A stretch of DNA of 64,000 nt from Mucilaginibacter tundrae (GTDB lineage: Bacteria; Bacteroidota; Bacteroidia; Sphingobacteriales; Sphingobacteriaceae). The stretch is taken from the NCBI RefSeq assembly GCF_013408825.1, contig NZ_JACCBZ010000003.1:434001-498000 (forward strand), written 5' to 3'. Below, piece by piece: positions 1-64,000 of this stretch. The position numbers and the translations under genes are program-made. The notes beneath the pieces were generated by a model. It made no database searches, was not told the DNA's origin, and saw only the letters and a list, made by a program, of their open reading frames with translations. How positions within the stretch are numbered: the stretch's first letter is position 1; every line of letters starts with the position of its first letter.

Positions 1-465
1 GATTCTATCACCCGCCTTGCACGTGCTTATAATACTGTTGCTCCGGCATCAGGTAAAATATTATCGGGTGGTGTTGATGCTAACGCGTTGCACAAGCCTA
101 AACGTTTCTTTGGTGCAGCACGTAATATTGAGGATGGCGGTTCATTAACTATTATCGCTACGGCTTTAACTGAAACCGGATCGAAAATGGACGAGGTTAT
201 TTTTGAAGAATTTAAAGGTACCGGTAATATGGAGTTACAGTTGGATCGTAAATTATCTAACAAACGGATATTCCCGGCTATTGATATTACTGCATCAAGC
301 ACCCGTCGTGATGACTTGTTGCTTGACCGCGAGACTTTACAGCGCATCTGGATACTACGTAACCACCTGGCTGACATGAATTCGCAAGAATCAATGGAGT
401 TTTTACAGGCACAAATAAGGGGTACAAAAACTAACGAAGAGTTTTTGATATCTATGAATTCATAA
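1..465 (+). CDS. rho: Transcription termination factor Rho, C-terminal part
   Basis: Rho is the hexameric RNA helicase that ends transcription at unstructured C-rich RNA. The gene is cut by the window edge: the frame is open from base 1 with no start, leaving 154 codons. The visible part is strongly conserved Rho sequence: [13 protein letters not shown], then [16 protein letters not shown], the Q-loop and secondary RNA-binding region around [18 protein letters not shown], and the arginine-bearing subunit-interface stretch ending in [10 protein letters not shown]. The C-terminal tail is short. No terminator is evident in the 91 nt before the next gene. Confidence 0.97.
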
Positions 466-556
466 TATTTTTATATTTATGAAGTTATATTTTAATGATA
501 AGTTAACTTATAACTTCATAAATATTTAAAATAATCCTGATACCTTCATACTAATA

Positions 557-1282
557 ATGAAGAAGCGAGTGAAAAAGCATCTCCCCAACGCTATAACCTG
601 TTGCAACCTCTTTAGCGGCTGTATAGGTATTGTTTTTACTTTTCAGGAAAATCTGATCTATGCCGCTTATGCCATATTCCTGGCTGCTATTTTTGACTTT
701 TTTGATGGATTTGCCTCGCGGGTACTTCAATCATATTCGGGTATAGGTAAAGATCTGGATTCATTAGCTGATATGGTAAGCTTCGGCGTATTGCCATCGG
801 CCATTATGTATGAATTGTTTTTACAGGCCCCTCCTGTTCATAATTTTAGCCCTTACTTAAATTTTATTGCCTTTTTAATACCGGTGTTCTCGGCGTTAAG
901 GCTGGCTAAATTTAATGTGGATGCCCGGCAAGCTGAAAGCTTTATAGGCTTACCAACACCAGCTAACGCTATTTTAATTGCTTCATTCCCGCTTATTATG
1001 GAACAACACAGCAATTTGTCGAGGTATATACTTAACTCATACGGGCTTTCAATATTTACAGTGGTTATGTGCGGGCTCTTAGTGGCAGAATTACCGCTAA
1101 TGTCGCTCAAATTTAAGAACCGCGATTTTCAGGAGAATATTTATCGTTATTTACTGCTGTTATTTTCGGCTATATTGATACTATTTTTTAAATTCGCGGC
1201 AGTTCCGGTGGTGATATTGTTTTACATCGGCCTATCAATAATTCAATTCAAAAAACTAACACATGACCAAATTCCAGGCTGA
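557..1282 (+). CDS. pssA: CDP-diacylglycerol--serine O-phosphatidyltransferase
   Basis: This inner-membrane enzyme makes phosphatidylserine, the precursor of phosphatidylethanolamine, from CDP-diacylglycerol and serine. The 241-residue product has the CDP-alcohol phosphotransferase signature at about residues 49-76: a DG pair, an SR, then G and the two spaced aspartates in GKDLDSLAD. Serine replaces the consensus alanine in the DGxxAR part, as in other PssA proteins. About six to eight hydrophobic segments run to the C terminus. The last 20 nt overlap purS, so the two genes are probably co-transcribed although their pathways differ. Confidence 0.95.
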   Translation: MKKRVKKHLPNAITCCNLFSGCIGIVFTFQENLIYAAYAIFLAAIFDFFDGFASRVLQSYSGIGKDLDSLADMVSFGVLPSAIMYELFLQAPPVHNFSPYLNFIAFLIPVFSALRLAKFNVDARQAESFIGLPTPANAILIASFPLIMEQHSNLSRYILNSYGLSIFTVVMCGLLVAELPLMSLKFKNRDFQENIYRYLLLLFSAILILFFKFAAVPVVILFYIGLSIIQFKKLTHDQIPG

Positions 1283-1517
1283 AATAGATGTAATGCCAAA
1301 GAAAGAAATTCTTGACCCGCAGGGTAAAGCTGTAACAGGGAGCATGAAAAACCTTGGCTTATCCGAAATTCAAAATATTCGTATCGGAAAACACATCTCA
1401 CTTGAAATTGAGGCTGCAAATGCTGAGATAGCACATGCTAAGGTTGAAGAAGCTTGTAAAAATTTATTGGCTAACCTGATAATGGAAAGCTACAGCTTTA
1501 AAATAGAGCAGATTTAA
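1263..1517 (+). CDS. purS: Phosphoribosylformylglycinamidine synthase subunit PurS
   Basis: PurS is the small subunit that lets PurQ (glutaminase) and small PurL act together in the fourth step of purine synthesis. The 84-residue length and the order of conserved pieces (MPKKEILDPQGKAV, then LGLSEIQNIRIGKHISLEIE, then NLLANLIMESY) fit PurS closely. It starts inside pssA in another frame, so translational coupling is likely. Neither purL nor purQ is in this window. It converges on the Hpt gene, with a 4-nt overlap of the two 3' ends. Confidence 0.93.
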   Translation: MTKFQAEIDVMPKKEILDPQGKAVTGSMKNLGLSEIQNIRIGKHISLEIEAANAEIAHAKVEEACKNLLANLIMESYSFKIEQI

Positions 1518-1885
1518 AGATTAACTTCTTTTTCTGCTTTAATTTTCTCTAGTGTTAATAAGCTGGCATTTATAATTCCGCTTACTTCGTTAAATTTTGC
1601 TGTAATTTCTGCAGGGTTAGGATTTCCTGCTTTACAAGCATGTTCAATCTCCTGAATTATTGCCTGTGAATTAAGCATGCCGAAAAAACCAAGGTTTGCT
1701 TTTATTTTATGAGCTGCTGCTGCTGCTATAGCCCAATCTTGTGCTTTTAAGGCAACATCAATTTCCTGCATTATTTGCGGCGACTGATCTAAAAACATCG
1801 CGATTGATTCAACGATGAACTCATCGCTGCCATCAGCAATTTCATATAGAAAAGTCAGGTCGATATCGTTATTATTCTCTGACAT
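1514..1885 (-). CDS. Hpt (histidine phosphotransfer) domain protein
   Basis: A stand-alone 123-residue phosphotransfer protein that would relay phosphate between a hybrid sensor kinase and a response regulator. The Hpt signature is seen as an all-helical protein with HKIKANLGFFG at residues 59-69; His59 is the likely phosphoacceptor, followed by a lysine three residues on and the small-residue turn expected of the family. It has no kinase domain and no kinase neighbour, so its partner is unknown. The gene lies alone, antisense to purS at its end and 14 nt from the end of folK. Confidence 0.85.
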   Translation of the reverse strand: MSENNNDIDLTFLYEIADGSDEFIVESIAMFLDQSPQIMQEIDVALKAQDWAIAAAAAHKIKANLGFFGMLNSQAIIQEIEHACKAGNPNPAEITAKFNEVSGIINASLLTLEKIKAEKEVNL

Positions 1886-1899
1886 AAAGGTTTACTAGT

Positions 1900-2385
1900 T
1901 CAAAAGTATATTTTTTTTACAATTAAATCATCTTTAAGCTCGTTTTTCAGGTCTGAAACAGTTTTTTCAAAACCCACATGTTTAAAACCGGGCGCAATCT
2001 CACTCAATGGCTCTAAAGTAAACCTCCTTTTATGCAATTCAGGATGAGGAACTTTCAGGTTAACCTCGTTAATTATTGCATCACCATAAAATAAAATATC
2101 AATATCAATAGTTCTTGAGCCCCACTTCTCTTCCCTTCTTCTGCCTAAAACATTTTCTATAGCTAATATTTTTTCAAGTATTAAGCAGGCCGGCATGTTT
2201 GTTTGCAGTAATATTACCTGGTTAAGGTAATCGGGAGCATCACTTTTACCCCACGACTGTGTTTCGTAAACCGACGACTTTTTGGTAATAGGAACAATTT
2301 GCCCCTCAATAAGTTTTATAGCTTGTTGCAAAAATAAATACCTATCGCCCAGGTTACTGCCTAATAGTAAATAAACATCATTCAT
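1900..2385 (-). CDS. folK: 2-amino-4-hydroxy-6-hydroxymethyldihydropteridine pyrophosphokinase
   Basis: FolK transfers pyrophosphate from ATP to hydroxymethyl-dihydropterin in folate synthesis. The 161-residue reading begins at MNDVYLLLGSNLGDR, the standard N terminus; an in-frame extension upstream to 2763 is only the complement of sppA and is rejected. Other hallmarks are SSVYETQSWG, the substrate-binding loop ILGRRREEKWGSRTIDIDIL with the two catalytic aspartates, and VPHPELHKRRF. It is divergent from sppA, 88 nt away. thyA and folA, which act in the same pathway, lie 20 kb downstream. Confidence 0.95.
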   Translation of the reverse strand: MNDVYLLLGSNLGDRYLFLQQAIKLIEGQIVPITKKSSVYETQSWGKSDAPDYLNQVILLQTNMPACLILEKILAIENVLGRRREEKWGSRTIDIDILFYGDAIINEVNLKVPHPELHKRRFTLEPLSEIAPGFKHVGFEKTVSDLKNELKDDLIVKKIYF

Positions 2386-2438
2386 GTTGTAACAAATATT
2401 ATGGACAAAGCTCTTAATATTATACCATATTGAATTAG

Positions 2439-2446
2439 TAAATTTG
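2439..2446 (+). promoter_or_regulatory. Probable -7 promoter box for sppA
   Basis: TAAATTTG matches the Bacteroidota sigma-A -7 consensus TAnnTTTG and lies 27 nt before the sppA start codon. I could not find a matching -33 TTTG at the usual spacing, so this is a partial match. Confidence 0.35.
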
Positions 2447-2473
2447 CATAGATACTTACATTTATAATTTTTA

Positions 2474-4255
2474 ATGAAACAATTTTTTAAATATGTACTG
2501 GCTACCATTGTTGGGCTTGTATTTACCTCAATTATAATAGTGATAATCGGCATTGCCATTATAGCCTCGGCAAGCAGTGATAAAGGTTCGCATGTAGATG
2601 CAAACTCGGTATTACATATTTCATTTAATGGGAACATTCCGGAGCGTACGCCCAATAACCCTTTAGCCGGGTTGTCATTTTTAGGGCTGGATGATAATAA
2701 GGATGTTGGTTTGAATGATATTTTAGCTGACATTAAAAAAGCTAAAACGGATGACAACATCAAGGGGATATTTTTGGATGAAAGCTATATAGAATCACAA
2801 CAGGCTACTGTTGAAGAAATACGTAACGCGCTTATCGACTTTAAAAAATCGGGTAAATTTATTATTGCTTATGCTGAGGTTTATACCCAAAGCTTTTATT
2901 ATTTAGCATCAGTAGCCGATAAAGTATATATAAACCCCAAAGGCATATTTGAGTTTAAAGGTTTCAGCTCGCAAATCACCTTTTTAAAAGGGGCCTTGGA
3001 TAAATTAGGCATAGAAGCACAAATCATTAAAGTTGGTACTTATAAGAGCGCTGTTGAACCGCTTTTCCTTACCAAAATGAGTGATGCAAACCGTTTGCAG
3101 GTTACCTCCTATTTAGGTTCGCTTTACGACCATTTTTTAACCAATATTGGAAAAAGCCGTAATATCAGTAAGGACTCGCTGTTTAACTACGCTAACAATT
3201 TATCTATACAATTTCCCGAAGACGCGTTGAAATACAAGTTGGTTGACGGTTTGAAATATAAGGACGAAATTTTAGATGAATTGAAGGATCGCACAGGAAC
3301 TGAAAAGAAATCAACCGTACCAAGCATAGAATTAAAAGATTATACCAAGAGCGATGCAGATAAAGATGATGACAGTAACGATAAAAACAGTTCATCGAAA
3401 AACAGGATCGCTATTATTTATGCATCAGGTGAAATAAACGGCGGCGACGGTGATGATAACACTATTGGTTCCGAAAGAATCTCAAAAGCTTTGCGCAAAG
3501 CAAGATTAGACAATAAAATTAAAGCAGTTGTATTACGTGTAAACTCACCGGGTGGCAGTTCACTCGCTTCGGATGTGATATGGCGTGAAGTAATGCTGAC
3601 AAAAAAGGCAAAACCTATTATTGTTTCTATGGGTGATCTGGCTGCATCCGGTGGTTATTATATTTCATGTGCCGCGGATTCTATTTTTGCTGAGCCGAAT
3701 ACTATCACCGGGTCGATAGGTATATTTGCTATTCTGCCTAATATGCAGAAATTGTTTAACGATAAATTAGGTATCACGTTTGATGGTGTAACTACCGGTA
3801 AATACGCCGATCTGGGCGATATCAGCAAACCGCTCTCGCCTGATGAGCGTGCTATATTGCAAAACCAGGTAAACCATGGCTATGATGATTTCACCAAAGC
3901 GGTAGCGGCAGGCCGGCACAAAACACAGGCTTATATTAACAGTATTGGCCAGGGCCGTGTGTGGACAGGTGCGCAAGCTATAAAAATTGGTTTGGTAGAT
4001 CGCCTTGGGAATATTAATGATGCGATAAACAGCGCGGCAAAAATGGCTAAGCTGAGTGATTATAAACTGATTGAATATCCGGAGCAAAAAAGCTTTCTGG
4101 ATAAATTCGGATCGAACTTTAATGTAGAGATGAAAACCCGCGCTATCAAATCAGAATTAGGTGATAATTATAAATACTATGAGCAAATTAAAGGTGTAAC
4201 CCAGATGATGCGGACACCGCAAACCAGGTTGCCTTATGATATTATGATTAATTAA
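2474..4255 (+). CDS. sppA: Signal peptide peptidase SppA, long (67 kDa) type
   Basis: This membrane-bound serine protease degrades signal peptides released during secretion. The 593-residue protein has one N-terminal transmembrane segment (about residues 8-32) and two tandem ClpP-like domains, the long SppA architecture. The Ser/Lys dyad is visible: Lys191 in VGTYKSAVEP in the first domain and Ser392 in AASGGYYIS in the second. A charged, low-complexity spacer (about residues 290-310, many Asp, Ser and Lys) joins the domains. It is a single gene between a divergent folK and a terminator. Confidence 0.95.
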   Translation: MKQFFKYVLATIVGLVFTSIIIVIIGIAIIASASSDKGSHVDANSVLHISFNGNIPERTPNNPLAGLSFLGLDDNKDVGLNDILADIKKAKTDDNIKGIFLDESYIESQQATVEEIRNALIDFKKSGKFIIAYAEVYTQSFYYLASVADKVYINPKGIFEFKGFSSQITFLKGALDKLGIEAQIIKVGTYKSAVEPLFLTKMSDANRLQVTSYLGSLYDHFLTNIGKSRNISKDSLFNYANNLSIQFPEDALKYKLVDGLKYKDEILDELKDRTGTEKKSTVPSIELKDYTKSDADKDDDSNDKNSSSKNRIAIIYASGEINGGDGDDNTIGSERISKALRKARLDNKIKAVVLRVNSPGGSSLASDVIWREVMLTKKAKPIIVSMGDLAASGGYYISCAADSIFAEPNTITGSIGIFAILPNMQKLFNDKLGITFDGVTTGKYADLGDISKPLSPDERAILQNQVNHGYDDFTKAVAAGRHKTQAYINSIGQGRVWTGAQAIKIGLVDRLGNINDAINSAAKMAKLSDYKLIEYPEQKSFLDKFGSNFNVEMKTRAIKSELGDNYKYYEQIKGVTQMMRTPQTRLPYDIMIN

Positions 4256-4276
4256 GCTCCACAAGAATTATTTTAA

Positions 4277-4310
4277 AAAGCTGCTTTTACGAGCGGCTTT
4301 TTTTATTTTT
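4277..4310 (+). terminator. Rho-independent terminator of sppA
   Basis: An 8-bp stem (AAAGCTGC with GCGGCTTT, one G-T pair) closes an 8-nt loop and is followed by a T-rich run, 22 nt after the sppA stop. Confidence 0.8.
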
Positions 4311-4327
4311 ACTGTTGTAAATCTACC

Positions 4328-6001
4328 ATGGAAAATAAACCAATAGCCCGCAGACTTCGCCTTTTATCGCAACTCATGGAACTACATGAGGTCAATCCGT
4401 TTAAGATAAAATCGATAGCTAACGCGGCATTTAAGGTTGATAAACTCCCTTTTTCCGTTGCCGGAAAAACGTTGGCCGAACTGGAAAAGGTTGAAGGTAT
4501 TGGTAAAAGTACAGCCGCCAAGATACATGAACTGGTAGAAACCGGCACCATGACCGATCTGGAAGATCTATTGGCCGCTACCCCGGAAGGCGTTGTGGAG
4601 ATGATGGGTATAAAAGGTATCGGCCCAAAAAAAGTAGCTATTATTTGGAAAGAACTTGGCATTGAGAATACCGGCGAATTGTATTATGCGTGTAATGAAA
4701 ACCGATTGATAGAAGCGAAAGGTTTTGGCTTGAAAACGCAGGAAGAGATCAGGAAAGCTATTGAATTCAGGATGGCGAGTAACGGGAAATTCTTATATGC
4801 GCAAGTAACGCAGGAAGCTAACGACCTGCTGGATGAAATTAAAACCATTTTTGTTGACGCCCTGGTTGAATTCGCCGGCGAATACCGCAGGCTTTGTGAA
4901 ATAATAAGCGAATTGGTTATTATTTTAGGAAGCAGAGATCAGCATTTGGCTTTCGACACCTTCTCTAAATCGAGCATCTTACAAAATATCACAGTAAATG
5001 CGAACCATATTAACGGAGAACTGGCTAATGGCCTGTTGGTTGATATTATTTGTGTGGAGAAGCGCTATTTTTATGAAGAACTTTTCATGCAAACGGGTAG
5101 CGACGAACACACCAAAGCAGTTTTAGCACGCATTAATGATGAGCTAGACCAACCTGCTAACGAGGAACTTATTTATGTAAAAGCGGGTTTAGAATTTATA
5201 AAACCTGAGTTACGGGAGGGTGATACTTTTATAGCAAAGGCTGAAAACAATAATCTTCCTCAGTTGATCAGTTATAATGACCTTAAAGGAACTTTGCACA
5301 ACCATAGCACGTGGAGTGATGGTGTAAATACCATTGAAGAAATGGCCTTGTATTGCAGAGATACCTTAAAGCTGGAATACCTGGGTATGTGTGATCACAG
5401 TAAAAGCGCATTCTATGCAAAGGGGTTAAGTATTGAACGCGTTTTGCAACAACAGGAAGAAATCGATCATCTGAATAAAAAATTAGATGGTTTTAAAATA
5501 TTTAAAGGTATAGAATCAGATATTTTAAATGATGGATCGCTGGATTACCCGGAAGAGATATTGAAAAAGTTTGATTTTATAGTGGCATCGGTACACTCCA
5601 ACCTAAAAATGGATGAGGAAAAAGCTACTGCAAGAATTATTAAAGCTGTTGAAAATCCATACACCACCATTTTAGGGCACCCAACGGGGAGATTATTATT
5701 AAGTCGCAAGGGCTACCCTATCAACTATAAAAAAGTTATAGATGCCTGCGCGGCGAATAATGTGGTAATTGAGATAAATGCCAACCCTTTCCGCCTTGAT
5801 CTGGATTGGCGCTGGCACCAATACGCGCTCGAAAAAGGTGTTTGGTTATCTGTAAATCCTGACGCTCACCGGAATGAGGGATTTTTAGATATGCATTTCG
5901 GGATATTGGTGGCCCGTAAAGGTGGCTTATCAAAAGACAGGTGTTTAAATGCCTTATCGCTCCCGGCAATGACGCAGGTTTTTGAAAAGAAAAGAGGCTA
6001 A
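4328..6001 (+). CDS. polX: PolX-type protein: degenerate X-family polymerase core plus PHP phosphoesterase
   Basis: Bacterial PolX proteins combine a DNA polymerase beta-like core with a PHP domain giving 3'-5' exonuclease activity for repair. In this 557-residue protein, helix-hairpin-helix motifs lie near residues 53-70 and 93-110. The PHP domain from about 320 keeps its metal ligands: HNHSTWSDG at 324-332, CDHSKS at 355, ESDILNDGSLDY, VASVHSN, GHPTGR, INANP and NPDAH. The polymerase site is damaged: the GS before RR (187-188) is GE, and the paired catalytic aspartates correspond to Glu195 and Val197; only Asp239 remains. It probably works as a nuclease or DNA-binding protein rather than a polymerase. 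Confidence 0.9.
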   Translation: MENKPIARRLRLLSQLMELHEVNPFKIKSIANAAFKVDKLPFSVAGKTLAELEKVEGIGKSTAAKIHELVETGTMTDLEDLLAATPEGVVEMMGIKGIGPKKVAIIWKELGIENTGELYYACNENRLIEAKGFGLKTQEEIRKAIEFRMASNGKFLYAQVTQEANDLLDEIKTIFVDALVEFAGEYRRLCEIISELVIILGSRDQHLAFDTFSKSSILQNITVNANHINGELANGLLVDIICVEKRYFYEELFMQTGSDEHTKAVLARINDELDQPANEELIYVKAGLEFIKPELREGDTFIAKAENNNLPQLISYNDLKGTLHNHSTWSDGVNTIEEMALYCRDTLKLEYLGMCDHSKSAFYAKGLSIERVLQQQEEIDHLNKKLDGFKIFKGIESDILNDGSLDYPEEILKKFDFIVASVHSNLKMDEEKATARIIKAVENPYTTILGHPTGRLLLSRKGYPINYKKVIDACAANNVVIEINANPFRLDLDWRWHQYALEKGVWLSVNPDAHRNEGFLDMHFGILVARKGGLSKDRCLNALSLPAMTQVFEKKRG

Positions 6002-6031
6002 ACTCAAAAGCGACGGAATAAAATAAACCAT

Positions 6032-6039
6032 TACCTTTG
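6032..6039 (+). promoter_or_regulatory. Probable -7 promoter box for the DUF4254/GT9 operon
   Basis: TACCTTTG fits TAnnTTTG, ending 5 nt before the start codon, so any leader would be extremely short. No clear -33 box was seen. Confidence 0.35.
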
Positions 6040-6044
6040 CAACC

Positions 6045-6650
6045 ATGATTAGTGCGCAATGCAACCGTATTTTTGAGCAGGTAGTTTCTGATTATCATCA
6101 GTACAATGATATTTTTAAAGTGATCGATAGTCCGTATGAAGCAGGTACTATTGACCACATTTTGTATACCAAATGCTGGATCGATACCGCGCAATGGCAT
6201 ATGGAAGATGAGATCCGTAACCCCAATATCGATTCATCGGAAGTAATCAAATGGAAGCGCAGCATTGATAAATCAAATCAGGACCGTACGGATATTGTGG
6301 AGGTTATAGACTCCTATTTTTACGAGAAATACAAGGATATTGTAGCATTGCCAACGGCAAAGATCAATACCGAAAGCCCCGCATGGGCTATTGACAGGCT
6401 ATCGATTTTGGCGCTGAAGGTGTATCACATGCAGGAGGAAAGCACCCGTACTGATGCCAGCGAATATCATTTATTGCAGTGCAGCGAGAAGTTATCAGTG
6501 CTGTTACAACAGCAAGTTGACCTGTCGTTAGCTATTGATGAATTGCTGGAAGACATTGAAAAAGGTGATAAATACATGAGGGTTTATCGCCAGATGAAGA
6601 TGTACAATGACCCAAATTTGAACCCTGTTTTGTATAATAACAAGAAGTAA
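6045..6650 (+). CDS. DUF4254 family protein
   Basis: A 201-residue, mostly helical, soluble protein with no signal peptide or membrane segment. I recognise it as DUF4254, a Bacteroidota family of unknown function. Typical stretches are an N-terminal FEQVVSDYHQ, the central WHMEDEIRNP and WKRSIDKSNQDRTDIVE, and an Asn/Asp-rich end. Its stop codon overlaps the start of the GT9 gene (TAATG), so the two are translationally coupled. That pairing suggests a helper role in adding sugars to a surface glycolipid, but the function itself is unknown. Confidence 0.8.
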   Translation: MISAQCNRIFEQVVSDYHQYNDIFKVIDSPYEAGTIDHILYTKCWIDTAQWHMEDEIRNPNIDSSEVIKWKRSIDKSNQDRTDIVEVIDSYFYEKYKDIVALPTAKINTESPAWAIDRLSILALKVYHMQEESTRTDASEYHLLQCSEKLSVLLQQQVDLSLAIDELLEDIEKGDKYMRVYRQMKMYNDPNLNPVLYNNKK

Positions 6651-7687
6651 TGCCGGGGCCAAAGCATATACTGGTATCACGTTTCTCGTCGATGGGCGAT
6701 GTGGCGATGACGGTACCTGTTTTGAAAGCGCTTTTGGATCAAAACCCTGGTATTGAAATAACCTATGTATCGAGGCCGCAATTTGCCGGTTTCTTTAATA
6801 ACATCCCCCGTTTAACATATTTTCGCGCTAATCTGGATAAGGAATTTAAAGGTTTTGGTGGGATAATAAAGCTTTACAATCAGCTTAAAAAACAACAAAA
6901 CTTTGCCGGATTTGCTGATTTGCATGGCAGTTTACGCACTAAGGTATTGCGCAGATTATTCCGACTCTCTGGTGTACCATATTCATATATCAACAAAGGC
7001 AGGGAAGAAAAAAAGCTACTAACGCGTTTCCCTAACAAAATACTTAAACCATTAAAACGTACTACTGAACGCTATGCGGATGTATTTCGTGAGCTTGGAT
7101 TTTCGCTAACCTTGAGTTATGAATTAGTTAAGGAACCAAAGGACTTGACGGAAGACATTACAAAAATTACTGGTAATAAAACTAATACTTGGATTGGCAT
7201 AAGTCCATTTGCGAAACATACAGGGAAAATCTTCCCACTGGAGAAGATGGAAGACGTAATCAGCGAGTTAACTAAACAGGCTGTTACCGTTTTTTTATTC
7301 GGCGGGTCGGATTCGGAGCTGGCAATTTGCAATGAGTGGGCGCTGAGATATTCAAACGTTGTTTCGGTTGTAAGGAAGTTGAATATTGAGCAGGAGCTTG
7401 CGCTGATCAGCCAGCTTGATGTGATGTTGAGTATGGATTCGGCAGGAATGCATATGGCTTCGCTGGTGGGTACGCCTGTGGTTTCTATTTGGGGCGCGAC
7501 ACACCATTTTGCGGGTTTCCTGGGTTACGGGCAATCAGAGGATGATATTGTTGCTGATAATATTGAATGCAGGCCTTGTTCTGTATATGGTGATAAGCCT
7601 TGTTTCAGAGGGGATTATGCTTGTTTATACCGCATCGAAACAAAAACAGTAATTGAACACTTAAGTAAGTATACCACAAAGCCATGA
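6650..7687 (+). CDS. Glycosyltransferase family 9 (heptosyltransferase-like)
   Basis: A 345-residue GT-B enzyme of the ADP-heptose:LPS heptosyltransferase family, probably acting at the cytoplasmic face of the inner membrane on lipopolysaccharide core. Seen: an N-terminal SRFSSMGDVAMTVPVL loop, the acceptor-site ADLHGSLRTKVLRR, and the C-terminal donor-binding stretch MLSMDSAGMHMASLVGTPVV followed by SIWGATHH. A C-terminal cysteine group (ECRPCSVYGDKPC) is typical of this subgroup. The donor sugar cannot be read from sequence. It overlaps DUF4254 by one base and the SixA-like gene by 4 nt. Confidence 0.9.
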   Translation: MPGPKHILVSRFSSMGDVAMTVPVLKALLDQNPGIEITYVSRPQFAGFFNNIPRLTYFRANLDKEFKGFGGIIKLYNQLKKQQNFAGFADLHGSLRTKVLRRLFRLSGVPYSYINKGREEKKLLTRFPNKILKPLKRTTERYADVFRELGFSLTLSYELVKEPKDLTEDITKITGNKTNTWIGISPFAKHTGKIFPLEKMEDVISELTKQAVTVFLFGGSDSELAICNEWALRYSNVVSVVRKLNIEQELALISQLDVMLSMDSAGMHMASLVGTPVVSIWGATHHFAGFLGYGQSEDDIVADNIECRPCSVYGDKPCFRGDYACLYRIETKTVIEHLSKYTTKP

Positions 7688-8160
7688 AAAAATTACTGCT
7701 GATACGCCACGCAAAAGCTGAGCATGAAAATAAGTATTCGGATTTTGAACGACCTTTGACAGAAAAGGGCATGCAGGATGCGACTATTATGGCTCAGCGC
7801 CTTGTTGCTGAAGATATTAAACCAACATTAATTATATCCAGCCCTGCCTTGCGTACGCATACTACTGCTAATATATTTTCGGAGCATCTGTTAAGTCACG
7901 AGATTGAAACCGATGATAAGATATATGATGCCAGTGAAAATGGTTTGTTGCATATTATCAACCATTTACCAGAAGATCGAGATTTTGTGGCGATAGTTGG
8001 CCATAATCCCGGAATAAGCCAGATATTATATTATTTAACCGGGAAGATTAAAGATGTTCCTACCTGTGCCGTCGCTTTAATTGAATTTGATGAAGATGAT
8101 TGGCAAGCATTAAGTATGGAAATGGGCGAATTAACTTATTACGACGAACCTAACCGCTGA
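7684..8160 (+). CDS. SixA-like histidine phosphatase
   Basis: A 158-residue member of the histidine phosphatase branch that includes SixA, which removes phosphate from histidine phosphotransfer domains. The catalytic RHA motif is at residues 8-10 in KLLLIRHAKAE, followed by ERPLTEKGMQDA, SSPALRTHTTA, and the second active-site histidine in VGHNPGISQIL. The start overlaps the GT9 stop as ATGA, so it belongs to the same operon. An Hpt protein is encoded 6 kb upstream, but a functional link is only speculation. Confidence 0.88.
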   Translation: MKKLLLIRHAKAEHENKYSDFERPLTEKGMQDATIMAQRLVAEDIKPTLIISSPALRTHTTANIFSEHLLSHEIETDDKIYDASENGLLHIINHLPEDRDFVAIVGHNPGISQILYYLTGKIKDVPTCAVALIEFDEDDWQALSMEMGELTYYDEPNR

Positions 8161-8161
8161 T

Positions 8162-9262
8162 CTAGTTCACTAAATAAGTTTTTCCGGGTAGCGAGCGGAT
8201 GTAGCCTTGCATTTCCATATTTAATAAAGTCATAGCTAACTGGCTCATCGGGATATTTGCTTTTATGGTCAAATCGTCAATTGCTAAGGGTGATTTATGC
8301 TGGCGAATGAGGTCAAAAATCATTAATTCTTCTGTCGACAAATCTATGGGTAAGGTCAATTGATGATCGGTATTTGATGAACCTTCCGCTTTTTCCCAAC
8401 CTAAACTGTTCGCCAGATCAGCCGGATTGGTAAGAATAGCCGCTTTATTATGGCGGATCAGGAAATTGCAACCTTCGGAAAACTCGTCGCCCACCCGTCC
8501 AGGGAATGTAAATACATCCCGATTGTAGGAGTTGGCTATTTCCGCGGTAATTAACGCGCCGCCTTTTACACTTGCTTCGATCACTACTGTAGCATCAGCT
8601 ATACCCGCTACTATGCGGTTACGTTGCGGAAAATTTTCCCTGTCGGGGATAGTTCCTGAAGGATATTCAGTTAATAATCCGCCATTCGCTATCATCTTTT
8701 CGGCAATTGCTTTGTTCTGACTTGGGTATAATTTATCCAGTCCGTGTGCCAACACTCCTACCGTTGGCATATCAAGCTTAACGCATTCCTTATGGGCACA
8801 AACGTCAATTCCATAAGCCAAACCACTAACAATTAACACATTATAAGGCTGTAATTCTTCTACTAATTGCTGGCATAATTGTTTGCCATACTCGGTAGCG
8901 TTTCGGGTACCCACCACACTAATAATACGCTGGTTATTTAAATCGGCATTCCCTTTAGAAAACAATAATACCGGTGAATCATTACAAATCTTTAAGCGTT
9001 TGGGGTAGCGCGGATCAGTATAAAAGATCACATCTATGCCGTTTTTCTCTATGAATTTCAACTCTGTTTCGGCCTGGCGGAGCGCTTCGCTTAAGTTAAG
9101 TAGTTCGAAAGTTTTCGGGCCGATACCCGGTACACCTAACAATTTACCTTTGGGTACAGTGAAGATCCGTTCGGCGCTACCAAAATGGCTAATCATTGAT
9201 TTTGCTATTGTAGGGCCAACATTTTTTAAATAAGTGAGTGCAACCTGGTGAAGTATAGACAT
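8162..9262 (-). CDS. dprA: DNA-processing protein DprA
   Basis: DprA binds incoming single-stranded DNA and loads RecA during natural transformation. The 366-residue protein has an N-terminal helix-hairpin-helix part (GVPGIGPKTFELL), the Rossmann-like core (ISVVGTRNATEYG, VSGLAYGIDVCAHK, NFPQRNRIVAGIADATVVIEA split by normal spacing, GGALITAEIA, FTFPGRV), and a C-terminal winged-helix DML1-like domain. Length is normal. Its 3' end comes within 1 nt of the SixA-like gene. No other competence gene is present here. Confidence 0.95.
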   Translation of the reverse strand: MSILHQVALTYLKNVGPTIAKSMISHFGSAERIFTVPKGKLLGVPGIGPKTFELLNLSEALRQAETELKFIEKNGIDVIFYTDPRYPKRLKICNDSPVLLFSKGNADLNNQRIISVVGTRNATEYGKQLCQQLVEELQPYNVLIVSGLAYGIDVCAHKECVKLDMPTVGVLAHGLDKLYPSQNKAIAEKMIANGGLLTEYPSGTIPDRENFPQRNRIVAGIADATVVIEASVKGGALITAEIANSYNRDVFTFPGRVGDEFSEGCNFLIRHNKAAILTNPADLANSLGWEKAEGSSNTDHQLTLPIDLSTEELMIFDLIRQHKSPLAIDDLTIKANIPMSQLAMTLLNMEMQGYIRSLPGKTYLVN

Positions 9263-9318
9263 AAGGAATAAGTACCGCTAAAATAGAAAATCCTATCTAT
9301 TTAACGGTAAAAAATAAA

Positions 9319-9385
9319 AAACTATAAAAATAGTTTGGAAACTATAAATATAGTTTATACCTTTATTGAACTATAAAAATAGTTT
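9319..9385 (+). promoter_or_regulatory. Three BlaI-type operator dyads over the blaI-like promoter
   Basis: Three near-identical 18-bp dyads of the form AAACTATAnAnATAGTTT occupy 9319-9336, 9339-9356 and 9368-9385; the third differs at its first base. A near-consensus promoter fits the gaps: TTTG at 9334-9337, then 20 nt almost filled by dyad 2, then TACCTTTA at 9358-9365. Dyad 3 covers the expected transcription start and ends 2 nt before the blaI-like ATG. This is the layout of tight autorepression by a BlaI/MecI dimer. The assignment to BlaI is inference from position. Confidence 0.8.
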
Positions 9386-9387
9386 AA

Positions 9388-9765
9388 ATGAAAATAAAAG
9401 AGCTGACTAAAGCAGAAGAGCAAGTAATGCAGATACTTTGGCAACTAAATGAAGCAATTGTAAAAGATATAATTGAGCAAATACCGGAGCCAAAGCCTGC
9501 ATATAACACAGTATCAACGGTGGTTAGGGTTTTGGAGGGTAAAGGTTTTGTGGATCACAAGGCTTATGGCAATTCGCATGTGTACTTCGCTGTTATTAGC
9601 GAGGCGGAATATAAAAAATTCACGTTTGATAAGATGATGAAGAGCTACTTTAATAATTCGTACAAAAGCCTGGTATCGTTTATCGCTGATGAAAAGAAGC
9701 TGGATATAAATGAACTGGATGAACTAACCAAGCTAATTGATAACCTTAAAACCAAGAAGAAATGA
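9388..9765 (+). CDS. BlaI/MecI/CopY-family repressor
   Basis: A 125-residue winged-helix repressor that binds its operators as a dimer and is removed by proteolysis when the partner BlaR1-type sensor fires. Seen: LTKAEEQVMQILWQL at the N terminus, recognition helix region PAYNTVSTVVRVLEGKGFV, and a C-terminal dimerisation helix. The MecI-type cleavage site cannot be placed with confidence. It overlaps the membrane peptidase gene by 4 nt (ATGA) and has three dyads directly upstream. Its regulon beyond itself is unknown; no beta-lactamase gene is nearby. Confidence 0.92.
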   Translation: MKIKELTKAEEQVMQILWQLNEAIVKDIIEQIPEPKPAYNTVSTVVRVLEGKGFVDHKAYGNSHVYFAVISEAEYKKFTFDKMMKSYFNNSYKSLVSFIADEKKLDINELDELTKLIDNLKTKKK

Positions 9766-11333
9766 ACTGGCTGCATTATTTAGTAGAGGCAAATTTATAT
9801 TTAGGCTTGTTTTACCTTGCTTATTGTTTATTTCTAAGCAGAGACACGCATTATTTATTAAAGCGCATTTATTTGCTGGGCACATCAGTTATTTCCTTTT
9901 TGATCCCGCTAGTACAGGTGGGATTTTTAAAACCTGCTGAAGCACCACAGTTGGTAGATATTGTACTATTATCGCCTGCACAGGTTTCTGCAATTCCTGT
10001 TGTAAACACCGCCCCTACAGCGCACGAATTTACCTGGCAAGATGGCTTAATTGACCTGTATTTTACTGGTGTTGTTATATTACTGATCGTATTTTTGGTA
10101 AAAATTTACCAGCTGTTTAAGCTGACGAGGACTAATGTCGCAAATACCGGCAATAGTTACAAACTGGTTTATATTGACGGATCTAACACCGCATTTTCGT
10201 TCTTTAACTTCCTGTTCATCGGTACCAATACCGAAAAAACAGATACTATTATTAAGCACGAACTGGTGCACATCACCCAAAAGCATTCGGTTGATATTGT
10301 TTTTATTGAGCTTTTAAAAATAGTTAACTGGTTTAATCCGTTTGTTTATTTGGTGCAGCATAGCCTTAAGGCCATACACGAATACATAGCCGACGAACAA
10401 ACTGCCATGGCAGAAAGTGGCGCCCTCGCCTATTCAACCTTTTTGGTTAACAATGCTTATGGGCTTAGCGGCTCCTCCGTTACGCATTCATTTTTCAATT
10501 ATAACCTGTTAAAAAAGAGGATCATTATGTTAAACCAACAACGTTCAGGTAACTTGGCAAGGCTAAAATACCTGCTGGCAGTACCCATTTGCGGCGGACT
10601 GCTATGTGCGTCAACGCTCGCATTCAGTAAAAATTACGGATTTATTGATATTGCCCCGCACCGTATAAACAAGAATAATAAAAGCCCGCAAGTTGCAGAG
10701 CCTGTGAACCGTTTGTTGGTTACCCAACACGGGGTATCGGTTATAACGGATAAGTTTAGTCACCAATATGCGAATGGTTCGGTTAAGTATTACACTGCCC
10801 GTAACTTAAGTAATAAAGCCATCGAAGATCTAAAGAAAGAAGGCATTGTAGTTAATATTATTTCAGGTGATGAAGTTGATACGCCTAAACATGTACATTT
10901 TATCGCTAACAATAATGTTACTAATTATAATAATGCCTATACAACTACTAAGGGGTATGATGTGGTCGAAGATATCACTAATCACAATGGGGCTGTATCT
11001 AAGAAGGTGGTTATAACCGAAAAAGACGGTAGTAAACACACGTATTATGATGAAAAAGTTTCAATTAGCGAGCGTAAAATGTTGCTTGATAAATACGGTT
11101 ATAAATTTCCAAGCGGAAAATTGATGACTGTAAAACTTTTGCCACCGCCACCACCGTCAGTTCCGTCGGCAAAAAAGTTAAAACTTGCTCCACCACCACC
11201 ACCTGTCCCTTCGCAACCTAAAGTTTACAATCGCCCGTCGCCGCACTCGCCCGCACCAGTTAAAACTACAAAGCTACTGCCAACCTGGCCCTCAATCCCC
11301 GGTTTCTTCACAAAATCAGGAAAAGCCTGTTAA
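9762..11333 (+). CDS. BlaR1/M56-family membrane metallopeptidase sensor
   Basis: A 523-residue membrane sensor-protease expected to inactivate the neighbouring BlaI-like repressor. The M56 zinc site is HELVH at residues 166-170 with HEYIADE at 206-212. Membrane segments fall near residues 5-21, 37-55, 102-119 and 268-285. After the last one, the periplasmic part (about 290-523) is not a penicillin-binding domain: it has Asn/Lys/Tyr-rich sequence and two runs of five prolines near the end. The stimulus is therefore unlikely to be beta-lactam acylation; cell-envelope stress is a guess. Confidence 0.88.
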   Translation: MNWLHYLVEANLYLGLFYLAYCLFLSRDTHYLLKRIYLLGTSVISFLIPLVQVGFLKPAEAPQLVDIVLLSPAQVSAIPVVNTAPTAHEFTWQDGLIDLYFTGVVILLIVFLVKIYQLFKLTRTNVANTGNSYKLVYIDGSNTAFSFFNFLFIGTNTEKTDTIIKHELVHITQKHSVDIVFIELLKIVNWFNPFVYLVQHSLKAIHEYIADEQTAMAESGALAYSTFLVNNAYGLSGSSVTHSFFNYNLLKKRIIMLNQQRSGNLARLKYLLAVPICGGLLCASTLAFSKNYGFIDIAPHRINKNNKSPQVAEPVNRLLVTQHGVSVITDKFSHQYANGSVKYYTARNLSNKAIEDLKKEGIVVNIISGDEVDTPKHVHFIANNNVTNYNNAYTTTKGYDVVEDITNHNGAVSKKVVITEKDGSKHTYYDEKVSISERKMLLDKYGYKFPSGKLMTVKLLPPPPPSVPSAKKLKLAPPPPPVPSQPKVYNRPSPHSPAPVKTTKLLPTWPSIPGFFTKSGKAC

Positions 11334-11413
11334 TCAGGGAGCTTCCTGACTTTGTCGGAATTTATAAATACACATAATGGGGATATAAAAGGCAGCGTAA
11401 TCGCTTCAATTAA

Positions 11414-12040
11414 CTAAGCTTTTACGTAGATGACCTGCTTGGTTTCGAAAAACTCCTCGTCGAAATAATCTTTAAGATAGAATTGCTGAACGGTTAAACC
11501 CGATTCGGCAATTTCTTCTTCAAGATCTCCACCTTTTAGGTACAGTATACCATTAGTCAATGTGTTTCTTGATTCTTTATTGAATTTACCTTTTACCCAG
11601 GGATAAAATTCCTTTAAGCGGGTTACCGCACGCGATACTACAAAATCAAATTTTTCATCAACTTGTTCGGCGCGAAGATGTTCAGCTTTCAGATTTTGGA
11701 GGCCAATTGCTGAAGCTACTTCTTTAACTACTTTAATTTTTTTACCGATAGAATCGACCAAAAAAAACTGTGTTTCCGGGAAAAGAATAGCCAATGGTAT
11801 ACCCGGAAAACCGCCTCCGGTACCTACATCAAGCACGTTTTCGCCGGGTAAAAAATTAATCACTTTGGCTATGCCTAGTGAGTGCAACACATGGCGTTCG
11901 TAAAGCTGGTCAATATCCTTGCGTGAGATAACATTGATCTGGTTATTCCAAAAGTTATACAACTCCGGCAATTGTTCAAACTGCTGCTGCTGTTGCGGGG
12001 TAATGTTGGGGAAATATTTTAGGAGAATATTAGATGTCAT
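11414..12040 (-). CDS. rsmG: 16S rRNA (guanine-527-N7)-methyltransferase RsmG
   Basis: RsmG (GidB) methylates G527 of 16S rRNA using S-adenosylmethionine. The 208-residue product shows NQINVISRKDIDQLYERHVLHSLG split by normal spacing, then motif I (VLDVGTGGGFPGIPLAI), the second SAM-contact FFLVDSIGKKIKVV, and the catalytic-site VVSRAVTRLKEF. Length is standard. Its start overlaps the end of the sigma factor gene by 11 nt, so it is the last gene of a three-gene operon read right to left. Confidence 0.95.
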   Translation of the reverse strand: MTSNILLKYFPNITPQQQQQFEQLPELYNFWNNQINVISRKDIDQLYERHVLHSLGIAKVINFLPGENVLDVGTGGGFPGIPLAILFPETQFFLVDSIGKKIKVVKEVASAIGLQNLKAEHLRAEQVDEKFDFVVSRAVTRLKEFYPWVKGKFNKESRNTLTNGILYLKGGDLEEEIAESGLTVQQFYLKDYFDEEFFETKQVIYVKA

Positions 12041-12635
12041 CCCTGTTTAAACGGTTAAGAATGTTTCCTAACAAGTAACGCGCCCTGAATAATTGCGCTT
12101 TCACCGTACCCAAAGGTAAGTCGAGCTGTTGGGCGATCTCCTCGTAAGATAATTCATCAAAGTATCTAAGTGTGATCAGGTTGCGGTAACGTAGCGGTAA
12201 ATTCTCTATCAATAGCTTTAGCTCTTCAGTTTGTTGCTTTTTGATAGATGCTTCTTCCGGGTTTAGTACATCCGCTTTAATTTGCAACGTTTTATCCTCG
12301 CCATCATCATCCATCATACCATGTATAGAGGTGGTGTTTAGCTTCTTTTTACGGATAAAGTCGATACAATTGTTAGTAGCCACACGGAAAAGCCAGGTAC
12401 TAAAGGCATAATCGGGTTGATATTTTTCCAACTTTTCAAAGGCTTTGGCAAAAGTTTCAACAGTAAGGTCCATAGCGTCCTCCTTGTTGTTAACCATTTT
12501 AAGCACCATAAAATAAATGGAGTCTTTGTAGCGATGCATCAGGTCGGCATAGGCTTTTTGGTTGCCCTCGCGCGCCTTCACCACCAGGTGAAAATCGTTC
12601 TTCGCGTTCTCGGTAAAGTTTGCGTTTATTTCCAT
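12030..12635 (-). CDS. ECF-type RNA polymerase sigma factor
   Basis: A 201-residue sigma-70-family factor of the extracytoplasmic-function group. Region 2 is visible in DAMDLTVETFAKAFEKLE and FSTWLFRVATNNCIDFIRKKK split by normal spacing, and region 4 in PLRYRNLITLRYFDELSYEE with the helix-turn-helix IAQQLDLPLGTVKAQLFRAR. A linker of about 35 residues with an acidic stretch separates them. There is no adjacent anti-sigma gene: it is squeezed between a glycosyltransferase (10-nt overlap) and rsmG (11-nt overlap). This suggests control by expression or by a distant partner. Confidence 0.92.
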   Translation of the reverse strand: MEINANFTENAKNDFHLVVKAREGNQKAYADLMHRYKDSIYFMVLKMVNNKEDAMDLTVETFAKAFEKLEKYQPDYAFSTWLFRVATNNCIDFIRKKKLNTTSIHGMMDDDGEDKTLQIKADVLNPEEASIKKQQTEELKLLIENLPLRYRNLITLRYFDELSYEEIAQQLDLPLGTVKAQLFRARYLLGNILNRLNRDDI

Positions 12636-13744
12636 TGGGTGGTCTTAATAAAAGTAGCTAGTAGTCCGAATGTATTTATATATATGTAATAGCAAAAGTC
12701 AAGTCCGGGCAAATACCATAACAAATCATTGGCCTCCAGCTTTTTAAAAGTTTTGCTGTAAATTACTATTTGCAATATCAGCCTGAATATAAATATCCCC
12801 AATACAAGCATGGGCTCGAAGCTAAATATAAGGCATATAATCAACAAAACATAGAATAAATAGCCGCTAGCCGCATCAATACTCAACATTCTGCGATGTT
12901 CATTTTTGTAATATTTACCTACACCAAAGTGGCGCTTTTTCTGTTTGTACCATGATGACAAATTGGTTTTGGCATCGGTATAGGTAAAAGCTTCGGGATG
13001 CAATTCAATCGTTGTATTATCTTCTGTGGCATGCTGGTTTACAAACAAATCGTCATCACCAGCCATTAAATGCATATGCGAGGCGAAACCTTTGGCACTA
13101 AAAAACAGCGTTTTAGTATAAGCCAGGTTACGCCCAACACCCATATAAGGATCGCCATTGAGCGCCGCCGAAAAATAATTAACGGCAGCTTTTACAGCTT
13201 CGAACCTGATAAGAGCGTTCAAAAAACTCTTACTCCTGTTATAAGGTGCATAACCTAAAACAATTTGTGCAGGCGTGGTAAAGTTTGAGGCCATTCGGGT
13301 TATCCAATTAACTGAGCCGGGCATACAATCAGCATCTGTAAATAACAAGTGCTCATTTTTTGCCGCTTTAATACCTAGTGTTAATGCAAATTTCTTACCA
13401 GTCTTAAAACGGTCGTGCTCAGTAATGGTAACTACTTTTAGATGAGGATACATTTCCTGAAAAACCTCTAAGACTGTATCGGAAGAATCATGAGAACAGT
13501 CGTTTATTACCACAACTTCGTAGTCGGGATAATTTTGTTCCAGGATAAAGGGAAGATAATGTTGTAGATTTTTAGCCTCGTTTCGCGCACTGATAATTAC
13601 CGAAATGGGGATATTTACGGGCAGCAGATCCTCAAGTGGTTTATAGCCGGCAAGCCTACTGTAATTGTTAATTAGATAATACAGCTGAATAATAAAACAG
13701 AACTGAAAAAGCAGAAATGATGCTTCCTTTATATACGTTTCCAA
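12626..13744 (-). CDS. Membrane-anchored glycosyltransferase family 2
   Basis: A 372-residue GT-A enzyme with an N-terminal hydrophobic segment (about residues 5-25) and two to three C-terminal ones (about 300-370). Catalytic signs are ISVIISARNEAKNL near residue 47, VVINDCSHDSSD, the DxD-type LLFTDADCMP, and a later GDDDLFVNQ followed by a QKKRHFGVGKY stretch resembling the QxxRW motif of processive enzymes. The product is unknown. No in-frame ATG fits, so translation probably starts at TTG at 13744. First gene of the operon with the sigma factor and rsmG. Confidence 0.88.
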   Translation of the reverse strand: METYIKEASFLLFQFCFIIQLYYLINNYSRLAGYKPLEDLLPVNIPISVIISARNEAKNLQHYLPFILEQNYPDYEVVVINDCSHDSSDTVLEVFQEMYPHLKVVTITEHDRFKTGKKFALTLGIKAAKNEHLLFTDADCMPGSVNWITRMASNFTTPAQIVLGYAPYNRSKSFLNALIRFEAVKAAVNYFSAALNGDPYMGVGRNLAYTKTLFFSAKGFASHMHLMAGDDDLFVNQHATEDNTTIELHPEAFTYTDAKTNLSSWYKQKKRHFGVGKYYKNEHRRMLSIDAASGYLFYVLLIICLIFSFEPMLVLGIFIFRLILQIVIYSKTFKKLEANDLLWYLPGLDFCYYIYINTFGLLATFIKTTQWK

Positions 13745-14131
13745 ACAATGATATAATAAACACCAAATTTGTTAAAAATCAGCGGAATTACAGCAGTTTA
13801 ATTCCGCTAAGTTTCCACATTTAACCATTGTGGAAAAGCTGCATTTCAATTTTGTCATATAGCCAATGAAACGAAAATAAAAATAAACTTTATCGCTCAT
13901 TCGATATTTATAATTAAATTATTTAACTTAGTATTAAGATACTCATATAACCCATTATTCCACTATTTATTGCTGCCGTTCCCGGTTTTATTTTTCTGAT
14001 TTACCTTTTACTTAACAAATTAGCAATGAATTTTCAACGCACGCGACATCCGTATTTACTTACCTATAGGCAATACACAAAAACAACTCTAAAAGACGAT
14101 AGTCCGGTAATTGACACCTTATATCGTCAAC
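13745..14131. other. Divergent intergenic region with a 10-bp dyad
   Basis: This 387-nt gap between the GT2 gene and ssb holds a perfect dyad: AGCGGAATTA at 13781-13790 and its complement at 13799-13808, with an 8-nt loop. Read toward the GT2 gene it is followed by GATTTTT, so it could be a hairpin or an operator. The rest is AT-rich with no ORF that I can support. No strong -7 box was found for ssb. Confidence 0.5.
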
Positions 14132-14515
14132 ATGTCTGGCATTAACAAGGTTATCCTGGTCGGTCATTTAGGAAAGGATCCTGATTTAAGATACCTGCAA
14201 AATAACGTCGCTGTTCTAAGCTTTCCGTTAGCGACATCAGAAACCATCATTAAAAATGGCGAAAAGATTGAACAAACCGAATGGCATAACATAGTAATGT
14301 GGCGGGGACTTGCCGAAGCGGCTGAAAAAATGCTTAAAAAAGGCAGGCTTATATACATGGAGGGTAAATGCCGCACAAGATCATTCGACGACAAGAATGG
14401 GTTAAAAAAGTATACTACAGAAATTGTGGCTGAGTCTTTTACCCTGCTAGGCAGGCCCGGCGATTTTGAACAAGAAGCACCGATAGAAAAAAAACAGATC
14501 CCAATTGACGAATAG
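14132..14515 (+). CDS. ssb: Single-stranded DNA-binding protein
   Basis: SSB coats single-stranded DNA during replication, repair and recombination. The OB fold begins at MSGINKVILVGHLGKDPDLR and continues through VAVLSFPLATSE, TEWHNIVMWRGLAEAAEKML and KGRLIYMEGKCRTRSFDD. I start at the ATG at 14132 rather than the upstream TTG at 14111 because the former gives the standard N terminus. The tail is short (127 residues in all) and lacks the classic acidic DDDIPF-type ending; it ends in PIDE. It may be a secondary SSB paralogue. Confidence 0.92.
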   Translation: MSGINKVILVGHLGKDPDLRYLQNNVAVLSFPLATSETIIKNGEKIEQTEWHNIVMWRGLAEAAEKMLKKGRLIYMEGKCRTRSFDDKNGLKKYTTEIVAESFTLLGRPGDFEQEAPIEKKQIPIDE

Positions 14516-14539
14516 CACATTAACACTAAACCTTTTACC

Positions 14540-14926
14540 ATGAAGTGTAAGGTATTATTTATTGATGACGATATTGAGCTCCAAAGCATATTAAAAATTG
14601 TTTTGGAAGATGAAAGTTTTGATCTCATTGGCATGGTAGATATTGTTGGGGTTACAGATATTACCTATCATAACCCCGACCTGATTTTGTTAGATGAATG
14701 GTTGCCTGATAAAAAAGGCAGCGATATTTGCCTGGAATTAAAAAGCAAAGCGGAAACCGTCGACATCCCTGTGATCTTATTTTCGGCAGTTAATGGTGTC
14801 GAAAAAATAGCGGCACGCTGCAAAGCTGATGCGTTTATAAGCAAGCCCTTTGATATTAACCATATTATAAATGTTATTAATTCGTTTTTAGCACAGGCGT
14901 TATCAAACTGTACTTATTCGGGTTAA
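14540..14926 (+). CDS. Single-domain response regulator (receiver only)
   Basis: A 128-residue CheY-like receiver without an output domain. Seen: the acidic pocket FIDDD at residues 7-11, phosphoacceptor Asp52 in LLDEWLPDKKG, and the conserved lysine Lys102 in SKPFD. The residue after the phosphoacceptor (EW rather than the common IM/LM) is mildly unusual. It lies 24 nt after ssb, possibly in one transcript. No kinase is adjacent, so it may take part in a phosphorelay with a distant kinase. Confidence 0.9.
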   Translation: MKCKVLFIDDDIELQSILKIVLEDESFDLIGMVDIVGVTDITYHNPDLILLDEWLPDKKGSDICLELKSKAETVDIPVILFSAVNGVEKIAARCKADAFISKPFDINHIINVINSFLAQALSNCTYSG

Positions 14927-14989
14927 AGAGTCCATATACTCCTGATTACATTAGTTTACTATGATGCTTTTTTTTACAAAGCAAACTTT

Positions 14990-15310
14990 TTCGTGCATGG
15001 GTTTCATACCTGCACTCAATTACAGTGCGGTGTGGATCGGAATTATTTTCGGTTGCCGCTCATTGCCGCGGCATGGGGCTATTCCTTTGTCTTGAAACAA
15101 AAGGACCAAAAATTCAAGTCAGTCCGAAGGCTTCTTTGCGCACTAGGCCTTGCCCTGCAAAACAGGCAGAACCGGGGCTGGAAACATTTACCCATTGCTT
15201 CGCCACTCTTTGCCTGCGCTTCAGTAAAAATTTCCTATGCCCTGCAGTCGCACGAGGCCAGCATTGTTCTGCCCGTTTTCGGCTGAAGCTGGTGGACTGT
15301 CGGGGATGAG
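14990..15310. other. Non-coding segment with higher GC than its surroundings
   Basis: Between the response regulator and tgt, bases about 14990-15310 are visibly richer in G and C than the flanking DNA and have overlapping open frames on both strands. None of the conceptual products looks like a folded protein: they are Cys/Arg/Pro-rich with no recognisable domain, and frames overlap mutually. I treat it as non-coding, possibly a remnant or a dispersed element. It is immediately followed by the repeat element at 15330-15567. Confidence 0.45.
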
Positions 15311-15329
15311 TGGTTTTGGCCCTAATAAA

Positions 15330-15567
15330 CTGTTTCACTTTGGAACAAGAACCGGGTATAACCGCTGTAAAAACCTGCAATTTTTGTGCAGAAAATGGCT
15401 GAAAATGATCAAAAAATGATCGTTTTTAAGCGTTTTTGGAGCTAAAATCGGCTGTTTTTAGGTAAAATGAAGCGAATTTGGGTTGTAATATCGCCGTTTT
15501 TGGTACTTTTTAGGGCATTTTTGGGGTAGAAAGTGTACCAAATGTACCAAGTGTTTCATGGGTTTCA
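15330..15567 (+). repeat. Dispersed intergenic element, copy A
   Basis: This T-rich element is related to an inverted copy at 33779-34048. Its last 71 nt (15497-15567) align without gaps to the complement of 33779-33849, with 58 matches by hand count. It starts with CTGTTTCA followed by a decayed complementary arm, and ends with tandem TGTACCAA units then GTTTCA twice. Both copies lie between two genes read in the same direction, upstream of the second gene. It has no coding potential. Confidence 0.75.
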
Positions 15568-15636
15568 GTGGAACGGCACGGGATCTTGCTTGTTTTCGGG
15601 GTGAATATTTCCATCTGTAGATGCTGATAAATTTGC

Positions 15637-15644
15637 TAATTTTG
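15637..15644 (+). promoter_or_regulatory. Probable tgt promoter -7 box
   Basis: TAATTTTG matches TAnnTTTG; TCTG, a partial -33 match, lies 19 nt upstream (15614-15617). The transcription start would fall just before the ATG at 15654, which argues against the upstream TTG at 15621 as start codon. Confidence 0.5.
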
Positions 15645-15653
15645 CACCCTTAC

Positions 15654-16784
15654 ATGAAATTTAATTTAACAGCCCAGGATCCGCATTCAAAAGCCCGCGC
15701 GGGTGAGATCACTACCGATCACGGAACTATACAAACGCCTATTTTTATGCCGGTTGGTACGGCGGGTACCGTAAAGGCCGTGCATCAGCATGAGCTAAAA
15801 AACGATATTAAGGCGCAAATTATATTAGGAAATACCTACCATTTATACTTAAGGCCGGGGCTTAATACTATTGAGCAGGCAGGTGGCCTGCATAAATTTA
15901 ACGGCTGGGAGGGTCCTATTTTAACCGATAGTGGTGGTTACCAGGTGTATTCGCTTACCGAAGTACGTAAGATTAAGGAGGAAGGTGTTACCTTCCGCTC
16001 GCATATTGATGGCTCCAAACATTTATTTACGCCTGAGAATGTGATAGATATACAACGCACCATCGGCGCGGACATTATTATGGCCTTTGATGAGTGTACG
16101 CCCTACCCTTGTGATTATAACTACGCCAAGCGCTCGATAGAGATGACCCATCGCTGGCTTAAACGCTGCTGCGACCGATTTGATAGTACCGAACCTAAGT
16201 ATGGCTATAGTCAAACATTTTTCCCTATAGTACAGGGTTCGGTTTATAAAGATTTGAGGGTGAGATCGGCAGAAGTTATTGCTTCATTTGAGCGCGAGGG
16301 CAATGCCATTGGCGGACTTTCAGTAGGAGAACCTGCTGAAGAGATGTACGCTATGACAGAAATTGTATGTAATATATTACCGGAGCAAAAACCACGTTAT
16401 TTGATGGGTGTTGGCACACCGGTAAATATTTTGGAGAATATCGCGTTAGGTATTGATATGTTTGACTGCGTAATGCCTACCCGTAATGCCCGCAACGGCA
16501 TGTTATTCACTAAAAATGGTATCATCAACATAAAAAATGAGAAGTGGAAGAACGATTTTTCACCAATTGAGGCCGATAGTGACCTGTTTGCAGACAAAGC
16601 ATACACTAAGGCCTATTTAAGGCACTTAATACATAGCGGCGAAATGCTTGGTGCGCAAATAGCTACCTTGCACAACCTGCACTTTTACCTGTGGCTGGTA
16701 CAAGAAGCAAGGGAAAAAATAATAAGCGGAGAGTTTTATAACTGGAAGCAGGTAATGGTAAAACGACTGGGTGAACGGTTATAG
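15654..16784 (+). CDS. tgt: tRNA-guanine transglycosylase (queuine tRNA-ribosyltransferase)
   Basis: Tgt exchanges the wobble guanine of GUN-anticodon tRNAs for the queuosine precursor preQ1. The 376-residue enzyme shows PIFMPVGTAGTVKAV, GNTYHLYLRPG, the active-site LTDSGGYQVYSL, the substrate pocket MAFDECTPYP, GGLSVGEP, and the nucleophile region FDCVMPTRNARNG. The C-terminal zinc site is not standard: the CxCxxC cysteines expected just before AYLRHL are absent (SDLFADKAYTKAYLRHL), although the histidine in TLHNLHFY remains. I believe this is a feature of Bacteroidota Tgt. Confidence 0.95.
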   Translation: MKFNLTAQDPHSKARAGEITTDHGTIQTPIFMPVGTAGTVKAVHQHELKNDIKAQIILGNTYHLYLRPGLNTIEQAGGLHKFNGWEGPILTDSGGYQVYSLTEVRKIKEEGVTFRSHIDGSKHLFTPENVIDIQRTIGADIIMAFDECTPYPCDYNYAKRSIEMTHRWLKRCCDRFDSTEPKYGYSQTFFPIVQGSVYKDLRVRSAEVIASFEREGNAIGGLSVGEPAEEMYAMTEIVCNILPEQKPRYLMGVGTPVNILENIALGIDMFDCVMPTRNARNGMLFTKNGIINIKNEKWKNDFSPIEADSDLFADKAYTKAYLRHLIHSGEMLGAQIATLHNLHFYLWLVQEAREKIISGEFYNWKQVMVKRLGERL

Positions 16785-16794
16785 GCCCCACCCA

Positions 16795-16871
16795 AACCTC
16801 CCCGGTAGGGAGGGCAATTAAAGAAAATCACAATAAAGTCTCCCCTACCGGGGGAAATTTAGAGGGGGTTT
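16795..16871. repeat. GC-rich intergenic inverted repeat
   Basis: Two arms containing CCCCGGTAGGG and its complement (about 16800-16814 and 16840-16853), extending to AAACCTCC and a looser GAGGGGGTT, enclose a 25-nt AT-rich loop. It fills the gap between tgt and the permease gene and ends at the ATG. It resembles REP-type palindromes of Bacteroidota. Confidence 0.7.
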
Positions 16872-17978
16872 ATGAAGGAATTATATAACAGATACGTTAA
16901 AGTTATTGATAGATACATCATCAATAAATACTTGGGTACATTCGTGTTTACCCTGGGTATTTTTATAGTGATATCTGTTGTGTTTGATATATCTGAACAC
17001 CTTGATAATTTCCTTTCTAAACATGCCACATTATACGAAATAGCATTCCAATATTACGCTGGCTTTATACCATTTTACATCAATATGTTATCGCCCCTTA
17101 TCAACTTTTTGGCGGTAATCTTCTTTACAGCGAAGATGGCTAACCAAACAGAAATCGTTCCGATTCTAAGTGGAAAAGCGAGTTTCAACCGGTTTTTAAG
17201 ACCTTATTTTATTGCCGCCACACTCATATTTATTGTATCATTTTTTGCCAATGTTTACCTCATTCCATACACCAATAAGTTAAAAATCGACTTTGAAAAT
17301 TCACACGGATTCAATGGCGATCAAGACCCCACCAAGAGCCAAGTACATTTAAAACTGGACAACCATACTTACGTTTATCTTGAATCATACCAGCAGGATG
17401 TGCATACCGGGTATACCTTTATTTTGGAAAAATTCAATGGTGATGATCTAAAAGAAAAGCTATACGCCCCTACCATTACCTACGATTCACTTAAAAGACA
17501 GTGGAAATTAAATAACTGCACTATAAGGTATGTAAACGGTTTACACGAGCGTCAAATTTTAGGCGTAACTAAGGATACAACCTTAGATATGGTACCAGCT
17601 GACTTTGATGTGTTGCATGATGACAGCTATGATGCCATGAGTTTAAGAGTATTAAACATAGCTATAGCCAAGGAAAAAATACGCGGATCTGGTGTATTAA
17701 ACAATATGCTTTATCAGAAATACAGGCGTTTTATATACCCATTTTCAACTTTTGTATTGATGCTTATAGGCGTTGCCTTATCGTCGCAAAAAGTACGTGG
17801 TGGTATTGGATTGCCATTGGGTATAGGCATTATATTATGCTTCGCATTCATTATAGTGGATAAATTCGCCTTTGTTTTTGCAGAAAAAGGCACCATGTCC
17901 TCGTTAATGGCAGCGTTTGTACCCAACATATTATTTGGCTTATTAGGCTTATATTTGCTGTATAAAGCACCTAAATAA
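16872..17978 (+). CDS. LptF/LptG-family permease (YjgP/YjgQ)
   Basis: A 368-residue inner-membrane protein of the family that, with LptB, extracts lipopolysaccharide from the membrane for transport to the surface. It has the family plan: transmembrane segments near residues 20-45, 58-85 and 105-130, a periplasmic beta-jellyroll domain (about 135-270), then three more segments to the C terminus. The coupling-helix sequence NQTEIVPILSGKASFNRF is visible. LptF and LptG cannot be told apart with certainty. Its stop overlaps the next start (TAATG). Confidence 0.88.
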   Translation: MKELYNRYVKVIDRYIINKYLGTFVFTLGIFIVISVVFDISEHLDNFLSKHATLYEIAFQYYAGFIPFYINMLSPLINFLAVIFFTAKMANQTEIVPILSGKASFNRFLRPYFIAATLIFIVSFFANVYLIPYTNKLKIDFENSHGFNGDQDPTKSQVHLKLDNHTYVYLESYQQDVHTGYTFILEKFNGDDLKEKLYAPTITYDSLKRQWKLNNCTIRYVNGLHERQILGVTKDTTLDMVPADFDVLHDDSYDAMSLRVLNIAIAKEKIRGSGVLNNMLYQKYRRFIYPFSTFVLMLIGVALSSQKVRGGIGLPLGIGIILCFAFIIVDKFAFVFAEKGTMSSLMAAFVPNILFGLLGLYLLYKAPK

Positions 17979-18880
17979 TGCCCGAAAACGACACGCCTGC
18001 AGGCATCAATAAAAACCTTTTAATCCTTCATTTTACTGTTTTCATCTGGGGATTTACCAGTATTTTGGGTAAACTAATCACTATTGAGGCTGTGCAATTG
18101 GTGTGGTATAGGGTAGTGATCGCGGCAATTTCTTTGTTTTTATATTTCAAATTCAACAAAAATACCATCAAGGTTAATAGAAATACATTGTTAAAATTGG
18201 TATTTACCGGAGCCTTAGTAGGCGGCCACTGGATACTTTTTTTCGCTTCTATTAAGGCTTCCACCGTTTCTGTAACGCTGGTTTGCCTATCTTCCATCAC
18301 ACTTTTCACCGCCATTTTTGAGCCAATAATTAATAAAACCCGCATCTCAAAACTGGAGGTTATTGCTGGTATTTTCATCATTGTCGGGATTCTATTAATT
18401 TTTGAATTTGAAACGCAATACACTAAGGGAATCATTTTAGGCCTAATTAGCGCCATGTGCGCAAGCCTTTTTTCTATTATAAACGCTCGCCAGGTAAAGC
18501 AAATAGAAGCACCGGTTATTGCGTTTTATGAGCTTTCTGGAGCTTTTGTATGGATAACAGCTTACCTATTTTTCACTCATGGATTCGGCCAGGGTATGGT
18601 TTTACAGAACTCAGATATTGGCTATTTATTGATCCTCGGCACCATCTGCACCTCGCTTGCCTACGTTGCCGGAGTATCTGTAATGAAGGAATTTTCGGCA
18701 TTCAAAGTAGCGCTTATTACCAACCTTGAGCCGGTGTATGGCATCATTCTGGCCTTTATTTTGTTTGGCGAATTGCACAAATTAAAGCCAGGTTTTTGGC
18801 TCGGGGCGCTGATAATTTTATCTACTATCTTTCTTTATCCCGTAGCTCAAAAGCAAATTACGAAACGCAAGACCAGATAA
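17978..18880 (+). CDS. EamA-family (DMT) transporter
   Basis: A 300-residue inner-membrane carrier of the drug/metabolite transporter superfamily, with ten hydrophobic segments arranged as two EamA repeats (about residues 10-140 and 155-290). Recognisable parts are FIWGFTSILGKL in helix 1, the charged LVWYRVVIAA in helix 2, and LEPVYGIILAFILFGE in the second repeat. Its substrate cannot be inferred; relatives export amino acids or other metabolites. It is translationally coupled to the LptF/G-like gene by a one-base overlap. Confidence 0.88.
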   Translation: MPENDTPAGINKNLLILHFTVFIWGFTSILGKLITIEAVQLVWYRVVIAAISLFLYFKFNKNTIKVNRNTLLKLVFTGALVGGHWILFFASIKASTVSVTLVCLSSITLFTAIFEPIINKTRISKLEVIAGIFIIVGILLIFEFETQYTKGIILGLISAMCASLFSIINARQVKQIEAPVIAFYELSGAFVWITAYLFFTHGFGQGMVLQNSDIGYLLILGTICTSLAYVAGVSVMKEFSAFKVALITNLEPVYGIILAFILFGELHKLKPGFWLGALIILSTIFLYPVAQKQITKRKTR

Positions 18881-19723
18881 TTTCCATCTTTGCAGCTTTA
18901 GTTTTCTTGCTCCAAATCCCTGATTTTTTAAATAATGTATACGGTTACCCTAATAGGGGATAAGAAGTCGGTATACACATGGCACATTTTAAGCGTTTCT
19001 CAGCGCTTAATTCCACCAGCATAAGTTTATACCATCCCACTCAGAATAATCGATTTAAGGGCAATTTCATAAAATCATTAGTGTATCGAAACCTAATTAT
19101 ATTCCCAACTCCATTTTAATAAAAACCAACTTGTATTTTCAATAAAAAATTGAATTAAAAATTGAAATACATAAAAACTAATATATTATAACATATTAAA
19201 AATCAACATAATTATAGACTACAACCAAAGAGAAGGTTTAAAAAACCAACTTGTCTTTAAACTCAAATTGCTATTTTTTTTAGTAAAACTTGTTTATTAA
19301 ATAAATTAACACTAATAAAAACTTAATAATCAGTACTTTATACATAATAAATTAAAGTTTAAATACGCGATTTGAAATTTAACCAAACTAATCAATCAAA
19401 GTGTATTGAACTCAAAAAAGGAAGAAGTTGATAAACTGACGGCAGGGAGGAAAAAATCTATATTGATAAAAATGATTGCCTATTCGATCATTTTTCAAAA
19501 ACTGATTTCTGAAAAATTCGCACGCTCAATCAAATTTACTTAGCCACCATCATCCCTCAGCCAATAGCATTAATTGACATTTTGCAACACTGACATTTCA
19601 TTCATTAAAAAGAGAGTTTATTTAATAGAGCGATTTATTAGGAGCATAGCAGACCAGGTCTAAAACACATTTCCAAAACACCATTAAAAAGCGGATATTG
19701 TAAACAATAGAACATCAAAAATC
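18881..19723. other. Long AT-rich intergenic region
   Basis: This 843-nt stretch has no ORF or RNA gene I can support. It is very AT-rich, especially 19100-19400. A 14-nt exact direct repeat, AAAAACCAACTTGT, occurs at 19121-19134 and 19241-19254, exactly 120 nt apart. Neither end carries a convincing terminator or promoter. It may contain long upstream control sequence or decayed DNA. Confidence 0.5.
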
Positions 19724-20002
19724 ATGAGAATAAAAACCATCGTTGTAATCCTGATCACAGTAATGCTCACAATCGTATTGATGCAAAATACCGAACCTGT
19801 AAGCTTCTCATTTTTGTGGGCCACCTTCCGGATGTCTAAACTTGTTATGATGACAGCCATTTCTGTTATCGCGTTTATTTTAGGCGTTTTAGTTGGCAGG
19901 CCCTCTCGTGTAAAAAAACTGGGTGGAACTTTTATTGAGGGCGAACATCAGCGCGAAGACCCCAATACACTAAGCGACGAGGATAAGGAATATATAAATT
20001 AA
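19724..20002 (+). CDS. LapA-domain (DUF1049) small membrane protein
   Basis: A 92-residue protein with two hydrophobic segments (about residues 4-20 and 37-58) linked by QNTEPVSFSFLWATFRMSK, the pattern of LapA/DUF1049 proteins that in other bacteria help assemble lipopolysaccharide. The C terminus is charged and cytoplasmic. It lies 3 nt before the dehydrogenase gene, probably in one transcript, and follows the long AT-rich gap that presumably holds its promoter. Function here is not established. Confidence 0.82.
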   Translation: MRIKTIVVILITVMLTIVLMQNTEPVSFSFLWATFRMSKLVMMTAISVIAFILGVLVGRPSRVKKLGGTFIEGEHQREDPNTLSDEDKEYIN

Positions 20003-20005
20003 CAC

Positions 20006-20893
20006 ATGGAAAAGAAAATAGGATTTATCGGACTTGGCAACATGGGTATGCCCATCGCAAAAAACCTAATCGATGCGGGTTATCATTTACAGGTTTACAA
20101 TCGCACTACATTAAAAACAGAGGAGCTGGACTCAACGTCTATCGCCATTTGCAGGACGCCGGCAGAAGCCGCCGATGGTGTAAAAATATTGATCAGCATA
20201 CTTTCGGAAGACGAAGTGCTCAAAGAGGCTGTTACTGGCAAAGAGGGTATTTTAAAAACCTTTCCAACGGGCGGTGTACATATTTCCATGAGCACCATCG
20301 CTCCTGACACCGCTGAGGATCTCTATAAGCTTCACAAAAATTCAGGCAGCACTTATATCGCCTCGCCGGTATTTGGCCGCCCTGACGCAGCCGCAGCGAA
20401 GAAATTATTTATATGCATCTCTGGCGAAGCCGAAGCTAAAGAAATAGCCAAACCAATTTTGGAATGCCTTGGGCAGCGCATCACCGATTTCGGCGAAAAA
20501 GTAAGCGGCGCCAATGTGGTTAAAGTAGCGGGCAATTTCATGATCATGGTATCTATGGAAATGATGGCGGAGGCCTATACCCTTGCCGAGAAGAATGGAC
20601 TAAATCGCGCGCAGGTTGCCGACTTTTTTGGCTCGACCCTTTTCGCTGCGCCGATCTTTCAAAACTATGGCAAGCTCATTGCTAACAAACAATTTGAGCC
20701 GGTCGGTTTCAAAACTAAATTAGGCTTTAAAGATGCCCGCCTTGCCCTCAAATTATCGCAGGCAAGCCTCACCCCTATGCCTACTGTATCTTTGGTTCAC
20801 AACAGGCTGCAATCAGCAGTAGCCAAAGGCTGGGGCGAGAGTGATTGGGTGGAAGGTATATCCCGCGGCGTTAGTGAAGATGCCGGAGCATAA
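20006..20893 (+). CDS. NAD(P)-dependent beta-hydroxyacid dehydrogenase family protein
   Basis: A 295-residue cytoplasmic oxidoreductase of the 3-hydroxyisobutyrate dehydrogenase/GLYR family. Seen: the nucleotide-binding IGFIGLGNMGMPIAKNL at the N terminus, the substrate-site HISMSTIAPDTAEDL, the SPVFGRPDAA turn, and GANVVKVAGNFM with the family's catalytic lysine. Family members reduce succinic semialdehyde or glyoxylate, or oxidise 3-hydroxyisobutyrate; the substrate here cannot be chosen from sequence. A strong inverted repeat follows its stop codon. Confidence 0.92.
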   Translation: MEKKIGFIGLGNMGMPIAKNLIDAGYHLQVYNRTTLKTEELDSTSIAICRTPAEAADGVKILISILSEDEVLKEAVTGKEGILKTFPTGGVHISMSTIAPDTAEDLYKLHKNSGSTYIASPVFGRPDAAAAKKLFICISGEAEAKEIAKPILECLGQRITDFGEKVSGANVVKVAGNFMIMVSMEMMAEAYTLAEKNGLNRAQVADFFGSTLFAAPIFQNYGKLIANKQFEPVGFKTKLGFKDARLALKLSQASLTPMPTVSLVHNRLQSAVAKGWGESDWVEGISRGVSEDAGA

Positions 20894-20900
20894 ATCCAAC

Positions 20901-20980
20901 TTGTCATTCTGGGCGTAGTCGAAGAATATGTACGAGCGTTAACCAGTTTACAGATTCTTCGACTACGCTCAGAATGACAA
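20901..20980. repeat. 27-bp inverted repeat (REP-like), likely bidirectional terminator
   Basis: The arms at 20901-20927 and 20954-20980 are complementary at 26 of 27 positions (hand count), enclosing 26 nt. The repeat begins 7 nt after one gene's stop and ends 5 nt before the other's, between convergent genes. The core GTCATTCTG..CGTAGTCGAAGAAT looks like a dispersed palindrome family of Bacteroidota. Confidence 0.85.
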
Positions 20981-20985
20981 TCCTA

Positions 20986-21789
20986 CTAAATATCATAAAA
21001 CACCTGGTTCTCTTCTTCCAGGTGTGAGAGGTCGGGTGTATTTTCAAATATCCCAAAAACGGATGCCCCACTTCCACTCATGCTGGCGAATAATGCACCG
21101 GCTTCGTACAAGGCAGCCTTCACTCCACGAATCATAATATGGTTTTTAAATATCGATTCCTCGAAATCATTTTTGATATATTTTTTCCATTGCGCGACCG
21201 GTAGATCTATCAACTCATATAACGTCGTCTTGATCGGCGTAGGTTTTACGCCACGATAAGCTTCAGCCGTTGACACCTGGGTTGGCGGCATCACCAATAC
21301 AATTTTATATTTTGATAAATCGAGTTTGATCGGTTCAAACTCATCGCCCAGTTCAAAAGCAAACACTGGTTTGCTCTCTACAAAAAAGGCGCAATCAGCA
21401 CCGAGCTTGCGAGCGTAATTCTGCATTTGATCAACACTTAACTTTAAATCGAATTGCTGACTCATCAATTTGATAAAAAATACAGCGTCGCTTGATCCAC
21501 CGCCCAGCCCCGCGCCTATCGGGATATTTTTATGAAGATGGATTTTTACCGGCGATATAGGGTGATCTTTTTTTAGCAGATGATAAGCCTTGATGCAAAG
21601 GTTATCCTCCAGCCTGCCCGGTATCTCCAACCCTGATGATTCAAAGCTCAACTCATCAGCCGGAATGATCTCTAGCACATCGTTTATCTTTACCGGGTAA
21701 AAAACGGTTTCAAGGTTGTGATAGCCATCGGTGCGGCGTTCAATTACATTCAGGCCGATATTTATTTTAGCGTTCGGAAAAATTACCAT
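20986..21789 (-). CDS. ispE: 4-diphosphocytidyl-2-C-methyl-D-erythritol kinase
   Basis: IspE is the GHMP kinase that phosphorylates CDP-methylerythritol in the non-mevalonate isoprenoid pathway. The 267-residue reading starts MVIFPNAKINIGLNVIERR; an upstream TTG at 21822 would add 11 unlikely residues. The ATP-binding glycine-rich loop IPIGAGLGGGSSDAV and the C-terminal SMSGSGASVFGIF are clear. It stands alone, convergent with the dehydrogenase and divergent from thyA across a 184-nt gap containing another inverted repeat. Confidence 0.95.
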   Translation of the reverse strand: MVIFPNAKINIGLNVIERRTDGYHNLETVFYPVKINDVLEIIPADELSFESSGLEIPGRLEDNLCIKAYHLLKKDHPISPVKIHLHKNIPIGAGLGGGSSDAVFFIKLMSQQFDLKLSVDQMQNYARKLGADCAFFVESKPVFAFELGDEFEPIKLDLSKYKIVLVMPPTQVSTAEAYRGVKPTPIKTTLYELIDLPVAQWKKYIKNDFEESIFKNHIMIRGVKAALYEAGALFASMSGSGASVFGIFENTPDLSHLEEENQVFYDI

Positions 21790-21858
21790 ACAAAAGATTA
21801 ACAACGGCATGTATTTTTGCACATCCGTAGGATGGTAAAATTAGAATATTTTTATTTG

Positions 21859-21965
21859 TGTTTGTTAGTGAATGGTTGATTGCGTTAAGTGGTTGATTAA
21901 GTTTATTTAAAACGAGAATCTTCAAAAACTTAATCGACCCAATCAACCTAACAAACCAATCAACT
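21859..21965. repeat. Imperfect inverted repeat in the ispE-thyA divergent region
   Basis: The left arm (about 21859-21904) contains tandem GGTTGATT units ending in TTAAGTTT. The right arm (about 21926-21965) is an imperfect complement with AATCAACC and CCAATCAAC units. It occupies most of the gap between the two divergent genes. Confidence 0.6.
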
Positions 21966-21973
21966 CAAATAAC

Positions 21974-22768
21974 ATGAAACAATACCTGGATTTAATGCGC
22001 CATGTGATGGATACCGGCACGCAAAAACATGATCGTACAGGAACGGGGACAATAAGCGTATTTGGCTACCAGATGCGGTTTAACCTGCAGGATGGCTTCC
22101 CACTGGTGACTACCAAAAAGTTGCACCTTAAATCCATCATACACGAATTGATATGGTTTTTAAGTGGTGATACCAACATTGCCTACCTAAAAGAGAACGG
22201 AGTGCGTATATGGGATGAATGGGCTGATGCAGATGGCAACCTTGGTCCGGTGTATGGCTATCAATGGCGATCATGGCCTACGCCCGATGGCGGCCACATT
22301 GACCAGATAAGCCAAGTCGTGAATCAAATTAAAAACAACCCGGATTCTCGTCGCATGATCGTATCGGCATGGAATGTTGCTGATGTAAACCAAATGGCAC
22401 TTCCACCTTGCCATAGCCTGTTTCAATTTTACGTGCTTGATGGAAAATTATCTTGCCAGCTTTATCAGCGCAGTGCTGATATATTTTTGGGTGTACCTTT
22501 CAACATTGCATCTTATGCCTTGCTCACTATGATGATGGCACAGGTATGTGATTTAGAATACGGCGACTTTATCCACACCTTCGGCGATGCCCATATCTAC
22601 AACAATCACCTGGAACAAGCAAAACTGCAACTAAGCCGCGAACCAAGACCATTACCCACCATGAAGATCAATCCGGATGTTAAGGATATATTCTCCTTCA
22701 AGTACGAAGACTTCAGTTTGGAGAACTACGATCCGCATCCACATATAAAAGGTAGTGTTGCGGTTTAA
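21974..22768 (+). CDS. thyA: Thymidylate synthase
   Basis: ThyA methylates dUMP to dTMP with methylene-tetrahydrofolate. At 264 residues it has the exact length of the E. coli enzyme. The catalytic cysteine is Cys146 in [14 protein letters not shown]; other landmarks are [13 protein letters not shown] with the phosphate-binding arginine, the [10 protein letters not shown] arginines, [20 protein letters not shown] and HIYNNHLEQ. folA, which recycles the dihydrofolate produced, lies 558 nt downstream, separated by a decayed nuclease gene. Confidence 0.97.
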
Positions 22769-22810
22769 TCATTGTGTCATTAGGTATGTTAATTTCTATT
22801 TTTTTCCACT

Positions 22811-22863
22811 TGTCATTTCGAACCCGGTGGGCTGGCTTTTGAAAGGTGGGTGAGAAATCTTCT
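22811..22863 (+). repeat. Left arm of inverted repeat flanking the GIY-YIG remnant
   Basis: The sequence starts GTCATTTCGA (22812) and ends GAGAAATCTTCT (to 22863). It is inverted relative to 23200-23262. The outer and inner ends match well, while the middle (about 30 nt) differs. Confidence 0.7.
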
Positions 22864-22884
22864 ACGCCAATAAACGAAAACCCA

Positions 22885-23186
22885 ATGTGAAATCATAATT
22901 ACTTTGTTTACATAACAACCAATTCCAGCAAATCCACATTATACATTGGTGTAACAAATGACATTTGTACACGACTTTATCAGCATAAAGAAAATAAAGG
23001 GACAGACAAATCTTTTACAGGAAAATATTACTGTTATTATTTAGTCCACTACGAACGCTTCTCACATATTGAGGAGGCGATAGCAAGAGAAAGGAAATAA
23101 AGAAATGGCGGCGCGAAAAGAAGGTCGCTTTAATTGAATCATTAAATTCAGGGTGGCGCTTTTTGAATAATGAGGTTTGTGATTAG
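22885..23186 (+). pseudogene. GIY-YIG endonuclease (YhbQ/UPF0213-like), nonsense and frameshift
   Basis: Translating from 22891 gives NYFVYITTNSSK, STLYIGVTNDICTRLYQHK and ERFSHIEEAIARERK, the GIY-YIG small nuclease fold (here Y-V-Y and L-Y-I-G) with the conserved arginine. The frame then hits TAA at 23098. Moving by one base at about 23094 restores EIKKWRREKKVALIESLN and SGWRFLNNE to a TAG at 23184, the normal end of the family. The only upstream ATG (22885) is followed at once by TGA. So there are at least two lesions in a gene of about 100 codons. It is bracketed by an inverted repeat. Confidence 0.85.
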
Positions 23187-23199
23187 ACACATCAGCTTT

Positions 23200-23262
23200 A
23201 TGGTGAAGAAGATTTCTCCTCACTCCTACGCGCAAGGCCAATGCAGTTCGTCGAAATGACGG
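23200..23262 (-). repeat. Right arm of inverted repeat flanking the GIY-YIG remnant
   Basis: This is the inverted partner of 22811-22863: on the minus strand it reads GTCATTTCGA near its outer end and GAGAAATCTTCTTC near the nuclease remnant. The two arms are 337 nt apart. Confidence 0.7.
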
Positions 23263-23326
23263 TTGTAGTTAAACATATTTTGTATTACCAAAAAACTTCC
23301 CGATAATTAGCTTCACTAATTAACAA

Positions 23327-23809
23327 ATGACAGTATCCATCATAGTCGCCATAGGCGAAAACCACGCCATCGGCAAAAACAACCAGCTGTTATGGCACAT
23401 GCCTAACGATCTTAAACATTTCAAGGACATTACATCGGGACGAACCATCATTATGGGACGGAAAACTTTTGATTCCGTTGGAAAGCCCTTGCCACGCCGC
23501 AGAAATATTGTGGTAACCCGTCAGGATATTATTATTCCCGGATGCGAAGTGGTTAAATCTATTGAAGATGGATTAGCGCTGTGCAAAAATGAAGACGAAG
23601 TATTTATTGGTGGTGGCGCCGAGATCTACAAACTGGCTATGCATCTTACTGATCGCATTTATCTCACTATAATCCATAAAAGCTTTGATGCGGATACATT
23701 TTTCCCCGGGATCGACAAATCGGAATGGAAGGAAGTTAAACGGGAAGACTTTGAGCTGGATGAGAAAAACCCGCTTCCATATTCATTCATAACATTAGAA
23801 CGGCAGTAA
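23327..23809 (+). CDS. folA: Dihydrofolate reductase
   Basis: DHFR regenerates tetrahydrofolate from dihydrofolate with NADPH. The 160-residue protein has SIIVAIGENHAIGKNNQLLW with the Met20-loop tryptophan, MPNDLKHFKDITSGRTIIMG with the catalytic-site aspartate, GRKTFDSVGKPLPRRRNIVV, and the C-terminal VFIGGGAEIYKLAM cofactor loop. Length is normal. It probably shared a transcript with thyA before the repeat-flanked GIY-YIG gene came to lie between them; that history is inference. Confidence 0.96.
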   Translation: MTVSIIVAIGENHAIGKNNQLLWHMPNDLKHFKDITSGRTIIMGRKTFDSVGKPLPRRRNIVVTRQDIIIPGCEVVKSIEDGLALCKNEDEVFIGGGAEIYKLAMHLTDRIYLTIIHKSFDADTFFPGIDKSEWKEVKREDFELDEKNPLPYSFITLERQ

Positions 23810-23864
23810 CAATTTTTGTCATTTTTTTGTTTTAATTTAAAATTTCTTGATAGCGAAATTTTAT

Positions 23865-23872
23865 TAGATTTG
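23865..23872 (+). promoter_or_regulatory. Probable secDF promoter -7 box
   Basis: TAGATTTG fits TAnnTTTG and leaves a leader of about 48 nt before the ATG. A weak -33 candidate (TTTC) lies 18 nt upstream. Confidence 0.4.
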
Positions 23873-23924
23873 CCGTCTATTTTAAAAAGGCTTATAAACT
23901 AAATAATTACATATATAATTTAAG

Positions 23925-26906
23925 ATGCAAGGTAAAGGGGTTGTTAAATTTTTCGCCATATTGCTGGCGGTGGTGTGTTTGTACCAGCTTTCATTTACAT
24001 GGGTAACACGCAAAGTTGAAGGTGACGCAAAGGCATATGCTAAAGGTGACATACTTAAAGAAAAGGAATATTTGGATTCCATGTCCACTCTACCGGTATA
24101 TCCAATATTAGGTCACGATTACCAATATTGCAAAAATAACGAGTTAGCTTTAGGTCTCGACCTTGAAGGTGGTATGAGCGTTACTATGCAGATCTCATTA
24201 AAGGAACTGGTACAAAAATTATCAGACAATAATCCTGATCCTGCATTTAACCAGGCATTAAATACTGCTGAAGCTGATACTAAAACCAGTCAGAAGGATT
24301 TCATTTCGCTTTTTGTAAGTGAATACGAAAAATTAAACCCTAACGGCAAATTAGCAGCTATCTTCTCAACCAGAGACAACCAGTCGCACATTAAATTTGA
24401 TGCTTCAAATGCGGAGGTCCAAACTTATTTGGAAGATCAGGGTAAAGCAGCGGTTAAACAATCGTATACTGTTTTAAATACCCGTATCGATCAATTTGGC
24501 GTAACTTCTCCTAATATCCAGTTACAGGAAGGCACAAACCGTATCCTAATCGAATTGCCCGGTGTAAAAGATGAAGACCGTGTTCGTAAGCTGTTAAGTG
24601 GAACTGCTAAATTAGAGTTTTATCAAACTTTTGAAAACGGTCAGGCTTACCAGGTACTAGCAGGCGTAAACAAAATTTTAGCTGACACTAAAAAGTCTGC
24701 TCCGGCTGCCGACACAACGAAAGCACTTGCTGCAAATTCAACTGCTAAAACTGATACTGCCAAGACCGCTCCTGCTAAAGGCGGCTTATCTTTATTAAAT
24801 AAAGTTCAAAAAACTGCTGCTAAAGACACTTCGAACCTAGCAGGTAAAAGTAAGTTAGCTGAGCAAAATCCTTTATTCGCTATTCTTGCCCCTGTTACTT
24901 ACCAAGATCAAACTGGCCAGCAAAAACTTAGGCCGGGACCCACCGTCGGCTGGTGCGCTATAAAAGATACCGCCACTGTGGATGCTTATTTAAACAATCC
25001 AGCAGTAAAATCGGCTATCCCAAGCAACATGAAATTTTTATGGGGCGTAAAACCGATTGAAAAAACAAAAATATTTGAACTATACGCTATTAAATTAGTT
25101 GGTGCAGAGGGTGCTGTACTTACAGGCGATGTAATTAATGACGCCCGTGCAGATGTTGATCAAAAAGGCAGCCCTGATGTGGTAATGGACATGAATTCAC
25201 AAGGTGCGCAGAAATGGGCTACTGTTACACGTGAAGCCTCAGCTGATCCAAATAACAAACAAGCCATTGCTATTGTACTGGATAACAATGTTTATTCTGC
25301 TCCTACTGTTCAGGATGAAATCTCTGGTGGTACCTCTTCAATCTCTGGTAATTTCACTGTAGAAGATACAAAAGATTTAGCTAACATATTAAAAGCTGGT
25401 CGTTTACCTGCTCCAGCCCGTATAGTTGACGAAAGCGTAGTAGGCCCGTCATTAGGTCAGGAAGCTATCAACGCCGGTTTATTATCAGAGGGTTTAGGCC
25501 TGTTGGTTGTATTAATATTCATGGTTGCTTATTACAATCGTGCAGGTACCGTTGCAGTAGTTGCGGTAATCGTAAACATGTTCTTCCTGATGGGAGTACT
25601 TACAGGCTTGCATGCGGTATTAACCATGCCGGGTGTTGCTGGTATCGTGTTAACGTTAGGTATAGCGGTAGATGCTAACGTATTGATTTATGAGCGTGTC
25701 CGCGAGGAAATGGCTTTAGGTAAATCTGTTCGTATCTCAATAACCGATGGCTTTAAACATGCTTTATCATCTATTCTTGATTCAAATATCAGTACATTCT
25801 TAACTGGTTTAATATTATTCATATTCGGTTCAGGTCCTATTCAGGGTTTCGCAACTACCCTGATGATTGGTATCGTAACTTCATTATTCTGTTCATTATT
25901 AATCTCAAGGTTAATATTTGAGTGGATGCTTACTAAAGGCTGGGATATTAAATTCTCAAACCCATGGAGCTCACATACTTTCAAAAACGCCAACTACGCT
26001 TTCGTAAAAAACCGTTTCAAGTTTTACGCCTTCTCTGGTTTATTTATCATTGCCGGTTTAATATCTATGGCTACCCGCGGGTTTAACTATGGTGTTGATT
26101 TTGAAGGCGGCCGTACTTATGTTGTTCGCTTTGAAAACAAAAATGTAACTACCGAAGATGTACACAACGCGGTTGATGTAACATTGGGTCGTGGTACCGA
26201 AGTAAAAACCTTTGGGTCTGATATCAGTATCACTACAAACTATTTAATTGATGATACATCAGCAAACGCTGAGAATAAAGTAAAAAGCACTTTAATCTCA
26301 TCGTTAAATGCAGGTGCATCAACTCACATTGCTAAAGATGGTATTTTAAGCTCGCATAAAGTAAGCGCTACTATTGCCGATGAGCTGAAAAAATCAGCTA
26401 TCTGGACCGTAATATTCGCGATCTTAATTATATCAGCATACATTTTGGTAAGGTTCCGCAAATGGCAGTTCAGTTTAGGTGCGATGGTTGCAACCGCGCA
26501 TGACGCGTTGATGGTACTATCTTTCTTCTCTTTATTTAAGGATGTACTACCGTTCTCACTTGATATTGACCAGGCATTTATAGCGGCTATATTAACAGTT
26601 ATCGGCTACTCCATAAATGATACAGTGGTGGTGTTTGACAGGATACGTGAATTCCTTGAATTACACCACTCAAAAACTGATGACCCGAAAACAGTTATTA
26701 ACAACGCGATTAACAATACATTAAGCCGTACAGTTATTACCGCTTTAACAGTATTCTTCGTATTGGTAATATTATTCATATTCGGTGGTGACGTTATTAA
26801 AGGGTTCTCGTTCGCTTTATTGATTGGTGTATGTTTTGGTACATACTCGTCAATTTGTATAGCTACTCCGGTAATCGTGGACTTTGGAAAGAAAGACTTA
26901 AAATAA
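23925..26906 (+). CDS. secDF: Protein translocase SecDF, fused
   Basis: SecD and SecF use the proton gradient to help SecYEG release secreted proteins. Here they are one 993-residue polypeptide. SecD signatures are ALGLDLEGGMSVTMQI after an N-terminal membrane helix, TRIDQFGVTSPNIQ, ELPGVKDEDRVRKLL, VVGPSLGQEAINAG, and the TM4 region LGIAVDANVLIYERVREE. The SecF half starts near residue 690, with GVDFEGGRTYVV and GYSINDTVVVFDRIREF. An Ala/Lys/Thr-rich linker (about residues 250-305) interrupts the periplasmic P1 region. A strong terminator follows. Confidence 0.97.
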   Translation: MQGKGVVKFFAILLAVVCLYQLSFTWVTRKVEGDAKAYAKGDILKEKEYLDSMSTLPVYPILGHDYQYCKNNELALGLDLEGGMSVTMQISLKELVQKLSDNNPDPAFNQALNTAEADTKTSQKDFISLFVSEYEKLNPNGKLAAIFSTRDNQSHIKFDASNAEVQTYLEDQGKAAVKQSYTVLNTRIDQFGVTSPNIQLQEGTNRILIELPGVKDEDRVRKLLSGTAKLEFYQTFENGQAYQVLAGVNKILADTKKSAPAADTTKALAANSTAKTDTAKTAPAKGGLSLLNKVQKTAAKDTSNLAGKSKLAEQNPLFAILAPVTYQDQTGQQKLRPGPTVGWCAIKDTATVDAYLNNPAVKSAIPSNMKFLWGVKPIEKTKIFELYAIKLVGAEGAVLTGDVINDARADVDQKGSPDVVMDMNSQGAQKWATVTREASADPNNKQAIAIVLDNNVYSAPTVQDEISGGTSSISGNFTVEDTKDLANILKAGRLPAPARIVDESVVGPSLGQEAINAGLLSEGLGLLVVLIFMVAYYNRAGTVAVVAVIVNMFFLMGVLTGLHAVLTMPGVAGIVLTLGIAVDANVLIYERVREEMALGKSVRISITDGFKHALSSILDSNISTFLTGLILFIFGSGPIQGFATTLMIGIVTSLFCSLLISRLIFEWMLTKGWDIKFSNPWSSHTFKNANYAFVKNRFKFYAFSGLFIIAGLISMATRGFNYGVDFEGGRTYVVRFENKNVTTEDVHNAVDVTLGRGTEVKTFGSDISITTNYLIDDTSANAENKVKSTLISSLNAGASTHIAKDGILSSHKVSATIADELKKSAIWTVIFAILIISAYILVRFRKWQFSLGAMVATAHDALMVLSFFSLFKDVLPFSLDIDQAFIAAILTVIGYSINDTVVVFDRIREFLELHHSKTDDPKTVINNAINNTLSRTVITALTVFFVLVILFIFGGDVIKGFSFALLIGVCFGTYSSICIATPVIVDFGKKDLK

Positions 26907-26924
26907 TATAACAACACATATTTT

Positions 26925-26957
26925 AAAGGCTCCAAAGAACATTTGGAGCCTTTTTTG
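26925..26957 (+). terminator. Rho-independent terminator of secDF
   Basis: A perfect 12-bp stem (AAAGGCTCCAAA with its complement) with a 5-nt loop runs into a T run, 19 nt after the stop. Confidence 0.92.
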
Positions 26958-26988
26958 TTTATAAGATATTCTGATTTAATAGCGTATC

Positions 26989-28302
26989 ATGAACACTACA
27001 GACCAATCAAAATTCCCATTAGTTGTAATAGTTGGCGGAGGCTTTGGTGGGCTTGAGGTTGCCCGGAGGCTGGAGGATGCACCTGTAGAGGTATTAATGC
27101 TCGACAGGCATAATTATCACACCTTTCAACCATTGCTGTACCAGGTGGCATTAGGAAGCCTTGAATCAGAGTCTATAGCCTTCTCGCTCCGCAAAAACTT
27201 CGGCGGACAAAAGAATTTTCGCTTTCGCATTGCGGATGTACAGAAAGTGAATGCAGAAAAAAACACAATTGATACATCAATTGGCGAAATATCGTTTGAT
27301 TATTTAGTAATAGCAACCGGTTCAACTACAAATTTCTTCGGAAATAAAGATGTTGAACACTATGCCATGCCGATGAAATCAATTCCCGAGGCATTGAATC
27401 TTCGTTATTTGATCTTTCAGAATTTAGAAGAAGCGGTTCTAAAAAAAGTAAAAGAAGAACGGGCTCCATACCTGACTTTCGTTTTAGTGGGTGCCGGTCC
27501 TACCGGTGTTGAGCTTGCAGGAGCAATTGCTGAGTTTCGAAACCACGTAATGGAAAAGGATTATCCTGAGCTTAAAAAAGAAGAAGTAAAAATATATCTG
27601 GCTGATTTTCTACCTAAGGTTTTAGGCCCTTTTTCCGATCAAGCATCAAACGCAGCACATGAGTACCTGCAAAACCTTGGCGTCGAAATATTATTAAATG
27701 CAAAAGTAGAAGGCTATGACGGTCACCAAATAACTTTTGAAGGCGGCAAGGTGATTGAAACTAAGAATGTGATCTGGTCAGCCGGCGTAATGGGTGTAGT
27801 ACCGCAAGGTGTTGATAAAGATAAACTGGAGCGCGGTAACCGCATCCGCACAGATAACATTTGCCGTGTAGACGGATCAACCAACATATTCGCTATTGGC
27901 GATGTGGCGGCCATGATAACCCCTGAAACACCTAAAGGTCATCCCGGAGTAGCGCAGGTAGCCATACAAATGGGGGATAATGTGGGCAAGAATATTGTTC
28001 ATTTAGTAAATGGCGAACCGACAGAGCCATTTAGGTACAATGATAAAGGCTCATTAGCTACTATTGGTCGTAATAAAGCTGTTGCTGATTTAGGCAAGAT
28101 CAAATTCCAGGGATTTTTTGCCTGGTTAATATGGATCTTTGTCCACTTGTTTTCATTATTGGGTACACGAAACAAGTTTATTGTGTTTTTGAACTGGGTG
28201 GGCAATTACATGAACTACAATGGCGGTAGCAGGCTAATAATACGTAGATTTGTGCGCGGCGATGTTAAGGAAAATGCCGAAGAAGTAACCAAAAGTGAAT
28301 AA
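26989..28302 (+). CDS. ndh: Type II NADH:quinone oxidoreductase
   Basis: A 437-residue flavoprotein that passes electrons from NADH to quinone without pumping protons. The FAD-binding VVIVGGGFGGLEVARRL is at the N terminus, the NADH-binding FVLVGAGPTGVELAGAIAEF near residue 170, and the second FAD contact NIFAIGDVAAM near 305. AQVAIQMGDNVGKNI is the quinone-site signature of the family. The C-terminal amphipathic/hydrophobic stretch (about 375-420) would attach it to the inner membrane. It overlaps the next gene by 8 nt. Confidence 0.93.
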   Translation: MNTTDQSKFPLVVIVGGGFGGLEVARRLEDAPVEVLMLDRHNYHTFQPLLYQVALGSLESESIAFSLRKNFGGQKNFRFRIADVQKVNAEKNTIDTSIGEISFDYLVIATGSTTNFFGNKDVEHYAMPMKSIPEALNLRYLIFQNLEEAVLKKVKEERAPYLTFVLVGAGPTGVELAGAIAEFRNHVMEKDYPELKKEEVKIYLADFLPKVLGPFSDQASNAAHEYLQNLGVEILLNAKVEGYDGHQITFEGGKVIETKNVIWSAGVMGVVPQGVDKDKLERGNRIRTDNICRVDGSTNIFAIGDVAAMITPETPKGHPGVAQVAIQMGDNVGKNIVHLVNGEPTEPFRYNDKGSLATIGRNKAVADLGKIKFQGFFAWLIWIFVHLFSLLGTRNKFIVFLNWVGNYMNYNGGSRLIIRRFVRGDVKENAEEVTKSE

Positions 28303-29170
28303 ACCAACTGAACAAACTATAAAAATTACCGAGTGCCCGCGTGATGCCATGCAGGGTATTCACGAGTTTATACCTACTAATTTAAAAGCTGAATACATCA
28401 ATTTATTATTGCAAGTAGGCTTTGACACCATTGACTTTGGCAGTTTTGTATCGCCTAAAGCTATACCTCAAATGCGGGATACTGCCGAGGTATTAAAAAA
28501 GCTCGACCTAAGTACTACGCAATCCAAATTATTAGCTATTATAGCCAACTATCGCGGTGGTGAAGACGCGGCACAATATGATGAAATAACCTATTTAGGT
28601 TATCCATTTTCTATTTCCGAAACATTCCAGCAGCGGAATGCCAATACATCAATAGATGATGCCTTTGATACCGTTAAACTCATCAATGAGCTTTGTTCTG
28701 TAAATAATAAGGAATTGCTGGTTTATTTATCAATGGGTTTTGGCAATCCTTATGGCGATGAATGGAATATTGAGATCGTACAGAAATGGACAGAAAAATT
28801 AGTTAATGAAGGTATTAATATCATTGCCTTATCAGATACTGTTGGGGTGGCAACACCCTTGCAAATCAGCGAAATTTATCCGGCCTTATGTAATACCTTC
28901 CCCAATACCGAATTTGGTTTGCATCTGCATGCCACTCCTGACAATTGGCGGCCTAAGATTGATGCAGCTTATTTAAGCGATTGTAAACGCTTCGACGCTG
29001 CACTTAAAGGATATGGTGGTTGCCCAATGGCCAAAGACGAGCTTACAGGCAACATCGCAACTGAAAACCTAATATCATATCTCCAATCAAAAAACGAGGT
29101 CTTGGGGCTTAATTTAGATAAATTTGGCGAAGCAATGGCTTTTGCGGATCGTGTTTTTAGCTATGCTTAG
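28295..29170 (+). CDS. Hydroxymethylglutaryl-CoA lyase family protein
   Basis: A 291-residue TIM-barrel enzyme of the HMGL-like family; the classic member splits HMG-CoA to acetoacetate and acetyl-CoA at the end of leucine breakdown. Seen: ITECPRDAMQG (usually RDGLQ), VGFDTIDFGSFVSPKAIPQM, LVYLSMGFGNPYGDEW, ALSDTVGVATPLQI, the metal-binding FGLHLHATPDNW, and GGCPMAKDELTGNIATEN. Translation probably begins at GTG 28295, inside the end of ndh. A leucine dehydrogenase lies 14 kb away, which fits leucine catabolism. Confidence 0.9.
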   Translation: MNKPTEQTIKITECPRDAMQGIHEFIPTNLKAEYINLLLQVGFDTIDFGSFVSPKAIPQMRDTAEVLKKLDLSTTQSKLLAIIANYRGGEDAAQYDEITYLGYPFSISETFQQRNANTSIDDAFDTVKLINELCSVNNKELLVYLSMGFGNPYGDEWNIEIVQKWTEKLVNEGINIIALSDTVGVATPLQISEIYPALCNTFPNTEFGLHLHATPDNWRPKIDAAYLSDCKRFDAALKGYGGCPMAKDELTGNIATENLISYLQSKNEVLGLNLDKFGEAMAFADRVFSYA

Positions 29171-29234
29171 AATTAACATAAATTAACACTGGATTCTGTT
29201 TATCATTCATAGCTTTATTAAATAAATACCATTC

Positions 29235-29819
29235 ATGAAAAAGGCGATATTTATCCTGGTGATTCTTTTTGCTTTCAGCAAATGCTTTGCCCAGGGTACA
29301 GGTTATTCGCTGCCACTACCTGAAAAATGGAAATCGGAGACGATACCTTTCCCTATCGATTTTGCACCAAGCATCCCTTACCAGGGCATCGAAGAGATCC
29401 GCTTTACACCCGGGTGGGGTGATGCTAACAGTAATGATTACTGGGGCTATACCTTCCTGTGGTTTGTTGACGGCACACCGCAAATAAATACCGGGCTGTT
29501 AAATGTGTATCTGACAACCTATTTTGATGGTCTCTATCACAGTAACAATAAATCATCTCCAGATAGCACTGGCTTCACCAAAACAACTATTGAAAAGATT
29601 GCAACCGCTACCGGGGATCAGGAAACTTATTCAGGGAAAATATCAACTCTTAACTTTTTAACAAAAAAACCGATTATTTTTTTCATAACAGTCCATATTC
29701 AAAACTATAGCGTTGCCAAATCATCAGCCTTGTTCTTTGAGATCTCACCTAAACCTTATGAAAACCCGGTATGGCAAGAATTAGATAACATTGTACAAGG
29801 TTTTCAAATACAACAATAA
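29235..29819 (+). CDS. Secreted protein of unknown function
   Basis: A 194-residue protein with a clear type I signal peptide (KKAIFILVILFAFSKCFAQG, cleavage likely after CFA or AQG), so it is probably periplasmic. The mature part is rich in Trp, Tyr, Pro and Ser and has no domain that I recognise. It resembles small Bacteroidota hypothetical proteins with alternating beta-strand character. It stands alone between the lyase and a GNAT gene read from the other strand. Confidence 0.75.
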   Translation: MKKAIFILVILFAFSKCFAQGTGYSLPLPEKWKSETIPFPIDFAPSIPYQGIEEIRFTPGWGDANSNDYWGYTFLWFVDGTPQINTGLLNVYLTTYFDGLYHSNNKSSPDSTGFTKTTIEKIATATGDQETYSGKISTLNFLTKKPIIFFITVHIQNYSVAKSSALFFEISPKPYENPVWQELDNIVQGFQIQQ

Positions 29820-29828
29820 TTGGGCTTA

Positions 29829-30251
29829 TCACTTCACCATTTTATAATGCCTTATACCAGCTTCGGTAAACTCCAAACCTTCTTTTACAAAGCCGAATTT
29901 TTCATACAAAGTCACGGCATCAATCTGTGAATTTAGATAAACGTATTCAGCATCCTTTGGCAAGTCATTCAAAACAGTTTTCACCATTTGTTGCCCTACA
30001 CCCATTCCTCTAAAAGTATTTAGTACAGCAAAACGTTCCAGTTTATAACCATTTTCGGTTTTTCGCCAGCGGCAGGCACCGGCAGGTACGCCGTTTACCT
30101 TAGCTAAAAAGTGTGTTGATTCTTCCTCATTAGCCCGTTCCAACTCAGCAGGGCAATTTTGTCCTTCCACAAAAACTTCGTAGCGTATCGCGTGGACTAT
30201 CTTCAGATTTTCAACGTCAATTACTTTATTTACTTCTATCTTCCTATCCAT
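29829..30251 (-). CDS. GNAT-family N-acetyltransferase
   Basis: A 140-residue acetyltransferase using acetyl-CoA; the substrate is unknown. Motif A is RFAVLNTFRGMGVGQQMV, preceded by the beta-strand region GACRWRKTENGYKLE and followed by the YLNSQIDAVTLYEKFGFV motif B. An N-terminal EGQNCPAELERANEEE fits the ElaA/YjcF-like branch. The ATG at 30251 is preferred to the TTG at 30257. It is downstream of fbaA but separated from it by a strong terminator. Confidence 0.88.
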   Translation of the reverse strand: MDRKIEVNKVIDVENLKIVHAIRYEVFVEGQNCPAELERANEEESTHFLAKVNGVPAGACRWRKTENGYKLERFAVLNTFRGMGVGQQMVKTVLNDLPKDAEYVYLNSQIDAVTLYEKFGFVKEGLEFTEAGIRHYKMVK

Positions 30252-30260
30252 TGTCAATTA

Positions 30261-30297
30261 AAAGAAAAAGCGCTAATGTTTATCACATTAGCGCTTT
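30261..30297 (-). terminator. Rho-independent terminator of fbaA
   Basis: A 13-bp perfect stem with a 5-nt loop (stem built on AAAGCGCTAATGT) is followed on the minus strand by a T-rich run. It lies 20 nt after the fbaA stop. Confidence 0.88.
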
Positions 30298-30316
30298 CAA
30301 ATATACTTATCAGCAA

Positions 30317-31396
30317 TTATAATTTGCTGGTAGCGTCGATACAATTTAAATCAGCGAACGCTTCAGTAAGCCTTTTTACAAAGTTCTCTTCGCCTTTACG
30401 TAACCATACGCGTGGATCATAGTATTTTTTGTTTGGAGAATCCTCACCTGTCGGGTTACCAATCTGCGTTTGTAGGTAGCCTTCGTTAGCTTGATAGAAA
30501 TCTTTAATACCTTCCCAGTATGCCCATTGCATATCGGTATCAATATTCATTTTGATAGCACCATAAGATATAGCCTCACGAATTTCTTCCTGTGTTGAAC
30601 CTGATCCGCCGTGGAATACAAAGTTGATTGGTTTTTCAGCAGTAAGATTAAATTTCTTTTTCACATACTCCTGTGAGTTATGTAAAATAACCGGTTGTAA
30701 CTTAACATTGCCCGGTTTGTATACACCATGTACGTTACCAAAAGCAGCCGCAACTGTAAAACGAGGACTTACTTTAGATAATTCTTCGTATGAATAAGCA
30801 ACGTCCTCAGGCTGAGTGTATAAACGTGAGCTATCAACATCAGAGTTGTCAACACCGTCTTCTTCACCGCCGGTTACACCTAATTCAATTTCTAAGGTCA
30901 TACCTAATTTAGCCATACGGGCTAAGTATTTAGCAGATATTTCAATATTTTCTTCAATTGGCTCTTCAGAAAGATCCAACATATGTGATGAAAACAATGG
31001 TTTGCCTGTTTTAGCGAAGAATTTTTCGCCTGCATCTAACAAACCGTCTATCCAAGGTAATAATTTTTTAGCGCAATGATCAGTGTGTAATATTACAGCA
31101 ATACCATAATGCTCAGCCAATAAATGCACATGCTCAGCTGCTGATGTAGCACCTAATATACAAGCCTGCAATTTTGAGTTATCTAATGATTTACCTGCAT
31201 AAAATTGAGCTCCACCGTGCGACAATTGAATAATAACGGGTGATTTAACTGCAGCTGCAGTTTCCATTACAGCGTTTATAGTGTTTGTACCTATAACGTT
31301 AACAGCTGGCAATGCAAATTGGTGCTTTTTAGCTGCTTCAAATAGCTCCTGCACCTGATCTCCGTGCAATACGCCTTTATAATTTTTTAAGTCCAT
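30317..31396 (-). CDS. fbaA: Class II fructose-bisphosphate aldolase
   Basis: This zinc-dependent aldolase interconverts fructose-1,6-bisphosphate with dihydroxyacetone phosphate and glyceraldehyde-3-phosphate. The 359-residue length equals that of E. coli FbaA. Landmarks are QFALPAVNVIGTNTINAVME, the zinc ligand histidines in VILHTDHCAKKLLPWID, EIELGVTGGEEDGVDN, FGNVHGVYKPGNVKL, VFHGGSGSTQEEI, and KMNIDTDMQWA. It stands alone, divergent from accD over a 252-nt gap that I could not resolve into clear promoters. Confidence 0.97.
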   Translation of the reverse strand: MDLKNYKGVLHGDQVQELFEAAKKHQFALPAVNVIGTNTINAVMETAAAVKSPVIIQLSHGGAQFYAGKSLDNSKLQACILGATSAAEHVHLLAEHYGIAVILHTDHCAKKLLPWIDGLLDAGEKFFAKTGKPLFSSHMLDLSEEPIEENIEISAKYLARMAKLGMTLEIELGVTGGEEDGVDNSDVDSSRLYTQPEDVAYSYEELSKVSPRFTVAAAFGNVHGVYKPGNVKLQPVILHNSQEYVKKKFNLTAEKPINFVFHGGSGSTQEEIREAISYGAIKMNIDTDMQWAYWEGIKDFYQANEGYLQTQIGNPTGEDSPNKKYYDPRVWLRKGEENFVKRLTEAFADLNCIDATSKL

Positions 31397-31648
31397 TTAC
31401 TTTGTTTTGGGCCTCGAAGTTATAAAAATTTTGAATATACGGTATCGATTTTTTAGATATAGGCACTTCAATATTAGATTTTTGAGTCAAAATTGATAAA
31501 AACTATAGAATTAAGCTATATTTTATCCCAAACGTGGTTTTTCTGCTAAAAACTCTCCAATTTCTGCTCGGGATGTAAATTATCAAAAATCCTATATCTA
31601 AATAAAAATTCGTTTCTTTGCATCATATTGAAAGAGCTTGATATTGAT

Positions 31649-32494
31649 ATGGCCTGGTTTAAACGCGAGATAAAAGGAATAATTACGACCACTGAAGAAA
31701 AGAAGGAAGCACCGGACGGGATATGGAATAAATGCCCTGAATGTAAAAAACCACTTCACTATTCTGAGCAGGTTGAAAATCAATACGTTTGTCATTATTG
31801 CGGTTATCATTTAAGAATAGGATCAAAGGAATATTTCTCCATCCTGTTTGATAATAATGAGTTTACTGAACTGTTTAACAACCTTCAATCCGGCGATCCG
31901 CTGCAGTTTGAAGATACCAAAAAATATACCGACAGGATTAAAGAAACCATCAAGAAAACCGGTTTGAAGGATGCTATACGCTCTGGAACCGGAAAAATGA
32001 ATGGCCAGGACCTGGTTATTGCGTGCATGGATTTCAACTTCATCGGTGGTTCAATGGGATCAGTTGTTGGTGAAAAGATCGCAAGATCTATCGATTACAG
32101 TATTGCCAATAAAATTCCGTTTTTGATGATCTCAAAATCAGGTGGTGCGCGTATGATGGAAGCAGCCTATTCGCTTATGCAAATGGCTAAAACGTCAGCT
32201 AAGTTAGCCCTATTATCGCAAGCTAAAATACCTTACATATCCTTATTAACCGATCCTACTACTGGTGGTGTAACTGCATCGTATGCGATGCTGGGCGATA
32301 TTAACATTGCAGAACCAGGTTCATTAATTGGATTTGCCGGCCCGCGTGTTATTAAGGAAACGATTAAAAAAGATCTACCTAAAGGATTCCAAACTGCCGA
32401 ATTTGTACAGGAACATGGCTTTTTAGATTTTATAGTAGACAGAAGAGAAATGAAAGAGAAGTTATCATCATTCTTAAAAATGATAGCTGCCTAA
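31649..32494 (+). CDS. accD: Acetyl-CoA carboxylase carboxyltransferase subunit beta
   Basis: AccD with AccA transfers the carboxyl group from biotin to acetyl-CoA, the first step of fatty-acid synthesis. The 281-residue protein begins [11 protein letters not shown]; an upstream TTG at 31628 is rejected. A four-cysteine zinc ribbon (CPECKK, then CHYCGYH about 20 residues later) is followed by the crotonase-like core with [57 protein letters not shown] and [13 protein letters not shown] strong terminator follows. accA is not in the window. Confidence 0.96.
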
Positions 32495-32509
32495 AAATAT
32501 CATCCAACG

Positions 32510-32544
32510 AAAGAGGCTGTCCTTACCAGGACAGCCTCTTTTGT
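32510..32544 (+). terminator. Rho-independent terminator of accD
   Basis: A 13-bp perfect stem (AAAGAGGCTGTCC with its complement) with a 6-nt loop ends in a T-rich stretch, 16 nt after the accD stop. Confidence 0.9.
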
Positions 32545-32616
32545 TTAAAGGAATCTTTAGTTTTAAAACTAAACTTCATTAAATAATTATTGTTAAGAAA
32601 TTAAAAGATAGAAATT

Positions 32617-33012
32617 ATGGAAATTAAACGCAGCGGTTCACAACCGTCAGGGAAAGGGCTGGCCGAATATTTTACCGGAACAGTTAGAATAGATCCGCTT
32701 TTTAGTCCGCCTGATCCGGCGCGTGTAGCCATGGCGTTAGTAACTTTTGAGCCAGGAGCACGTACTGCATGGCATACCCACCCACTCGGCCAAACATTAA
32801 TAGTTACAGCCGGCAGTGGTTGGGTTCAGCGCGAAGGTGGGCCGATAGAACAGATCCGCCAGGGAGATATTGTATGGTTCGCGCCCGATGAGAAACATTG
32901 GCACGGCGCAACAACAACCACCGCAATGAGCCACATAGCTATTCAGGAAAAGCTTAACGGTTCGCCTGTTGATTGGATGGAACATGTAACCAATGAACAA
33001 TACGGTAAATGA
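32617..33012 (+). CDS. Cupin-domain protein, (R)-mandelonitrile-lyase-like
   Basis: A 131-residue single cupin barrel. Metal-binding histidines are visible in [16 protein letters not shown] and in [11 protein letters not shown], with [15 protein letters not shown] as cupin motif 2. The overall pattern ([16 protein letters not shown] at the N terminus, MSHIAIQE near the end) matches small cupins named after hydroxynitrile lyases, though most members have no proven activity. It stands alone between two terminator-like hairpins. Confidence 0.85.
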
Positions 33013-33017
33013 AAACA

Positions 33018-33047
33018 AAAAGGCCCTGATTTTTCAGAGCCTTTTCT
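33018..33047 (+). terminator. Terminator-like hairpin after the cupin gene
   Basis: A 12-position stem with one mismatch (AAAAGGCCCTGA against TCAGAGCCTTTT) closes a 4-nt loop and ends in T-rich sequence, starting 6 nt after the stop. Confidence 0.7.
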
Positions 33048-33098
33048 ATTACCAGTGTTGTAAGCAAATGGAATATTTAATCCCGGTTTAGCCGGTAA

Positions 33099-33299
33099 CT
33101 ATAACATAGGTTTTCGAGGGCTTTTACCAGCAGACTTGTCAGCATGCTTCTTACGTAATGCCCTTAATGTGCTTGCGCCATTATCAAAACCATCTTCGGA
33201 GCCTATACTTCCCGAGCTTATCTCGTTACTATAGTTGTTGCTGTGGATTGGTTCTTTTATTTCGCGATTATTTCCCGCGGCTGTGTTTTCGCTTTTCAT
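33099..33299 (-). CDS. Small hydrophilic protein of unknown function
   Basis: A 66-residue product rich in Asn, Ser, Glu and Lys, likely disordered, ending with a basic tail (RALRKKHADKSAGKSPRKPML). No domain is recognised. It starts 2 nt after the stop of the next gene upstream on the same strand, so the two are almost certainly co-expressed. The tight spacing and lack of a competing frame support it as real. It could be a DNA- or RNA-associated small protein, but that is speculation. Confidence 0.6.
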   Translation of the reverse strand: MKSENTAAGNNREIKEPIHSNNYSNEISSGSIGSEDGFDNGASTLRALRKKHADKSAGKSPRKPML

Positions 33300-33301
33300 A
33301 A

Positions 33302-33571
33302 TTATAAATTATTTTCTGTTCCTGGTTCATGGCCTACCATACGGCCTGTTGTACGGCCATTAGGGCGGCTAACAAAATCTGTTTCTGCCGGGCCTACTGA
33401 TGGAAACTCTCTCTTTTCAGGTGGAGTAACATCATTTTTTTCACTATAAGATGTGTCGCTCCCCTGTGATGGTTCAGAGAACTCATTCTCATGCGGAAAC
33501 TCTACTTTTTCTTCTTCCGGCTGATTTTTTTCAGGGAACTTGTTCGGATCTTTATCTTTATAATCTTCCAT
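33302..33571 (-). CDS. Small acidic protein of unknown function
   Basis: An 89-residue acidic, Pro/Glu/Ser-rich, probably disordered protein. The C-terminal part (RPNGRTTGRMVGHEPGTE) is the only ordered-looking motif and seems familiar from small Bacteroidota hypothetical proteins. A 7-bp dyad, AGATGTA with its complement around TTTGG (33589-33607), lies just upstream and could be a control site. It forms a two-gene unit with the 66-residue gene downstream. Confidence 0.65.
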   Translation of the reverse strand: MEDYKDKDPNKFPEKNQPEEEKVEFPHENEFSEPSQGSDTSYSEKNDVTPPEKREFPSVGPAETDFVSRPNGRTTGRMVGHEPGTENNL

Positions 33572-33778
33572 GATTGATATTTTTATGCAGATGTATTTGG
33601 TACATCTACGCTTTCATAACTTAATTATTAATTGATACTTAGTTAAAAGCCATTATCATGCCAATAAATTAAAAATAACATGAAAACACGATCTCAATAC
33701 ACTAAGGCCCCTATCGTCCAATAAGTTATAATTGCATTTTATAAACCCGGAATGATTAATATTAAGATTACTGTACCA

Positions 33779-34048
33779 TGAAACAGGTGAAACGCTTGGT
33801 ACACTTGGTACACTTTTTAGCTCAAAAACAGCCCAAAAAGCACCAAAAATGCGGTTATTAGATCCCTTTTATAGCGAAATATCGCCAAAAAAATAGCTGT
33901 TTCAAGCAAAAAAACGATAAAAAACAGCTTTTTTTTGATTAAAATCAATCAATTTTAAGCTATTTTTTATCGTTTTTTGCTATTTTTTGATGCAAAATAG
34001 ATGCTTTAGCGGCATAAATTATGCAAAAACTGTTTCAGTTTGAAACAG
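33779..34048 (-). repeat. Dispersed intergenic element, copy B
   Basis: Read on the minus strand, this 270-nt element matches copy A (15330-15567). It opens with a near-perfect dyad, CTGTTTCA-nnn-TGAAACAG (34030-34048), has a T-rich middle with repeated CGTTTTTT-like pieces, and ends with TGTACCAAGTGTACCAAG and two GTTTCA units (33779-33849). It lies between the cysteine desulfurase and the 89-residue gene, both on the minus strand. The remaining bases 33608-33778 hold nothing that I recognise. Confidence 0.75.
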
Positions 34049-34065
34049 CAGATCCAATAACCATA

Positions 34066-35202
34066 TCAGGCATTTACCATACACAATTCACGGATTTTAG
34101 ACACAGTGTAGTCTATTTCATCCTTGGTAGTATTTTTTGAAAAGGAAAACCTTACCGATGGTCTTGATGCGCTTGCACCAATTGCCGTCAACACATGCGA
34201 ACCAATATCGCTACCCGAACTACACGCGCTGCCTCCTGATGCCGAAATACCAGCGATATCGAGATTGAACAATAACATATCGGCCATTTCCATTTCAGGG
34301 AAGGAAACATTCAAAACAGTATACAGGCTTTTATCGGCATCAATCTCACCGTTAAATTCAACGCCGGGGATGCTTTCCTTCAACTGATTAATCATATAGG
34401 TTTTTAAACCCTGGATGTGTTGCTTGTGCTCATCCATTTCGGCATAAGCCATTTCAAGCGACTTAGCAAGGCCAACAATACCGTAAATATTTTCGGTACC
34501 GCCACGCATATTACGTTCTTGTGCGCCACCATAAATAAAAGGTTTAATTTTTATGCGGTGATTGATATGCAAAAACCCAACACCTTTTGGCCCATGCAGC
34601 TTATGTGCTGAACAAACCACGAAGTGAGCCTTTAATTTACTCAAATCATGTTTATAATGCCCCATAGTTTGCACAGTATCACAATGGTATATGGCATTAT
34701 AAACCTCGCATAAATCGCCGATTCGTTCTATATCTGACAAAGTTCCTATTTCGTTATTTGCATGCATGATCGATACAAAACTGCGCTCATTCTCCTTCAA
34801 TAAAGTTTCCAAATGTTCGTAATCGATATTGCCTTTTTTATCAAGATTAACAAAGCTCAGCTTAATAACACCAGCCTTTTCAAGGGCCTCAAGCGTATGT
34901 ATTACTGCGTGGTGCTCAATACGGCTACTGATGGCATGTTTAATACCATGATCAATAATACCGCACCTGATAGCAGTATTATCCGCCTCGGTACCACTCG
35001 AAGTAAAGAATATTTCTGATGGTGATGTACCTAATAAATTAGCAACAGTTTTTCGTGAACGTTCAATAAGCGTACGTGCCTCGCGCCCATGTGAGTGGAT
35101 TGATGATGGGTTACCGTAAGTATTTTCCATTACTTTACACATTTCCTTCATCACTTCCGGGTCCAAAGGGGTAGTGGCAGCATTATCTAAGTAAACACGC
35201 AT
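34066..35202 (-). CDS. Cysteine desulfurase (NifS/IscS family)
   Basis: A 378-residue PLP enzyme that takes sulfur from cysteine for iron-sulfur clusters or tRNA thiolation. Seen: VYLDNAATTPLDPEV at the N terminus, FTSSGTEADNTAIR, the histidine in EHHAVIHTLE, the PLP-lysine site VVCSAHKLHGPKGVGF, and the mobile-loop catalytic cysteine in SGGSACSSGSD. The short loop type suggests the IscS-like group. No isc, suf or mnmA partner is adjacent. It is a single gene on the minus strand, with a repeat element 17 nt downstream. Confidence 0.93.
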   Translation of the reverse strand: MRVYLDNAATTPLDPEVMKEMCKVMENTYGNPSSIHSHGREARTLIERSRKTVANLLGTSPSEIFFTSSGTEADNTAIRCGIIDHGIKHAISSRIEHHAVIHTLEALEKAGVIKLSFVNLDKKGNIDYEHLETLLKENERSFVSIMHANNEIGTLSDIERIGDLCEVYNAIYHCDTVQTMGHYKHDLSKLKAHFVVCSAHKLHGPKGVGFLHINHRIKIKPFIYGGAQERNMRGGTENIYGIVGLAKSLEMAYAEMDEHKQHIQGLKTYMINQLKESIPGVEFNGEIDADKSLYTVLNVSFPEMEMADMLLFNLDIAGISASGGSACSSGSDIGSHVLTAIGASASRPSVRFSFSKNTTKDEIDYTVSKIRELCMVNA

Positions 35203-35294
35203 TCTTAATTCTTATATATGGGTCAGTGATTATTAATTAGCTATTTTTTAAAACCTCCGGACTTTCAGCCTTCCGACTTTCCGATGTTAGCCAA

Positions 35295-36683
35295 TCAATT
35301 TAAATTTAATATTTCTTTTATATCGGCAATAATCTTATTTGCCAGGCTATTTGCCACCGTTTCTGAGTTTGCTTCCGAATAAATACGGATAATTGGCTCA
35401 GTGTTTGATCTGCGCAAATGTACCCATTCTTTATCAAATTCTATTTTCAAACCATCAATTGTGCTATGCGGTTGATTTTGGTATTTCTTTTCAACCTTTA
35501 ATAACAGCGCGTCAATATCCATTTCAGGTGTTAATGTTATCTTATTTTTCGAGATAAAATAGTTGGGATATGATGCTCTTAAAGCTGATACTGTCTTGCC
35601 CGATTTAGCCAGATGCGTTAAAAACAAAGCGATACCAGCCAAAGCATCACGACCGTAATGTAATTCTGGATATATCACCCCGCCATTACCTTCGCCACCT
35701 ATTACTGCATTGGTTTCCTTCATTTTATTAACTACATTCACCTCTCCTACCGCTGCTGCATTGTATTCGCCACCGGCTTTCTCGGTCACATCGCGCAAAG
35801 CACGTGTTGATGAAAGGTTTGATACCGTATTGCCTTTATTATGCTTCAACACATAATCAGCAACGGCAACCAATGTATACTCCTCGCCAAACATACTTCC
35901 ATCCTCGCATACAAAACAAAGGCGGTCAACATCCGGGTCAACAGCAATCCCTATATCGGCACGTTTGCTCAATACTTCTTTTGATAACGCCACCAAATTC
36001 TCCGGCAAAGGCTCGGGATTATGCGGAAACTTACCATCCGGTTCGCAATACAATTCATGAACAGTTTTAACGCCCAATGCCTTTAATAAAGCCGGTACAA
36101 ATATCCCCCCTGTAGAGTTAACGCAATCCATAACTACCTTAAAATCGGCTGCGGTAATTGCTTTAACATCAACCAGCGGCAAAGACAGTATTACATCTAT
36201 ATGTTTTTGCAGATAGCTATCATCCAACACCACTTTACCCAAATCATCTACCGCGGCGTAGTTAAAGTCACTATTTTCAGCAATTTCAAGTACTGCCTGG
36301 CCATCAGCATCACTTATAAACTCACCATTGCTATTTAATAATTTAAGTGCATTCCACTGTTTTGGGTTATGGCTTGCAGTGATGATAATACCACCGGCAG
36401 CTTCTTCGGCAGGAACCGCTATTTCAACCGTTGGCGTGGTAGATAAACCCAGGTCAATTACGTCAATACCTAATCCCTGAAGCGTTCCAATAACCAGGTT
36501 ATTAACCATACTGCCTGATATACGGGCATCACGACCGATAACTATTTTTTTGATGCCCGATTGTTGAATAGCCCAGGTGCCAAATGCCGAAGTGAATTTT
36601 ACAATATCCACGGGTGTTAACCCATCGCCCGCCGCACCGCCTATGGTGCCCCTAATGCCCGAAATTGATTTTATGAGTGTCAA
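35295..36683 (-). CDS. glmM: Phosphoglucosamine mutase / phosphohexomutase (GlmM-like)
   Basis: A 462-residue alpha-D-phosphohexomutase; GlmM converts glucosamine-6-phosphate to glucosamine-1-phosphate for peptidoglycan and LPS. The phosphoserine loop is IITASHNPKQWNALK, the metal site IAVDPDVDRLCFV, the sugar-binding loop GEGNGGVIYPELHYGRDA, and the phosphate-binding end RRSNTEPIIRIYSEA. Substrate choice between glucosamine and mannose/glucose phosphates is inferred. Translation probably starts at TTG 36683, because a -7 promoter box lies only 22 nt upstream. Confidence 0.9.
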   Translation of the reverse strand: MTLIKSISGIRGTIGGAAGDGLTPVDIVKFTSAFGTWAIQQSGIKKIVIGRDARISGSMVNNLVIGTLQGLGIDVIDLGLSTTPTVEIAVPAEEAAGGIIITASHNPKQWNALKLLNSNGEFISDADGQAVLEIAENSDFNYAAVDDLGKVVLDDSYLQKHIDVILSLPLVDVKAITAADFKVVMDCVNSTGGIFVPALLKALGVKTVHELYCEPDGKFPHNPEPLPENLVALSKEVLSKRADIGIAVDPDVDRLCFVCEDGSMFGEEYTLVAVADYVLKHNKGNTVSNLSSTRALRDVTEKAGGEYNAAAVGEVNVVNKMKETNAVIGGEGNGGVIYPELHYGRDALAGIALFLTHLAKSGKTVSALRASYPNYFISKNKITLTPEMDIDALLLKVEKKYQNQPHSTIDGLKIEFDKEWVHLRRSNTEPIIRIYSEANSETVANSLANKIIADIKEILNLN

Positions 36684-36704
36684 AGTTGTTGTATTATTTT
36701 AATG

Positions 36705-36712
36705 CAAAATTA
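36705..36712 (-). promoter_or_regulatory. Probable -7 box for the glmM-like gene
   Basis: On the minus strand this reads TAATTTTG, matching TAnnTTTG, and leaves a leader of about 15-20 nt before the TTG start codon. Confidence 0.4.
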
Positions 36713-36746
36713 AAATAATTAACCAATAGCCGCTTCATTTATTGGT

Positions 36747-36754
36747 TATATTTG
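36747..36754 (+). promoter_or_regulatory. Probable -7 box for the PAP2 gene
   Basis: TATATTTG matches TAnnTTTG, 11 nt before the ATG at 36766. It makes the upstream TTG at 36742 impossible as a start codon. Confidence 0.45.
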
Positions 36755-36765
36755 GCAATATAATT

Positions 36766-37350
36766 ATGCTCGAACAGCTACTACAATTCGACCGTCACCT
36801 GTTCCATATCATCAACTATGGTATGACGAATCCTTTCTTTGATTGGATAATGCCCTGGTTGCGCACCCCCAAATTTTGGATACCGCTTTATGTATTTATA
36901 GTAGGTTTTTGTTTGTGGAAGTATGGCAAGAAAGGCATTATCATTATCGTTTTAATTGCCTGTTCGGCAGGCCTTGCCGATTTTACCAGCGCAAGTATTT
37001 TTAAGCCATTGGTGCATAGGTTACGGCCTTGCCGAGATCCAATCACTTCATTAACAGATGTAGAGCGCGTAGGCTGCGGCACAGGCTTTAGTTTCCCATC
37101 CACTCATGCTACTGATCATTTTGCCATGGCGATATTTATGATATTAATATTTTCTCTACGATGGAAATGGGTTTGGTTTTGGGGTATATTATGGGCAGGT
37201 AGCATTAGTTTTGCCCAGGTGTACGTGGGTGTACATTACCCGGTTGATATTTTTTGCGGCGCGTTATACGGCTTTTTTGTAGGGTGGCTGTTTTATATTT
37301 TATTTAAAAAGATTCAGCCTAAATTCCCGGATTGGGTGCCGGTTATTTAG
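36766..37350 (+). CDS. PAP2-family membrane phosphatase
   Basis: A 194-residue inner-membrane phosphatase acting on a lipid phosphate such as undecaprenyl pyrophosphate or phosphatidylglycerol phosphate. The three PAP2 motifs are present: KPLVHRLRPCRDP, SFPSTHATDHFAMA with the catalytic histidine, and AGSISFAQVYVGVHYPVDIF with the second histidine. About five membrane segments. The insertion between RLRPCRDP and the second motif contains two more cysteines. It converges on the MarR gene with a 4-nt overlap of 3' ends. Confidence 0.9.
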   Translation: MLEQLLQFDRHLFHIINYGMTNPFFDWIMPWLRTPKFWIPLYVFIVGFCLWKYGKKGIIIIVLIACSAGLADFTSASIFKPLVHRLRPCRDPITSLTDVERVGCGTGFSFPSTHATDHFAMAIFMILIFSLRWKWVWFWGILWAGSISFAQVYVGVHYPVDIFCGALYGFFVGWLFYILFKKIQPKFPDWVPVI

Positions 37351-37796
37351 CCTCTCAACTTATCTAAAAGATCGCTTAGTTTACCCGCTTCTTCTTCGGT
37401 AAGGTTCTTGCTGATCATGTCTTTGGTTTTAAACTCGACATCGATCTTTGACAAAACGTCCAAACCTTGCTCACTGATCCGGATATCAACAGCTCTGCGG
37501 TCGCAGGTGTTAGTACAGCGAGAAACGAGTCCCTTTTGAACCAAACGATCAACAATACGCGACGCATCCGACATCTTATCAAGCATACGCTCCTTCAACA
37601 AATTCACTGTGGCGGGTTTAGGATACTGGCCCCTTAGTATGCGCAAAACATTAAACTGTTGCATAGTAAGATTGAACTTCTCAAACTCACCACGCAGATG
37701 GTTACTAAGCCAACTTTGGGTATAATTTATATTAATTACCGCTTTTTGGTAATTATCCTCAAACTTAGTACTTTGTATTTCGTCTTCTATTCGCAT
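37347..37796 (-). CDS. MarR-family transcriptional regulator
   Basis: A 149-residue winged-helix regulator. Seen: the dimer helix with NYTQSWLSNHL, the recognition region TVNLLKERMLDKMSDASRIV, and the wing DRLVQKGLVSRCTNTCDRRA. Two cysteines (CTNTC) sit at the tip of the wing, which could make it redox- or metal-sensitive; that is inference. The ATG at 37796 is preferred over an upstream TTG. Targets are unknown. It ends against the PAP2 gene and lies 27 nt after the DUF5522 stop. Confidence 0.88.
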   Translation of the reverse strand: MRIEDEIQSTKFEDNYQKAVININYTQSWLSNHLRGEFEKFNLTMQQFNVLRILRGQYPKPATVNLLKERMLDKMSDASRIVDRLVQKGLVSRCTNTCDRRAVDIRISEQGLDVLSKIDVEFKTKDMISKNLTEEEAGKLSDLLDKLRG

Positions 37797-37823
37797 TGCT
37801 TGTATTAAATACAAATATCCTTA

Positions 37824-37982
37824 TTATTTTTTAATTTGTTCGTCATCGTCAGCTTTCCCGTATTTCCACGGGCAATGAAGGCATTTGTTTTTGCAGCAAT
37901 AGCCCCGTTTTAAATGGTAAGCATCGGTAAAAACGAAATTTCCATCTTCGTTGATATAATAATCAATATTTTCTTCGAGCAT
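37824..37982 (-). CDS. DUF5522-type small cysteine-rich protein
   Basis: A 52-residue protein, shorter than most gene-calling cut-offs. Its centre reads FVFTDAYHLKRGYCCKNKC then LHCPW, so four cysteines (residues 29, 30, 34 and 37) lie close together and could bind a metal. This matches the DUF5522 family as I remember it. Its ATG shares one base with the stop of the MBL nuclease gene (TGATG), a translationally coupled arrangement. The C terminus is acidic then basic. Function unknown; a role with the nuclease is suggested by the coupling. Confidence 0.82.
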   Translation of the reverse strand: MLEENIDYYINEDGNFVFTDAYHLKRGYCCKNKCLHCPWKYGKADDDEQIKK

Positions 37983-38923
37983 CAATTCAATAGTTTCACA
38001 ACAATATCATTCCCAAAGTGTTCTTTCAAATACCTTCCGTTACCATGTAAAGTCCATAATTGTTTGGGCTCAACTTGCTTTACAGCTTCCAGAATGTCGT
38101 TCCAATCCACATGATCTGATATAAACAACGTATCGTTCAAATTTACCTGTAAATTCTTCCACCCTGAAGCAAACAGGCGTTTCACTCCTTTGGCATTAAT
38201 ATAGCTATCAAACGTAAAAGGCGGCACAATATATACATACTCCTTTTGTTCCCTCATTAATTTACGGCCATACATCTGGTATTTACCCGGCGAATAACCC
38301 AGCTTTTCATAAATGGAGTTTACTGGCATAATACGATGATGCACCAGTATTGTCTTCTGTGGGGCATACTCATTGATCATTTGTATCAATCGTTGACTTT
38401 TACCCAACCCGTAGGCTCCCAACAAAATATTAATTTTAATATCATTCAGTTTTTTGATCTCCTCTATTGGGTCTGGATGTAAAACTTCGGGATCAGCAAA
38501 AGTGCTTTCTGTGATCAGCACATCAGCCTGAACCCATTCAATTGGGTCACAGGTAGCATCAGGTTGTATCTTATAATCGCCAGTATAAAGGTATTTTGCG
38601 CCCTCGTATTCCATTAACACCTGTGCTGAGCCCAACATATGCCCTGCAGATATAAAAGTGATTATAACCCCTGATATCACAAATGGCTGGTGATACCCAA
38701 CTATATTAAAAACCTTAGCTGAGTTTTTGCCATAACGCAACTGCATAAAAGCAGCAGTAGGCTCAGTAGAAAACACCTCGTTATTCCCGCTAACCGCATG
38801 ATCAGCGTGGGCATGCGATATTACCGCCTTTTCCACAGGCTGTTTTGGATCGAGATAGAAATCGCCGTATTTACAGTATAAACCATTTATATTGATAGAA
38901 AGGAAATCGTCTTTGATATTCAT
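37982..38923 (-). CDS. MBL-fold exonuclease (ligase-associated exonuclease-like)
   Basis: A 313-residue metallo-beta-lactamase-fold protein related to the CPSF/SNM1 nucleases. The metal site is AVISHAHADHAVSG near residue 34, with further ligands in FISAGHMLGSAQVL and YTGDY, and a C-terminal SDHVDWND histidine. The middle part (LLGAYGLGKSQRLIQMI) replaces a full beta-CASP domain. Related genes are often found beside ATP-dependent DNA ligases; none is here. It is coupled downstream to DUF5522. Confidence 0.85.
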   Translation of the reverse strand: MNIKDDFLSININGLYCKYGDFYLDPKQPVEKAVISHAHADHAVSGNNEVFSTEPTAAFMQLRYGKNSAKVFNIVGYHQPFVISGVIITFISAGHMLGSAQVLMEYEGAKYLYTGDYKIQPDATCDPIEWVQADVLITESTFADPEVLHPDPIEEIKKLNDIKINILLGAYGLGKSQRLIQMINEYAPQKTILVHHRIMPVNSIYEKLGYSPGKYQMYGRKLMREQKEYVYIVPPFTFDSYINAKGVKRLFASGWKNLQVNLNDTLFISDHVDWNDILEAVKQVEPKQLWTLHGNGRYLKEHFGNDIVVKLLN

Positions 38924-38972
38924 TGATAATTAGTAATTAACCAACAGTAGGTTGATTAAAATTTAATTTTTA

Positions 38973-39027
38973 CACCTCTTTCCGCCGCAGGCGAAGAGCG
39001 GTCGACCAGCGAAGCGAAGTCGGGGTG
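38973..39027. repeat. GC-rich intergenic repeat
   Basis: A 55-bp GC-rich block with CACCTC at one end and GGGGTG at the other, containing GCCGCAGGCGAAGAGCGG, GGTCGACC and AGCGAAGCGAAG. It differs sharply from its AT-rich flanks and looks like a dispersed REP-type unit. It ends 3 nt before the coaE stop. Confidence 0.65.
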
Positions 39028-39029
39028 AG

Positions 39030-39623
39030 TTAACTGTGTAACTCAAGAAACTGCTTATGCAAAGCCAGCACCTGCGGTATCACCAGCTCTGTATTATCAT
39101 TCTTTATAGCGTAATCTGCAAGCTGCAATTTCTTCTCTTCAGAAAACTGCCTGGCCTCTCTGTTTAGGATCTCATCTCTGCTTAAGCCGTCACGTAATAT
39201 TACCCGTTCTATCCGCAATTCTAATGGTGATGTAACCATAATACTTTTATCACACATTTTATAAGAGCTGCTTTCAAACAATAAAGCTGCCTCTTTTAAT
39301 ACATAAGGTGCATTTTTAAACCGGGGCACCCAATTATCAAAAGCCCTAAAAACGGCGGGGTGTACAATAGCATTCAGCTTTTTTAGTTCAGCTTCGTTAT
39401 TAAACACTATACCGGCTATATGCTTGCGGTTAAGTGTCCCGTCCTCAAAATATGATTCCGAACCAAAGGTCTGTTTAAGTTCGTTTACTAATATATCATC
39501 ATCAACCATCACTTTTTTGGCCTCATCGTCAGCATAAAAAACCGGGATGCCCAATACCTCAAATATCTTGCTTACTGTAGTTTTGCCGCTCCCTATATTA
39601 CCGGTTATACCTATTTTTAGCAT
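39030..39623 (-). CDS. coaE: Dephospho-CoA kinase
   Basis: CoaE phosphorylates dephospho-CoA, the last step of coenzyme A synthesis. The 197-residue P-loop kinase begins KIGITGNIGSGKTTVSKIFE (Walker A), then VFYADDEAKKVM with the catalytic aspartate, LNAIVHPAVF, and VLKEAALLFESSSYKM. The LID-region arginines are in RIERVILRDGLSRDEILNR. Length is typical. It begins 1 nt after the ybbR-like stop and closes the nusB-coaE gene run. Confidence 0.95.
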   Translation of the reverse strand: MLKIGITGNIGSGKTTVSKIFEVLGIPVFYADDEAKKVMVDDDILVNELKQTFGSESYFEDGTLNRKHIAGIVFNNEAELKKLNAIVHPAVFRAFDNWVPRFKNAPYVLKEAALLFESSSYKMCDKSIMVTSPLELRIERVILRDGLSRDEILNREARQFSEEKKLQLADYAIKNDNTELVIPQVLALHKQFLELHS

Positions 39624-39624
39624 T

Positions 39625-40569
39625 TTATTTTTTCACTATAAAATCAATATTTTGTGGCTCTACGCTTATTATTTTGCAAAATGGCGGTATGCGGGTAAGT
39701 TTTACCGGCAAGGTGCGATAATCCTGATTCTTCCATAGGTTCAGATCAGATTCGGCTTCAAAAAAATCCTCATCGGTTTCAGTATACCTTCGTAAAGATG
39801 TCATAAATGTAACGGTAACTTTTTCAGGAAAAATCTTCACGTTATAAAAGTCGCTGTTATTAATCAGCTTCACTGGTATCTCCAGGGTTTTCTCTGTAAA
39901 TTCATCTACAGGGAAAACCACATCTACTGCTTTAGGATATATGGTGATATTACCCTCGTTAACCGGCTGCAAATTTAACCTGGTGCGGATAGTTTCATTA
40001 ACTTTTTTCACGATCAGCGAATCTGTGTCCCATTCAGTTATGCTTTTAAGCCTGTCTGTAGGGCCAACAATAGTAACGTATGATGGTTTCAAAATTGGAT
40101 TATTTGCTTGTGAAAACTGCTGCTGAAACGTAACATCATTCAATAATCTTATAGGCACTCTTTTCACCATCCGGTTTAAAAAATCAAAATAAAGTGTATC
40201 GGGATTAAATGACACTACATCATGATTTACTTCACCATCGGCAATTTGCATTTGCTGAGAACTCAAAACCACATAGTTCCCTGTATTTAAAGGCCTTAGA
40301 TCGACAACTAAACTATTACTGCTGTAGTGCATCATAGCGTAAAGCATTTGCCACCCGGTACCTTTAATTGTGATGTCAACAGTATCTGACTGCAAAGAGT
40401 GAAAAGCTCTTTTTTGGGGAGTGTTTTTATAACTCAGCACACGTTTAACTGTGTAATTATAAGGGTTTGACAACGTAATACATAACCACGCCAACGCGGC
40501 CAATACCAGGCATGTAAAAAATGCCGATAAACGCCTTTGTTCTGTTGCCGATAGTTTTATAATTGCCAT
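39625..40569 (-). CDS. YbbR-domain protein (CdaR-like)
   Basis: A 314-residue protein with one N-terminal membrane segment (about residues 14-34) and an extracytoplasmic part containing YbbR-type beta repeats, for example ALEIPVKLIN-like and TYVTIVGPTDRLKSI-like units (seen here as ETLEIPVKLINNSDF and PSYVTIVGPTDRLKSI). In Firmicutes, YbbR proteins regulate the diadenylate cyclase CdaA; no cyclase gene is adjacent here. It lies between yajC and coaE, a gene order that I associate with Bacteroidota. Confidence 0.85.
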   Translation of the reverse strand: MAIIKLSATEQRRLSAFFTCLVLAALAWLCITLSNPYNYTVKRVLSYKNTPQKRAFHSLQSDTVDITIKGTGWQMLYAMMHYSSNSLVVDLRPLNTGNYVVLSSQQMQIADGEVNHDVVSFNPDTLYFDFLNRMVKRVPIRLLNDVTFQQQFSQANNPILKPSYVTIVGPTDRLKSITEWDTDSLIVKKVNETIRTRLNLQPVNEGNITIYPKAVDVVFPVDEFTEKTLEIPVKLINNSDFYNVKIFPEKVTVTFMTSLRRYTETDEDFFEAESDLNLWKNQDYRTLPVKLTRIPPFCKIISVEPQNIDFIVKK

Positions 40570-40580
40570 TTATTACAAAT

Positions 40581-40694
40581 GTTAAAAGGTAAAAGTTGAA
40601 AGTTAAAAGCCATCAAACGCTTTAATCTCCATCTTTTACCTTTTATATTTTTATTTGAATGTTACTTTCAACATTGAACATTCAACTTTTAACT
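40581..40694. repeat. AT-rich imperfect inverted repeats between yajC and ybbR
   Basis: A GTTAAAAGGTAAAAG/TTGAAAGTTAAAAG block (40581-40609) has two partial complements: CTTTTACCTTTTAT at 40633-40646 and TTCAACTTTTAACTT at 40681-40695. It fills the 129-nt gap inside the gene run and may form alternative hairpins. Confidence 0.5.
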
Positions 40695-40698
40695 TAAA

Positions 40699-40980
40699 CT
40701 AAGCCTTTGGCGGTGTGTTTAATGCCTTTGAAGCATCTAACGATATAGCCGATTTATCATAACGGGTTTTGTGGCCGCTTTCATGCTCAATTAAAAAAGT
40801 GGTGTCACCAACCTCTGCTATTTTACCATGCGCACCTGCTGTGGTAACCACTTTATCGCCTTTTTTTAAATCGTTAACAAAGTTTTTCTGATCTTTCTGT
40901 TTTTTAACCTGCGGACGGATCATAAAGAAGTAAAATACTACTACGATCAATACCAACATTACAATTTGCTGTGTAGCCAT
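40699..40980 (-). CDS. yajC: Preprotein translocase subunit YajC
   Basis: YajC is a small accessory of the SecDF-YidC complex. The 93-residue protein has one N-terminal membrane helix (IVMLVLIVVVFYFFMIRP, residues about 6-23) followed by the conserved QVKKQKDQKNFVNDLKKGDK and VVTTAGAHGKIAEV parts. Its partner secDF is 14 kb away on the other strand. It lies 42 nt downstream of the DUF1573 gene. Confidence 0.95.
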   Translation of the reverse strand: MATQQIVMLVLIVVVFYFFMIRPQVKKQKDQKNFVNDLKKGDKVVTTAGAHGKIAEVGDTTFLIEHESGHKTRYDKSAISLDASKALNTPPKA

Positions 40981-41022
40981 GATTATTTTATATTATTTTT
41001 TTGTTTTAATGTGAGTTATAAA

Positions 41023-41502
41023 CTATTTCTTTTCCAAAACTTCACCTACCAAATGCACAACTGTTTGCGCAGGGTTGGTATTAGCGGTAATGGTTACCAT
41101 CTTATCTTGCAGGCCAACTTTACCGGTACTGTTAAACACAACTGTTATTTGGCCGCTCTGCCCGGGAATAACCGGTGTTTTTGGCCAGTTTGGTGTGGTA
41201 CAGCCGCAGCTTGCCACCGCGTTGGTAATAATTAATGGCGATTTACCTGTATTAGTGAATTTAAAATCATACGTCACCTTATCTCCACGTGTTATTTTAC
41301 CAAAGTCGTATGATGACTTATCAAAAGTCATTACGGGGGCATTGGTTTGCTTAACGGTCATGCTGCCTGCCGAGGCGGCTGATGCACCTGCCTCTGCCGG
41401 TTGTGTTGCTGAAGAATCAACTGTTTTAGCGGTTTTTGCTGATTGATTGCAGGCCGACAAAAGCGTGCCTGCAGCAAGTAAGCTTAAAATAAGTTTTTTC
41501 AT
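41023..41502 (-). CDS. DUF1573 lipoprotein
   Basis: A 159-residue protein with a lipoprotein signal (KKLILSLLAAGTLLSAC, lipid-modified cysteine at about residue 18), a Ser/Ala/Thr-rich linker, and a DUF1573 immunoglobulin-like domain from about residue 58 (FDKSSYDFGKITRGDKVTYD, FTNTGKSPLIITNAVASCGC). The SCGC-TP motif is the family hallmark. It is probably anchored in the inner or outer membrane facing the periplasm. Function is unknown. It begins 4 nt after the nusB stop. Confidence 0.9.
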   Translation of the reverse strand: MKKLILSLLAAGTLLSACNQSAKTAKTVDSSATQPAEAGASAASAGSMTVKQTNAPVMTFDKSSYDFGKITRGDKVTYDFKFTNTGKSPLIITNAVASCGCTTPNWPKTPVIPGQSGQITVVFNSTGKVGLQDKMVTITANTNPAQTVVHLVGEVLEKK

Positions 41503-41506
41503 GTTT

Positions 41507-42451
41507 TTATTCTATTAAACCTCTTCCTACTTTTTTAATTTTTTTCTGAGCTTTTAGTTCAATTAAAATCTTGTCCAAGATACCGTTTAAAAACGAATTA
41601 CTTTTAGGTGTACTAAATTCCTTCGATATTTCCAGGTACTCGTTTATAGTAACCTTTACCGGTACAGATGTAAAGTTAATAAACTCTGTAATAGCCATCT
41701 TCATTAATAAAGTATCCATCATCGCAATACGTTCCGGCTCCCAGTTCTGGGTTTTTTCAGCTATCATAGTTTGATATTCTTTATCATGTCTGATGTTCTG
41801 CTCAAATAAAGTCACAATAAACTCTCTATCCTCTTCCCAGTTTCCGGTAACTTCTGCCAGTTTGTTCTCCCTGGCATCTTCGGATGCAAAGTTTTTAAAT
41901 GTTTTGGCTATCAAGGCCTGCAATACATCTTTATCAACCGGCCAAAAAATAAATTTATCCTCAAAAACCTGTTCGGCTAATGATGATTTTAAAATTACTT
42001 TTTTGAAAATGAATTTGATAATGTCCTTATCAGTTTGAATTGTATCGCCTGTGTGTTTCAGATATTCCGCATAATCAGGAGAGTTTTTAAGAACTATAAA
42101 AAGTGTTTTTACCAACTCCGGCTCGAAACTCCATTCTACCTTGTATTTTTTAGCGGAAACAAGGAATTCTTTGTTATCATTTAAGGTAGTAATAAACCGG
42201 TTACTTAATATCTTAAGATCTGGATTTTTATCCTCTTCGGTTTTGATGTGCTTATTTGATCGCTCTATGGCATCGGTTTCAGCATAGTTAGCTACTTCCG
42301 AAATTAATGATAGCATCCAGATATACATTTCGTATACCTTATCTATGCTTTGCAACAGGTTTTTTTCCTGGGCCTTTATATCCCCGCCTGTTTGATGAAA
42401 GGCATATAATGCCTGCAATACTTTTACCCGTAGGTGCCTTCTGTTTAACAT
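41507..42451 (-). CDS. nusB: Transcription antitermination factor NusB, long form
   Basis: NusB binds boxA RNA with NusE to prevent early termination, chiefly in rRNA operons. At 314 residues it is about twice the size of E. coli NusB: the N terminus MLNRRHLRVKVLQALYAFH is typical, then an inserted helical region of about 150 residues leads to the C-terminal NusB core (MMDTLLMKMAITEFINFTSVPVK, split normally, then NEYLEISKEFSTPKSNSFLN and GILDKI). This long form appears to be normal for Bacteroidota. First gene of nusB-DUF1573-yajC-ybbR-coaE. Confidence 0.92.
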   Translation of the reverse strand: MLNRRHLRVKVLQALYAFHQTGGDIKAQEKNLLQSIDKVYEMYIWMLSLISEVANYAETDAIERSNKHIKTEEDKNPDLKILSNRFITTLNDNKEFLVSAKKYKVEWSFEPELVKTLFIVLKNSPDYAEYLKHTGDTIQTDKDIIKFIFKKVILKSSLAEQVFEDKFIFWPVDKDVLQALIAKTFKNFASEDARENKLAEVTGNWEEDREFIVTLFEQNIRHDKEYQTMIAEKTQNWEPERIAMMDTLLMKMAITEFINFTSVPVKVTINEYLEISKEFSTPKSNSFLNGILDKILIELKAQKKIKKVGRGLIE

Positions 42452-42500
42452 AATTGTAAGAACGATTTTTGCCGGCTTTAGCCCGGCGATTATTAATTTA

Positions 42501-43598
42501 TTAGTATGACGATTTTACTTTTTTAATGTCCGCGATTCTTTTCTCTGCAATTTTATTCGCTGCTTCTATTGATGAAATGTTTTCGGCTTTAGAAAGTTTT
42601 AAAACATTTCGGGTTGCCTCATAAATATTTTCGGTTAGCTGCATAGTACGCTTTTTAGTAAAGCCCATCAGCTCTGAATAACAATTAATTAGGCCGCCTG
42701 CGTTAATTACGTAGTCAGGTGCAAATAAAATTCCTTTTTCGCGCAGCATTTGCCCGTGTACCTGCTCATCCTCTAACTGATTATTAGCTGACCCGGCTAT
42801 AATAGCGCAATTAAGCTTGTTAATAGTTTGCGTGTTAACTGTAGCACCCATCGCGCACGGTGAATAGATATCAGCATCAATATCAAAAATATTATTATGC
42901 GCTATGGCTTCTGCACCATATTTTTTGGCAACTTGCCTTAGTAAGTCTTCGTTAATATCACTAACGTAAACTTTCGCTTTTTCATCACGCAGTATCTTTA
43001 CCAAATTTTCGCCCACATGGCCTATCCCTTGCACAATAACTGATTTTCCGGCTAAGCTATCGTTACCGTAAAGCTCCTTTACAGCAGCTTTCATCCCCAT
43101 AAAAACACCTTGCGCCGCTACCGGAGCAGGATCGCCGCTACCACCAACGCTTTCTGGCATACCGGTAACATATTGCGTTTCCATACGGATATACTCCATA
43201 TCTTTAGGATTTGTACCTACATCTTCGGCAGTAATAAATTCACCATTTTGGTTTTTAATAAAACGCCCAAATTTACGCAGCAAAGCCTCATTTTTATCCC
43301 GGTGAGAGTCGCCAATAATAATCGCTTTGCCCCCACCCAGGTTTAACCCATTTATTGAAGCCTTATATGTCATGGCTTTTGACAACCTTAACACATCACT
43401 CAAAGCGTCAGCTTCAGATTTGTAGGCCCACATACGTGTACCACCCAAAGCCGGCCCTAATGTAGTATCATGAATAGCAATGATTGCTCTAAGACCAGTA
43501 TCCGGGTCGCTGCAAAACACAATTTTCTTATGTCCCAACGCCTCCAGTTGGCTAAATATCGATTCGGTTGAGTTTTGGAGCGGCATTTTTTTAAGCAT
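42501..43598 (-). CDS. Leucine (Glu/Leu/Phe/Val) dehydrogenase
   Basis: A 365-residue NAD-dependent amino-acid dehydrogenase that deaminates branched-chain amino acids. Seen: LGPALGGTRMWAYKSEADAL, the catalytic lysine region NGLNLGGGKAIIIGD, AEDVGTNPKDMEYI, the Rossmann loop VIVQGIGHVGENLV, and the cofactor-site IAGSANNQLEDEQVHG. Leucine is the most likely substrate. The start at 43598 is supported by a promoter just upstream; the ATG at 43586 is an alternative giving a longer leader. The TTG-led extension to 43646 would lie upstream of transcription. Confidence 0.9.
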   Translation of the reverse strand: MLKKMPLQNSTESIFSQLEALGHKKIVFCSDPDTGLRAIIAIHDTTLGPALGGTRMWAYKSEADALSDVLRLSKAMTYKASINGLNLGGGKAIIIGDSHRDKNEALLRKFGRFIKNQNGEFITAEDVGTNPKDMEYIRMETQYVTGMPESVGGSGDPAPVAAQGVFMGMKAAVKELYGNDSLAGKSVIVQGIGHVGENLVKILRDEKAKVYVSDINEDLLRQVAKKYGAEAIAHNNIFDIDADIYSPCAMGATVNTQTINKLNCAIIAGSANNQLEDEQVHGQMLREKGILFAPDYVINAGGLINCYSELMGFTKKRTMQLTENIYEATRNVLKLSKAENISSIEAANKIAEKRIADIKKVKSSY

Positions 43599-43609
43599 AA
43601 GGCTTGCCG

Positions 43610-43640
43610 CAAAAGTAGATGTTTTTTTCGGTGTGGCAAA
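43610..43640 (-). promoter_or_regulatory. Bacteroidota promoter of the leucine dehydrogenase gene
   Basis: On the minus strand TTTG (43637-43640) is followed by exactly 19 nt and then TACTTTTG (43610-43617), matching both the -33 and -7 consensus with standard spacing. It predicts transcription from about 43605-43606, only about 8 nt before the first ATG or 20 nt before the second. Confidence 0.7.
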
Positions 43641-43737
43641 ATGCAATACTTGTTCATTGTTAATCGCAATGCTAAAAACAAGAGAAAAATATGATCATTC
43701 CATGAGCTACAATCCATCAACTATGAACCAAATAATC

Positions 43738-43745
43738 TATTTTTG
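43738..43745 (+). promoter_or_regulatory. Probable -7 box for the ABC exporter gene
   Basis: TATTTTTG fits TAnnTTTG, 9 nt before the ATG at 43755, and overlaps the TTG at 43743, ruling it out as a start codon. Confidence 0.45.
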
Positions 43746-43754
43746 CAGAGGCTA

Positions 43755-45542
43755 ATGAAACATCTCGCATACCTCAATAAATTTCTCCTTAAATATCGCT
43801 GGCGGTTAATACCGGGTATGCTATTCGTGGTCATATCCAATATATTCAGTGTATTACTCGCTCCTGTTGTGCGTATGGCATTCGATATGGTAGCCGATAA
43901 CATCAGCATCTATGAGCTTTTTAACGGGTTTAACAGGCAAGCTATTATTTATAAAATATTCGGCTCAGGCTTATTATTATTTGGGTTAGTGGTACTAGCA
44001 TTGTCACTTGTACGTGGATTATTCCTATTTTTTATGCGTCAGACCATCATCCTAATGTCGCGCCATATTGAATATGATCTAAAAAACGAAATCTACGCCC
44101 ATTACCAGGTGTTGTCTTTGGCATTCTATCGCCGTCACAACACCGGCGATTTAATGAACCGTGTAACCGAGGATGTTTCCCGTGTACGCATGTACCTGGG
44201 CCCTGGTATCATGTATAGTTTAAATACCATAATCCTGTTTGTAATGGTTATTTATTTAATGCTTACAGTAAATACCCGTTTGGCTATCTTCTCCATATTA
44301 CCGTTGCCTATATTGGTATTGATCATATTTTATATCAACAACATCATCAATTTCCGCAGCGAGAAGATACAGGAGCGTTTATCTATCCTTTCCAGCTTTG
44401 TACAGGAAAACTTTTCAGGCATCAGGATAATAAAATCATACGTTCGCGAAAATTACGTGCGCAAAAACTTCGCGATTGAAAGCGAGCATTACAAAGAACA
44501 TTCCATGGCGTTGGTAAAAGTACAGGCTTTGTTCTACCCTACTATGTTATTATTAGTTGGTATTAGTAATGTTATTATTATTTATGTCGGTGGTGTCGAG
44601 GTAATGAAAGGCAACATCAGTGCTGGTAATGTTGCTGAGTTTATAGTTTATCTTAATATGCTTACTTTCCCGGTAATGTCATTAGGCTGGGTAACGTCGC
44701 TCATTCAGCGTGCATCCGCATCGCAAAAAAGGATCAATGAATTTCTGCACGAGCAGCCTGAAATAGTATCGCCCAAAGTGCCTAAAGAAAACATCAGCGG
44801 TAAAATTACTTTTGACAATGTGTCTTTTATTTATCCCGACACAGGTATACAGGCATTGAAATCAGTATCATTCACCATAAACCCGGGTGAAATGGTGGCC
44901 ATTATAGGGCGCACAGGTTCGGGTAAATCAACCATTGCCAATTTGTTAATGCGCATGTATGATACCACAGGAGGCGAAGTATTGATTGATGGTAAACCAC
45001 TCCCACAATACAACTTGGAGGGCTATCGTTCCCAGATTGGCTTTGTACCTCAGGAGGTTTTCCTGTTTTCAGATACTATTGCCAACAATATTGCTTTTAG
45101 TGCCGATGTTTTGAATATGCCGGTTGTTGAGCAAGCAGCAAAAGATGCTGCTGTTTATAAAAATATTATGGAACTGGAAAATGGCTTTGAAACGCTAATT
45201 GGTGAGCGTGGTGTTACCCTTTCTGGCGGACAAAAACAACGTGTGTCTATTGCCCGTGCTATTGTAAAACATCCGCAAATATTAGTGTTTGATGATTGTC
45301 TTTCGGCCGTTGATACGCGTACCGAAGAAGAAATATTAAATAACCTGGGCAATGTAATGAAGGACAAAACCAGCATTATTATAGCCCACCGTATATCAAC
45401 CATAAAAAATGCCGATAAGATTTTAGTGATGGACAACGGCCAGATTATTGAGCAAGGCAATCATGAATACCTCATGCAGCAAAAAGGCACTTACTTCGAG
45501 CTTTACGAAAAGCAATTGCTGGAAGAAGAAGAAAATGTTTAA
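43755..45542 (+). CDS. ABC exporter, fused permease and ATPase (MsbA-like)
   Basis: A 595-residue half-transporter of the MsbA/LmrA type that would dimerise to export a lipid, peptide or drug. The membrane domain (about residues 15-320) has six helices; the ATPase follows with Walker A GRTGSGKSTIANLL, Q-loop FVPQEVFLF, signature TLSGGQKQRVSIARAI, Walker B ILVFDDCLSAVD and the switch histidine in IIIAHRISTI. The Walker B glutamate is replaced by Asp-Cys (FDDCLS), a known variation in some exporters. It could be the lipid A flippase, but other exporters are possible. Confidence 0.9.
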   Translation: MKHLAYLNKFLLKYRWRLIPGMLFVVISNIFSVLLAPVVRMAFDMVADNISIYELFNGFNRQAIIYKIFGSGLLLFGLVVLALSLVRGLFLFFMRQTIILMSRHIEYDLKNEIYAHYQVLSLAFYRRHNTGDLMNRVTEDVSRVRMYLGPGIMYSLNTIILFVMVIYLMLTVNTRLAIFSILPLPILVLIIFYINNIINFRSEKIQERLSILSSFVQENFSGIRIIKSYVRENYVRKNFAIESEHYKEHSMALVKVQALFYPTMLLLVGISNVIIIYVGGVEVMKGNISAGNVAEFIVYLNMLTFPVMSLGWVTSLIQRASASQKRINEFLHEQPEIVSPKVPKENISGKITFDNVSFIYPDTGIQALKSVSFTINPGEMVAIIGRTGSGKSTIANLLMRMYDTTGGEVLIDGKPLPQYNLEGYRSQIGFVPQEVFLFSDTIANNIAFSADVLNMPVVEQAAKDAAVYKNIMELENGFETLIGERGVTLSGGQKQRVSIARAIVKHPQILVFDDCLSAVDTRTEEEILNNLGNVMKDKTSIIIAHRISTIKNADKILVMDNGQIIEQGNHEYLMQQKGTYFELYEKQLLEEEENV

Positions 45543-45717
45543 AAACAGGTAGAGCCTATTTGCCTGTAAATTGGTTTCGGGCTATTTGTAAATAAAGATC
45601 AAATAATTAATTCATAAAAAAACGTGTGCATTATTACAATATTATTTAATTAAATAGTTGCAATTTGAATTTTTATTTATATTTATGCCAATCAAAACTA
45701 ATTACAATTGATTTTAT

Positions 45718-46050
45718 ATGGGAGACTTTGACAACAGAGAACGTGAAGAGGTATTTTCAAAGAAGGTAAGAGCAGGCAAAAGGACTTATTTTTTTGATGT
45801 AAAAGCAACACGATCAAACGATTACTATGTTACTATTACCGAAAGTAAAAAGCGTTTAGAGGACGGCGTTTTCATTAAACACAAGATCTTTTTATATAAA
45901 GAAGATTTCGAAAAGTTTGCAGAGGGGTTAAAAGAAACCATTGAATATATAAAAGACAACCAGGAAGTAGTAGAGAAACGCTATGAATTTAGCGAAACCC
46001 CTGAAGCGGCTAAAACATCAGCTGATGAGGATTTCTCTTTTGAAATATAG
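45718..46050 (+). CDS. DUF3276 (PUR-alpha-like) protein
   Basis: A 110-residue protein with the DUF3276 core: EVFSKKVRAGKRTYFFDVKA, DYYVTITESKKRLEDG, and FIKHKIFLYKEDFEKFAEGL. The family has the PUR-repeat (Whirly-like) fold and binds single-stranded nucleic acid in other Bacteroidota and spirochaetes. The C terminus is acidic. It stands alone after an AT-rich gap of 175 nt and ends in a strong terminator. It probably acts as a nucleic-acid-binding regulator, but its targets are unknown. Confidence 0.9.
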   Translation: MGDFDNREREEVFSKKVRAGKRTYFFDVKATRSNDYYVTITESKKRLEDGVFIKHKIFLYKEDFEKFAEGLKETIEYIKDNQEVVEKRYEFSETPEAAKTSADEDFSFEI

Positions 46051-46079
46051 GCCCAAACTAAACTTATTATAATTTATGT

Positions 46080-46113
46080 AACCTCCTGCTGTAACCAGCA
46101 GGAGGTTTTTTGT
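46080..46113. terminator. Terminator between DUF3276 and the DUF5362-like gene
   Basis: A 12-bp perfect stem (AACCTCCTGCTG with its complement) and a 4-nt loop are followed by a T run on the plus strand. It lies between convergent genes and mainly serves the plus-strand gene. Confidence 0.9.
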
Positions 46114-46114
46114 T

Positions 46115-46606
46115 TTATCGGCTTAGAGAGGCGGCCCCTACACCTACAATTAGAACGATTATAATTATTAATATATAAAATGAGATGGCAACTATAGTTG
46201 TTATGCCAATTAATTTTAAATGAGATTTTAAATTTTTGAAAGCCTTGGTCGCAAGTGTTGCATCATTTAATAAAGTACCGGATTTAATTGAAGTACCGAA
46301 TTGATACAGATAATATGACATGAAAAAATAAAAGACCGCAACAAGTAGGTAAACAAAGGTAAAAACACCAGACATACTAGTAGGCATTTGTGATGCTGCT
46401 GGATTTAATCTACCTATGAGTGAAAAAAATGCACTTATAAAAATCGCGATTATTACTACAAAACCGGTTCCTATAAATCCCATTATACCTAAAAAAGTGG
46501 CCCAGCGCCCAGCGGTATGTAAAAAATATTTAGCTTCTTCGCCTAAAATTAAGCCCGGTTTAGGCTGCTCCGGTAAAAGTAATTCTGGTGTTTCTGTTGT
46601 TTCCAT
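46115..46606 (-). CDS. Small multi-pass membrane protein (DUF5362-like)
   Basis: A 163-residue protein with a soluble N-terminal stretch rich in Pro and Glu (about residues 1-30) and three or four hydrophobic segments (about residues 36-62, 78-105 and 135-158). The pattern, including EEAKYFLHTAGRWATFLGI and FKNLKSHLKLIGI, fits a Bacteroidota family that I know as DUF5362; the match is from memory. The ATG at 46606 is preferred to TTG 46627. Function unknown; convergent with DUF3276. Confidence 0.75.
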   Translation of the reverse strand: METTETPELLLPEQPKPGLILGEEAKYFLHTAGRWATFLGIMGFIGTGFVVIIAIFISAFFSLIGRLNPAASQMPTSMSGVFTFVYLLVAVFYFFMSYYLYQFGTSIKSGTLLNDATLATKAFKNLKSHLKLIGITTIVAISFYILIIIIVLIVGVGAASLSR

Positions 46607-46740
46607 TGTGAAAGGGTTTGTTTTCAACTAAATTAATAATAAAAACAAAACACCACAACTTATTTACCTATCAAACTACTTAGTCATATCAGTAATAAAA
46701 TCTGCCTCAATTTTTCAAATTACAAGGTGATTTTTTCTGT

Positions 46741-46748
46741 TATCTTTG
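46741..46748 (+). promoter_or_regulatory. Probable ychF promoter -7 box
   Basis: TATCTTTG matches TAnnTTTG, giving a leader of about 68 nt before the ychF ATG. No matching -33 box was seen. Confidence 0.4.
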
Positions 46749-46820
46749 CGCCCGAAAAGAATGGAATAATATATAAGGGTTAGGAGATCGATACTAACTA
46801 CTTGATAATAAAATAAAAAT

Positions 46821-47924
46821 ATGGGACTACAATGTGGTATAGTAGGTTTGCCAAATGTGGGTAAATCAACACTTTTTAATAGCTTATCAAACGCTAAAGC
46901 GCAGGCGGCAAACTTTCCTTTTTGTACAATTGAGCCAAACGTTGGTGTAATAACCGTGCCCGATGAGCGCCTGACCAAATTAACTGAAATAGTAAATCCC
47001 AAAAGCATTGTACCCAATGTTATTGAGATTGTTGATATAGCAGGCCTGGTTAAGGGCGCCAGCAAAGGCGAAGGTTTAGGTAACCAGTTTTTAGCTAATA
47101 TACGCTCAACCAATGCTATTATACACGTACTACGTTGTTTTGATAATGATAATGTGATCCATGTTGATGGTTCGGTTAACCCTATACGCGATAAAGAGAT
47201 CATTGATACTGAATTGCAATTAAAAGATCTTGATTCGATAGAAAAGAAAATACAGAAAGTTGAAAAGGCAGCAAAAGTTGGTAACGATAAGGAAGCAAAA
47301 AAAACTTTTGATGTTTTAACGGTATACAAAAACCACTTGCTATCAGGTAAATCTGCCCGTACAGCGCCTGTTGCCGAAGAAGACCAAGAGTATATTGCTG
47401 ATATATGGCTATTGACCGCCAAACCCGTGATGTATGTTTGTAACGTAGCCGAAGGTGATGTAAATACAGGCAATGCTTATGTTGACCGTGTTAAAGAAGC
47501 GGTTAAGGATGAAAATGCCCAGGTGTTGGTCATCTCTGCACAGATCGAATCTGAAATAGCGGAATTAGAATCATACGAAGAACGACAAATGTTTTTGGAT
47601 GATTTAGGGTTAACTGAATCAGGTGTGAACAAACTTATTAAGTCTGCTTACAGCTTATTAAATTTAGCTACTTACTTTACTGCCGGTGTGCAGGAAGTTC
47701 GTGCATGGACAATCACCAAGGGCTTTACAGCACCACAAGCTGCCGGCGTAATTCATACTGACTTTGAAAAAGGATTTATCCGTGCTGAAGTAATTAAGTA
47801 TGAAGATTTCGTAAAATTCAACGGCTCAGAAGCTGTTATTAAAGAAAACGGAAAACTGGCAGTTGAAGGTAAAACTTATGTGGTTGAGGATGGCGACATT
47901 ATGCACTTTAGGTTTAACGTATAA
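46821..47924 (+). CDS. ychF: YchF/Ola1 family translation-associated ATPase
   Basis: YchF is an Obg-related ATPase that binds ribosomes and influences stress responses. The 367-residue length is standard. The G domain shows GIVGLPNVGKSTLFNSLSNA, the NKTD-equivalent replaced by the YchF-type (KPVMYVCNVAEGD), the glycine-rich VDIAGLVKGASKGEGLGNQF switch, and a C-terminal TGS domain (AWTITKGFTAPQAAGVIHTD, FEKGFIRAEV, EDGDIMHFRFNV). It precedes the tRNA-Arg gene with its own promoter box. Confidence 0.97.
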   Translation: MGLQCGIVGLPNVGKSTLFNSLSNAKAQAANFPFCTIEPNVGVITVPDERLTKLTEIVNPKSIVPNVIEIVDIAGLVKGASKGEGLGNQFLANIRSTNAIIHVLRCFDNDNVIHVDGSVNPIRDKEIIDTELQLKDLDSIEKKIQKVEKAAKVGNDKEAKKTFDVLTVYKNHLLSGKSARTAPVAEEDQEYIADIWLLTAKPVMYVCNVAEGDVNTGNAYVDRVKEAVKDENAQVLVISAQIESEIAELESYEERQMFLDDLGLTESGVNKLIKSAYSLLNLATYFTAGVQEVRAWTITKGFTAPQAAGVIHTDFEKGFIRAEVIKYEDFVKFNGSEAVIKENGKLAVEGKTYVVEDGDIMHFRFNV

Positions 47925-47934
47925 AAAATAGAAG

Positions 47935-47942
47935 TATATTTG
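47935..47942 (+). promoter_or_regulatory. Probable tRNA-Arg promoter -7 box
   Basis: TATATTTG matches TAnnTTTG and ends 9 nt before the mature tRNA 5' end; TTTA at about 18 nt further upstream is a partial -33 box. Confidence 0.5.
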
Positions 47943-47951
47943 CTTTTATAA

Positions 47952-48023
47952 GCTCCCGTAGTTCAACGGATAGAATTATGGTTTCCGGTACCATCGATAT
48001 GAGTTCGAATCTCGTCGGGAGCA
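47952..48023 (+). tRNA. tRNA-Arg (anticodon CCG)
   Basis: A full cloverleaf can be drawn by hand: acceptor GCTCCCG/CGGGAGC (7 bp), D stem GTTC/GAAT, anticodon stem ATGGT/ACCAT with loop TTCCGGT and anticodon CCG, variable CGAT, T stem ATGAG/CTCGT with loop TTCGAAT, discriminator A. CCA is not encoded. It reads the rare arginine codon CGG. Confidence 0.95.
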
Positions 48024-48030
48024 CATTTTC

Positions 48031-48065
48031 AGAGTTAGATATAAAGTATCTAGCTCTTTTTTTTT
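48031..48065 (+). terminator. Terminator of tRNA-Arg
   Basis: An 11-bp stem (AGAGTTAGATA, one G-T pair) with a 5-nt loop is followed by nine T residues, starting 7 nt after the tRNA. Confidence 0.9.
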
Positions 48066-48166
48066 AAAACAATCCACTATCTACAATAAAAAAGCAGGCA
48101 ACCAATATTCAAATAATGTCGTAAGGTTTATAAAGCATATGCTTTTATCAACATACTTCTAATGAT

Positions 48167-49825
48167 TTGAAATATTTTATCCAATTGGTATTAAGGATTC
48201 TTGACCACAAGGAAAAGGTAAAGTTTGGTTTAAATATTATTCTCGATCTACTGATTGGCGTGTTGGATATCGTTTTTTTAGGGTTATTGTTAATTGTAAT
48301 AAATTTTTACTCTACAAATCAACTTCCTGTCACCCATTTCCTGCAACAGTCTTTGTTTGATAAAAACTCATTGGTGCTGATAAGCTTTTTTTTAGGTTTA
48401 TATGGAATAAAAAACTGGTTAGGATATCATATTAGCAAATCCCAAAATTCTTTCTTTTACGATGTTGCATCCCGGTTATCCAAACAAAATATGTTGGATT
48501 ATTTAAGCGAGGATTACTTTAAGTTCATCAATATTGATTCATCGGTTTATACCCGTAAAATAAGCCAGCAACCTATAGAGTTTAGTAATTATATTCTCAC
48601 CAATATCCAACAAATCATCTCGCAAAGCATTCTGATTTTTTTCACTATAGTTGGAATACTGTTTTACCATCCATCTTTATTTATTTCTTTATTCGTTTTA
48701 CTGATGCCGCCTGTTATTTTATCAGGTTATTATATTAAATGCAGGCTAAAAGATGTTCGTACCAATTCAAAATTAACCAGCCAATTAACACTTCAGTACC
48801 TGAAAGAATCTCTTTCGGGCTATATTGAGAGCAATGTTTATAATAAAAATATTTTTTTTACAGATAGGTATTGGCGCTATCAAAAACAGCTTAACGGATA
48901 CATCGCTACTCAGCAAACCTTGCAAGGCTTACCCTCCAGGCTAATAGAGGTTTTTGCTGTATTAGGGTTCCTGATCTTAATTGCCATTAATAAATATTTT
49001 TCTGGCAATCATGGTGTTGGATTGTTGGATATTGGCGTATTTATGGCCGCGTCCTATAAGATTATTCCGGGCGTAGTTAAAATATTAAATAGCACCGGGC
49101 AAATTAAAACCTACGAGTTTACATTGAACGATTTGCAAAGGGATAAAGAGGTTGCAATTAGTGCCGGTATACTCAAATCAAGTATTAGTTCAATACAATT
49201 TAATAAAATAGGTTTTTCTTATCGACATAACCAGGTATTAAACAATTTTTCTCTTGATCTATCCTCAGGGGATTTTGTCGGTATAACCGGTCCATCGGGT
49301 TTGGGTAAAACTACTATTGTTAATTTATTATTGGGTTTTTTAGAGCAGGACAGCGGAACTATTTCTATCAATAATGTCGAAACAAATTCTTCTGATCGTC
49401 AACTTTTTTGGAATCGAATTGCTTATAGTAAGCAACAATCCTTTTTCATAAATGACTCTATTCTTAAAAATATAATACTTACTGATGGAGGATATGATTC
49501 TTCAAAATTAGATCATGTACTTTCTTTTTGCGGAGTTGATAATATACTGGGGCAATATCCTGAAGGCATCGAAAAGCTGATCACCGAAAATGGTAAAAAC
49601 ATAAGTGGCGGCCAAAAACAGCGGTTGATGCTGGCAAGAGCATTATATCATGATTTTGACTTGCTCATACTGGATGAACCCTTTAGCGAATTAGACGATA
49701 TTGCAGAAAAAACGCTGTTAATTAAGCTTAGGCTGTTAGCACAAAAAGGAAAGATGATCATCATGATAACACATAACAAATCCAGTTTATCCTTTTGTAA
49801 TAAATTGATCTCGCTAAATGACTAA
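48167..49825 (+). CDS. ABC exporter, fused permease and ATPase (glycan/lipid-linked type)
   Basis: A 552-residue half-transporter. Six membrane helices span about residues 15-320; the ATPase has Walker A GITGPSGLGKTTIVNLLLG, Q-loop AYSKQQSFF, signature ISGGQKQRLMLARAL and Walker B LLILDEPFSELDD with an intact catalytic glutamate. It most resembles PglK-type flippases of lipid-linked oligosaccharides, in keeping with its glycosyltransferase neighbours. No in-frame ATG fits; TTG at 48167 is the likely start. A 14-bp palindrome (48132-48145) lies upstream. It overlaps the next gene by 8 nt. Confidence 0.88.
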   Translation: MKYFIQLVLRILDHKEKVKFGLNIILDLLIGVLDIVFLGLLLIVINFYSTNQLPVTHFLQQSLFDKNSLVLISFFLGLYGIKNWLGYHISKSQNSFFYDVASRLSKQNMLDYLSEDYFKFINIDSSVYTRKISQQPIEFSNYILTNIQQIISQSILIFFTIVGILFYHPSLFISLFVLLMPPVILSGYYIKCRLKDVRTNSKLTSQLTLQYLKESLSGYIESNVYNKNIFFTDRYWRYQKQLNGYIATQQTLQGLPSRLIEVFAVLGFLILIAINKYFSGNHGVGLLDIGVFMAASYKIIPGVVKILNSTGQIKTYEFTLNDLQRDKEVAISAGILKSSISSIQFNKIGFSYRHNQVLNNFSLDLSSGDFVGITGPSGLGKTTIVNLLLGFLEQDSGTISINNVETNSSDRQLFWNRIAYSKQQSFFINDSILKNIILTDGGYDSSKLDHVLSFCGVDNILGQYPEGIEKLITENGKNISGGQKQRLMLARALYHDFDLLILDEPFSELDDIAEKTLLIKLRLLAQKGKMIIMITHNKSSLSFCNKLISLND

Positions 49826-50894
49826 TAAACCCGATACCCTGATTATTCTTACCCCCGGTTTTCCGGAGAATGAAGCGGATAGCACCTGTATACCTCCGCA
49901 ACAAATATTTGTAAAGGCTTTGAAGGATAATTACCCGCGATTAAACATCATCGTTTTAACATTTTATTATCCGTTTTGTTCTTCCCGGTATCAGTGGCAT
50001 GGAGTAGATGTTATATCATTTGGGGGCAATGGGAAAGGCCGAATATATAGTAAAGTGACCGGCATAAGGGCATGGGCTGGGTTAAAAAAAATAAATAAAG
50101 AATACCATATAATTGGCCTGTTGAGTTTCTGGTTAGGTAAATGTGCTTTTATAGGGAGTTGGTTTGCTGAAAAATATCACTTAAAGCACTATTGCTGGAT
50201 ATTGGGGCAGGATGCCAAAGCTGGTAATAAATATGTAAGAAGGATTAATCCCAAAGGGAAATCGTTAATTGGATTATCAGATTTTATTGTAGCTGAATTT
50301 AAAAAAAACTATGGAATAATACCTGAATATACAATTCCCGTAGGCATTGATACTTCATTGTTTAATGAAACTGCAGCAGAAAGAACTATCGACATCATTG
50401 GTGCAGGCTCCTTTATCCCATTGAAACAGTACCATGTATTTGTGGAAGTGATTAAATTACTAAAAGAGGATTTCCCCGGTATTAAAACTTGTATCTGCGG
50501 TGACGGCCCCGAAATGATGCATTTACGCACAATGATTGATATAATGGATTTAGAAGATAATATCAAACTATTAGGCCGGCAGACCCATGCACAGGTCTTA
50601 GCCTTAATGCAAAAGTCTAAAATATTTTTGCATACCTCCAACTATGAAGGTTTTGGTGCGGTTTGCCTTGAAGCATTATATGCCGGGGCACAGGTGGTAA
50701 GTTTTGTTAAACCGATGGATACCGATATTGAAAATTGGCATATAGTTGAGGATAAAGAAACCATGGTTCGATCCCTAAGGACTATTTTGCAAAATCAGGA
50801 TTTAAAACATCAGTCAGTATTCCCCTACTCCATACATGATAATGCCAAAGCAGCTATGGAATTATTTGACTATAACCTTGCTGCAATTTCCTGA
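49818..50894 (+). CDS. Glycosyltransferase family 4
   Basis: A 358-residue GT-B glycosyltransferase. N-terminal TLIILTPGFPENEADSTC leads the acceptor domain; the donor-binding part has GAGSFIPLKQYHVFVEVIK, CGDGPEMMHLR, LLGRQTHAQVLALMQKSKIF and the terminal EX7E-type LHTSNYEGFGAVCLEALYAG. Donor and acceptor sugars are unknown. It is coupled to the ABC exporter and converges on another GT4 gene, sharing 25 bp at their 3' ends. Confidence 0.9.
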   Translation: MTNKPDTLIILTPGFPENEADSTCIPPQQIFVKALKDNYPRLNIIVLTFYYPFCSSRYQWHGVDVISFGGNGKGRIYSKVTGIRAWAGLKKINKEYHIIGLLSFWLGKCAFIGSWFAEKYHLKHYCWILGQDAKAGNKYVRRINPKGKSLIGLSDFIVAEFKKNYGIIPEYTIPVGIDTSLFNETAAERTIDIIGAGSFIPLKQYHVFVEVIKLLKEDFPGIKTCICGDGPEMMHLRTMIDIMDLEDNIKLLGRQTHAQVLALMQKSKIFLHTSNYEGFGAVCLEALYAGAQVVSFVKPMDTDIENWHIVEDKETMVRSLRTILQNQDLKHQSVFPYSIHDNAKAAMELFDYNLAAIS

Positions 50895-51967
50895 ATCCGG
50901 GTTGCAATAGCCTCAAATGAAAGGTTTGATTTGAAATAATCCAAACAGTTTTTTTGCTTTTCCTTAATATTTGAAGCTTGTGTTTGCACCAACGCATTTA
51001 ATAAGGCATTTTCATTCCCCACCTCATACAATAACCCGCATCTGCCATTATCAGTTATCATCCTGAAGGAATCTATATTGGTTACAACAGGTACGCAGCC
51101 ACATGCCATAGCCTCACAAACAGCGGTTCCGCTGCCTTCATAATGTGAACCGGAAAGCAGGAAGTCTGCACTGTTAAACCAATAAAGTAAGTCGTCATGT
51201 AATACCTTGCCGACTAATATGATCTTGCTTCCATGCGGGCTTGCGTTTAGTAGTTGTTTAATATCATAAAGCAATTCTTCTGTTTGATAGATCATGTACA
51301 AACGAGCTTCACGGCTAACAGATGCAAATCTTAAAAATGCTTTTACAACATTCAATGGATCTTTATTTTCATTCAATCTCCCCACCCATAAAAAAACAAG
51401 ATTGCCATTAACACCGGTTTTTAGCCCGGCAGCTTTTTTATTAATAGGGTGAAAAAGAGTTGATACCTCCATTACCTCATGTATTTTTTGAGGCGATCCA
51501 AGATTACCTCTGTTCACCCAATCTAGCCCCATCGATTTGGAGGCAAACAGGTATGCATCTACCAAGGGATCAGCCAATCGTTGAATATATTTTTTTATCC
51601 CGGTAAAAGGCTTTTCCGCATGATGCTGGGCAATAAATTTTGCTTTTTTATTTACCAACGCTCTTAATTGAATAACTTGTAATGGTTGATGTAAACCATG
51701 TACAAAAACAATATCTGGATTTAAATCACGTACATATCGATTGATCTTATGAGGGAAAAATGTCTTTTTCCTGTCTAAATTCACAAAATGATGTTGTACA
51801 CCGTTATGAATGTATATGCCTTCGTAATTAATTTGTTTAATGCTTATTACTGTATGGTTTTCACTTAGTTGCCCTAATAACTCGGTATAACCCGTTGTTC
51901 TTTTGATCCAACTTTCGGGCGAAGTAAAATCCGGAGAATAATTGTAATTGACAAATACGTATAACAT
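50870..51967 (-). CDS. Glycosyltransferase family 4
   Basis: A 365-residue GT-B enzyme. Landmarks: VFVHGLHQPLQVIQLRALVN in the acceptor half, AQHHAEKP, VFLWVGRLNENKDPLNVVKA near residue 190, and the donor-site EX7E region SGSHYEGSGTAVCEAMACGC followed by VPVVTNIDSF. It leads no obvious coupling but is 9 nt after the flavin-reductase-like gene, so it is probably the last gene of the minus-strand unit starting at 55048. Confidence 0.9.
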   Translation of the reverse strand: MLYVFVNYNYSPDFTSPESWIKRTTGYTELLGQLSENHTVISIKQINYEGIYIHNGVQHHFVNLDRKKTFFPHKINRYVRDLNPDIVFVHGLHQPLQVIQLRALVNKKAKFIAQHHAEKPFTGIKKYIQRLADPLVDAYLFASKSMGLDWVNRGNLGSPQKIHEVMEVSTLFHPINKKAAGLKTGVNGNLVFLWVGRLNENKDPLNVVKAFLRFASVSREARLYMIYQTEELLYDIKQLLNASPHGSKIILVGKVLHDDLLYWFNSADFLLSGSHYEGSGTAVCEAMACGCVPVVTNIDSFRMITDNGRCGLLYEVGNENALLNALVQTQASNIKEKQKNCLDYFKSNLSFEAIATRIQEIAARL

Positions 51968-51976
51968 ATTTATAGG

Positions 51977-52894
51977 TTAATATACTGCCTCCACGCTATT
52001 GTAATTACTGTTTTGGAATTGCAAAAAGCTGATATGGTAAAAAGAAAAAGGACCGGGTTTTATTTGTTTAACGTTGACTACCTTGCCTACCAATAGCATG
52101 TGGAACCCCATTTTCCTGTGCCGGATAATTTCTATTTCTTTATATGATCCGCTAAAATCAGGAACCGGGAATCCGAATAATTCACTTGATTTGGTGCTGA
52201 AGGGCATCTTTTCTACTGGTGTGGGCGAAGTACTGGGGTGCTTGCCCAAATCATAAATAATGTTAATGTCGGCGGAATCTGTATCGCAAACTACTACTTT
52301 CTTTGCCGCTAAAATCTTGTCTAAAGTAACATTAGTAGTTCTTAAACCTAAAATATACAGACCTTCTTCTTCAATGTGGCTATGTATATCCATTGGAAAT
52401 ATATTGCAATAGTTCTCATCCAGGTAGGAGACAATGATGATACTTCGTGGATAAGAGTATAAGGCATTAATTACCTTCCGGCTGTTATAAGTGTTTTTGG
52501 GCGACTTTAACAGATAAGCAAAGAAAACCAACCTGTGTAGCGGGTTTAACTGGTAATTTTTAACCTTTTCAACTTTAAACAATATCAAAGCCCCATTTGT
52601 CGTAACGATCTTTTCAATTAGCGATACATTGATAGATGCATTCAGTTTTCCACCCTTTTTAAATTGAATTGTTGTTGCCTTATCAGCAATTGCAGCTAAT
52701 TGCCTACTCGGTAACCACACTGCAACACAAAATGGATCAAGGCAGATCATACCATGATGTTTGCTAATATCATGGGTGGAATCGCCTGTTTTTAAAAAAA
52801 CGCTTTCCTGTATCTGACTTTGTTTAAGCCTTGATATAAAAAAGGTTTTTATTTTATCACCCTTAAAAAATAATTTCCTGATTAGTTTATTCAT
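51977..52894 (-). CDS. Flavin-reductase-like split-barrel protein
   Basis: A 305-residue protein. The second half reads like the FMN-binding split barrel of flavin reductases: YPRSIIIVSYLDENYCNIFP, MDIHSHIEEEGLYILGLR, a KILAAKKVVVCDT strand, and the family-type FHMLLVGKVVNVKQ with a histidine. The first 120 residues show a similar strand pattern and may be a degenerate second barrel. I start at ATG 52894, not TTG 52909. In a glycan cluster this is unexpected; it could reduce flavin for another enzyme or bind a cofactor only. Medium confidence. Confidence 0.65.
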   Translation of the reverse strand: MNKLIRKLFFKGDKIKTFFISRLKQSQIQESVFLKTGDSTHDISKHHGMICLDPFCVAVWLPSRQLAAIADKATTIQFKKGGKLNASINVSLIEKIVTTNGALILFKVEKVKNYQLNPLHRLVFFAYLLKSPKNTYNSRKVINALYSYPRSIIIVSYLDENYCNIFPMDIHSHIEEEGLYILGLRTTNVTLDKILAAKKVVVCDTDSADINIIYDLGKHPSTSPTPVEKMPFSTKSSELFGFPVPDFSGSYKEIEIIRHRKMGFHMLLVGKVVNVKQIKPGPFSFYHISFLQFQNSNYNSVEAVY

Positions 52895-52895
52895 A

Positions 52896-53144
52896 TCAAA
52901 AAGTATCAATATCGGCAGAATGCTTTTTATAAAATTTTAAATGTTGTTCAAACGTTTTCTGTATTTAAAAAACAGGGTTAAAGCGGGTATCGTCATCCTT
53001 GCAAATGCCGTGATATATTACGATGCGACTGCCACAGGCTTCACTATAAAAATTATTGTATAACCCAATCCGATGCTCAACATCCCTTAACAGATATTTG
53101 CCTTCCCTGCTTAATTTAGAACCTATTTTATTTAATATTTCCAT
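52896..53144 (-). pseudogene. Polysaccharide deacetylase, truncated N-terminal remnant
   Basis: Minus-strand translation from 53144 gives an intact-looking start (MEILNKIGSKLSREGKYLL), then SRIVIYHGICKDDDTRFNPVF, the entry strand of a NodB-type polysaccharide deacetylase (IxYHGI). A TAA interrupts at 52965-52967; the same frame continues IQKTFEQHLKFYKKHS and stops at 52896. The catalytic TFDDG region and all downstream sequence are gone, replaced by the flavin-reductase-like gene. So this is an inactive fragment of about 83 codons lying 3 nt after the amidohydrolase stop. Confidence 0.75.
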
Positions 53145-53147
53145 AGT

Positions 53148-54308
53148 TTAATCAGGAATTGTTATACTTTTTGGGAAATTGGCATTTGGGTGATATTTCC
53201 TGATGTCAGCCATTAACCCGGGTAGATTTCCTTGAACATATTTGCAAACTCCATTTATATAGATCTTGCTGAAATCCTCTTTTATATTGCTTAATTGTTC
53301 CAATAGTTCCTCATCAAACAATCTTATTTCTCCTTGATGGATAACCAGCAATAGATCAGCGGGGGTAATTGCATAAAAAGCATCAAAGCCATCACTATTA
53401 GATGACTTTTGGGTTACAACCAGATCAGCATCTTTATCTTGTGTTATTCCGCCGTTGTTTAATCGCCATGTTTGGGCGGCGTTTATGGTTACAGTATTAT
53501 AAAGTTCATTGTCAGTCAGTAATCGACTTTTTCGTGCCGACTGCAAATGTCCCCACATATCCCATTCGCTGGTTAGGGTAGAATCGGTACCAAACAAGAT
53601 GTTAGTATGATCTTTTAGAAGATTAATCAGCGCGGTTTTATTCAGTAAAAAATAATTCGATTGCGGGCACCACACTACTGCTTCAAATTCTTCAGCCTGG
53701 GATTCGGTCATCGCGACAGCGTGTACACCTACAAGCTTTCTATTTAAAATATTCCATTTGATTAGTTGCCAGATCTCATTTTTTGATTGGAGGTCAACCC
53801 CTTCGCCCACATGTATATTTACCGGTAGATGCTTTTTTAAGGGATTGTTTAGTTTGAGTTTCCACCGTTTTTCAAAACCAACAGAATGTATGCAATGCGA
53901 ATCTTCAAACACATTAATTAAATCATTTGCTGTTCCAAGCTTTTCACCGTGGTTAATAACCGTGGTAACACCACATAACAGGTTTTTATAGATACCCCAT
54001 TTTGAACGTAATTCAACAGGTATTTTTAACACTTCCGCTATCTCCGGTTTATACCTTTCATGGATATACTTGCCCCATTCGGTATAATTATTATAAAGCT
54101 GACTACCTAGCTGGGGGAATAAATTAAAATCCAGATGATCATGCGAGTTGATCAATCCCGGGAAAATGATCCCGTTATTAAATTCCAGATGTAAAACCTC
54201 ATTTTCAGCAATAATAGGCGAGGATGATATCTCCGCTATTTTCCCATCACTAATTTTAATATTAATGGGTTGATTACTGTTTACCGGTTTTACATTATTT
54301 ATGATCAT
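53148..54308 (-). CDS. Amidohydrolase-superfamily metal-dependent hydrolase
   Basis: A 386-residue enzyme of the cytosine-deaminase-like branch. The N-terminal composite beta domain (NIKISDGKIAEISSS) is followed by the metal motif GLINSHDHLDF (His56, His58), TTVINHGEK, the barrel histidines in VNIHVGEGVDL and VGVHAVAM, and the metal aspartate in FGTDSTLTSEW. The C-terminal INAAQTWRLNNGGITQDKDA-type closing strand is present. Substrate unknown; deamination or hydrolysis of a ring or amide is expected. Its start shares one base with the methyltransferase stop. Confidence 0.88.
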   Translation of the reverse strand: MIINNVKPVNSNQPINIKISDGKIAEISSSPIIAENEVLHLEFNNGIIFPGLINSHDHLDFNLFPQLGSQLYNNYTEWGKYIHERYKPEIAEVLKIPVELRSKWGIYKNLLCGVTTVINHGEKLGTANDLINVFEDSHCIHSVGFEKRWKLKLNNPLKKHLPVNIHVGEGVDLQSKNEIWQLIKWNILNRKLVGVHAVAMTESQAEEFEAVVWCPQSNYFLLNKTALINLLKDHTNILFGTDSTLTSEWDMWGHLQSARKSRLLTDNELYNTVTINAAQTWRLNNGGITQDKDADLVVTQKSSNSDGFDAFYAITPADLLLVIHQGEIRLFDEELLEQLSNIKEDFSKIYINGVCKYVQGNLPGLMADIRKYHPNANFPKSITIPD

Positions 54309-55048
54309 TAAACTCTCTTGAAATGTATCCCGTAAATAATGGGTTGATCTTTAAATTTTTCGTAAACGTGTAGTGCATTTTGTTGCTCATAATAATGCTT
54401 CACTGTTTCATCAACTTTAATTTCCTGATGCGCTATTGCAGTAAAACCTTCCTTTAAAAGGATGTGTTTTATACTATCCGTTGTATGTACAAAGTTCTGA
54501 ACTGCGATATGCTTATCTCCATGCCTGAAGGTTCGCCTACCACCTGATGCCAGTGCATTTGGATGAAAATCTGTGATGATCATATCTCCCTGTTGCTTAG
54601 TTATCCTGCACCAGGTTTTCAGGGCGGATTCAATATCCTTAATGTGGGCAACCGTTAGCGTTGATAGGATCACATCATAAGTATCATCAGCAATATCCTC
54701 GAAATGATTATCCATGATCACATAAGTTTTTGCTTCGGGAAACTTGGTAGTCAGTTTTTCTAACATTCCTGTTGAAACATCAAACCCGGTTAAACTTGCC
54801 GGGTTTTGCTGAAAAATTTTTCCCCAATGCCTGCCTGTACCACATCCTATATCAACAACAGTTTTGTTTTCAAGGCTTAAACCGCCAAGAAGTTTGGTGA
54901 ACAATATTTCATCAAGGTCAAGCATCAGGTTACCCGGCTGCGCATCATAGTTTTCGGCCCATATATCGTAAGCCTCAACTACACCCTTATTCTCGATAGT
55001 TGTAGGTAAAAGCTGCCTTCTGATATAATTCTTAATGGTATTTATCAA
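54308..55048 (-). CDS. Class I SAM-dependent methyltransferase
   Basis: A 246-residue methyltransferase. Motif I is VVDIGCGTGRHWGKIF, followed by LTGFDVSTGMLEKL (motif II) and DVILSTLTVAHIKDIESAL. The substrate is unknown: it could be a sugar, lipid or small molecule. Translation seems to start at TTG 55048. It is the first gene of a minus-strand unit with the amidohydrolase, flavin-reductase-like and GT4 genes, opposite the radical SAM unit across a structured gap. Confidence 0.88.
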   Translation of the reverse strand: MINTIKNYIRRQLLPTTIENKGVVEAYDIWAENYDAQPGNLMLDLDEILFTKLLGGLSLENKTVVDIGCGTGRHWGKIFQQNPASLTGFDVSTGMLEKLTTKFPEAKTYVIMDNHFEDIADDTYDVILSTLTVAHIKDIESALKTWCRITKQQGDMIITDFHPNALASGGRRTFRHGDKHIAVQNFVHTTDSIKHILLKEGFTAIAHQEIKVDETVKHYYEQQNALHVYEKFKDQPIIYGIHFKRV

Positions 55049-55095
55049 TTCAGTATGATTTTAGAATCCGGCTGTTATTAGCGTTTCATCAGGAA

Positions 55096-55175
55096 TTACG
55101 CTCTATAAGCTATAATGGTTGCTCTATGTATTTTATTTAATCAGGCAGGCAACCATCGTATTTTGAAGAGCGTAA
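55096..55175. promoter_or_regulatory. Nested dyad in the divergent control region
   Basis: An outer perfect 9-bp dyad (TTACGCTCT at 55096-55104 and its complement at 55167-55175) encloses an inner perfect 8-bp one (ATGGTTGC at 55115-55122, complement at 55149-55156). Together they form one long interrupted stem. It may be an RNA structure or paired operators. Confidence 0.55.
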
Positions 55176-55227
55176 CTGTATTGTAAATTGTTTTTTAGTA
55201 ATTAAGTAAGTTTTATGTTAACTGTGT

Positions 55228-55279
55228 CCCCCGCTATGTAGGGCATGCCGGTGGATCAATTCCACCGGTATTGCGGGGG
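55228..55279. promoter_or_regulatory. Strong hairpin upstream of the radical SAM genes
   Basis: A 10-bp stem (TGCCGGTGGA, one G-T pair, 5-nt loop) sits inside a second 7-bp stem CCCCCGC/GCGGGGG, with an 11-nt bulge on one side. It lies 26 nt before the first radical SAM ATG. No T run follows, so it is not a simple terminator. Confidence 0.6.
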
Positions 55280-55305
55280 CTTGCTAATAACGATGTAAAC
55301 AAACC

Positions 55306-56811
55306 ATGAGTAATAAAATATTATTGTTTAACCCGAAAAGCGCTATCAACAAGTATCGCATTCCTAATTCAATTTTAAACATAGCCGCATCGGTTGATGG
55401 TAAATACGAATGGGCTATTATTGATGGTAACTGTGAACCGGATCCCATCAAAAAAATCGAAAGCTATTTAAGCACCGGCGAATATAAATACCTTGGTTTT
55501 ACGGTAATGCCCGGCCCGCAATTAAGGCAGGCTATACTGGCTGCAAAAGCTATCAAAGAGAAATACCCGCATACTAAAATGATTTGGGGTGGATACTTTC
55601 CATCAAACCAACCTAATGCGGTTTTATACTCGGGTTATGTTGATTTTATAATTAATGGGCCCGGCGATAATGCGTTTCCGAATTTGATTGATGCGCTGGA
55701 AAACGGTACGCCATTCGAATTCATTAAAAACCTCATCTATAAAAATCGCGATAGCAAAATTATCATCAACGGCAAAGAAGACCTGCTTGATCAAGATTCA
55801 TTGCCCCCCTTACCTTATGATAAACTGAATGAGTTTTACCCCATCCCTAAATTTTTAGGCAAAACATACCTGGGCGAAAAAACATTGGCTTATCACTCCA
55901 GTATTGGCTGCCCATTCACTTGTTCTTTTTGCGCGGTAGTACCTATTTATGAAGCAAGATGGAAAGGCAAATCGGCACAAAAGGTTTATGAAGACGTAAA
56001 GTATATTAAAGATAAATGGGGCGCTGATGCTATCGAGTTTCACGATAATAATTTCTTCGTATCTGAAAAACGAGCGGTCGAATTTTCGAGGCTGATCAAA
56101 GACGAGAATATGACATGGTGGGGAATGGCGCGGATCGACACGATGAGCAAGTTTAAAGATTCATCATTAGCTGCCATTCGCGAAGCGGGGTGTAAGATCA
56201 TTTTTTTTGGTGCTGAAAGCGGTAATAACGAAGTTTTGGCGCAGATGGATAAAGGCGGTACCCAAACCGGTAACCAGATCATCGAGTTTGCTGAACGCCT
56301 GAAGAAATTTGACATTATTCCCGAATACTCATTTGTTTTAGGCACGCCCGGTCCTACTCCCGAAAAGGTGCAGGCAGGTATTGACTTTGAGATCAACTTT
56401 ATCAAAAAAGTAAAAAATGTAAATCCCAAAACGGAGATCATTATTTATACCTATAGCCCAGTGCCAACAGAGGGGTCGGAAATGTATAAGCAGGTGTTGG
56501 CCAGTGGCTTTAAATTTCCGCAAACGCTGGAGGATTGGATCAGCCCCGCCTGGGAGAGTTTCGACCTAAGAAAAAATCCACTGACTCCATGGCTCACGGC
56601 TGAGATGATAGACAAGATCAGAAACTTTGAAACAGTATTGAACGGTGTATACCCTACGGTGACAGATATCCGCATGAGTATGTTAAAAAGGAAGATCGTA
56701 AAATTAATAGCAAGCTTACGCTATAAGGTTGACCTGTATTACTATCCATACGAAATAAAACTGCTGCAAAAGATCTGGAGATATCGCCAACCCGAAACGC
56801 AAGGCTTTTAA
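55306..56811 (+). CDS. Radical SAM protein with B12-binding-like N-terminal domain (1)
   Basis: A 501-residue enzyme. The N-terminal half (about residues 1-130) has the B12-binding-like Rossmann pattern of this superfamily (YLGFTVMPGPQLRQAI, MIWGGYFPS, IINGPGDNAFPNL) but no DxHxxG cobalamin motif. The radical SAM barrel begins with the [4Fe-4S] motif CPFTCSFC (Cys202, 206, 209) and continues with DAIEFHDNNFFV, GMARIDTM and FFGAESGNNEVLAQMDKGG. Homologues carry out methylations or rearrangements; substrate unknown. First of four plus-strand genes. Confidence 0.9.
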   Translation: MSNKILLFNPKSAINKYRIPNSILNIAASVDGKYEWAIIDGNCEPDPIKKIESYLSTGEYKYLGFTVMPGPQLRQAILAAKAIKEKYPHTKMIWGGYFPSNQPNAVLYSGYVDFIINGPGDNAFPNLIDALENGTPFEFIKNLIYKNRDSKIIINGKEDLLDQDSLPPLPYDKLNEFYPIPKFLGKTYLGEKTLAYHSSIGCPFTCSFCAVVPIYEARWKGKSAQKVYEDVKYIKDKWGADAIEFHDNNFFVSEKRAVEFSRLIKDENMTWWGMARIDTMSKFKDSSLAAIREAGCKIIFFGAESGNNEVLAQMDKGGTQTGNQIIEFAERLKKFDIIPEYSFVLGTPGPTPEKVQAGIDFEINFIKKVKNVNPKTEIIIYTYSPVPTEGSEMYKQVLASGFKFPQTLEDWISPAWESFDLRKNPLTPWLTAEMIDKIRNFETVLNGVYPTVTDIRMSMLKRKIVKLIASLRYKVDLYYYPYEIKLLQKIWRYRQPETQGF

Positions 56812-56822
56812 TTATACAGATT

Positions 56823-57875
56823 ATGATGATGCCTGCTTTATATGACACTTTTAAACGATATCGCACGTTGCAAACGCATGCCATATCTGCCTTGCCTGTT
56901 GTTATTTTAATGCCGCATAGCGCCTGTAACTGCCGTTGTGTAATGTGTGATATATGGAAGGACAATAAAAATCTGAAGCAACTTACCGAACAGGATGTAG
57001 AAGGCTTAATGGCTTCGCTAAAAACATTCGGAACAAAACAAGTAGCCATGTCTGGTGGTGAGGCTTTGCTTAATGCCAACTTTTTTAAGTTGTGCGAAAT
57101 TTTAAAATATGCGGGTATTAGCGTTACGTTGCTCACTACGGGCTTAACCATAAAAAGGAATGCCGAAAATATATTGAGATGGGTAGATGAGGTGATAGTA
57201 TCCTTAGATGGCGATGAGCCACTGCATGATGCTATCCGCAATGTGCCGGGTGTTTTTAAAAAGTTGAAAGATGGTGTAGAGCACATCAAAGCGCTGAACC
57301 CTAATTACAGGATAACGGCGCGTACCGTGATCCATCGCTTAAACTTCAGGAACTGGGAATCCATTATTAGCGAAGCGAAAAAAATGGGTATCGACCAGAT
57401 CAGCTTTTTGCCGGCAGATGTAAGCAGCCATGCTTTTAACCGCCAGATGGCCTGGGAAGAACCGAAACAAGACGAAATATTAATATCAAAAAAAGAATTG
57501 CCCGAGTTGATGGAAACCATCACACGCATCATAGATAATCACGGTGATTTCACTTCAGGCTTTATAGCAGAGTCGCCCGAAAAAATCAGGCAGATCTATT
57601 ACTACTATGCCGCATTTTACAAACTGAACCCGTTCCCGTTTAAAAAATGCAATGCACCCTGGGTATCAACAGTTATTGAAGCCGACGGCAGTGTTAGGCC
57701 ATGCTTTTTTCATGATACAGTAGGCAATATCAAGCATGATTCATTAGCCAATATTTTAAACAGTGATAAGGCCATCAGCTTTAGAAAATCATTAAGTAAA
57801 AATATGGGCACCAACGCAACCTGTGTAAAATGTGTTTGCTCGTTAAATTTATCGCCTCTACAAAAAATCGCATAA
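56823..57875 (+). CDS. Radical SAM protein with SPASM-like C-terminus (2)
   Basis: A 350-residue enzyme without a B12-binding half. The cluster motif is ACNCRCVMCDIW (Cys35, 39 and 42), with VAMSGGEALLN as the SAM-binding GGE motif and VIVSLDGDEPLHDAIRN. The C-terminal part holds further cysteines (KKCNAPW, RPCFFHD, CVKCVC), suggesting an auxiliary iron-sulfur cluster as in SPASM or twitch proteins. It lies 11 nt after the first radical SAM gene and 1 nt before the third. Confidence 0.9.
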   Translation: MMMPALYDTFKRYRTLQTHAISALPVVILMPHSACNCRCVMCDIWKDNKNLKQLTEQDVEGLMASLKTFGTKQVAMSGGEALLNANFFKLCEILKYAGISVTLLTTGLTIKRNAENILRWVDEVIVSLDGDEPLHDAIRNVPGVFKKLKDGVEHIKALNPNYRITARTVIHRLNFRNWESIISEAKKMGIDQISFLPADVSSHAFNRQMAWEEPKQDEILISKKELPELMETITRIIDNHGDFTSGFIAESPEKIRQIYYYYAAFYKLNPFPFKKCNAPWVSTVIEADGSVRPCFFHDTVGNIKHDSLANILNSDKAISFRKSLSKNMGTNATCVKCVCSLNLSPLQKIA

Positions 57876-57876
57876 T

Positions 57877-59334
57877 ATGAAAAATATTCTTTTTTCTCAT
57901 TCTTATTTTTTGCGTTACGACCCTAAGCAATGGCAGTTAGGGCAACCCTATCCGCCATTGGGTACTTTATACGCGGCAGCATTGATGCGTGCAAATGATT
58001 ATCAGGTTGCTTTGTTTGATACCATATTTGTAAGTAATCCCGAGGAGGTTACGCCTGTCATCGAACAAAACAAACCCGATTTTTTCGTAATTTATGATGA
58101 TGGGTTTAATTACCTCACCAAAATGTGCCTTACCAATATGCGCGAGGCTGCATTTAGCATGAGCAAAATAGCAAAGGCTGAAGGAAGTACCGTGATTGTA
58201 TCCAGTTCGGACTCTACAGATAGGTATGAAGAATACTTGAAAGAGGGTGCCGATTTTGTGATCATCGGCGAAGCAGAACACACGTTATTAGAATTAACTA
58301 ATTATATTGAAAGCGGCGGAACAGATTTTTTCACGATCAAAGGTTTAGCTTATATACATGACGGTAGTGTTATTAAAACACCCGGACGACCTGTTTTAAA
58401 AGAATTGGATAGCCTGCCATTGCCTGCCTGGGATTTGATAAACATGGAGCAATACAAGCAAGCCTGGTTAAAGAATGCAGGGTATTTTTCCTTAAATATG
58501 AGCACCACACGCGGTTGCCCGTTTAAGTGTAATTGGTGCGCGAAACCTATCTACGGAAACAGGTATAATTCCCGTAGCCCTGAAAATGTGCTTGCTGAGA
58601 TCAAGCTATTAAAGAAACGATATGGCATGGATCATATCTGGTTCTGTGATGATATTTTTGGTTTGAAACCGGGGTGGATAATTGAGCTGGCAAAGCTTAT
58701 TGAACAAGAAAAAATCAATATCAGGTTCAAGATTCAATCCAGGGCCGATCTTCTTGTTGATGAGGTTACGGTAAAAGCATTAGCTGCAGCCGGTTGTGAA
58801 AACGTTTGGATAGGAGCCGAAAGCGGTTCGCAAAAAATATTGGATGCCATGGATAAGGGAATCAGTATTGAGCAGATTCGTGAATCGACCAGATTGATGA
58901 AGAGGGTCGGAATAAAACCCTCGTTTTTTATCCAATTTGGCTATCCCGGTGAATTAAAGGATGATATTAGTTTAACTATTGATATGATCAATGAGTTGTT
59001 GCCATTTGAAATAGGTATTTCTGTTTCCTATCCCTTACCCGGCACCTCATTTTATGAAAAAGTAAAAACCGAGTTACAGAAAAAAACCAATTGGACAGAT
59101 TCTAACGAAATGGCGCTAATGTTTCAAAACACTTATCAGCCATCGTATTATAAACAACTACATCGCTATGTGCACCAAAATTACCATAAGCACCTGGCAA
59201 AAAATGCTTTGGTTAAGCTAATGCAGAATCCGGCACTTACTGATATTAAAAACTTAAAAAAAGCTTTATCCGTGGTATATCATACACCTGCTACATTTTT
59301 AGAAGGAGTAAAATTGAGGCAACTGGAGGGATAG
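57877..59334 (+). CDS. Radical SAM protein with B12-binding-like N-terminal domain (3)
   Basis: A 485-residue enzyme of the same architecture as the gene at 55306 but clearly diverged. N terminus: QPYPPLGTLYAAALMRANDY and VALFDTIFVSNPEE, then FVIIGEAEHTLLEL, typical of the B12-binding-like half, again without a DxHxxG motif. The radical SAM motif is GCPFKCNWC (Cys214, 218, 221), followed by HIWFCDDIFGLKP, KIQSRADLL, VWIGAESGSQKILDAM and FIQFGYPGE. Its TAG stop overlaps a possible GTG start of the methyltransferase. Confidence 0.9.
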   Translation: MKNILFSHSYFLRYDPKQWQLGQPYPPLGTLYAAALMRANDYQVALFDTIFVSNPEEVTPVIEQNKPDFFVIYDDGFNYLTKMCLTNMREAAFSMSKIAKAEGSTVIVSSSDSTDRYEEYLKEGADFVIIGEAEHTLLELTNYIESGGTDFFTIKGLAYIHDGSVIKTPGRPVLKELDSLPLPAWDLINMEQYKQAWLKNAGYFSLNMSTTRGCPFKCNWCAKPIYGNRYNSRSPENVLAEIKLLKKRYGMDHIWFCDDIFGLKPGWIIELAKLIEQEKINIRFKIQSRADLLVDEVTVKALAAAGCENVWIGAESGSQKILDAMDKGISIEQIRESTRLMKRVGIKPSFFIQFGYPGELKDDISLTIDMINELLPFEIGISVSYPLPGTSFYEKVKTELQKKTNWTDSNEMALMFQNTYQPSYYKQLHRYVHQNYHKHLAKNALVKLMQNPALTDIKNLKKALSVVYHTPATFLEGVKLRQLEG

Positions 59335-59339
59335 TGAGA

Positions 59340-60161
59340 ATGAAAATTGCAACCGAAAATAATGAAGCGCTTGCCGAAAGAGCCTTCACTACACAATCAT
59401 CACTTTTTGATGAAATTTATGCCGATAACACCATTGTAAGTTACAAAAGGGAGCGCGTGCGTAGCCATGTATTGCAATATTTAGTGCCGAATAGCTACAT
59501 ATTAGAATTAAACAGCGGCACCGGTGAGGACGCAATATTTTTTGCTGAGAATGGCCACCGTGTTTATGCCACTGATATATCAACCGGTATGCAGCAAGAG
59601 TTAAAACGAAAGATTGCCGTGAAGGGCCTGGATAACAGGATCGGTAATGAGCTTTGCTCATTCACCATGCTACATCACCTTGAAAATAGGGGGCCTTTTG
59701 ATCATATCTTCTCTAACTTTGCTGGATTAAACTGTACTGATGAATTAGGTAAAGTACTCGATTCATTCAATAGTTTATTGGTACCCGGCGGAAAGGTTAC
59801 TTTGGTAATATTGCCAAAGTTTTGTCTATGGGAGTTTTTACTTTTATTTAAAGGAAAATTCCGCACCGCTTTCAGGCGGCTCTTTAGCAGCAATGGCAGC
59901 AAAGCCCACATTGAAGGCACTTACTTTAATTGTTGGTATTATAACCCGTCATTTATCATAAAAAGATTAAAAAACCGGTTCGACGTATTAAATATTGAGG
60001 GATTGTGTACCATCGTCCCGCCATCTTATATTGAAGGCTTCGCGGAAAAACATCCGATAAGTTATAGGATATTGAGAGATAAAGAAAACAAGCTAAAATC
60101 TCGTTGGCCGTGGAAATATATTGGCGATTATTACATCATCTCCCTGCAAAAGAAAGCTTAA
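59340..60161 (+). CDS. Class I SAM-dependent methyltransferase
   Basis: A 273-residue methyltransferase with motif I ILELNSGTGEDAIFFAENGH, motif II VYATDIS and the post-I stretch DHIFSNFAGLNC, and a long C-terminal lid rich in Phe, Trp and Arg (PKFCLWEFLLLFKGKFR). The ATG at 59340 is preferred; a GTG at 59334 overlaps the radical SAM stop (TAGTG) and would add two residues. A GGAGGG sequence upstream resembles a ribosome site, rare here. Last gene of the radical SAM unit, converging with 4-nt overlap on the nucleotidyltransferase. Confidence 0.88.
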   Translation: MKIATENNEALAERAFTTQSSLFDEIYADNTIVSYKRERVRSHVLQYLVPNSYILELNSGTGEDAIFFAENGHRVYATDISTGMQQELKRKIAVKGLDNRIGNELCSFTMLHHLENRGPFDHIFSNFAGLNCTDELGKVLDSFNSLLVPGGKVTLVILPKFCLWEFLLLFKGKFRTAFRRLFSSNGSKAHIEGTYFNCWYYNPSFIIKRLKNRFDVLNIEGLCTIVPPSYIEGFAEKHPISYRILRDKENKLKSRWPWKYIGDYYIISLQKKA

Positions 60162-61114
60162 TGCGCTAAGCTGCTTTCATATTTTAATAAAAGACCTGAT
60201 ACCTTATATTCGTAGGTAGAAAGTAATTTTTCCTGAAAGTTCTTAGGATTGGGTTTAGCAAAATGTTTACCGGTTAACAAGCTTAAAACATTGCCGTGGC
60301 TATTCAATCTTTTAAGCAAGGTCTTTTTCAGCCACCTGTTGGTGGTGATATTCATCAATATATTATCCAAGGCATTTCCCAGAGAAAAACTGAATAAACC
60401 CTCAAACAGCATTTTGAAAATTGTTTTCTTCACAGGCATAGCCGATGAAATACGCATGTTTTTATTAGGCAGAAATTCACGGGTCCAGGTGTTGGCGGCA
60501 TAAAATTTCTCAAATACAATATCACCTTGTAAGGGTATTAAGGTGCCAACTTCTATTGCTGTATAAATATTTTTTTCTGGTATCTCCAGTTGCTGCATGT
60601 CGATGTAATAGTTCATGCAAAATAAATGCTCTTTATTAACCAGGAATGTTAATTTTTTAAAGCAATGCATAATAGTCCGGGCTATCCATAACCTATTTTT
60701 CTCGGTGATAATGAACAGATCGACATCCGAGTCCGCGTCAGCAAAATTTTTGGACAACGATCCTGAAATAGCTATACCCCGTACATAAGGAAACTTGATT
60801 AACAGGCTACCAACCTTCTCCGCAATTTTAATCAATTCGGCCGCTTTTTGGTTTCCCTCAAGTCGTCTTACTACAATATAATGGTCGGGCGATAGCGTAT
60901 AAAATTTGTCGAATTGATAGATAGTACCATTATCAACCAAACATCTTATAGCATCACCAAAAGAGTCGTAATTAAATTTATTTCCTAAAAAAAGATATAC
61001 CTCGGCCCGCGTTAAAGGGTAGTTAAACATATCAAAATACGCCAGTGTCGCTAATATATTTTCCTTAATTGCTGACAAGTTTTTGTGTGTTAAAGGGTAT
61101 AATCTATTTTGCAT
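60158..61114 (-). CDS. Pol-beta-type nucleotidyltransferase domain protein
   Basis: A 318-residue protein. An N-terminal winged-helix-like region (NILATLAYFDMFNYPLTRAE) precedes the nucleotidyltransferase fold with GSLSKNFADADSDVDLFIIT, giving Gly118-Ser119 and metal-binding Asp130 and Asp132. The C-terminal 150 residues are basic with hydrophobic patches and no recognised domain. It resembles proteins placed near O-antigen or exopolysaccharide genes in Bacteroidota. It may transfer a nucleotide to a protein, sugar or lipid. Not coupled to its neighbours. Confidence 0.82.
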   Translation of the reverse strand: MQNRLYPLTHKNLSAIKENILATLAYFDMFNYPLTRAEVYLFLGNKFNYDSFGDAIRCLVDNGTIYQFDKFYTLSPDHYIVVRRLEGNQKAAELIKIAEKVGSLLIKFPYVRGIAISGSLSKNFADADSDVDLFIITEKNRLWIARTIMHCFKKLTFLVNKEHLFCMNYYIDMQQLEIPEKNIYTAIEVGTLIPLQGDIVFEKFYAANTWTREFLPNKNMRISSAMPVKKTIFKMLFEGLFSFSLGNALDNILMNITTNRWLKKTLLKRLNSHGNVLSLLTGKHFAKPNPKNFQEKLLSTYEYKVSGLLLKYESSLAH

Positions 61115-61243
61115 TTTATCATCAGACTTGTTTGCGTCCGTCTATCATTATGACGATACAGATGTTGCTTTGGTTGCCCGGTGATTAAAATATTTATATT
61201 GTTAACTAGTTAATTAACAGTATTTTATTGTGCACATAAAATA

Positions 61244-62542
61244 TCAGGCCTGCACATGTTCAAATATACCGTGTGGCTGCTGGTTGCTATCAGTTAGTTT
61301 GCTATAAAAATATTTTTTGGTTGAAAAACTGAAGAACGAATAAAATAAAGCATAGAAAAATATGCCCTTATCAACATCAAGTAAATTCTCCGAAAGAGAA
61401 ACAATGGCTATAAGCAAAATGAAAGTAAAAAACAGTAAATCTTTGTGCTTAAAAGATATAAACACCCCCCAGATCAAAGTTGCCGCATAGATCAAAAAAC
61501 CAATTACTCCGGACTTAAGCCAAAGGCTCAAATATTCATTATGCGCATTCAGCTTGCTTAGGTAAGAGTTATAAAATTTGTGCTTGTAGAAAGCATCCTG
61601 CAATAACCCCATTTCAGATCCCGAGCCATAACCAATTACAGGTTTCTTGTTTATTAAACCGGTAACAACTTGCCACCTTGCTAAACGGCCATCGCTGATT
61701 TCATTACTCGTTGCTTTTGAGAGGTCGATCTTAAACTCATTCAAAAAGCGTTCACGGAAAGCACCTGAGGATAGTATACCGGCTATTAACATCAGTGATA
61801 GTAAAGAAGAAACGGCAACAAATTTCCATCGCTTTGAGCCCTTAAAAATAAAATAAGGAACCGCGATATTTATAACTGTGAATACTACCAGCAATACAGA
61901 TTTTGATGAAAGTTGAATTAAGCCGGCAGATAAAATGATAATGCAAAAGAGATGGAATAAATGGGTGTATTGATTTTTTTCTTTTATTAAAAAGCCGATC
62001 AGGTAAACTAACGCGATTACCAGCTGCATTGAGAAAAAGGTAGCGTGCATATCAATTGGTTCTGCAAAGTTATGGTTGATAAAAGCACCGGATAATATAG
62101 CTAATACAGGCAATTGATAATGCCGGATGGTAACAAAGGCATCGGCATATAAATAAATAACAGTAATTGTACAAACGAGCGCGAATGCTAACAGCAATTG
62201 CGACCGGTATTTTTTAACATCTAATGGGTTTAGACAAAAAAATACCGGAAATAGAAAAATAGGTATCTGTTTGCCCCAATCATTAAAGCCCTCGTTTTGG
62301 TTGGCGCTGTAAAAGGTGCTTAATACCGTTATGAAAAATACAGATTGCAAAATTATAGTCCTCCATTTAAACAAAGGTTTAACTGTTCCTCGTTTTAAGT
62401 GTATAAGCGTATGTATGCCATAACTTATCAATATTAAATGGCTATAAAACCTGTCGAAAGGCAGGCTTGCCATTAACAGCATTAAGTGGTAATAACTTAT
62501 TTTATTAGCCAGGCTATCCTTTATTTGGAACAATCCGCTCAT
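61244..62542 (-). CDS. O-antigen ligase/polymerase-like membrane protein
   Basis: A 432-residue protein with about ten to twelve membrane segments and one large periplasmic loop (roughly residues 300-345) containing the Wzy/WaaL-type region KPVIGYGSGSEMGLL and LSKLNAHNEYLSLWLKSGVI, with the conserved H-N-E. Such proteins join glycan chains to lipid A core or polymerise repeat units. Which it does here cannot be told. It overlaps the upstream DUF1972 glycosyltransferase by 29 nt, so the two are coupled. Confidence 0.9.
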   Translation of the reverse strand: MSGLFQIKDSLANKISYYHLMLLMASLPFDRFYSHLILISYGIHTLIHLKRGTVKPLFKWRTIILQSVFFITVLSTFYSANQNEGFNDWGKQIPIFLFPVFFCLNPLDVKKYRSQLLLAFALVCTITVIYLYADAFVTIRHYQLPVLAILSGAFINHNFAEPIDMHATFFSMQLVIALVYLIGFLIKEKNQYTHLFHLFCIIILSAGLIQLSSKSVLLVVFTVINIAVPYFIFKGSKRWKFVAVSSLLSLMLIAGILSSGAFRERFLNEFKIDLSKATSNEISDGRLARWQVVTGLINKKPVIGYGSGSEMGLLQDAFYKHKFYNSYLSKLNAHNEYLSLWLKSGVIGFLIYAATLIWGVFISFKHKDLLFFTFILLIAIVSLSENLLDVDKGIFFYALFYSFFSFSTKKYFYSKLTDSNQQPHGIFEHVQA

Positions 62543-63647
62543 GGTTTAAATTATAATGACTTTCCATAATAAATTGCTCGTACTCGTCAATTATCTTTTC
62601 CCAGTTAAACTGGTATTTTATTTTATGCAAATTGTTGCTCACCATCATCTTTTCAATATCATGCCGCTGAACGGTTTCAACCAGGTTACGTACCTCTTTA
62701 GCGTTAGAAAAATAGAAAGCATCAGAGTTCAATACAGATTTATTAAAAGGATTATTATGCGCCGCTATAAGCGCTTCGCTGGCCATGGCTTCCAGTAATG
62801 AAGGGTTTGTACCACCAACACTATGCCCGTGGAAATACAGGTACGAATTGTTTTGTAACGAACGCACTTTACCGGTATCAAAAATCGACCCTTTAAATTC
62901 TATCCTTTCGTCGTTCTTAAATTTATTGGTGATAAACTTGCCGAAACGGTTGCCGGTATCGCCCAAAACCTTAAACTTACGGTGCGAGCTGCTGTTGTTA
63001 AAGCCTTCCAAAATAGTTTCTATGTTATTTTCAGGCTCCATCCTAGCCATCAGCAAAAAGTAATCTTCCTTTAAAGCCTCGCTATAGTCAACCTGCTCCC
63101 GTTCTTCATCAGAAAACAGATCAGCGCCATAAGGGATGTATTTGCTGTTGACATTGTATTTATCAGCGAGATAAGATTTGATCACCATGGAATCAGAAAT
63201 GTAAAACTGGCTATGTTTTACCGCCAATTTCTCAGCATACCGCAAAAACTTTTGTACCGATGGCGAGTACTTTGATCTTTTCCATTCCAGCCCATCCATG
63301 TTGGTGATGATGGTGCTGTTTGGCGGATACAACTTCCCCCATACTGAACTGCTTGTGTAGCCCATTATCAAAACCACGTCGAACTTTCTTTTTCGGGCAT
63401 CGAGCAGGCAGTTCAAATCATACACAAACTGTCCGGCAGCTCCCATGATGTATTCGGGATCATAGCAGTGTATTATTTCTACACCGTTCCAGCTTTTTTC
63501 CTGATAAGCATGATTATGCGAATTATAAACAGAAACTGAATGCCCTCGTTTTACCAATCCTTCCGAAACATATTCTGATATATGTTCAAAACCACCATAA
63601 TGGTTGGGGATACCGCGTGTACCCAAAATTGCTACTCTTAATTTCAT
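62514..63647 (-). CDS. DUF1972/GT4 glycosyltransferase (rhamnosyltransferase-like)
   Basis: A 377-residue glycosyltransferase with the DUF1972 N-terminal domain (RVAILGTRGIPNHYGGFEHI) and a GT4 C-terminal domain. Middle landmarks are GYTSSSVWGKLYPPNSTIIT, NMDGLEWKRSKY and FYISDSMVIKSYL; the donor site is weakly seen in YFHGHSVGGTNPSLLEAMAS. Homologues add rhamnose or other deoxysugars; the sugar is not determined here. It overlaps both the ligase-like gene (29 nt) and the upstream GT gene (4 nt). Confidence 0.9.
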   Translation of the reverse strand: MKLRVAILGTRGIPNHYGGFEHISEYVSEGLVKRGHSVSVYNSHNHAYQEKSWNGVEIIHCYDPEYIMGAAGQFVYDLNCLLDARKRKFDVVLIMGYTSSSVWGKLYPPNSTIITNMDGLEWKRSKYSPSVQKFLRYAEKLAVKHSQFYISDSMVIKSYLADKYNVNSKYIPYGADLFSDEEREQVDYSEALKEDYFLLMARMEPENNIETILEGFNNSSSHRKFKVLGDTGNRFGKFITNKFKNDERIEFKGSIFDTGKVRSLQNNSYLYFHGHSVGGTNPSLLEAMASEALIAAHNNPFNKSVLNSDAFYFSNAKEVRNLVETVQRHDIEKMMVSNNLHKIKYQFNWEKIIDEYEQFIMESHYNLNHERIVPNKG

Positions 63648-64000
63648 ATAGCTGCTAATTGATATGCTTTTAATGTTTGTAGGGCCGAATGTTTCCAGGT
63701 GTATTTGGTCAGTATTTTTTGGCGAAGTGCGTCATCAACAGGTGCTTCACTTGCCCGTTTAATGGCCTTAAATATGCTTTTCGGGTTTCCGGGATCACAG
63801 TAATAGGCATAATCTTCAAAATACTCTTTCGTATCGCCCTTGTCTGTTATCACCAGGTTACAGCCCATGGTTGCCGCTTCTATTGAGCTTAAGCCCGTAG
63901 TTTCGAACCAGCTTGGTAACACATGTACTTTAGCCAGTTGATAATATTGAACCAACTCGCTTTGCGGCAAGTGATCTATAAAACTCACATTGGCCGTAGC
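63644..64000 (-). CDS. Glycosyltransferase family 4, C-terminal part
   Basis: The gene runs off the window: the frame stays open to base 64000, leaving 118 codons of the C-terminal domain. Seen: HVLPSWFETTGLSSIEAATM, the GT4 donor-site E(x7)E-type pair, then GCNLVITDKGDTKEYF and DPGNPKSIFKAIKRA. Its stop overlaps the DUF1972 gene start by 4 nt, so it is part of the same minus-strand operon. Confidence 0.88.
   Translation of the reverse strand, partial: ATANVSFIDHLPQSELVQYYQLAKVHVLPSWFETTGLSSIEAATMGCNLVITDKGDTKEYFEDYAYYCDPGNPKSIFKAIKRASEAPVDDALRQKILTKYTWKHSALQTLKAYQLAAI

Follow-up and report, generated by a model that had tools for sequence, protein, structure and literature searches.

Radical SAM chemistry of the cobalamin type has been described in the context of antibiotics, peptides and hopanoids as well as methanogenesis. 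The cobalamin-type enzymes with solved structures, i.e., OxsB, TsrM, CysS, TokK and MgmA, act on a nucleotide, tryptophan, an aminobenzoate, a carbapenem and a protein glutamine, respectively, none of which is a glycan, while AprD4-type relatives may be independent of cobalamin. Among the SPASM-domain enzymes, BlsE and BtrN have sugars or aminocyclitols as substrates. In gentamicin tailoring, two class B (cobalamin-dependent) radical SAM methyltransferases, GenD1 and GenK, occur alongside GenN, an N-methyltransferase (PMC5461906).

Here, a 64,000-nucleotide stretch of Mucilaginibacter tundrae DNA (the window) was analyzed, in which three radical SAM genes and a methyltransferase gene (RS1, SPASM, RS3 and MT4) are located within a surface-glycan cluster (Table 1). 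The conserved set is apparently co-controlled with the glycan genes, which suggests a surface-coat modification of which we found no description. With a probability of roughly 58%, the four genes serve as a module that tailors a surface glycan of the Wzx/Wzy type.

Gene organization of the locus

Table 1. Features of the radical SAM operon and its surroundings (window positions)
Feature	Position	Strand	Remarks
Putative ECF-type promoter	48098..48123	+	GCAACC-N16-CGTA, 44 nt upstream of ABC gene
ABC exporter	48167..49825	+	ABC_tran domain; member of conserved neighbourhood
GT11	49818..50894	+	glycosyltransferase (Glycos_transf_1)
GT8	50870..51967	-	glycosyltransferase (Glycos_transf_1)
FlvR	51977..52909	-	weak flavin-reductase-like protein (19.5 bits, cut-off 27)
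AH	53148..54308	-	amidohydrolase; HxH, HxGE, H and D motifs conserved
MT2	54308..55048	-	SAM methyltransferase (Methyltransf_23)
Putative ECF-type promoter	55097..55122	-	of MT2
Putative ECF-type promoter	55149..55174	+	of radical SAM operon; back to back with MT2 promoter
Leader hairpin	55226..55280	+	upstream of RS1; 11 of 18 pairs changed on both sides among 10 loci
RS1	55306..56811	+	B12-binding-domain radical SAM enzyme, 501 aa
SPASM	56823..57875	+	SPASM-domain radical SAM enzyme, 350 aa
RS3	57877..59334	+	B12-type radical SAM enzyme, 485 aa; core of system
MT4	59334..60161	+	SAM methyltransferase
NTase	60158..61114	-	winged helix + nucleotidyltransferase; RS3 neighbour across phylum
O-antigen ligase/polymerase-like protein	61244..62542	-	Wzy_C
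GT10	62514..63647	-	glycosyltransferase (DUF1972, Glycos_transf_1)
GT13	63644..64000	-	glycosyltransferase, truncated by window end

The sequence-only reading had described a tight plus-strand unit, and four intact open reading frames were indeed found on that strand. The gaps of 11 nt between RS1 and SPASM (56812-56822) and of 1 nt between SPASM and RS3 (57876) are as previously given, while the third gap of 5 nt applies if MT4 starts at ATG 59340 and is lost if it starts at GTG 59334, which produces a 1-nt overlap with RS3.

Pfam searches identified a Radical_SAM domain (52.5 bits) and a B12-binding domain (39.2 bits, cut-off 32.1) in RS1, and a Radical_SAM domain (60.6 bits) together with a C-terminal SPASM domain (45.3 bits, cut-off 21.5) in the SPASM protein, both over cut-off. 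RS3 carries a Radical_SAM domain (82.0 bits) and a B12-binding domain that is borderline overall, scoring 29.4 bits, i.e., under the cut-off of 32.1, in the Pfam search and 32.2 bits, barely above it, in a genome-wide search. The N-terminal B12-binding domain by which class B radical SAM enzymes are recognized is present; at E <= 0.001 the genome contains four matches to this domain, two of them in RS1 and RS3 and the remaining two on different contigs. MT4 matches Methyltransf_25 (41.3 bits). Alignments of the three radical SAM families show no variation at the CX3CX2C cysteines (C202/C206/C209 in RS1 and C214/C218/C221 in RS3), and C276, C294, C334, C337 and C339 of the SPASM protein are likewise invariant in 20 sequences. 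Predicted models of RS3 and of NTase show the fold class of each. All four genes are under purifying selection, with dN/dS values relative to locus L056 of 0.016 (RS1), 0.031 (SPASM), 0.038 (RS3) and 0.046 (MT4), dS being saturated in the comparison with five remoter loci.

The surface-glycan setting that had been claimed is borne out by an ABC exporter and by the components of a Wzx/Wzy cluster, i.e., a Wzx-type flippase (family F18; PF01943, 74.1 bits), an O-antigen ligase domain (PF04932, 60.9 bits) and six glycosyltransferases. Beyond GT13, locus L169 continues with GT9, F12, Wzx and a GT2. Neither an initiating sugar phosphotransferase nor Wza/Wzc export genes were found among the cluster genes scanned. 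A tRNA-Arg gene adjoins the cluster.

Comparison with described protein families

Against the NCBIfam families listed, all four proteins score below the cut-offs, and therefore no reaction is assigned by homology. The assignment of RS1 or RS3 to HpnJ, BchE, AprD4 or another named family was rejected, all matches listed being below the NCBIfam cut-offs, and a PHROGs search returned only weak radical SAM, methyltransferase or nameless matches.

The best match of both RS1 and RS3 among the NCBIfam matches listed is the hopanoid radical SAM enzyme HpnJ (TIGR03471), which would accord with an HpnJ-like module that alters a membrane lipid or the polyprenyl carrier. A polysaccharide deacetylase in part of the loci would parallel HpnK, which belongs to hopanoid clusters. 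However, the scores of 115.7 bits for RS1 and 158.2 bits for RS3 are approximately 5-fold and 3.7-fold below the cut-off of 577.6, hopanoid or fatty-acid genes were recognized neither near RS1/RS3 nor elsewhere among the cluster genes scanned, and the neighbours are an O-antigen ligase, Wzx and glycosyltransferases, making a lipid target distinctly improbable.

For the SPASM profile, the PDB matches include BlsE (cytosylglucuronate decarboxylase), BtrN and, as the best match, the peptide enzyme SkfB. SPASM and B12-type radical SAM enzymes are frequent as RiPP maturases, and might here act on a small precursor peptide. Nevertheless, no widely conserved small open reading frame was found in 50 divergent MT2|RS1 spacers, these spacers being the regions searched; when short frames were grouped by similarity, the two largest groups comprised four and three members, of which the group of four overlaps the promoter palindrome described below. 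Peptide maturation is considered very unlikely.

Conservation across the Bacteroidota

The synteny comparison proposed by the sequence-only reading revealed that the genes remain neighbours in loci that carry the names Mucilaginibacter, Pedobacter, Dyadobacter and Chitinophagaceae; the dispersal in relatives that would have refuted that reading was not observed. All four genes are present in the loci named M. lappiensis (L095), M. gossypiicola (L085) and M. oryzae (L090), while M. pedocola (L080) has RS3 and MT4 but lacks RS1 and SPASM. Of the 65 named loci from Bacteroidota whose sequence is long enough, 59 retain RS1, SPASM and RS3. Among named loci, MT4 is situated immediately 3' of RS3 in 75 of 76, and in locus L132 RS1 is present downstream of RS3. 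Occurrence is nested among 395 genomes across the phylum, where RS3 was found in 27, RS1 in 17 and SPASM in nine, all genomes with RS1 or SPASM also possessing RS3; a second set of 60 genomes includes 24 with RS3. The genes co-occur in the same genomes (with p-values that ignore shared ancestry), RS1 being optional and SPASM being found almost only together with RS1. The widest pair is NTase and RS3, whose genes are neighbours in 20 of the 26 other genomes from the phylum. Only half of these 26 distant loci (13) have MT4 immediately behind RS3, their neighbourhood is strongly different and glycan genes are less evident; at L143 (G715) and L146 (G406), RS3 was found by genome search but was left unlabelled by ORF calling in the neighbourhood comparison. 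This distribution points to NTase and RS3 as the oldest core, to which RS1 and SPASM would be later additions.

The same neighbourhood includes MT2, MT16 (another methyltransferase) and the amidohydrolase AH, and all 22 AH-bearing genomes of the 60-genome set also contain RS3. AH retains the HxH, HxGE, H and D motifs, which we take to be its metal motifs, and its nearest families are of the deaminase type, with 46.7 bits for aminofutalosine deaminase (cut-off 320). Furthermore, GNAT and polysaccharide deacetylase genes accompany the set in many loci, and small-molecule substrates are common for SPASM enzymes. These features are compatible with the synthesis of a non-sugar substituent or aglycone (heterocycle, amino-acid or guanidino-type) that glycosyltransferases or an acetyltransferase would then attach to the glycan. 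This alternative is nonetheless judged unlikely: variants lacking the amidohydrolase, e.g., L107 and L112, retain RS1, SPASM, RS3 and MT4, and no scaffold-forming gene (synthase, NRPS or carrier protein) was recognized among the cluster genes scanned.

A shared ECF-sigma-type promoter motif

The ECF-sigma-type motif GGCAACC-N16-CGTA is present upstream of the radical SAM operon and three other cluster units. In 80 loci, 131 copies were found at spacing N16 and 0-4 at every other spacing from 10 to 24, while 60 permuted hexamers used as a control gave a mean of 1.2 and a maximum of 5 copies. The bipartite -35 (AAC)/-10 (CGT) arrangement with a fixed spacer is that of ECF-regulon promoters. The motif precedes 35 of 69 RS1, 32 of 52 MT2, 30 of 39 F12 and 9 of 32 ABC genes (some of which are cut at locus ends); it is almost missing from loci L105-L135, and upstream of Wzx and GT2 in the present cluster an exact copy was not found. 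An ECF sigma gene adjoins the cluster (L169 7927-8568), and its homologues in three related loci are 77-85% identical. From these sequences we infer that the motif would serve as an active promoter for which an ECF sigma factor would be responsible.

The palindrome GGTTGCC...GGCAACC was also considered as an RNA hairpin or operator, yet none of its 7 pairs is changed on both sides, in sequences chosen by that pattern, and the hairpin reading was dropped because the palindrome represents two back-to-back promoter halves. A Bacteroidetes housekeeping promoter pattern had no match in 50 MT2|RS1 spacers. Cobalamin riboswitch control of the operon was likewise rejected, as the window yielded no Rfam match at gathering threshold except a tRNA. 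Three cobalamin riboswitches are present elsewhere in the genome.

The new element of this analysis is a single motif common to the radical SAM operon and other cluster units, which indicates a promoter type shared with the main glycan units in Mucilaginibacter and near relatives. The motif is retained in loci where the cluster is split, and the set would therefore belong to the glycan pathway. A patchy distribution of RS3 (24/60 and 27/395 genomes) and the tRNA-Arg neighbour are reminiscent of a mobile island in which the genes would be hitchhikers sharing no task; such an explanation is disfavoured and extremely improbable, since gene order and strand are conserved over several families and both co-occurrence and promoter survive cluster splitting. 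The single-pathway idea that had been advanced stands in so far as the genes form one co-occurring unit whose promoter type is common with glycan genes, but not as an indivisible four-gene pathway, NTase and RS3 being the widest pair and RS1 optional.

Proposed role in glycan tailoring

The best reading is that the glycan or its precursor undergoes radical tailoring, either C-methylation or deoxygenation, together with a SAM-dependent methylation, by analogy with gentamicin or apramycin. We infer the substrate, reaction, order of steps and cobalamin use as follows. RS3, its overlapping partner MT4 and the neighbouring NTase would carry out a basic modification, to which RS1 and then the SPASM enzyme would add further steps, with MT2, MT16 and the amidohydrolase in auxiliary roles. 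The B12-type enzymes RS3 and RS1 may C-methylate unactivated carbons or remove hydroxyls by radical chemistry, the SPASM enzyme may perform a radical oxidation, epimerization or dehydration, and MT4 an O- or N-methylation; the target would be either the sugar repeat unit itself or a precursor of it that is bound to a lipid or a nucleotide. A more far-reaching version, which we put forward tentatively as possible though doubtful, is that Bacteroidota possess a cobalamin-dependent radical SAM assembly line dedicated to rewriting surface-polysaccharide sugar rings into C-branched, C-methylated or deoxygenated forms not known from surface glycans, under an envelope-type ECF sigma switch and with B12 supply setting surface chemistry.

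If correct, a co-regulated pair of B12-type enzymes plus a SPASM enzyme in a surface-polysaccharide regulon would extend such chemistry to the bacterial envelope and would predict unusual sugars in the exopolysaccharides of common soil Bacteroidota. The promoter motif also provides a handle for finding further pathway genes in Mucilaginibacter genomes.

Relationship to known systems

Among the open-licence literature matches listed, no title dealt with this gene set, with radical SAM enzymes encoded in exopolysaccharide or O-antigen clusters of Bacteroidota, or with a GGCAACC-N16-CGTA promoter in Sphingobacteriaceae. For OxsB, TsrM, CysS, TokK and MgmA, identity is 15-21%. TIGR04295 (B12_rSAM_oligo), a B12-type radical SAM family whose short name points to oligosaccharides and which has no assigned function, is matched at 39.1 bits by RS1 and 94.9 bits by RS3 (cut-off 400), and the SPASM protein scores 51.5 bits against a BlsE cut-off of 400. 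AprD4, the radical SAM 1,2-diol dehydratase of apramycin biosynthesis (NF033070, cut-off 500), is matched at 98.7 bits by RS3 and 39.9 bits by RS1, and an AprD3-type reductase was not recognized in the cluster. GenD1 and GenK models are absent among the NCBIfam matches listed. The locus resembles gentamicin tailoring in combining two B12-type radical SAM enzymes with a SAM methyltransferase, those of gentamicin acting, according to PMC5461906, on an assembled glycoside. It differs in that gentamicin is a diffusible aminoglycoside antibiotic, whereas the present set is part of a surface-glycan export cluster and includes an additional SPASM enzyme.

The radical SAM gene set and its surroundings

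The four open reading frames at 55306..60161 of the window are intact and lie where the sequence-only reading had placed them, and a domain search bore out its assignments, i.e., RS1 and RS3 are B12-type radical SAM enzymes, the second gene (SPASM) encodes a radical SAM/SPASM enzyme and the fourth (MT4) a SAM methyltransferase, while none of the four reached an NCBIfam cut-off among the matches listed. With locus L056 as reference, their dN/dS values range from 0.016 to 0.046, dS being saturated against more distant loci. The use of cobalamin by RS1 and RS3 is putative; the genome has three cobalamin riboswitches and, besides these two proteins, two further B12-binding matches.

Upstream of the set, on the minus strand, are genes for GT8, a weakly flavin-reductase-like protein (FlvR), an amidohydrolase (AH) and the methyltransferase MT2, and ahead of this block an ABC exporter gene and GT11 are found on the plus strand. 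The downstream block, on the minus strand, encodes a winged-helix nucleotidyltransferase (NTase), an O-antigen ligase-type protein (Wzy), four more glycosyltransferases, the large protein F12, which is without a Pfam match, and a Wzx-type flippase, the distal end of this block lying past the window end in L169. No activated-sugar synthesis gene was recognised among the cluster genes from the ABC exporter through Wzx. The first cluster gene directly follows a tRNA-Arg gene, a frequent landing site of genomic islands. The amidohydrolase retains the deaminase-type motifs HxH, HxGE, H and D; at a guess, its substrate might be a pathway compound or the 5'-deoxyadenosine set free by the radical SAM enzymes.

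Features of the cluster and of related loci
Feature	Location	Strand	Remark
tRNA-Arg	window 47952-48024		directly 5' of first cluster gene
Predicted ECF-sigma-type promoter motif	window 48098-48123	+	before ABC
AH	window 53148-54308	-	upstream of radical SAM set
Predicted ECF-sigma-type promoter motif	window 55097-55122	-	before MT2
Predicted ECF-sigma-type promoter motif	window 55149-55174	+	before RS1
Leader hairpin	window 55226-55280		5' of RS1; no U-run
Predicted ECF-sigma-type promoter motif	L169 5369-5394	-	before F12; sole match in L169
ECF sigma gene	L169 7927-8568		immediately past cluster
PrmC-like NPPYY methyltransferase	L107 7554-8219; L112 7552-8220; L121 6172-6837; L051 17021-17683		beside RS1; loci without AH, MT2
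RS28, extra B12-type radical SAM	L051 8028-9416; L052 10173-11567		also in L139, L141, L156, L158, L160
RS1 in two pieces	G005:C319 2578-4072		internal stops
NTase	G024:C14 151212-151991 (L168)		same family

Conservation of gene order

Family profiles were built on 23 regions fetched from related genomes and then used for labelling. An RS3 profile yielded 80 named loci, the best 80 of at least 544 confirmed relatives and thus biased toward close ones, and 27 further regions cover the remaining 26 RS3-bearing genomes of a draw across the phylum. Among the best 80, those with 6 kb or more of sequence upstream of RS3 carry both RS1 and SPASM in 59 of 65 cases, RS1 only in two, neither in four and SPASM only in none; MT4 is directly behind RS3 in 75/76, with an overlap of 4 nt in 41 loci and of 1 nt in 18, and NTase lies at most seven genes downstream of RS3 in 58/70. 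Recurrent insertions between the genes of the set are the methyltransferase MT16 (in 45/65 of these loci) and PMT22, a membrane mannosyltransferase-like protein. In the 26 genomes added from the phylum draw, NTase is immediately 5' of RS3 on the same strand in 20/26, versus 13/26 for MT4 immediately 3' of it, which makes NTase-RS3 the pair with the widest conservation.

Phyletic pattern and variants

RS3 occurs in 24 of a set of 60 genomes (own included), and in this set all genomes with RS1 (21), SPASM (19) or AH (22) also have RS3, as do 23 of the 24 with MT4 and 23 of the 24 with NTase. The exceptions are G044 (MT4, at 31% identity), G024 and G005. G024 has NTase without RS3, and searches for RS3, MT4, RS1, SPASM and AH found none there. 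In G005, RS1 is broken, the adjacent SPASM is open, RS3 is open up to the contig end that truncates it, and no MT4 or NTase was found. Across the phylum-wide draw of 395 genomes (own included), RS3 is present in 27, RS1 in 17 and SPASM in nine; every genome with RS1 or SPASM also has RS3, and RS1 accompanies SPASM in eight of nine. RS1 lies within 20 kb of RS3 on one contig in 16/17 genomes, the two being on separate contigs in G616. This nesting (RS3 > RS1 > SPASM) is consistent with RS3 acting first in the pathway or supplying a common scaffold; the p-values calculated for co-occurrence make no correction for common descent.

In a variant without AH and MT2 (e.g., L107, L112, L116 and L121), RS1 is followed instead by the gene for a PrmC-like, NPPYY-containing methyltransferase, as if one methylation had been swapped for another. 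In distant relatives, RS3, an MT4-like gene and RS28, which shares ~33-38% identity with RS3, occur in one region.

A shared putative promoter motif and a leader hairpin

The motif GGCAACC-N16-CGTA stands 5' of transcription units. The best 80 of at least 544 loci (1.49 Mb) contain 131 copies of GCAACC-N16-CGTA; at each of the remaining spacings between 10 and 24 there are 0-4 copies, and permuted hexamers (n=60) give a mean of 1.2 and a maximum of 5. At spacings 15-18 there are 137 matches versus 5, 9 and 7 in Markov shuffles, and the gene 3' of the motif is RS1 (35), MT2 (32), F12 (30), RS3 (12), ABC (9), FlvR (3), AH (3), PMT22 (1) or NTase (1), with an unlabelled gene downstream of six and no gene downstream of five. 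The motif thereby precedes 35/69 RS1, 32/52 MT2, 30/39 F12 and 9/32 ABC genes, some being cut at locus ends. The 64-kb window has exactly three matches, and neither Wzx nor GT2, which lie upstream of F12 in the own cluster, is preceded by an exact copy. Where the cluster is split (G017 and G027), with the NTase/Wzy half on a separate contig or ~260 kb off, the motif is retained in each half. L051 and L052 lack it, and as GGCAACC-N15..18-CGTA it is present in just 2/31 of loci L105-L135, indicating that this regulation is particular to Mucilaginibacter and near relatives.

Judged by its shape, with AAC in the -35 and CGT in the -10 element, the motif is a predicted ECF sigma promoter; the sites listed for S. 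coelicolor SigE include, for example, GGCAACC...CGTCTA (PMC6767563). The ECF sigma gene past the cluster is followed by one for a 497-aa protein that contains a hydrophobic segment, and homologues of the sigma factor (77-85% identical) occur in L058, L061 and L035. We would guess that this factor drives the GGCAACC-N16-CGTA promoters.

Hairpins similar to that in the RS1 leader are found in L056-L060, L062, L063, L065, L066, L071, L075, L094 and L050, and among ten sequences 11/18 pairs show changes on both sides. The hairpin model R1 matched before RS1 in 14/44 sources, ten of the 14 being its own training rows, and elsewhere in 0.96 Mb gave weak partial matches only (L072 and L078). At the gathering threshold, Rfam returned no match in the window except a tRNA.

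Proposed role

The combined evidence assigns the radical SAM set to the glycan built by the surrounding cluster. The RS1-SPASM-RS3-MT4 gene set was not found in the open-licence literature among the matches listed. By analogy with relatives, MT4 would perform an O- or N-methylation and SPASM an oxidation, epimerisation or dehydration of a sugar, while RS3 and RS1 may catalyse C-methylation of the GenD1/GenK type or dehydration of the AprD4 type.
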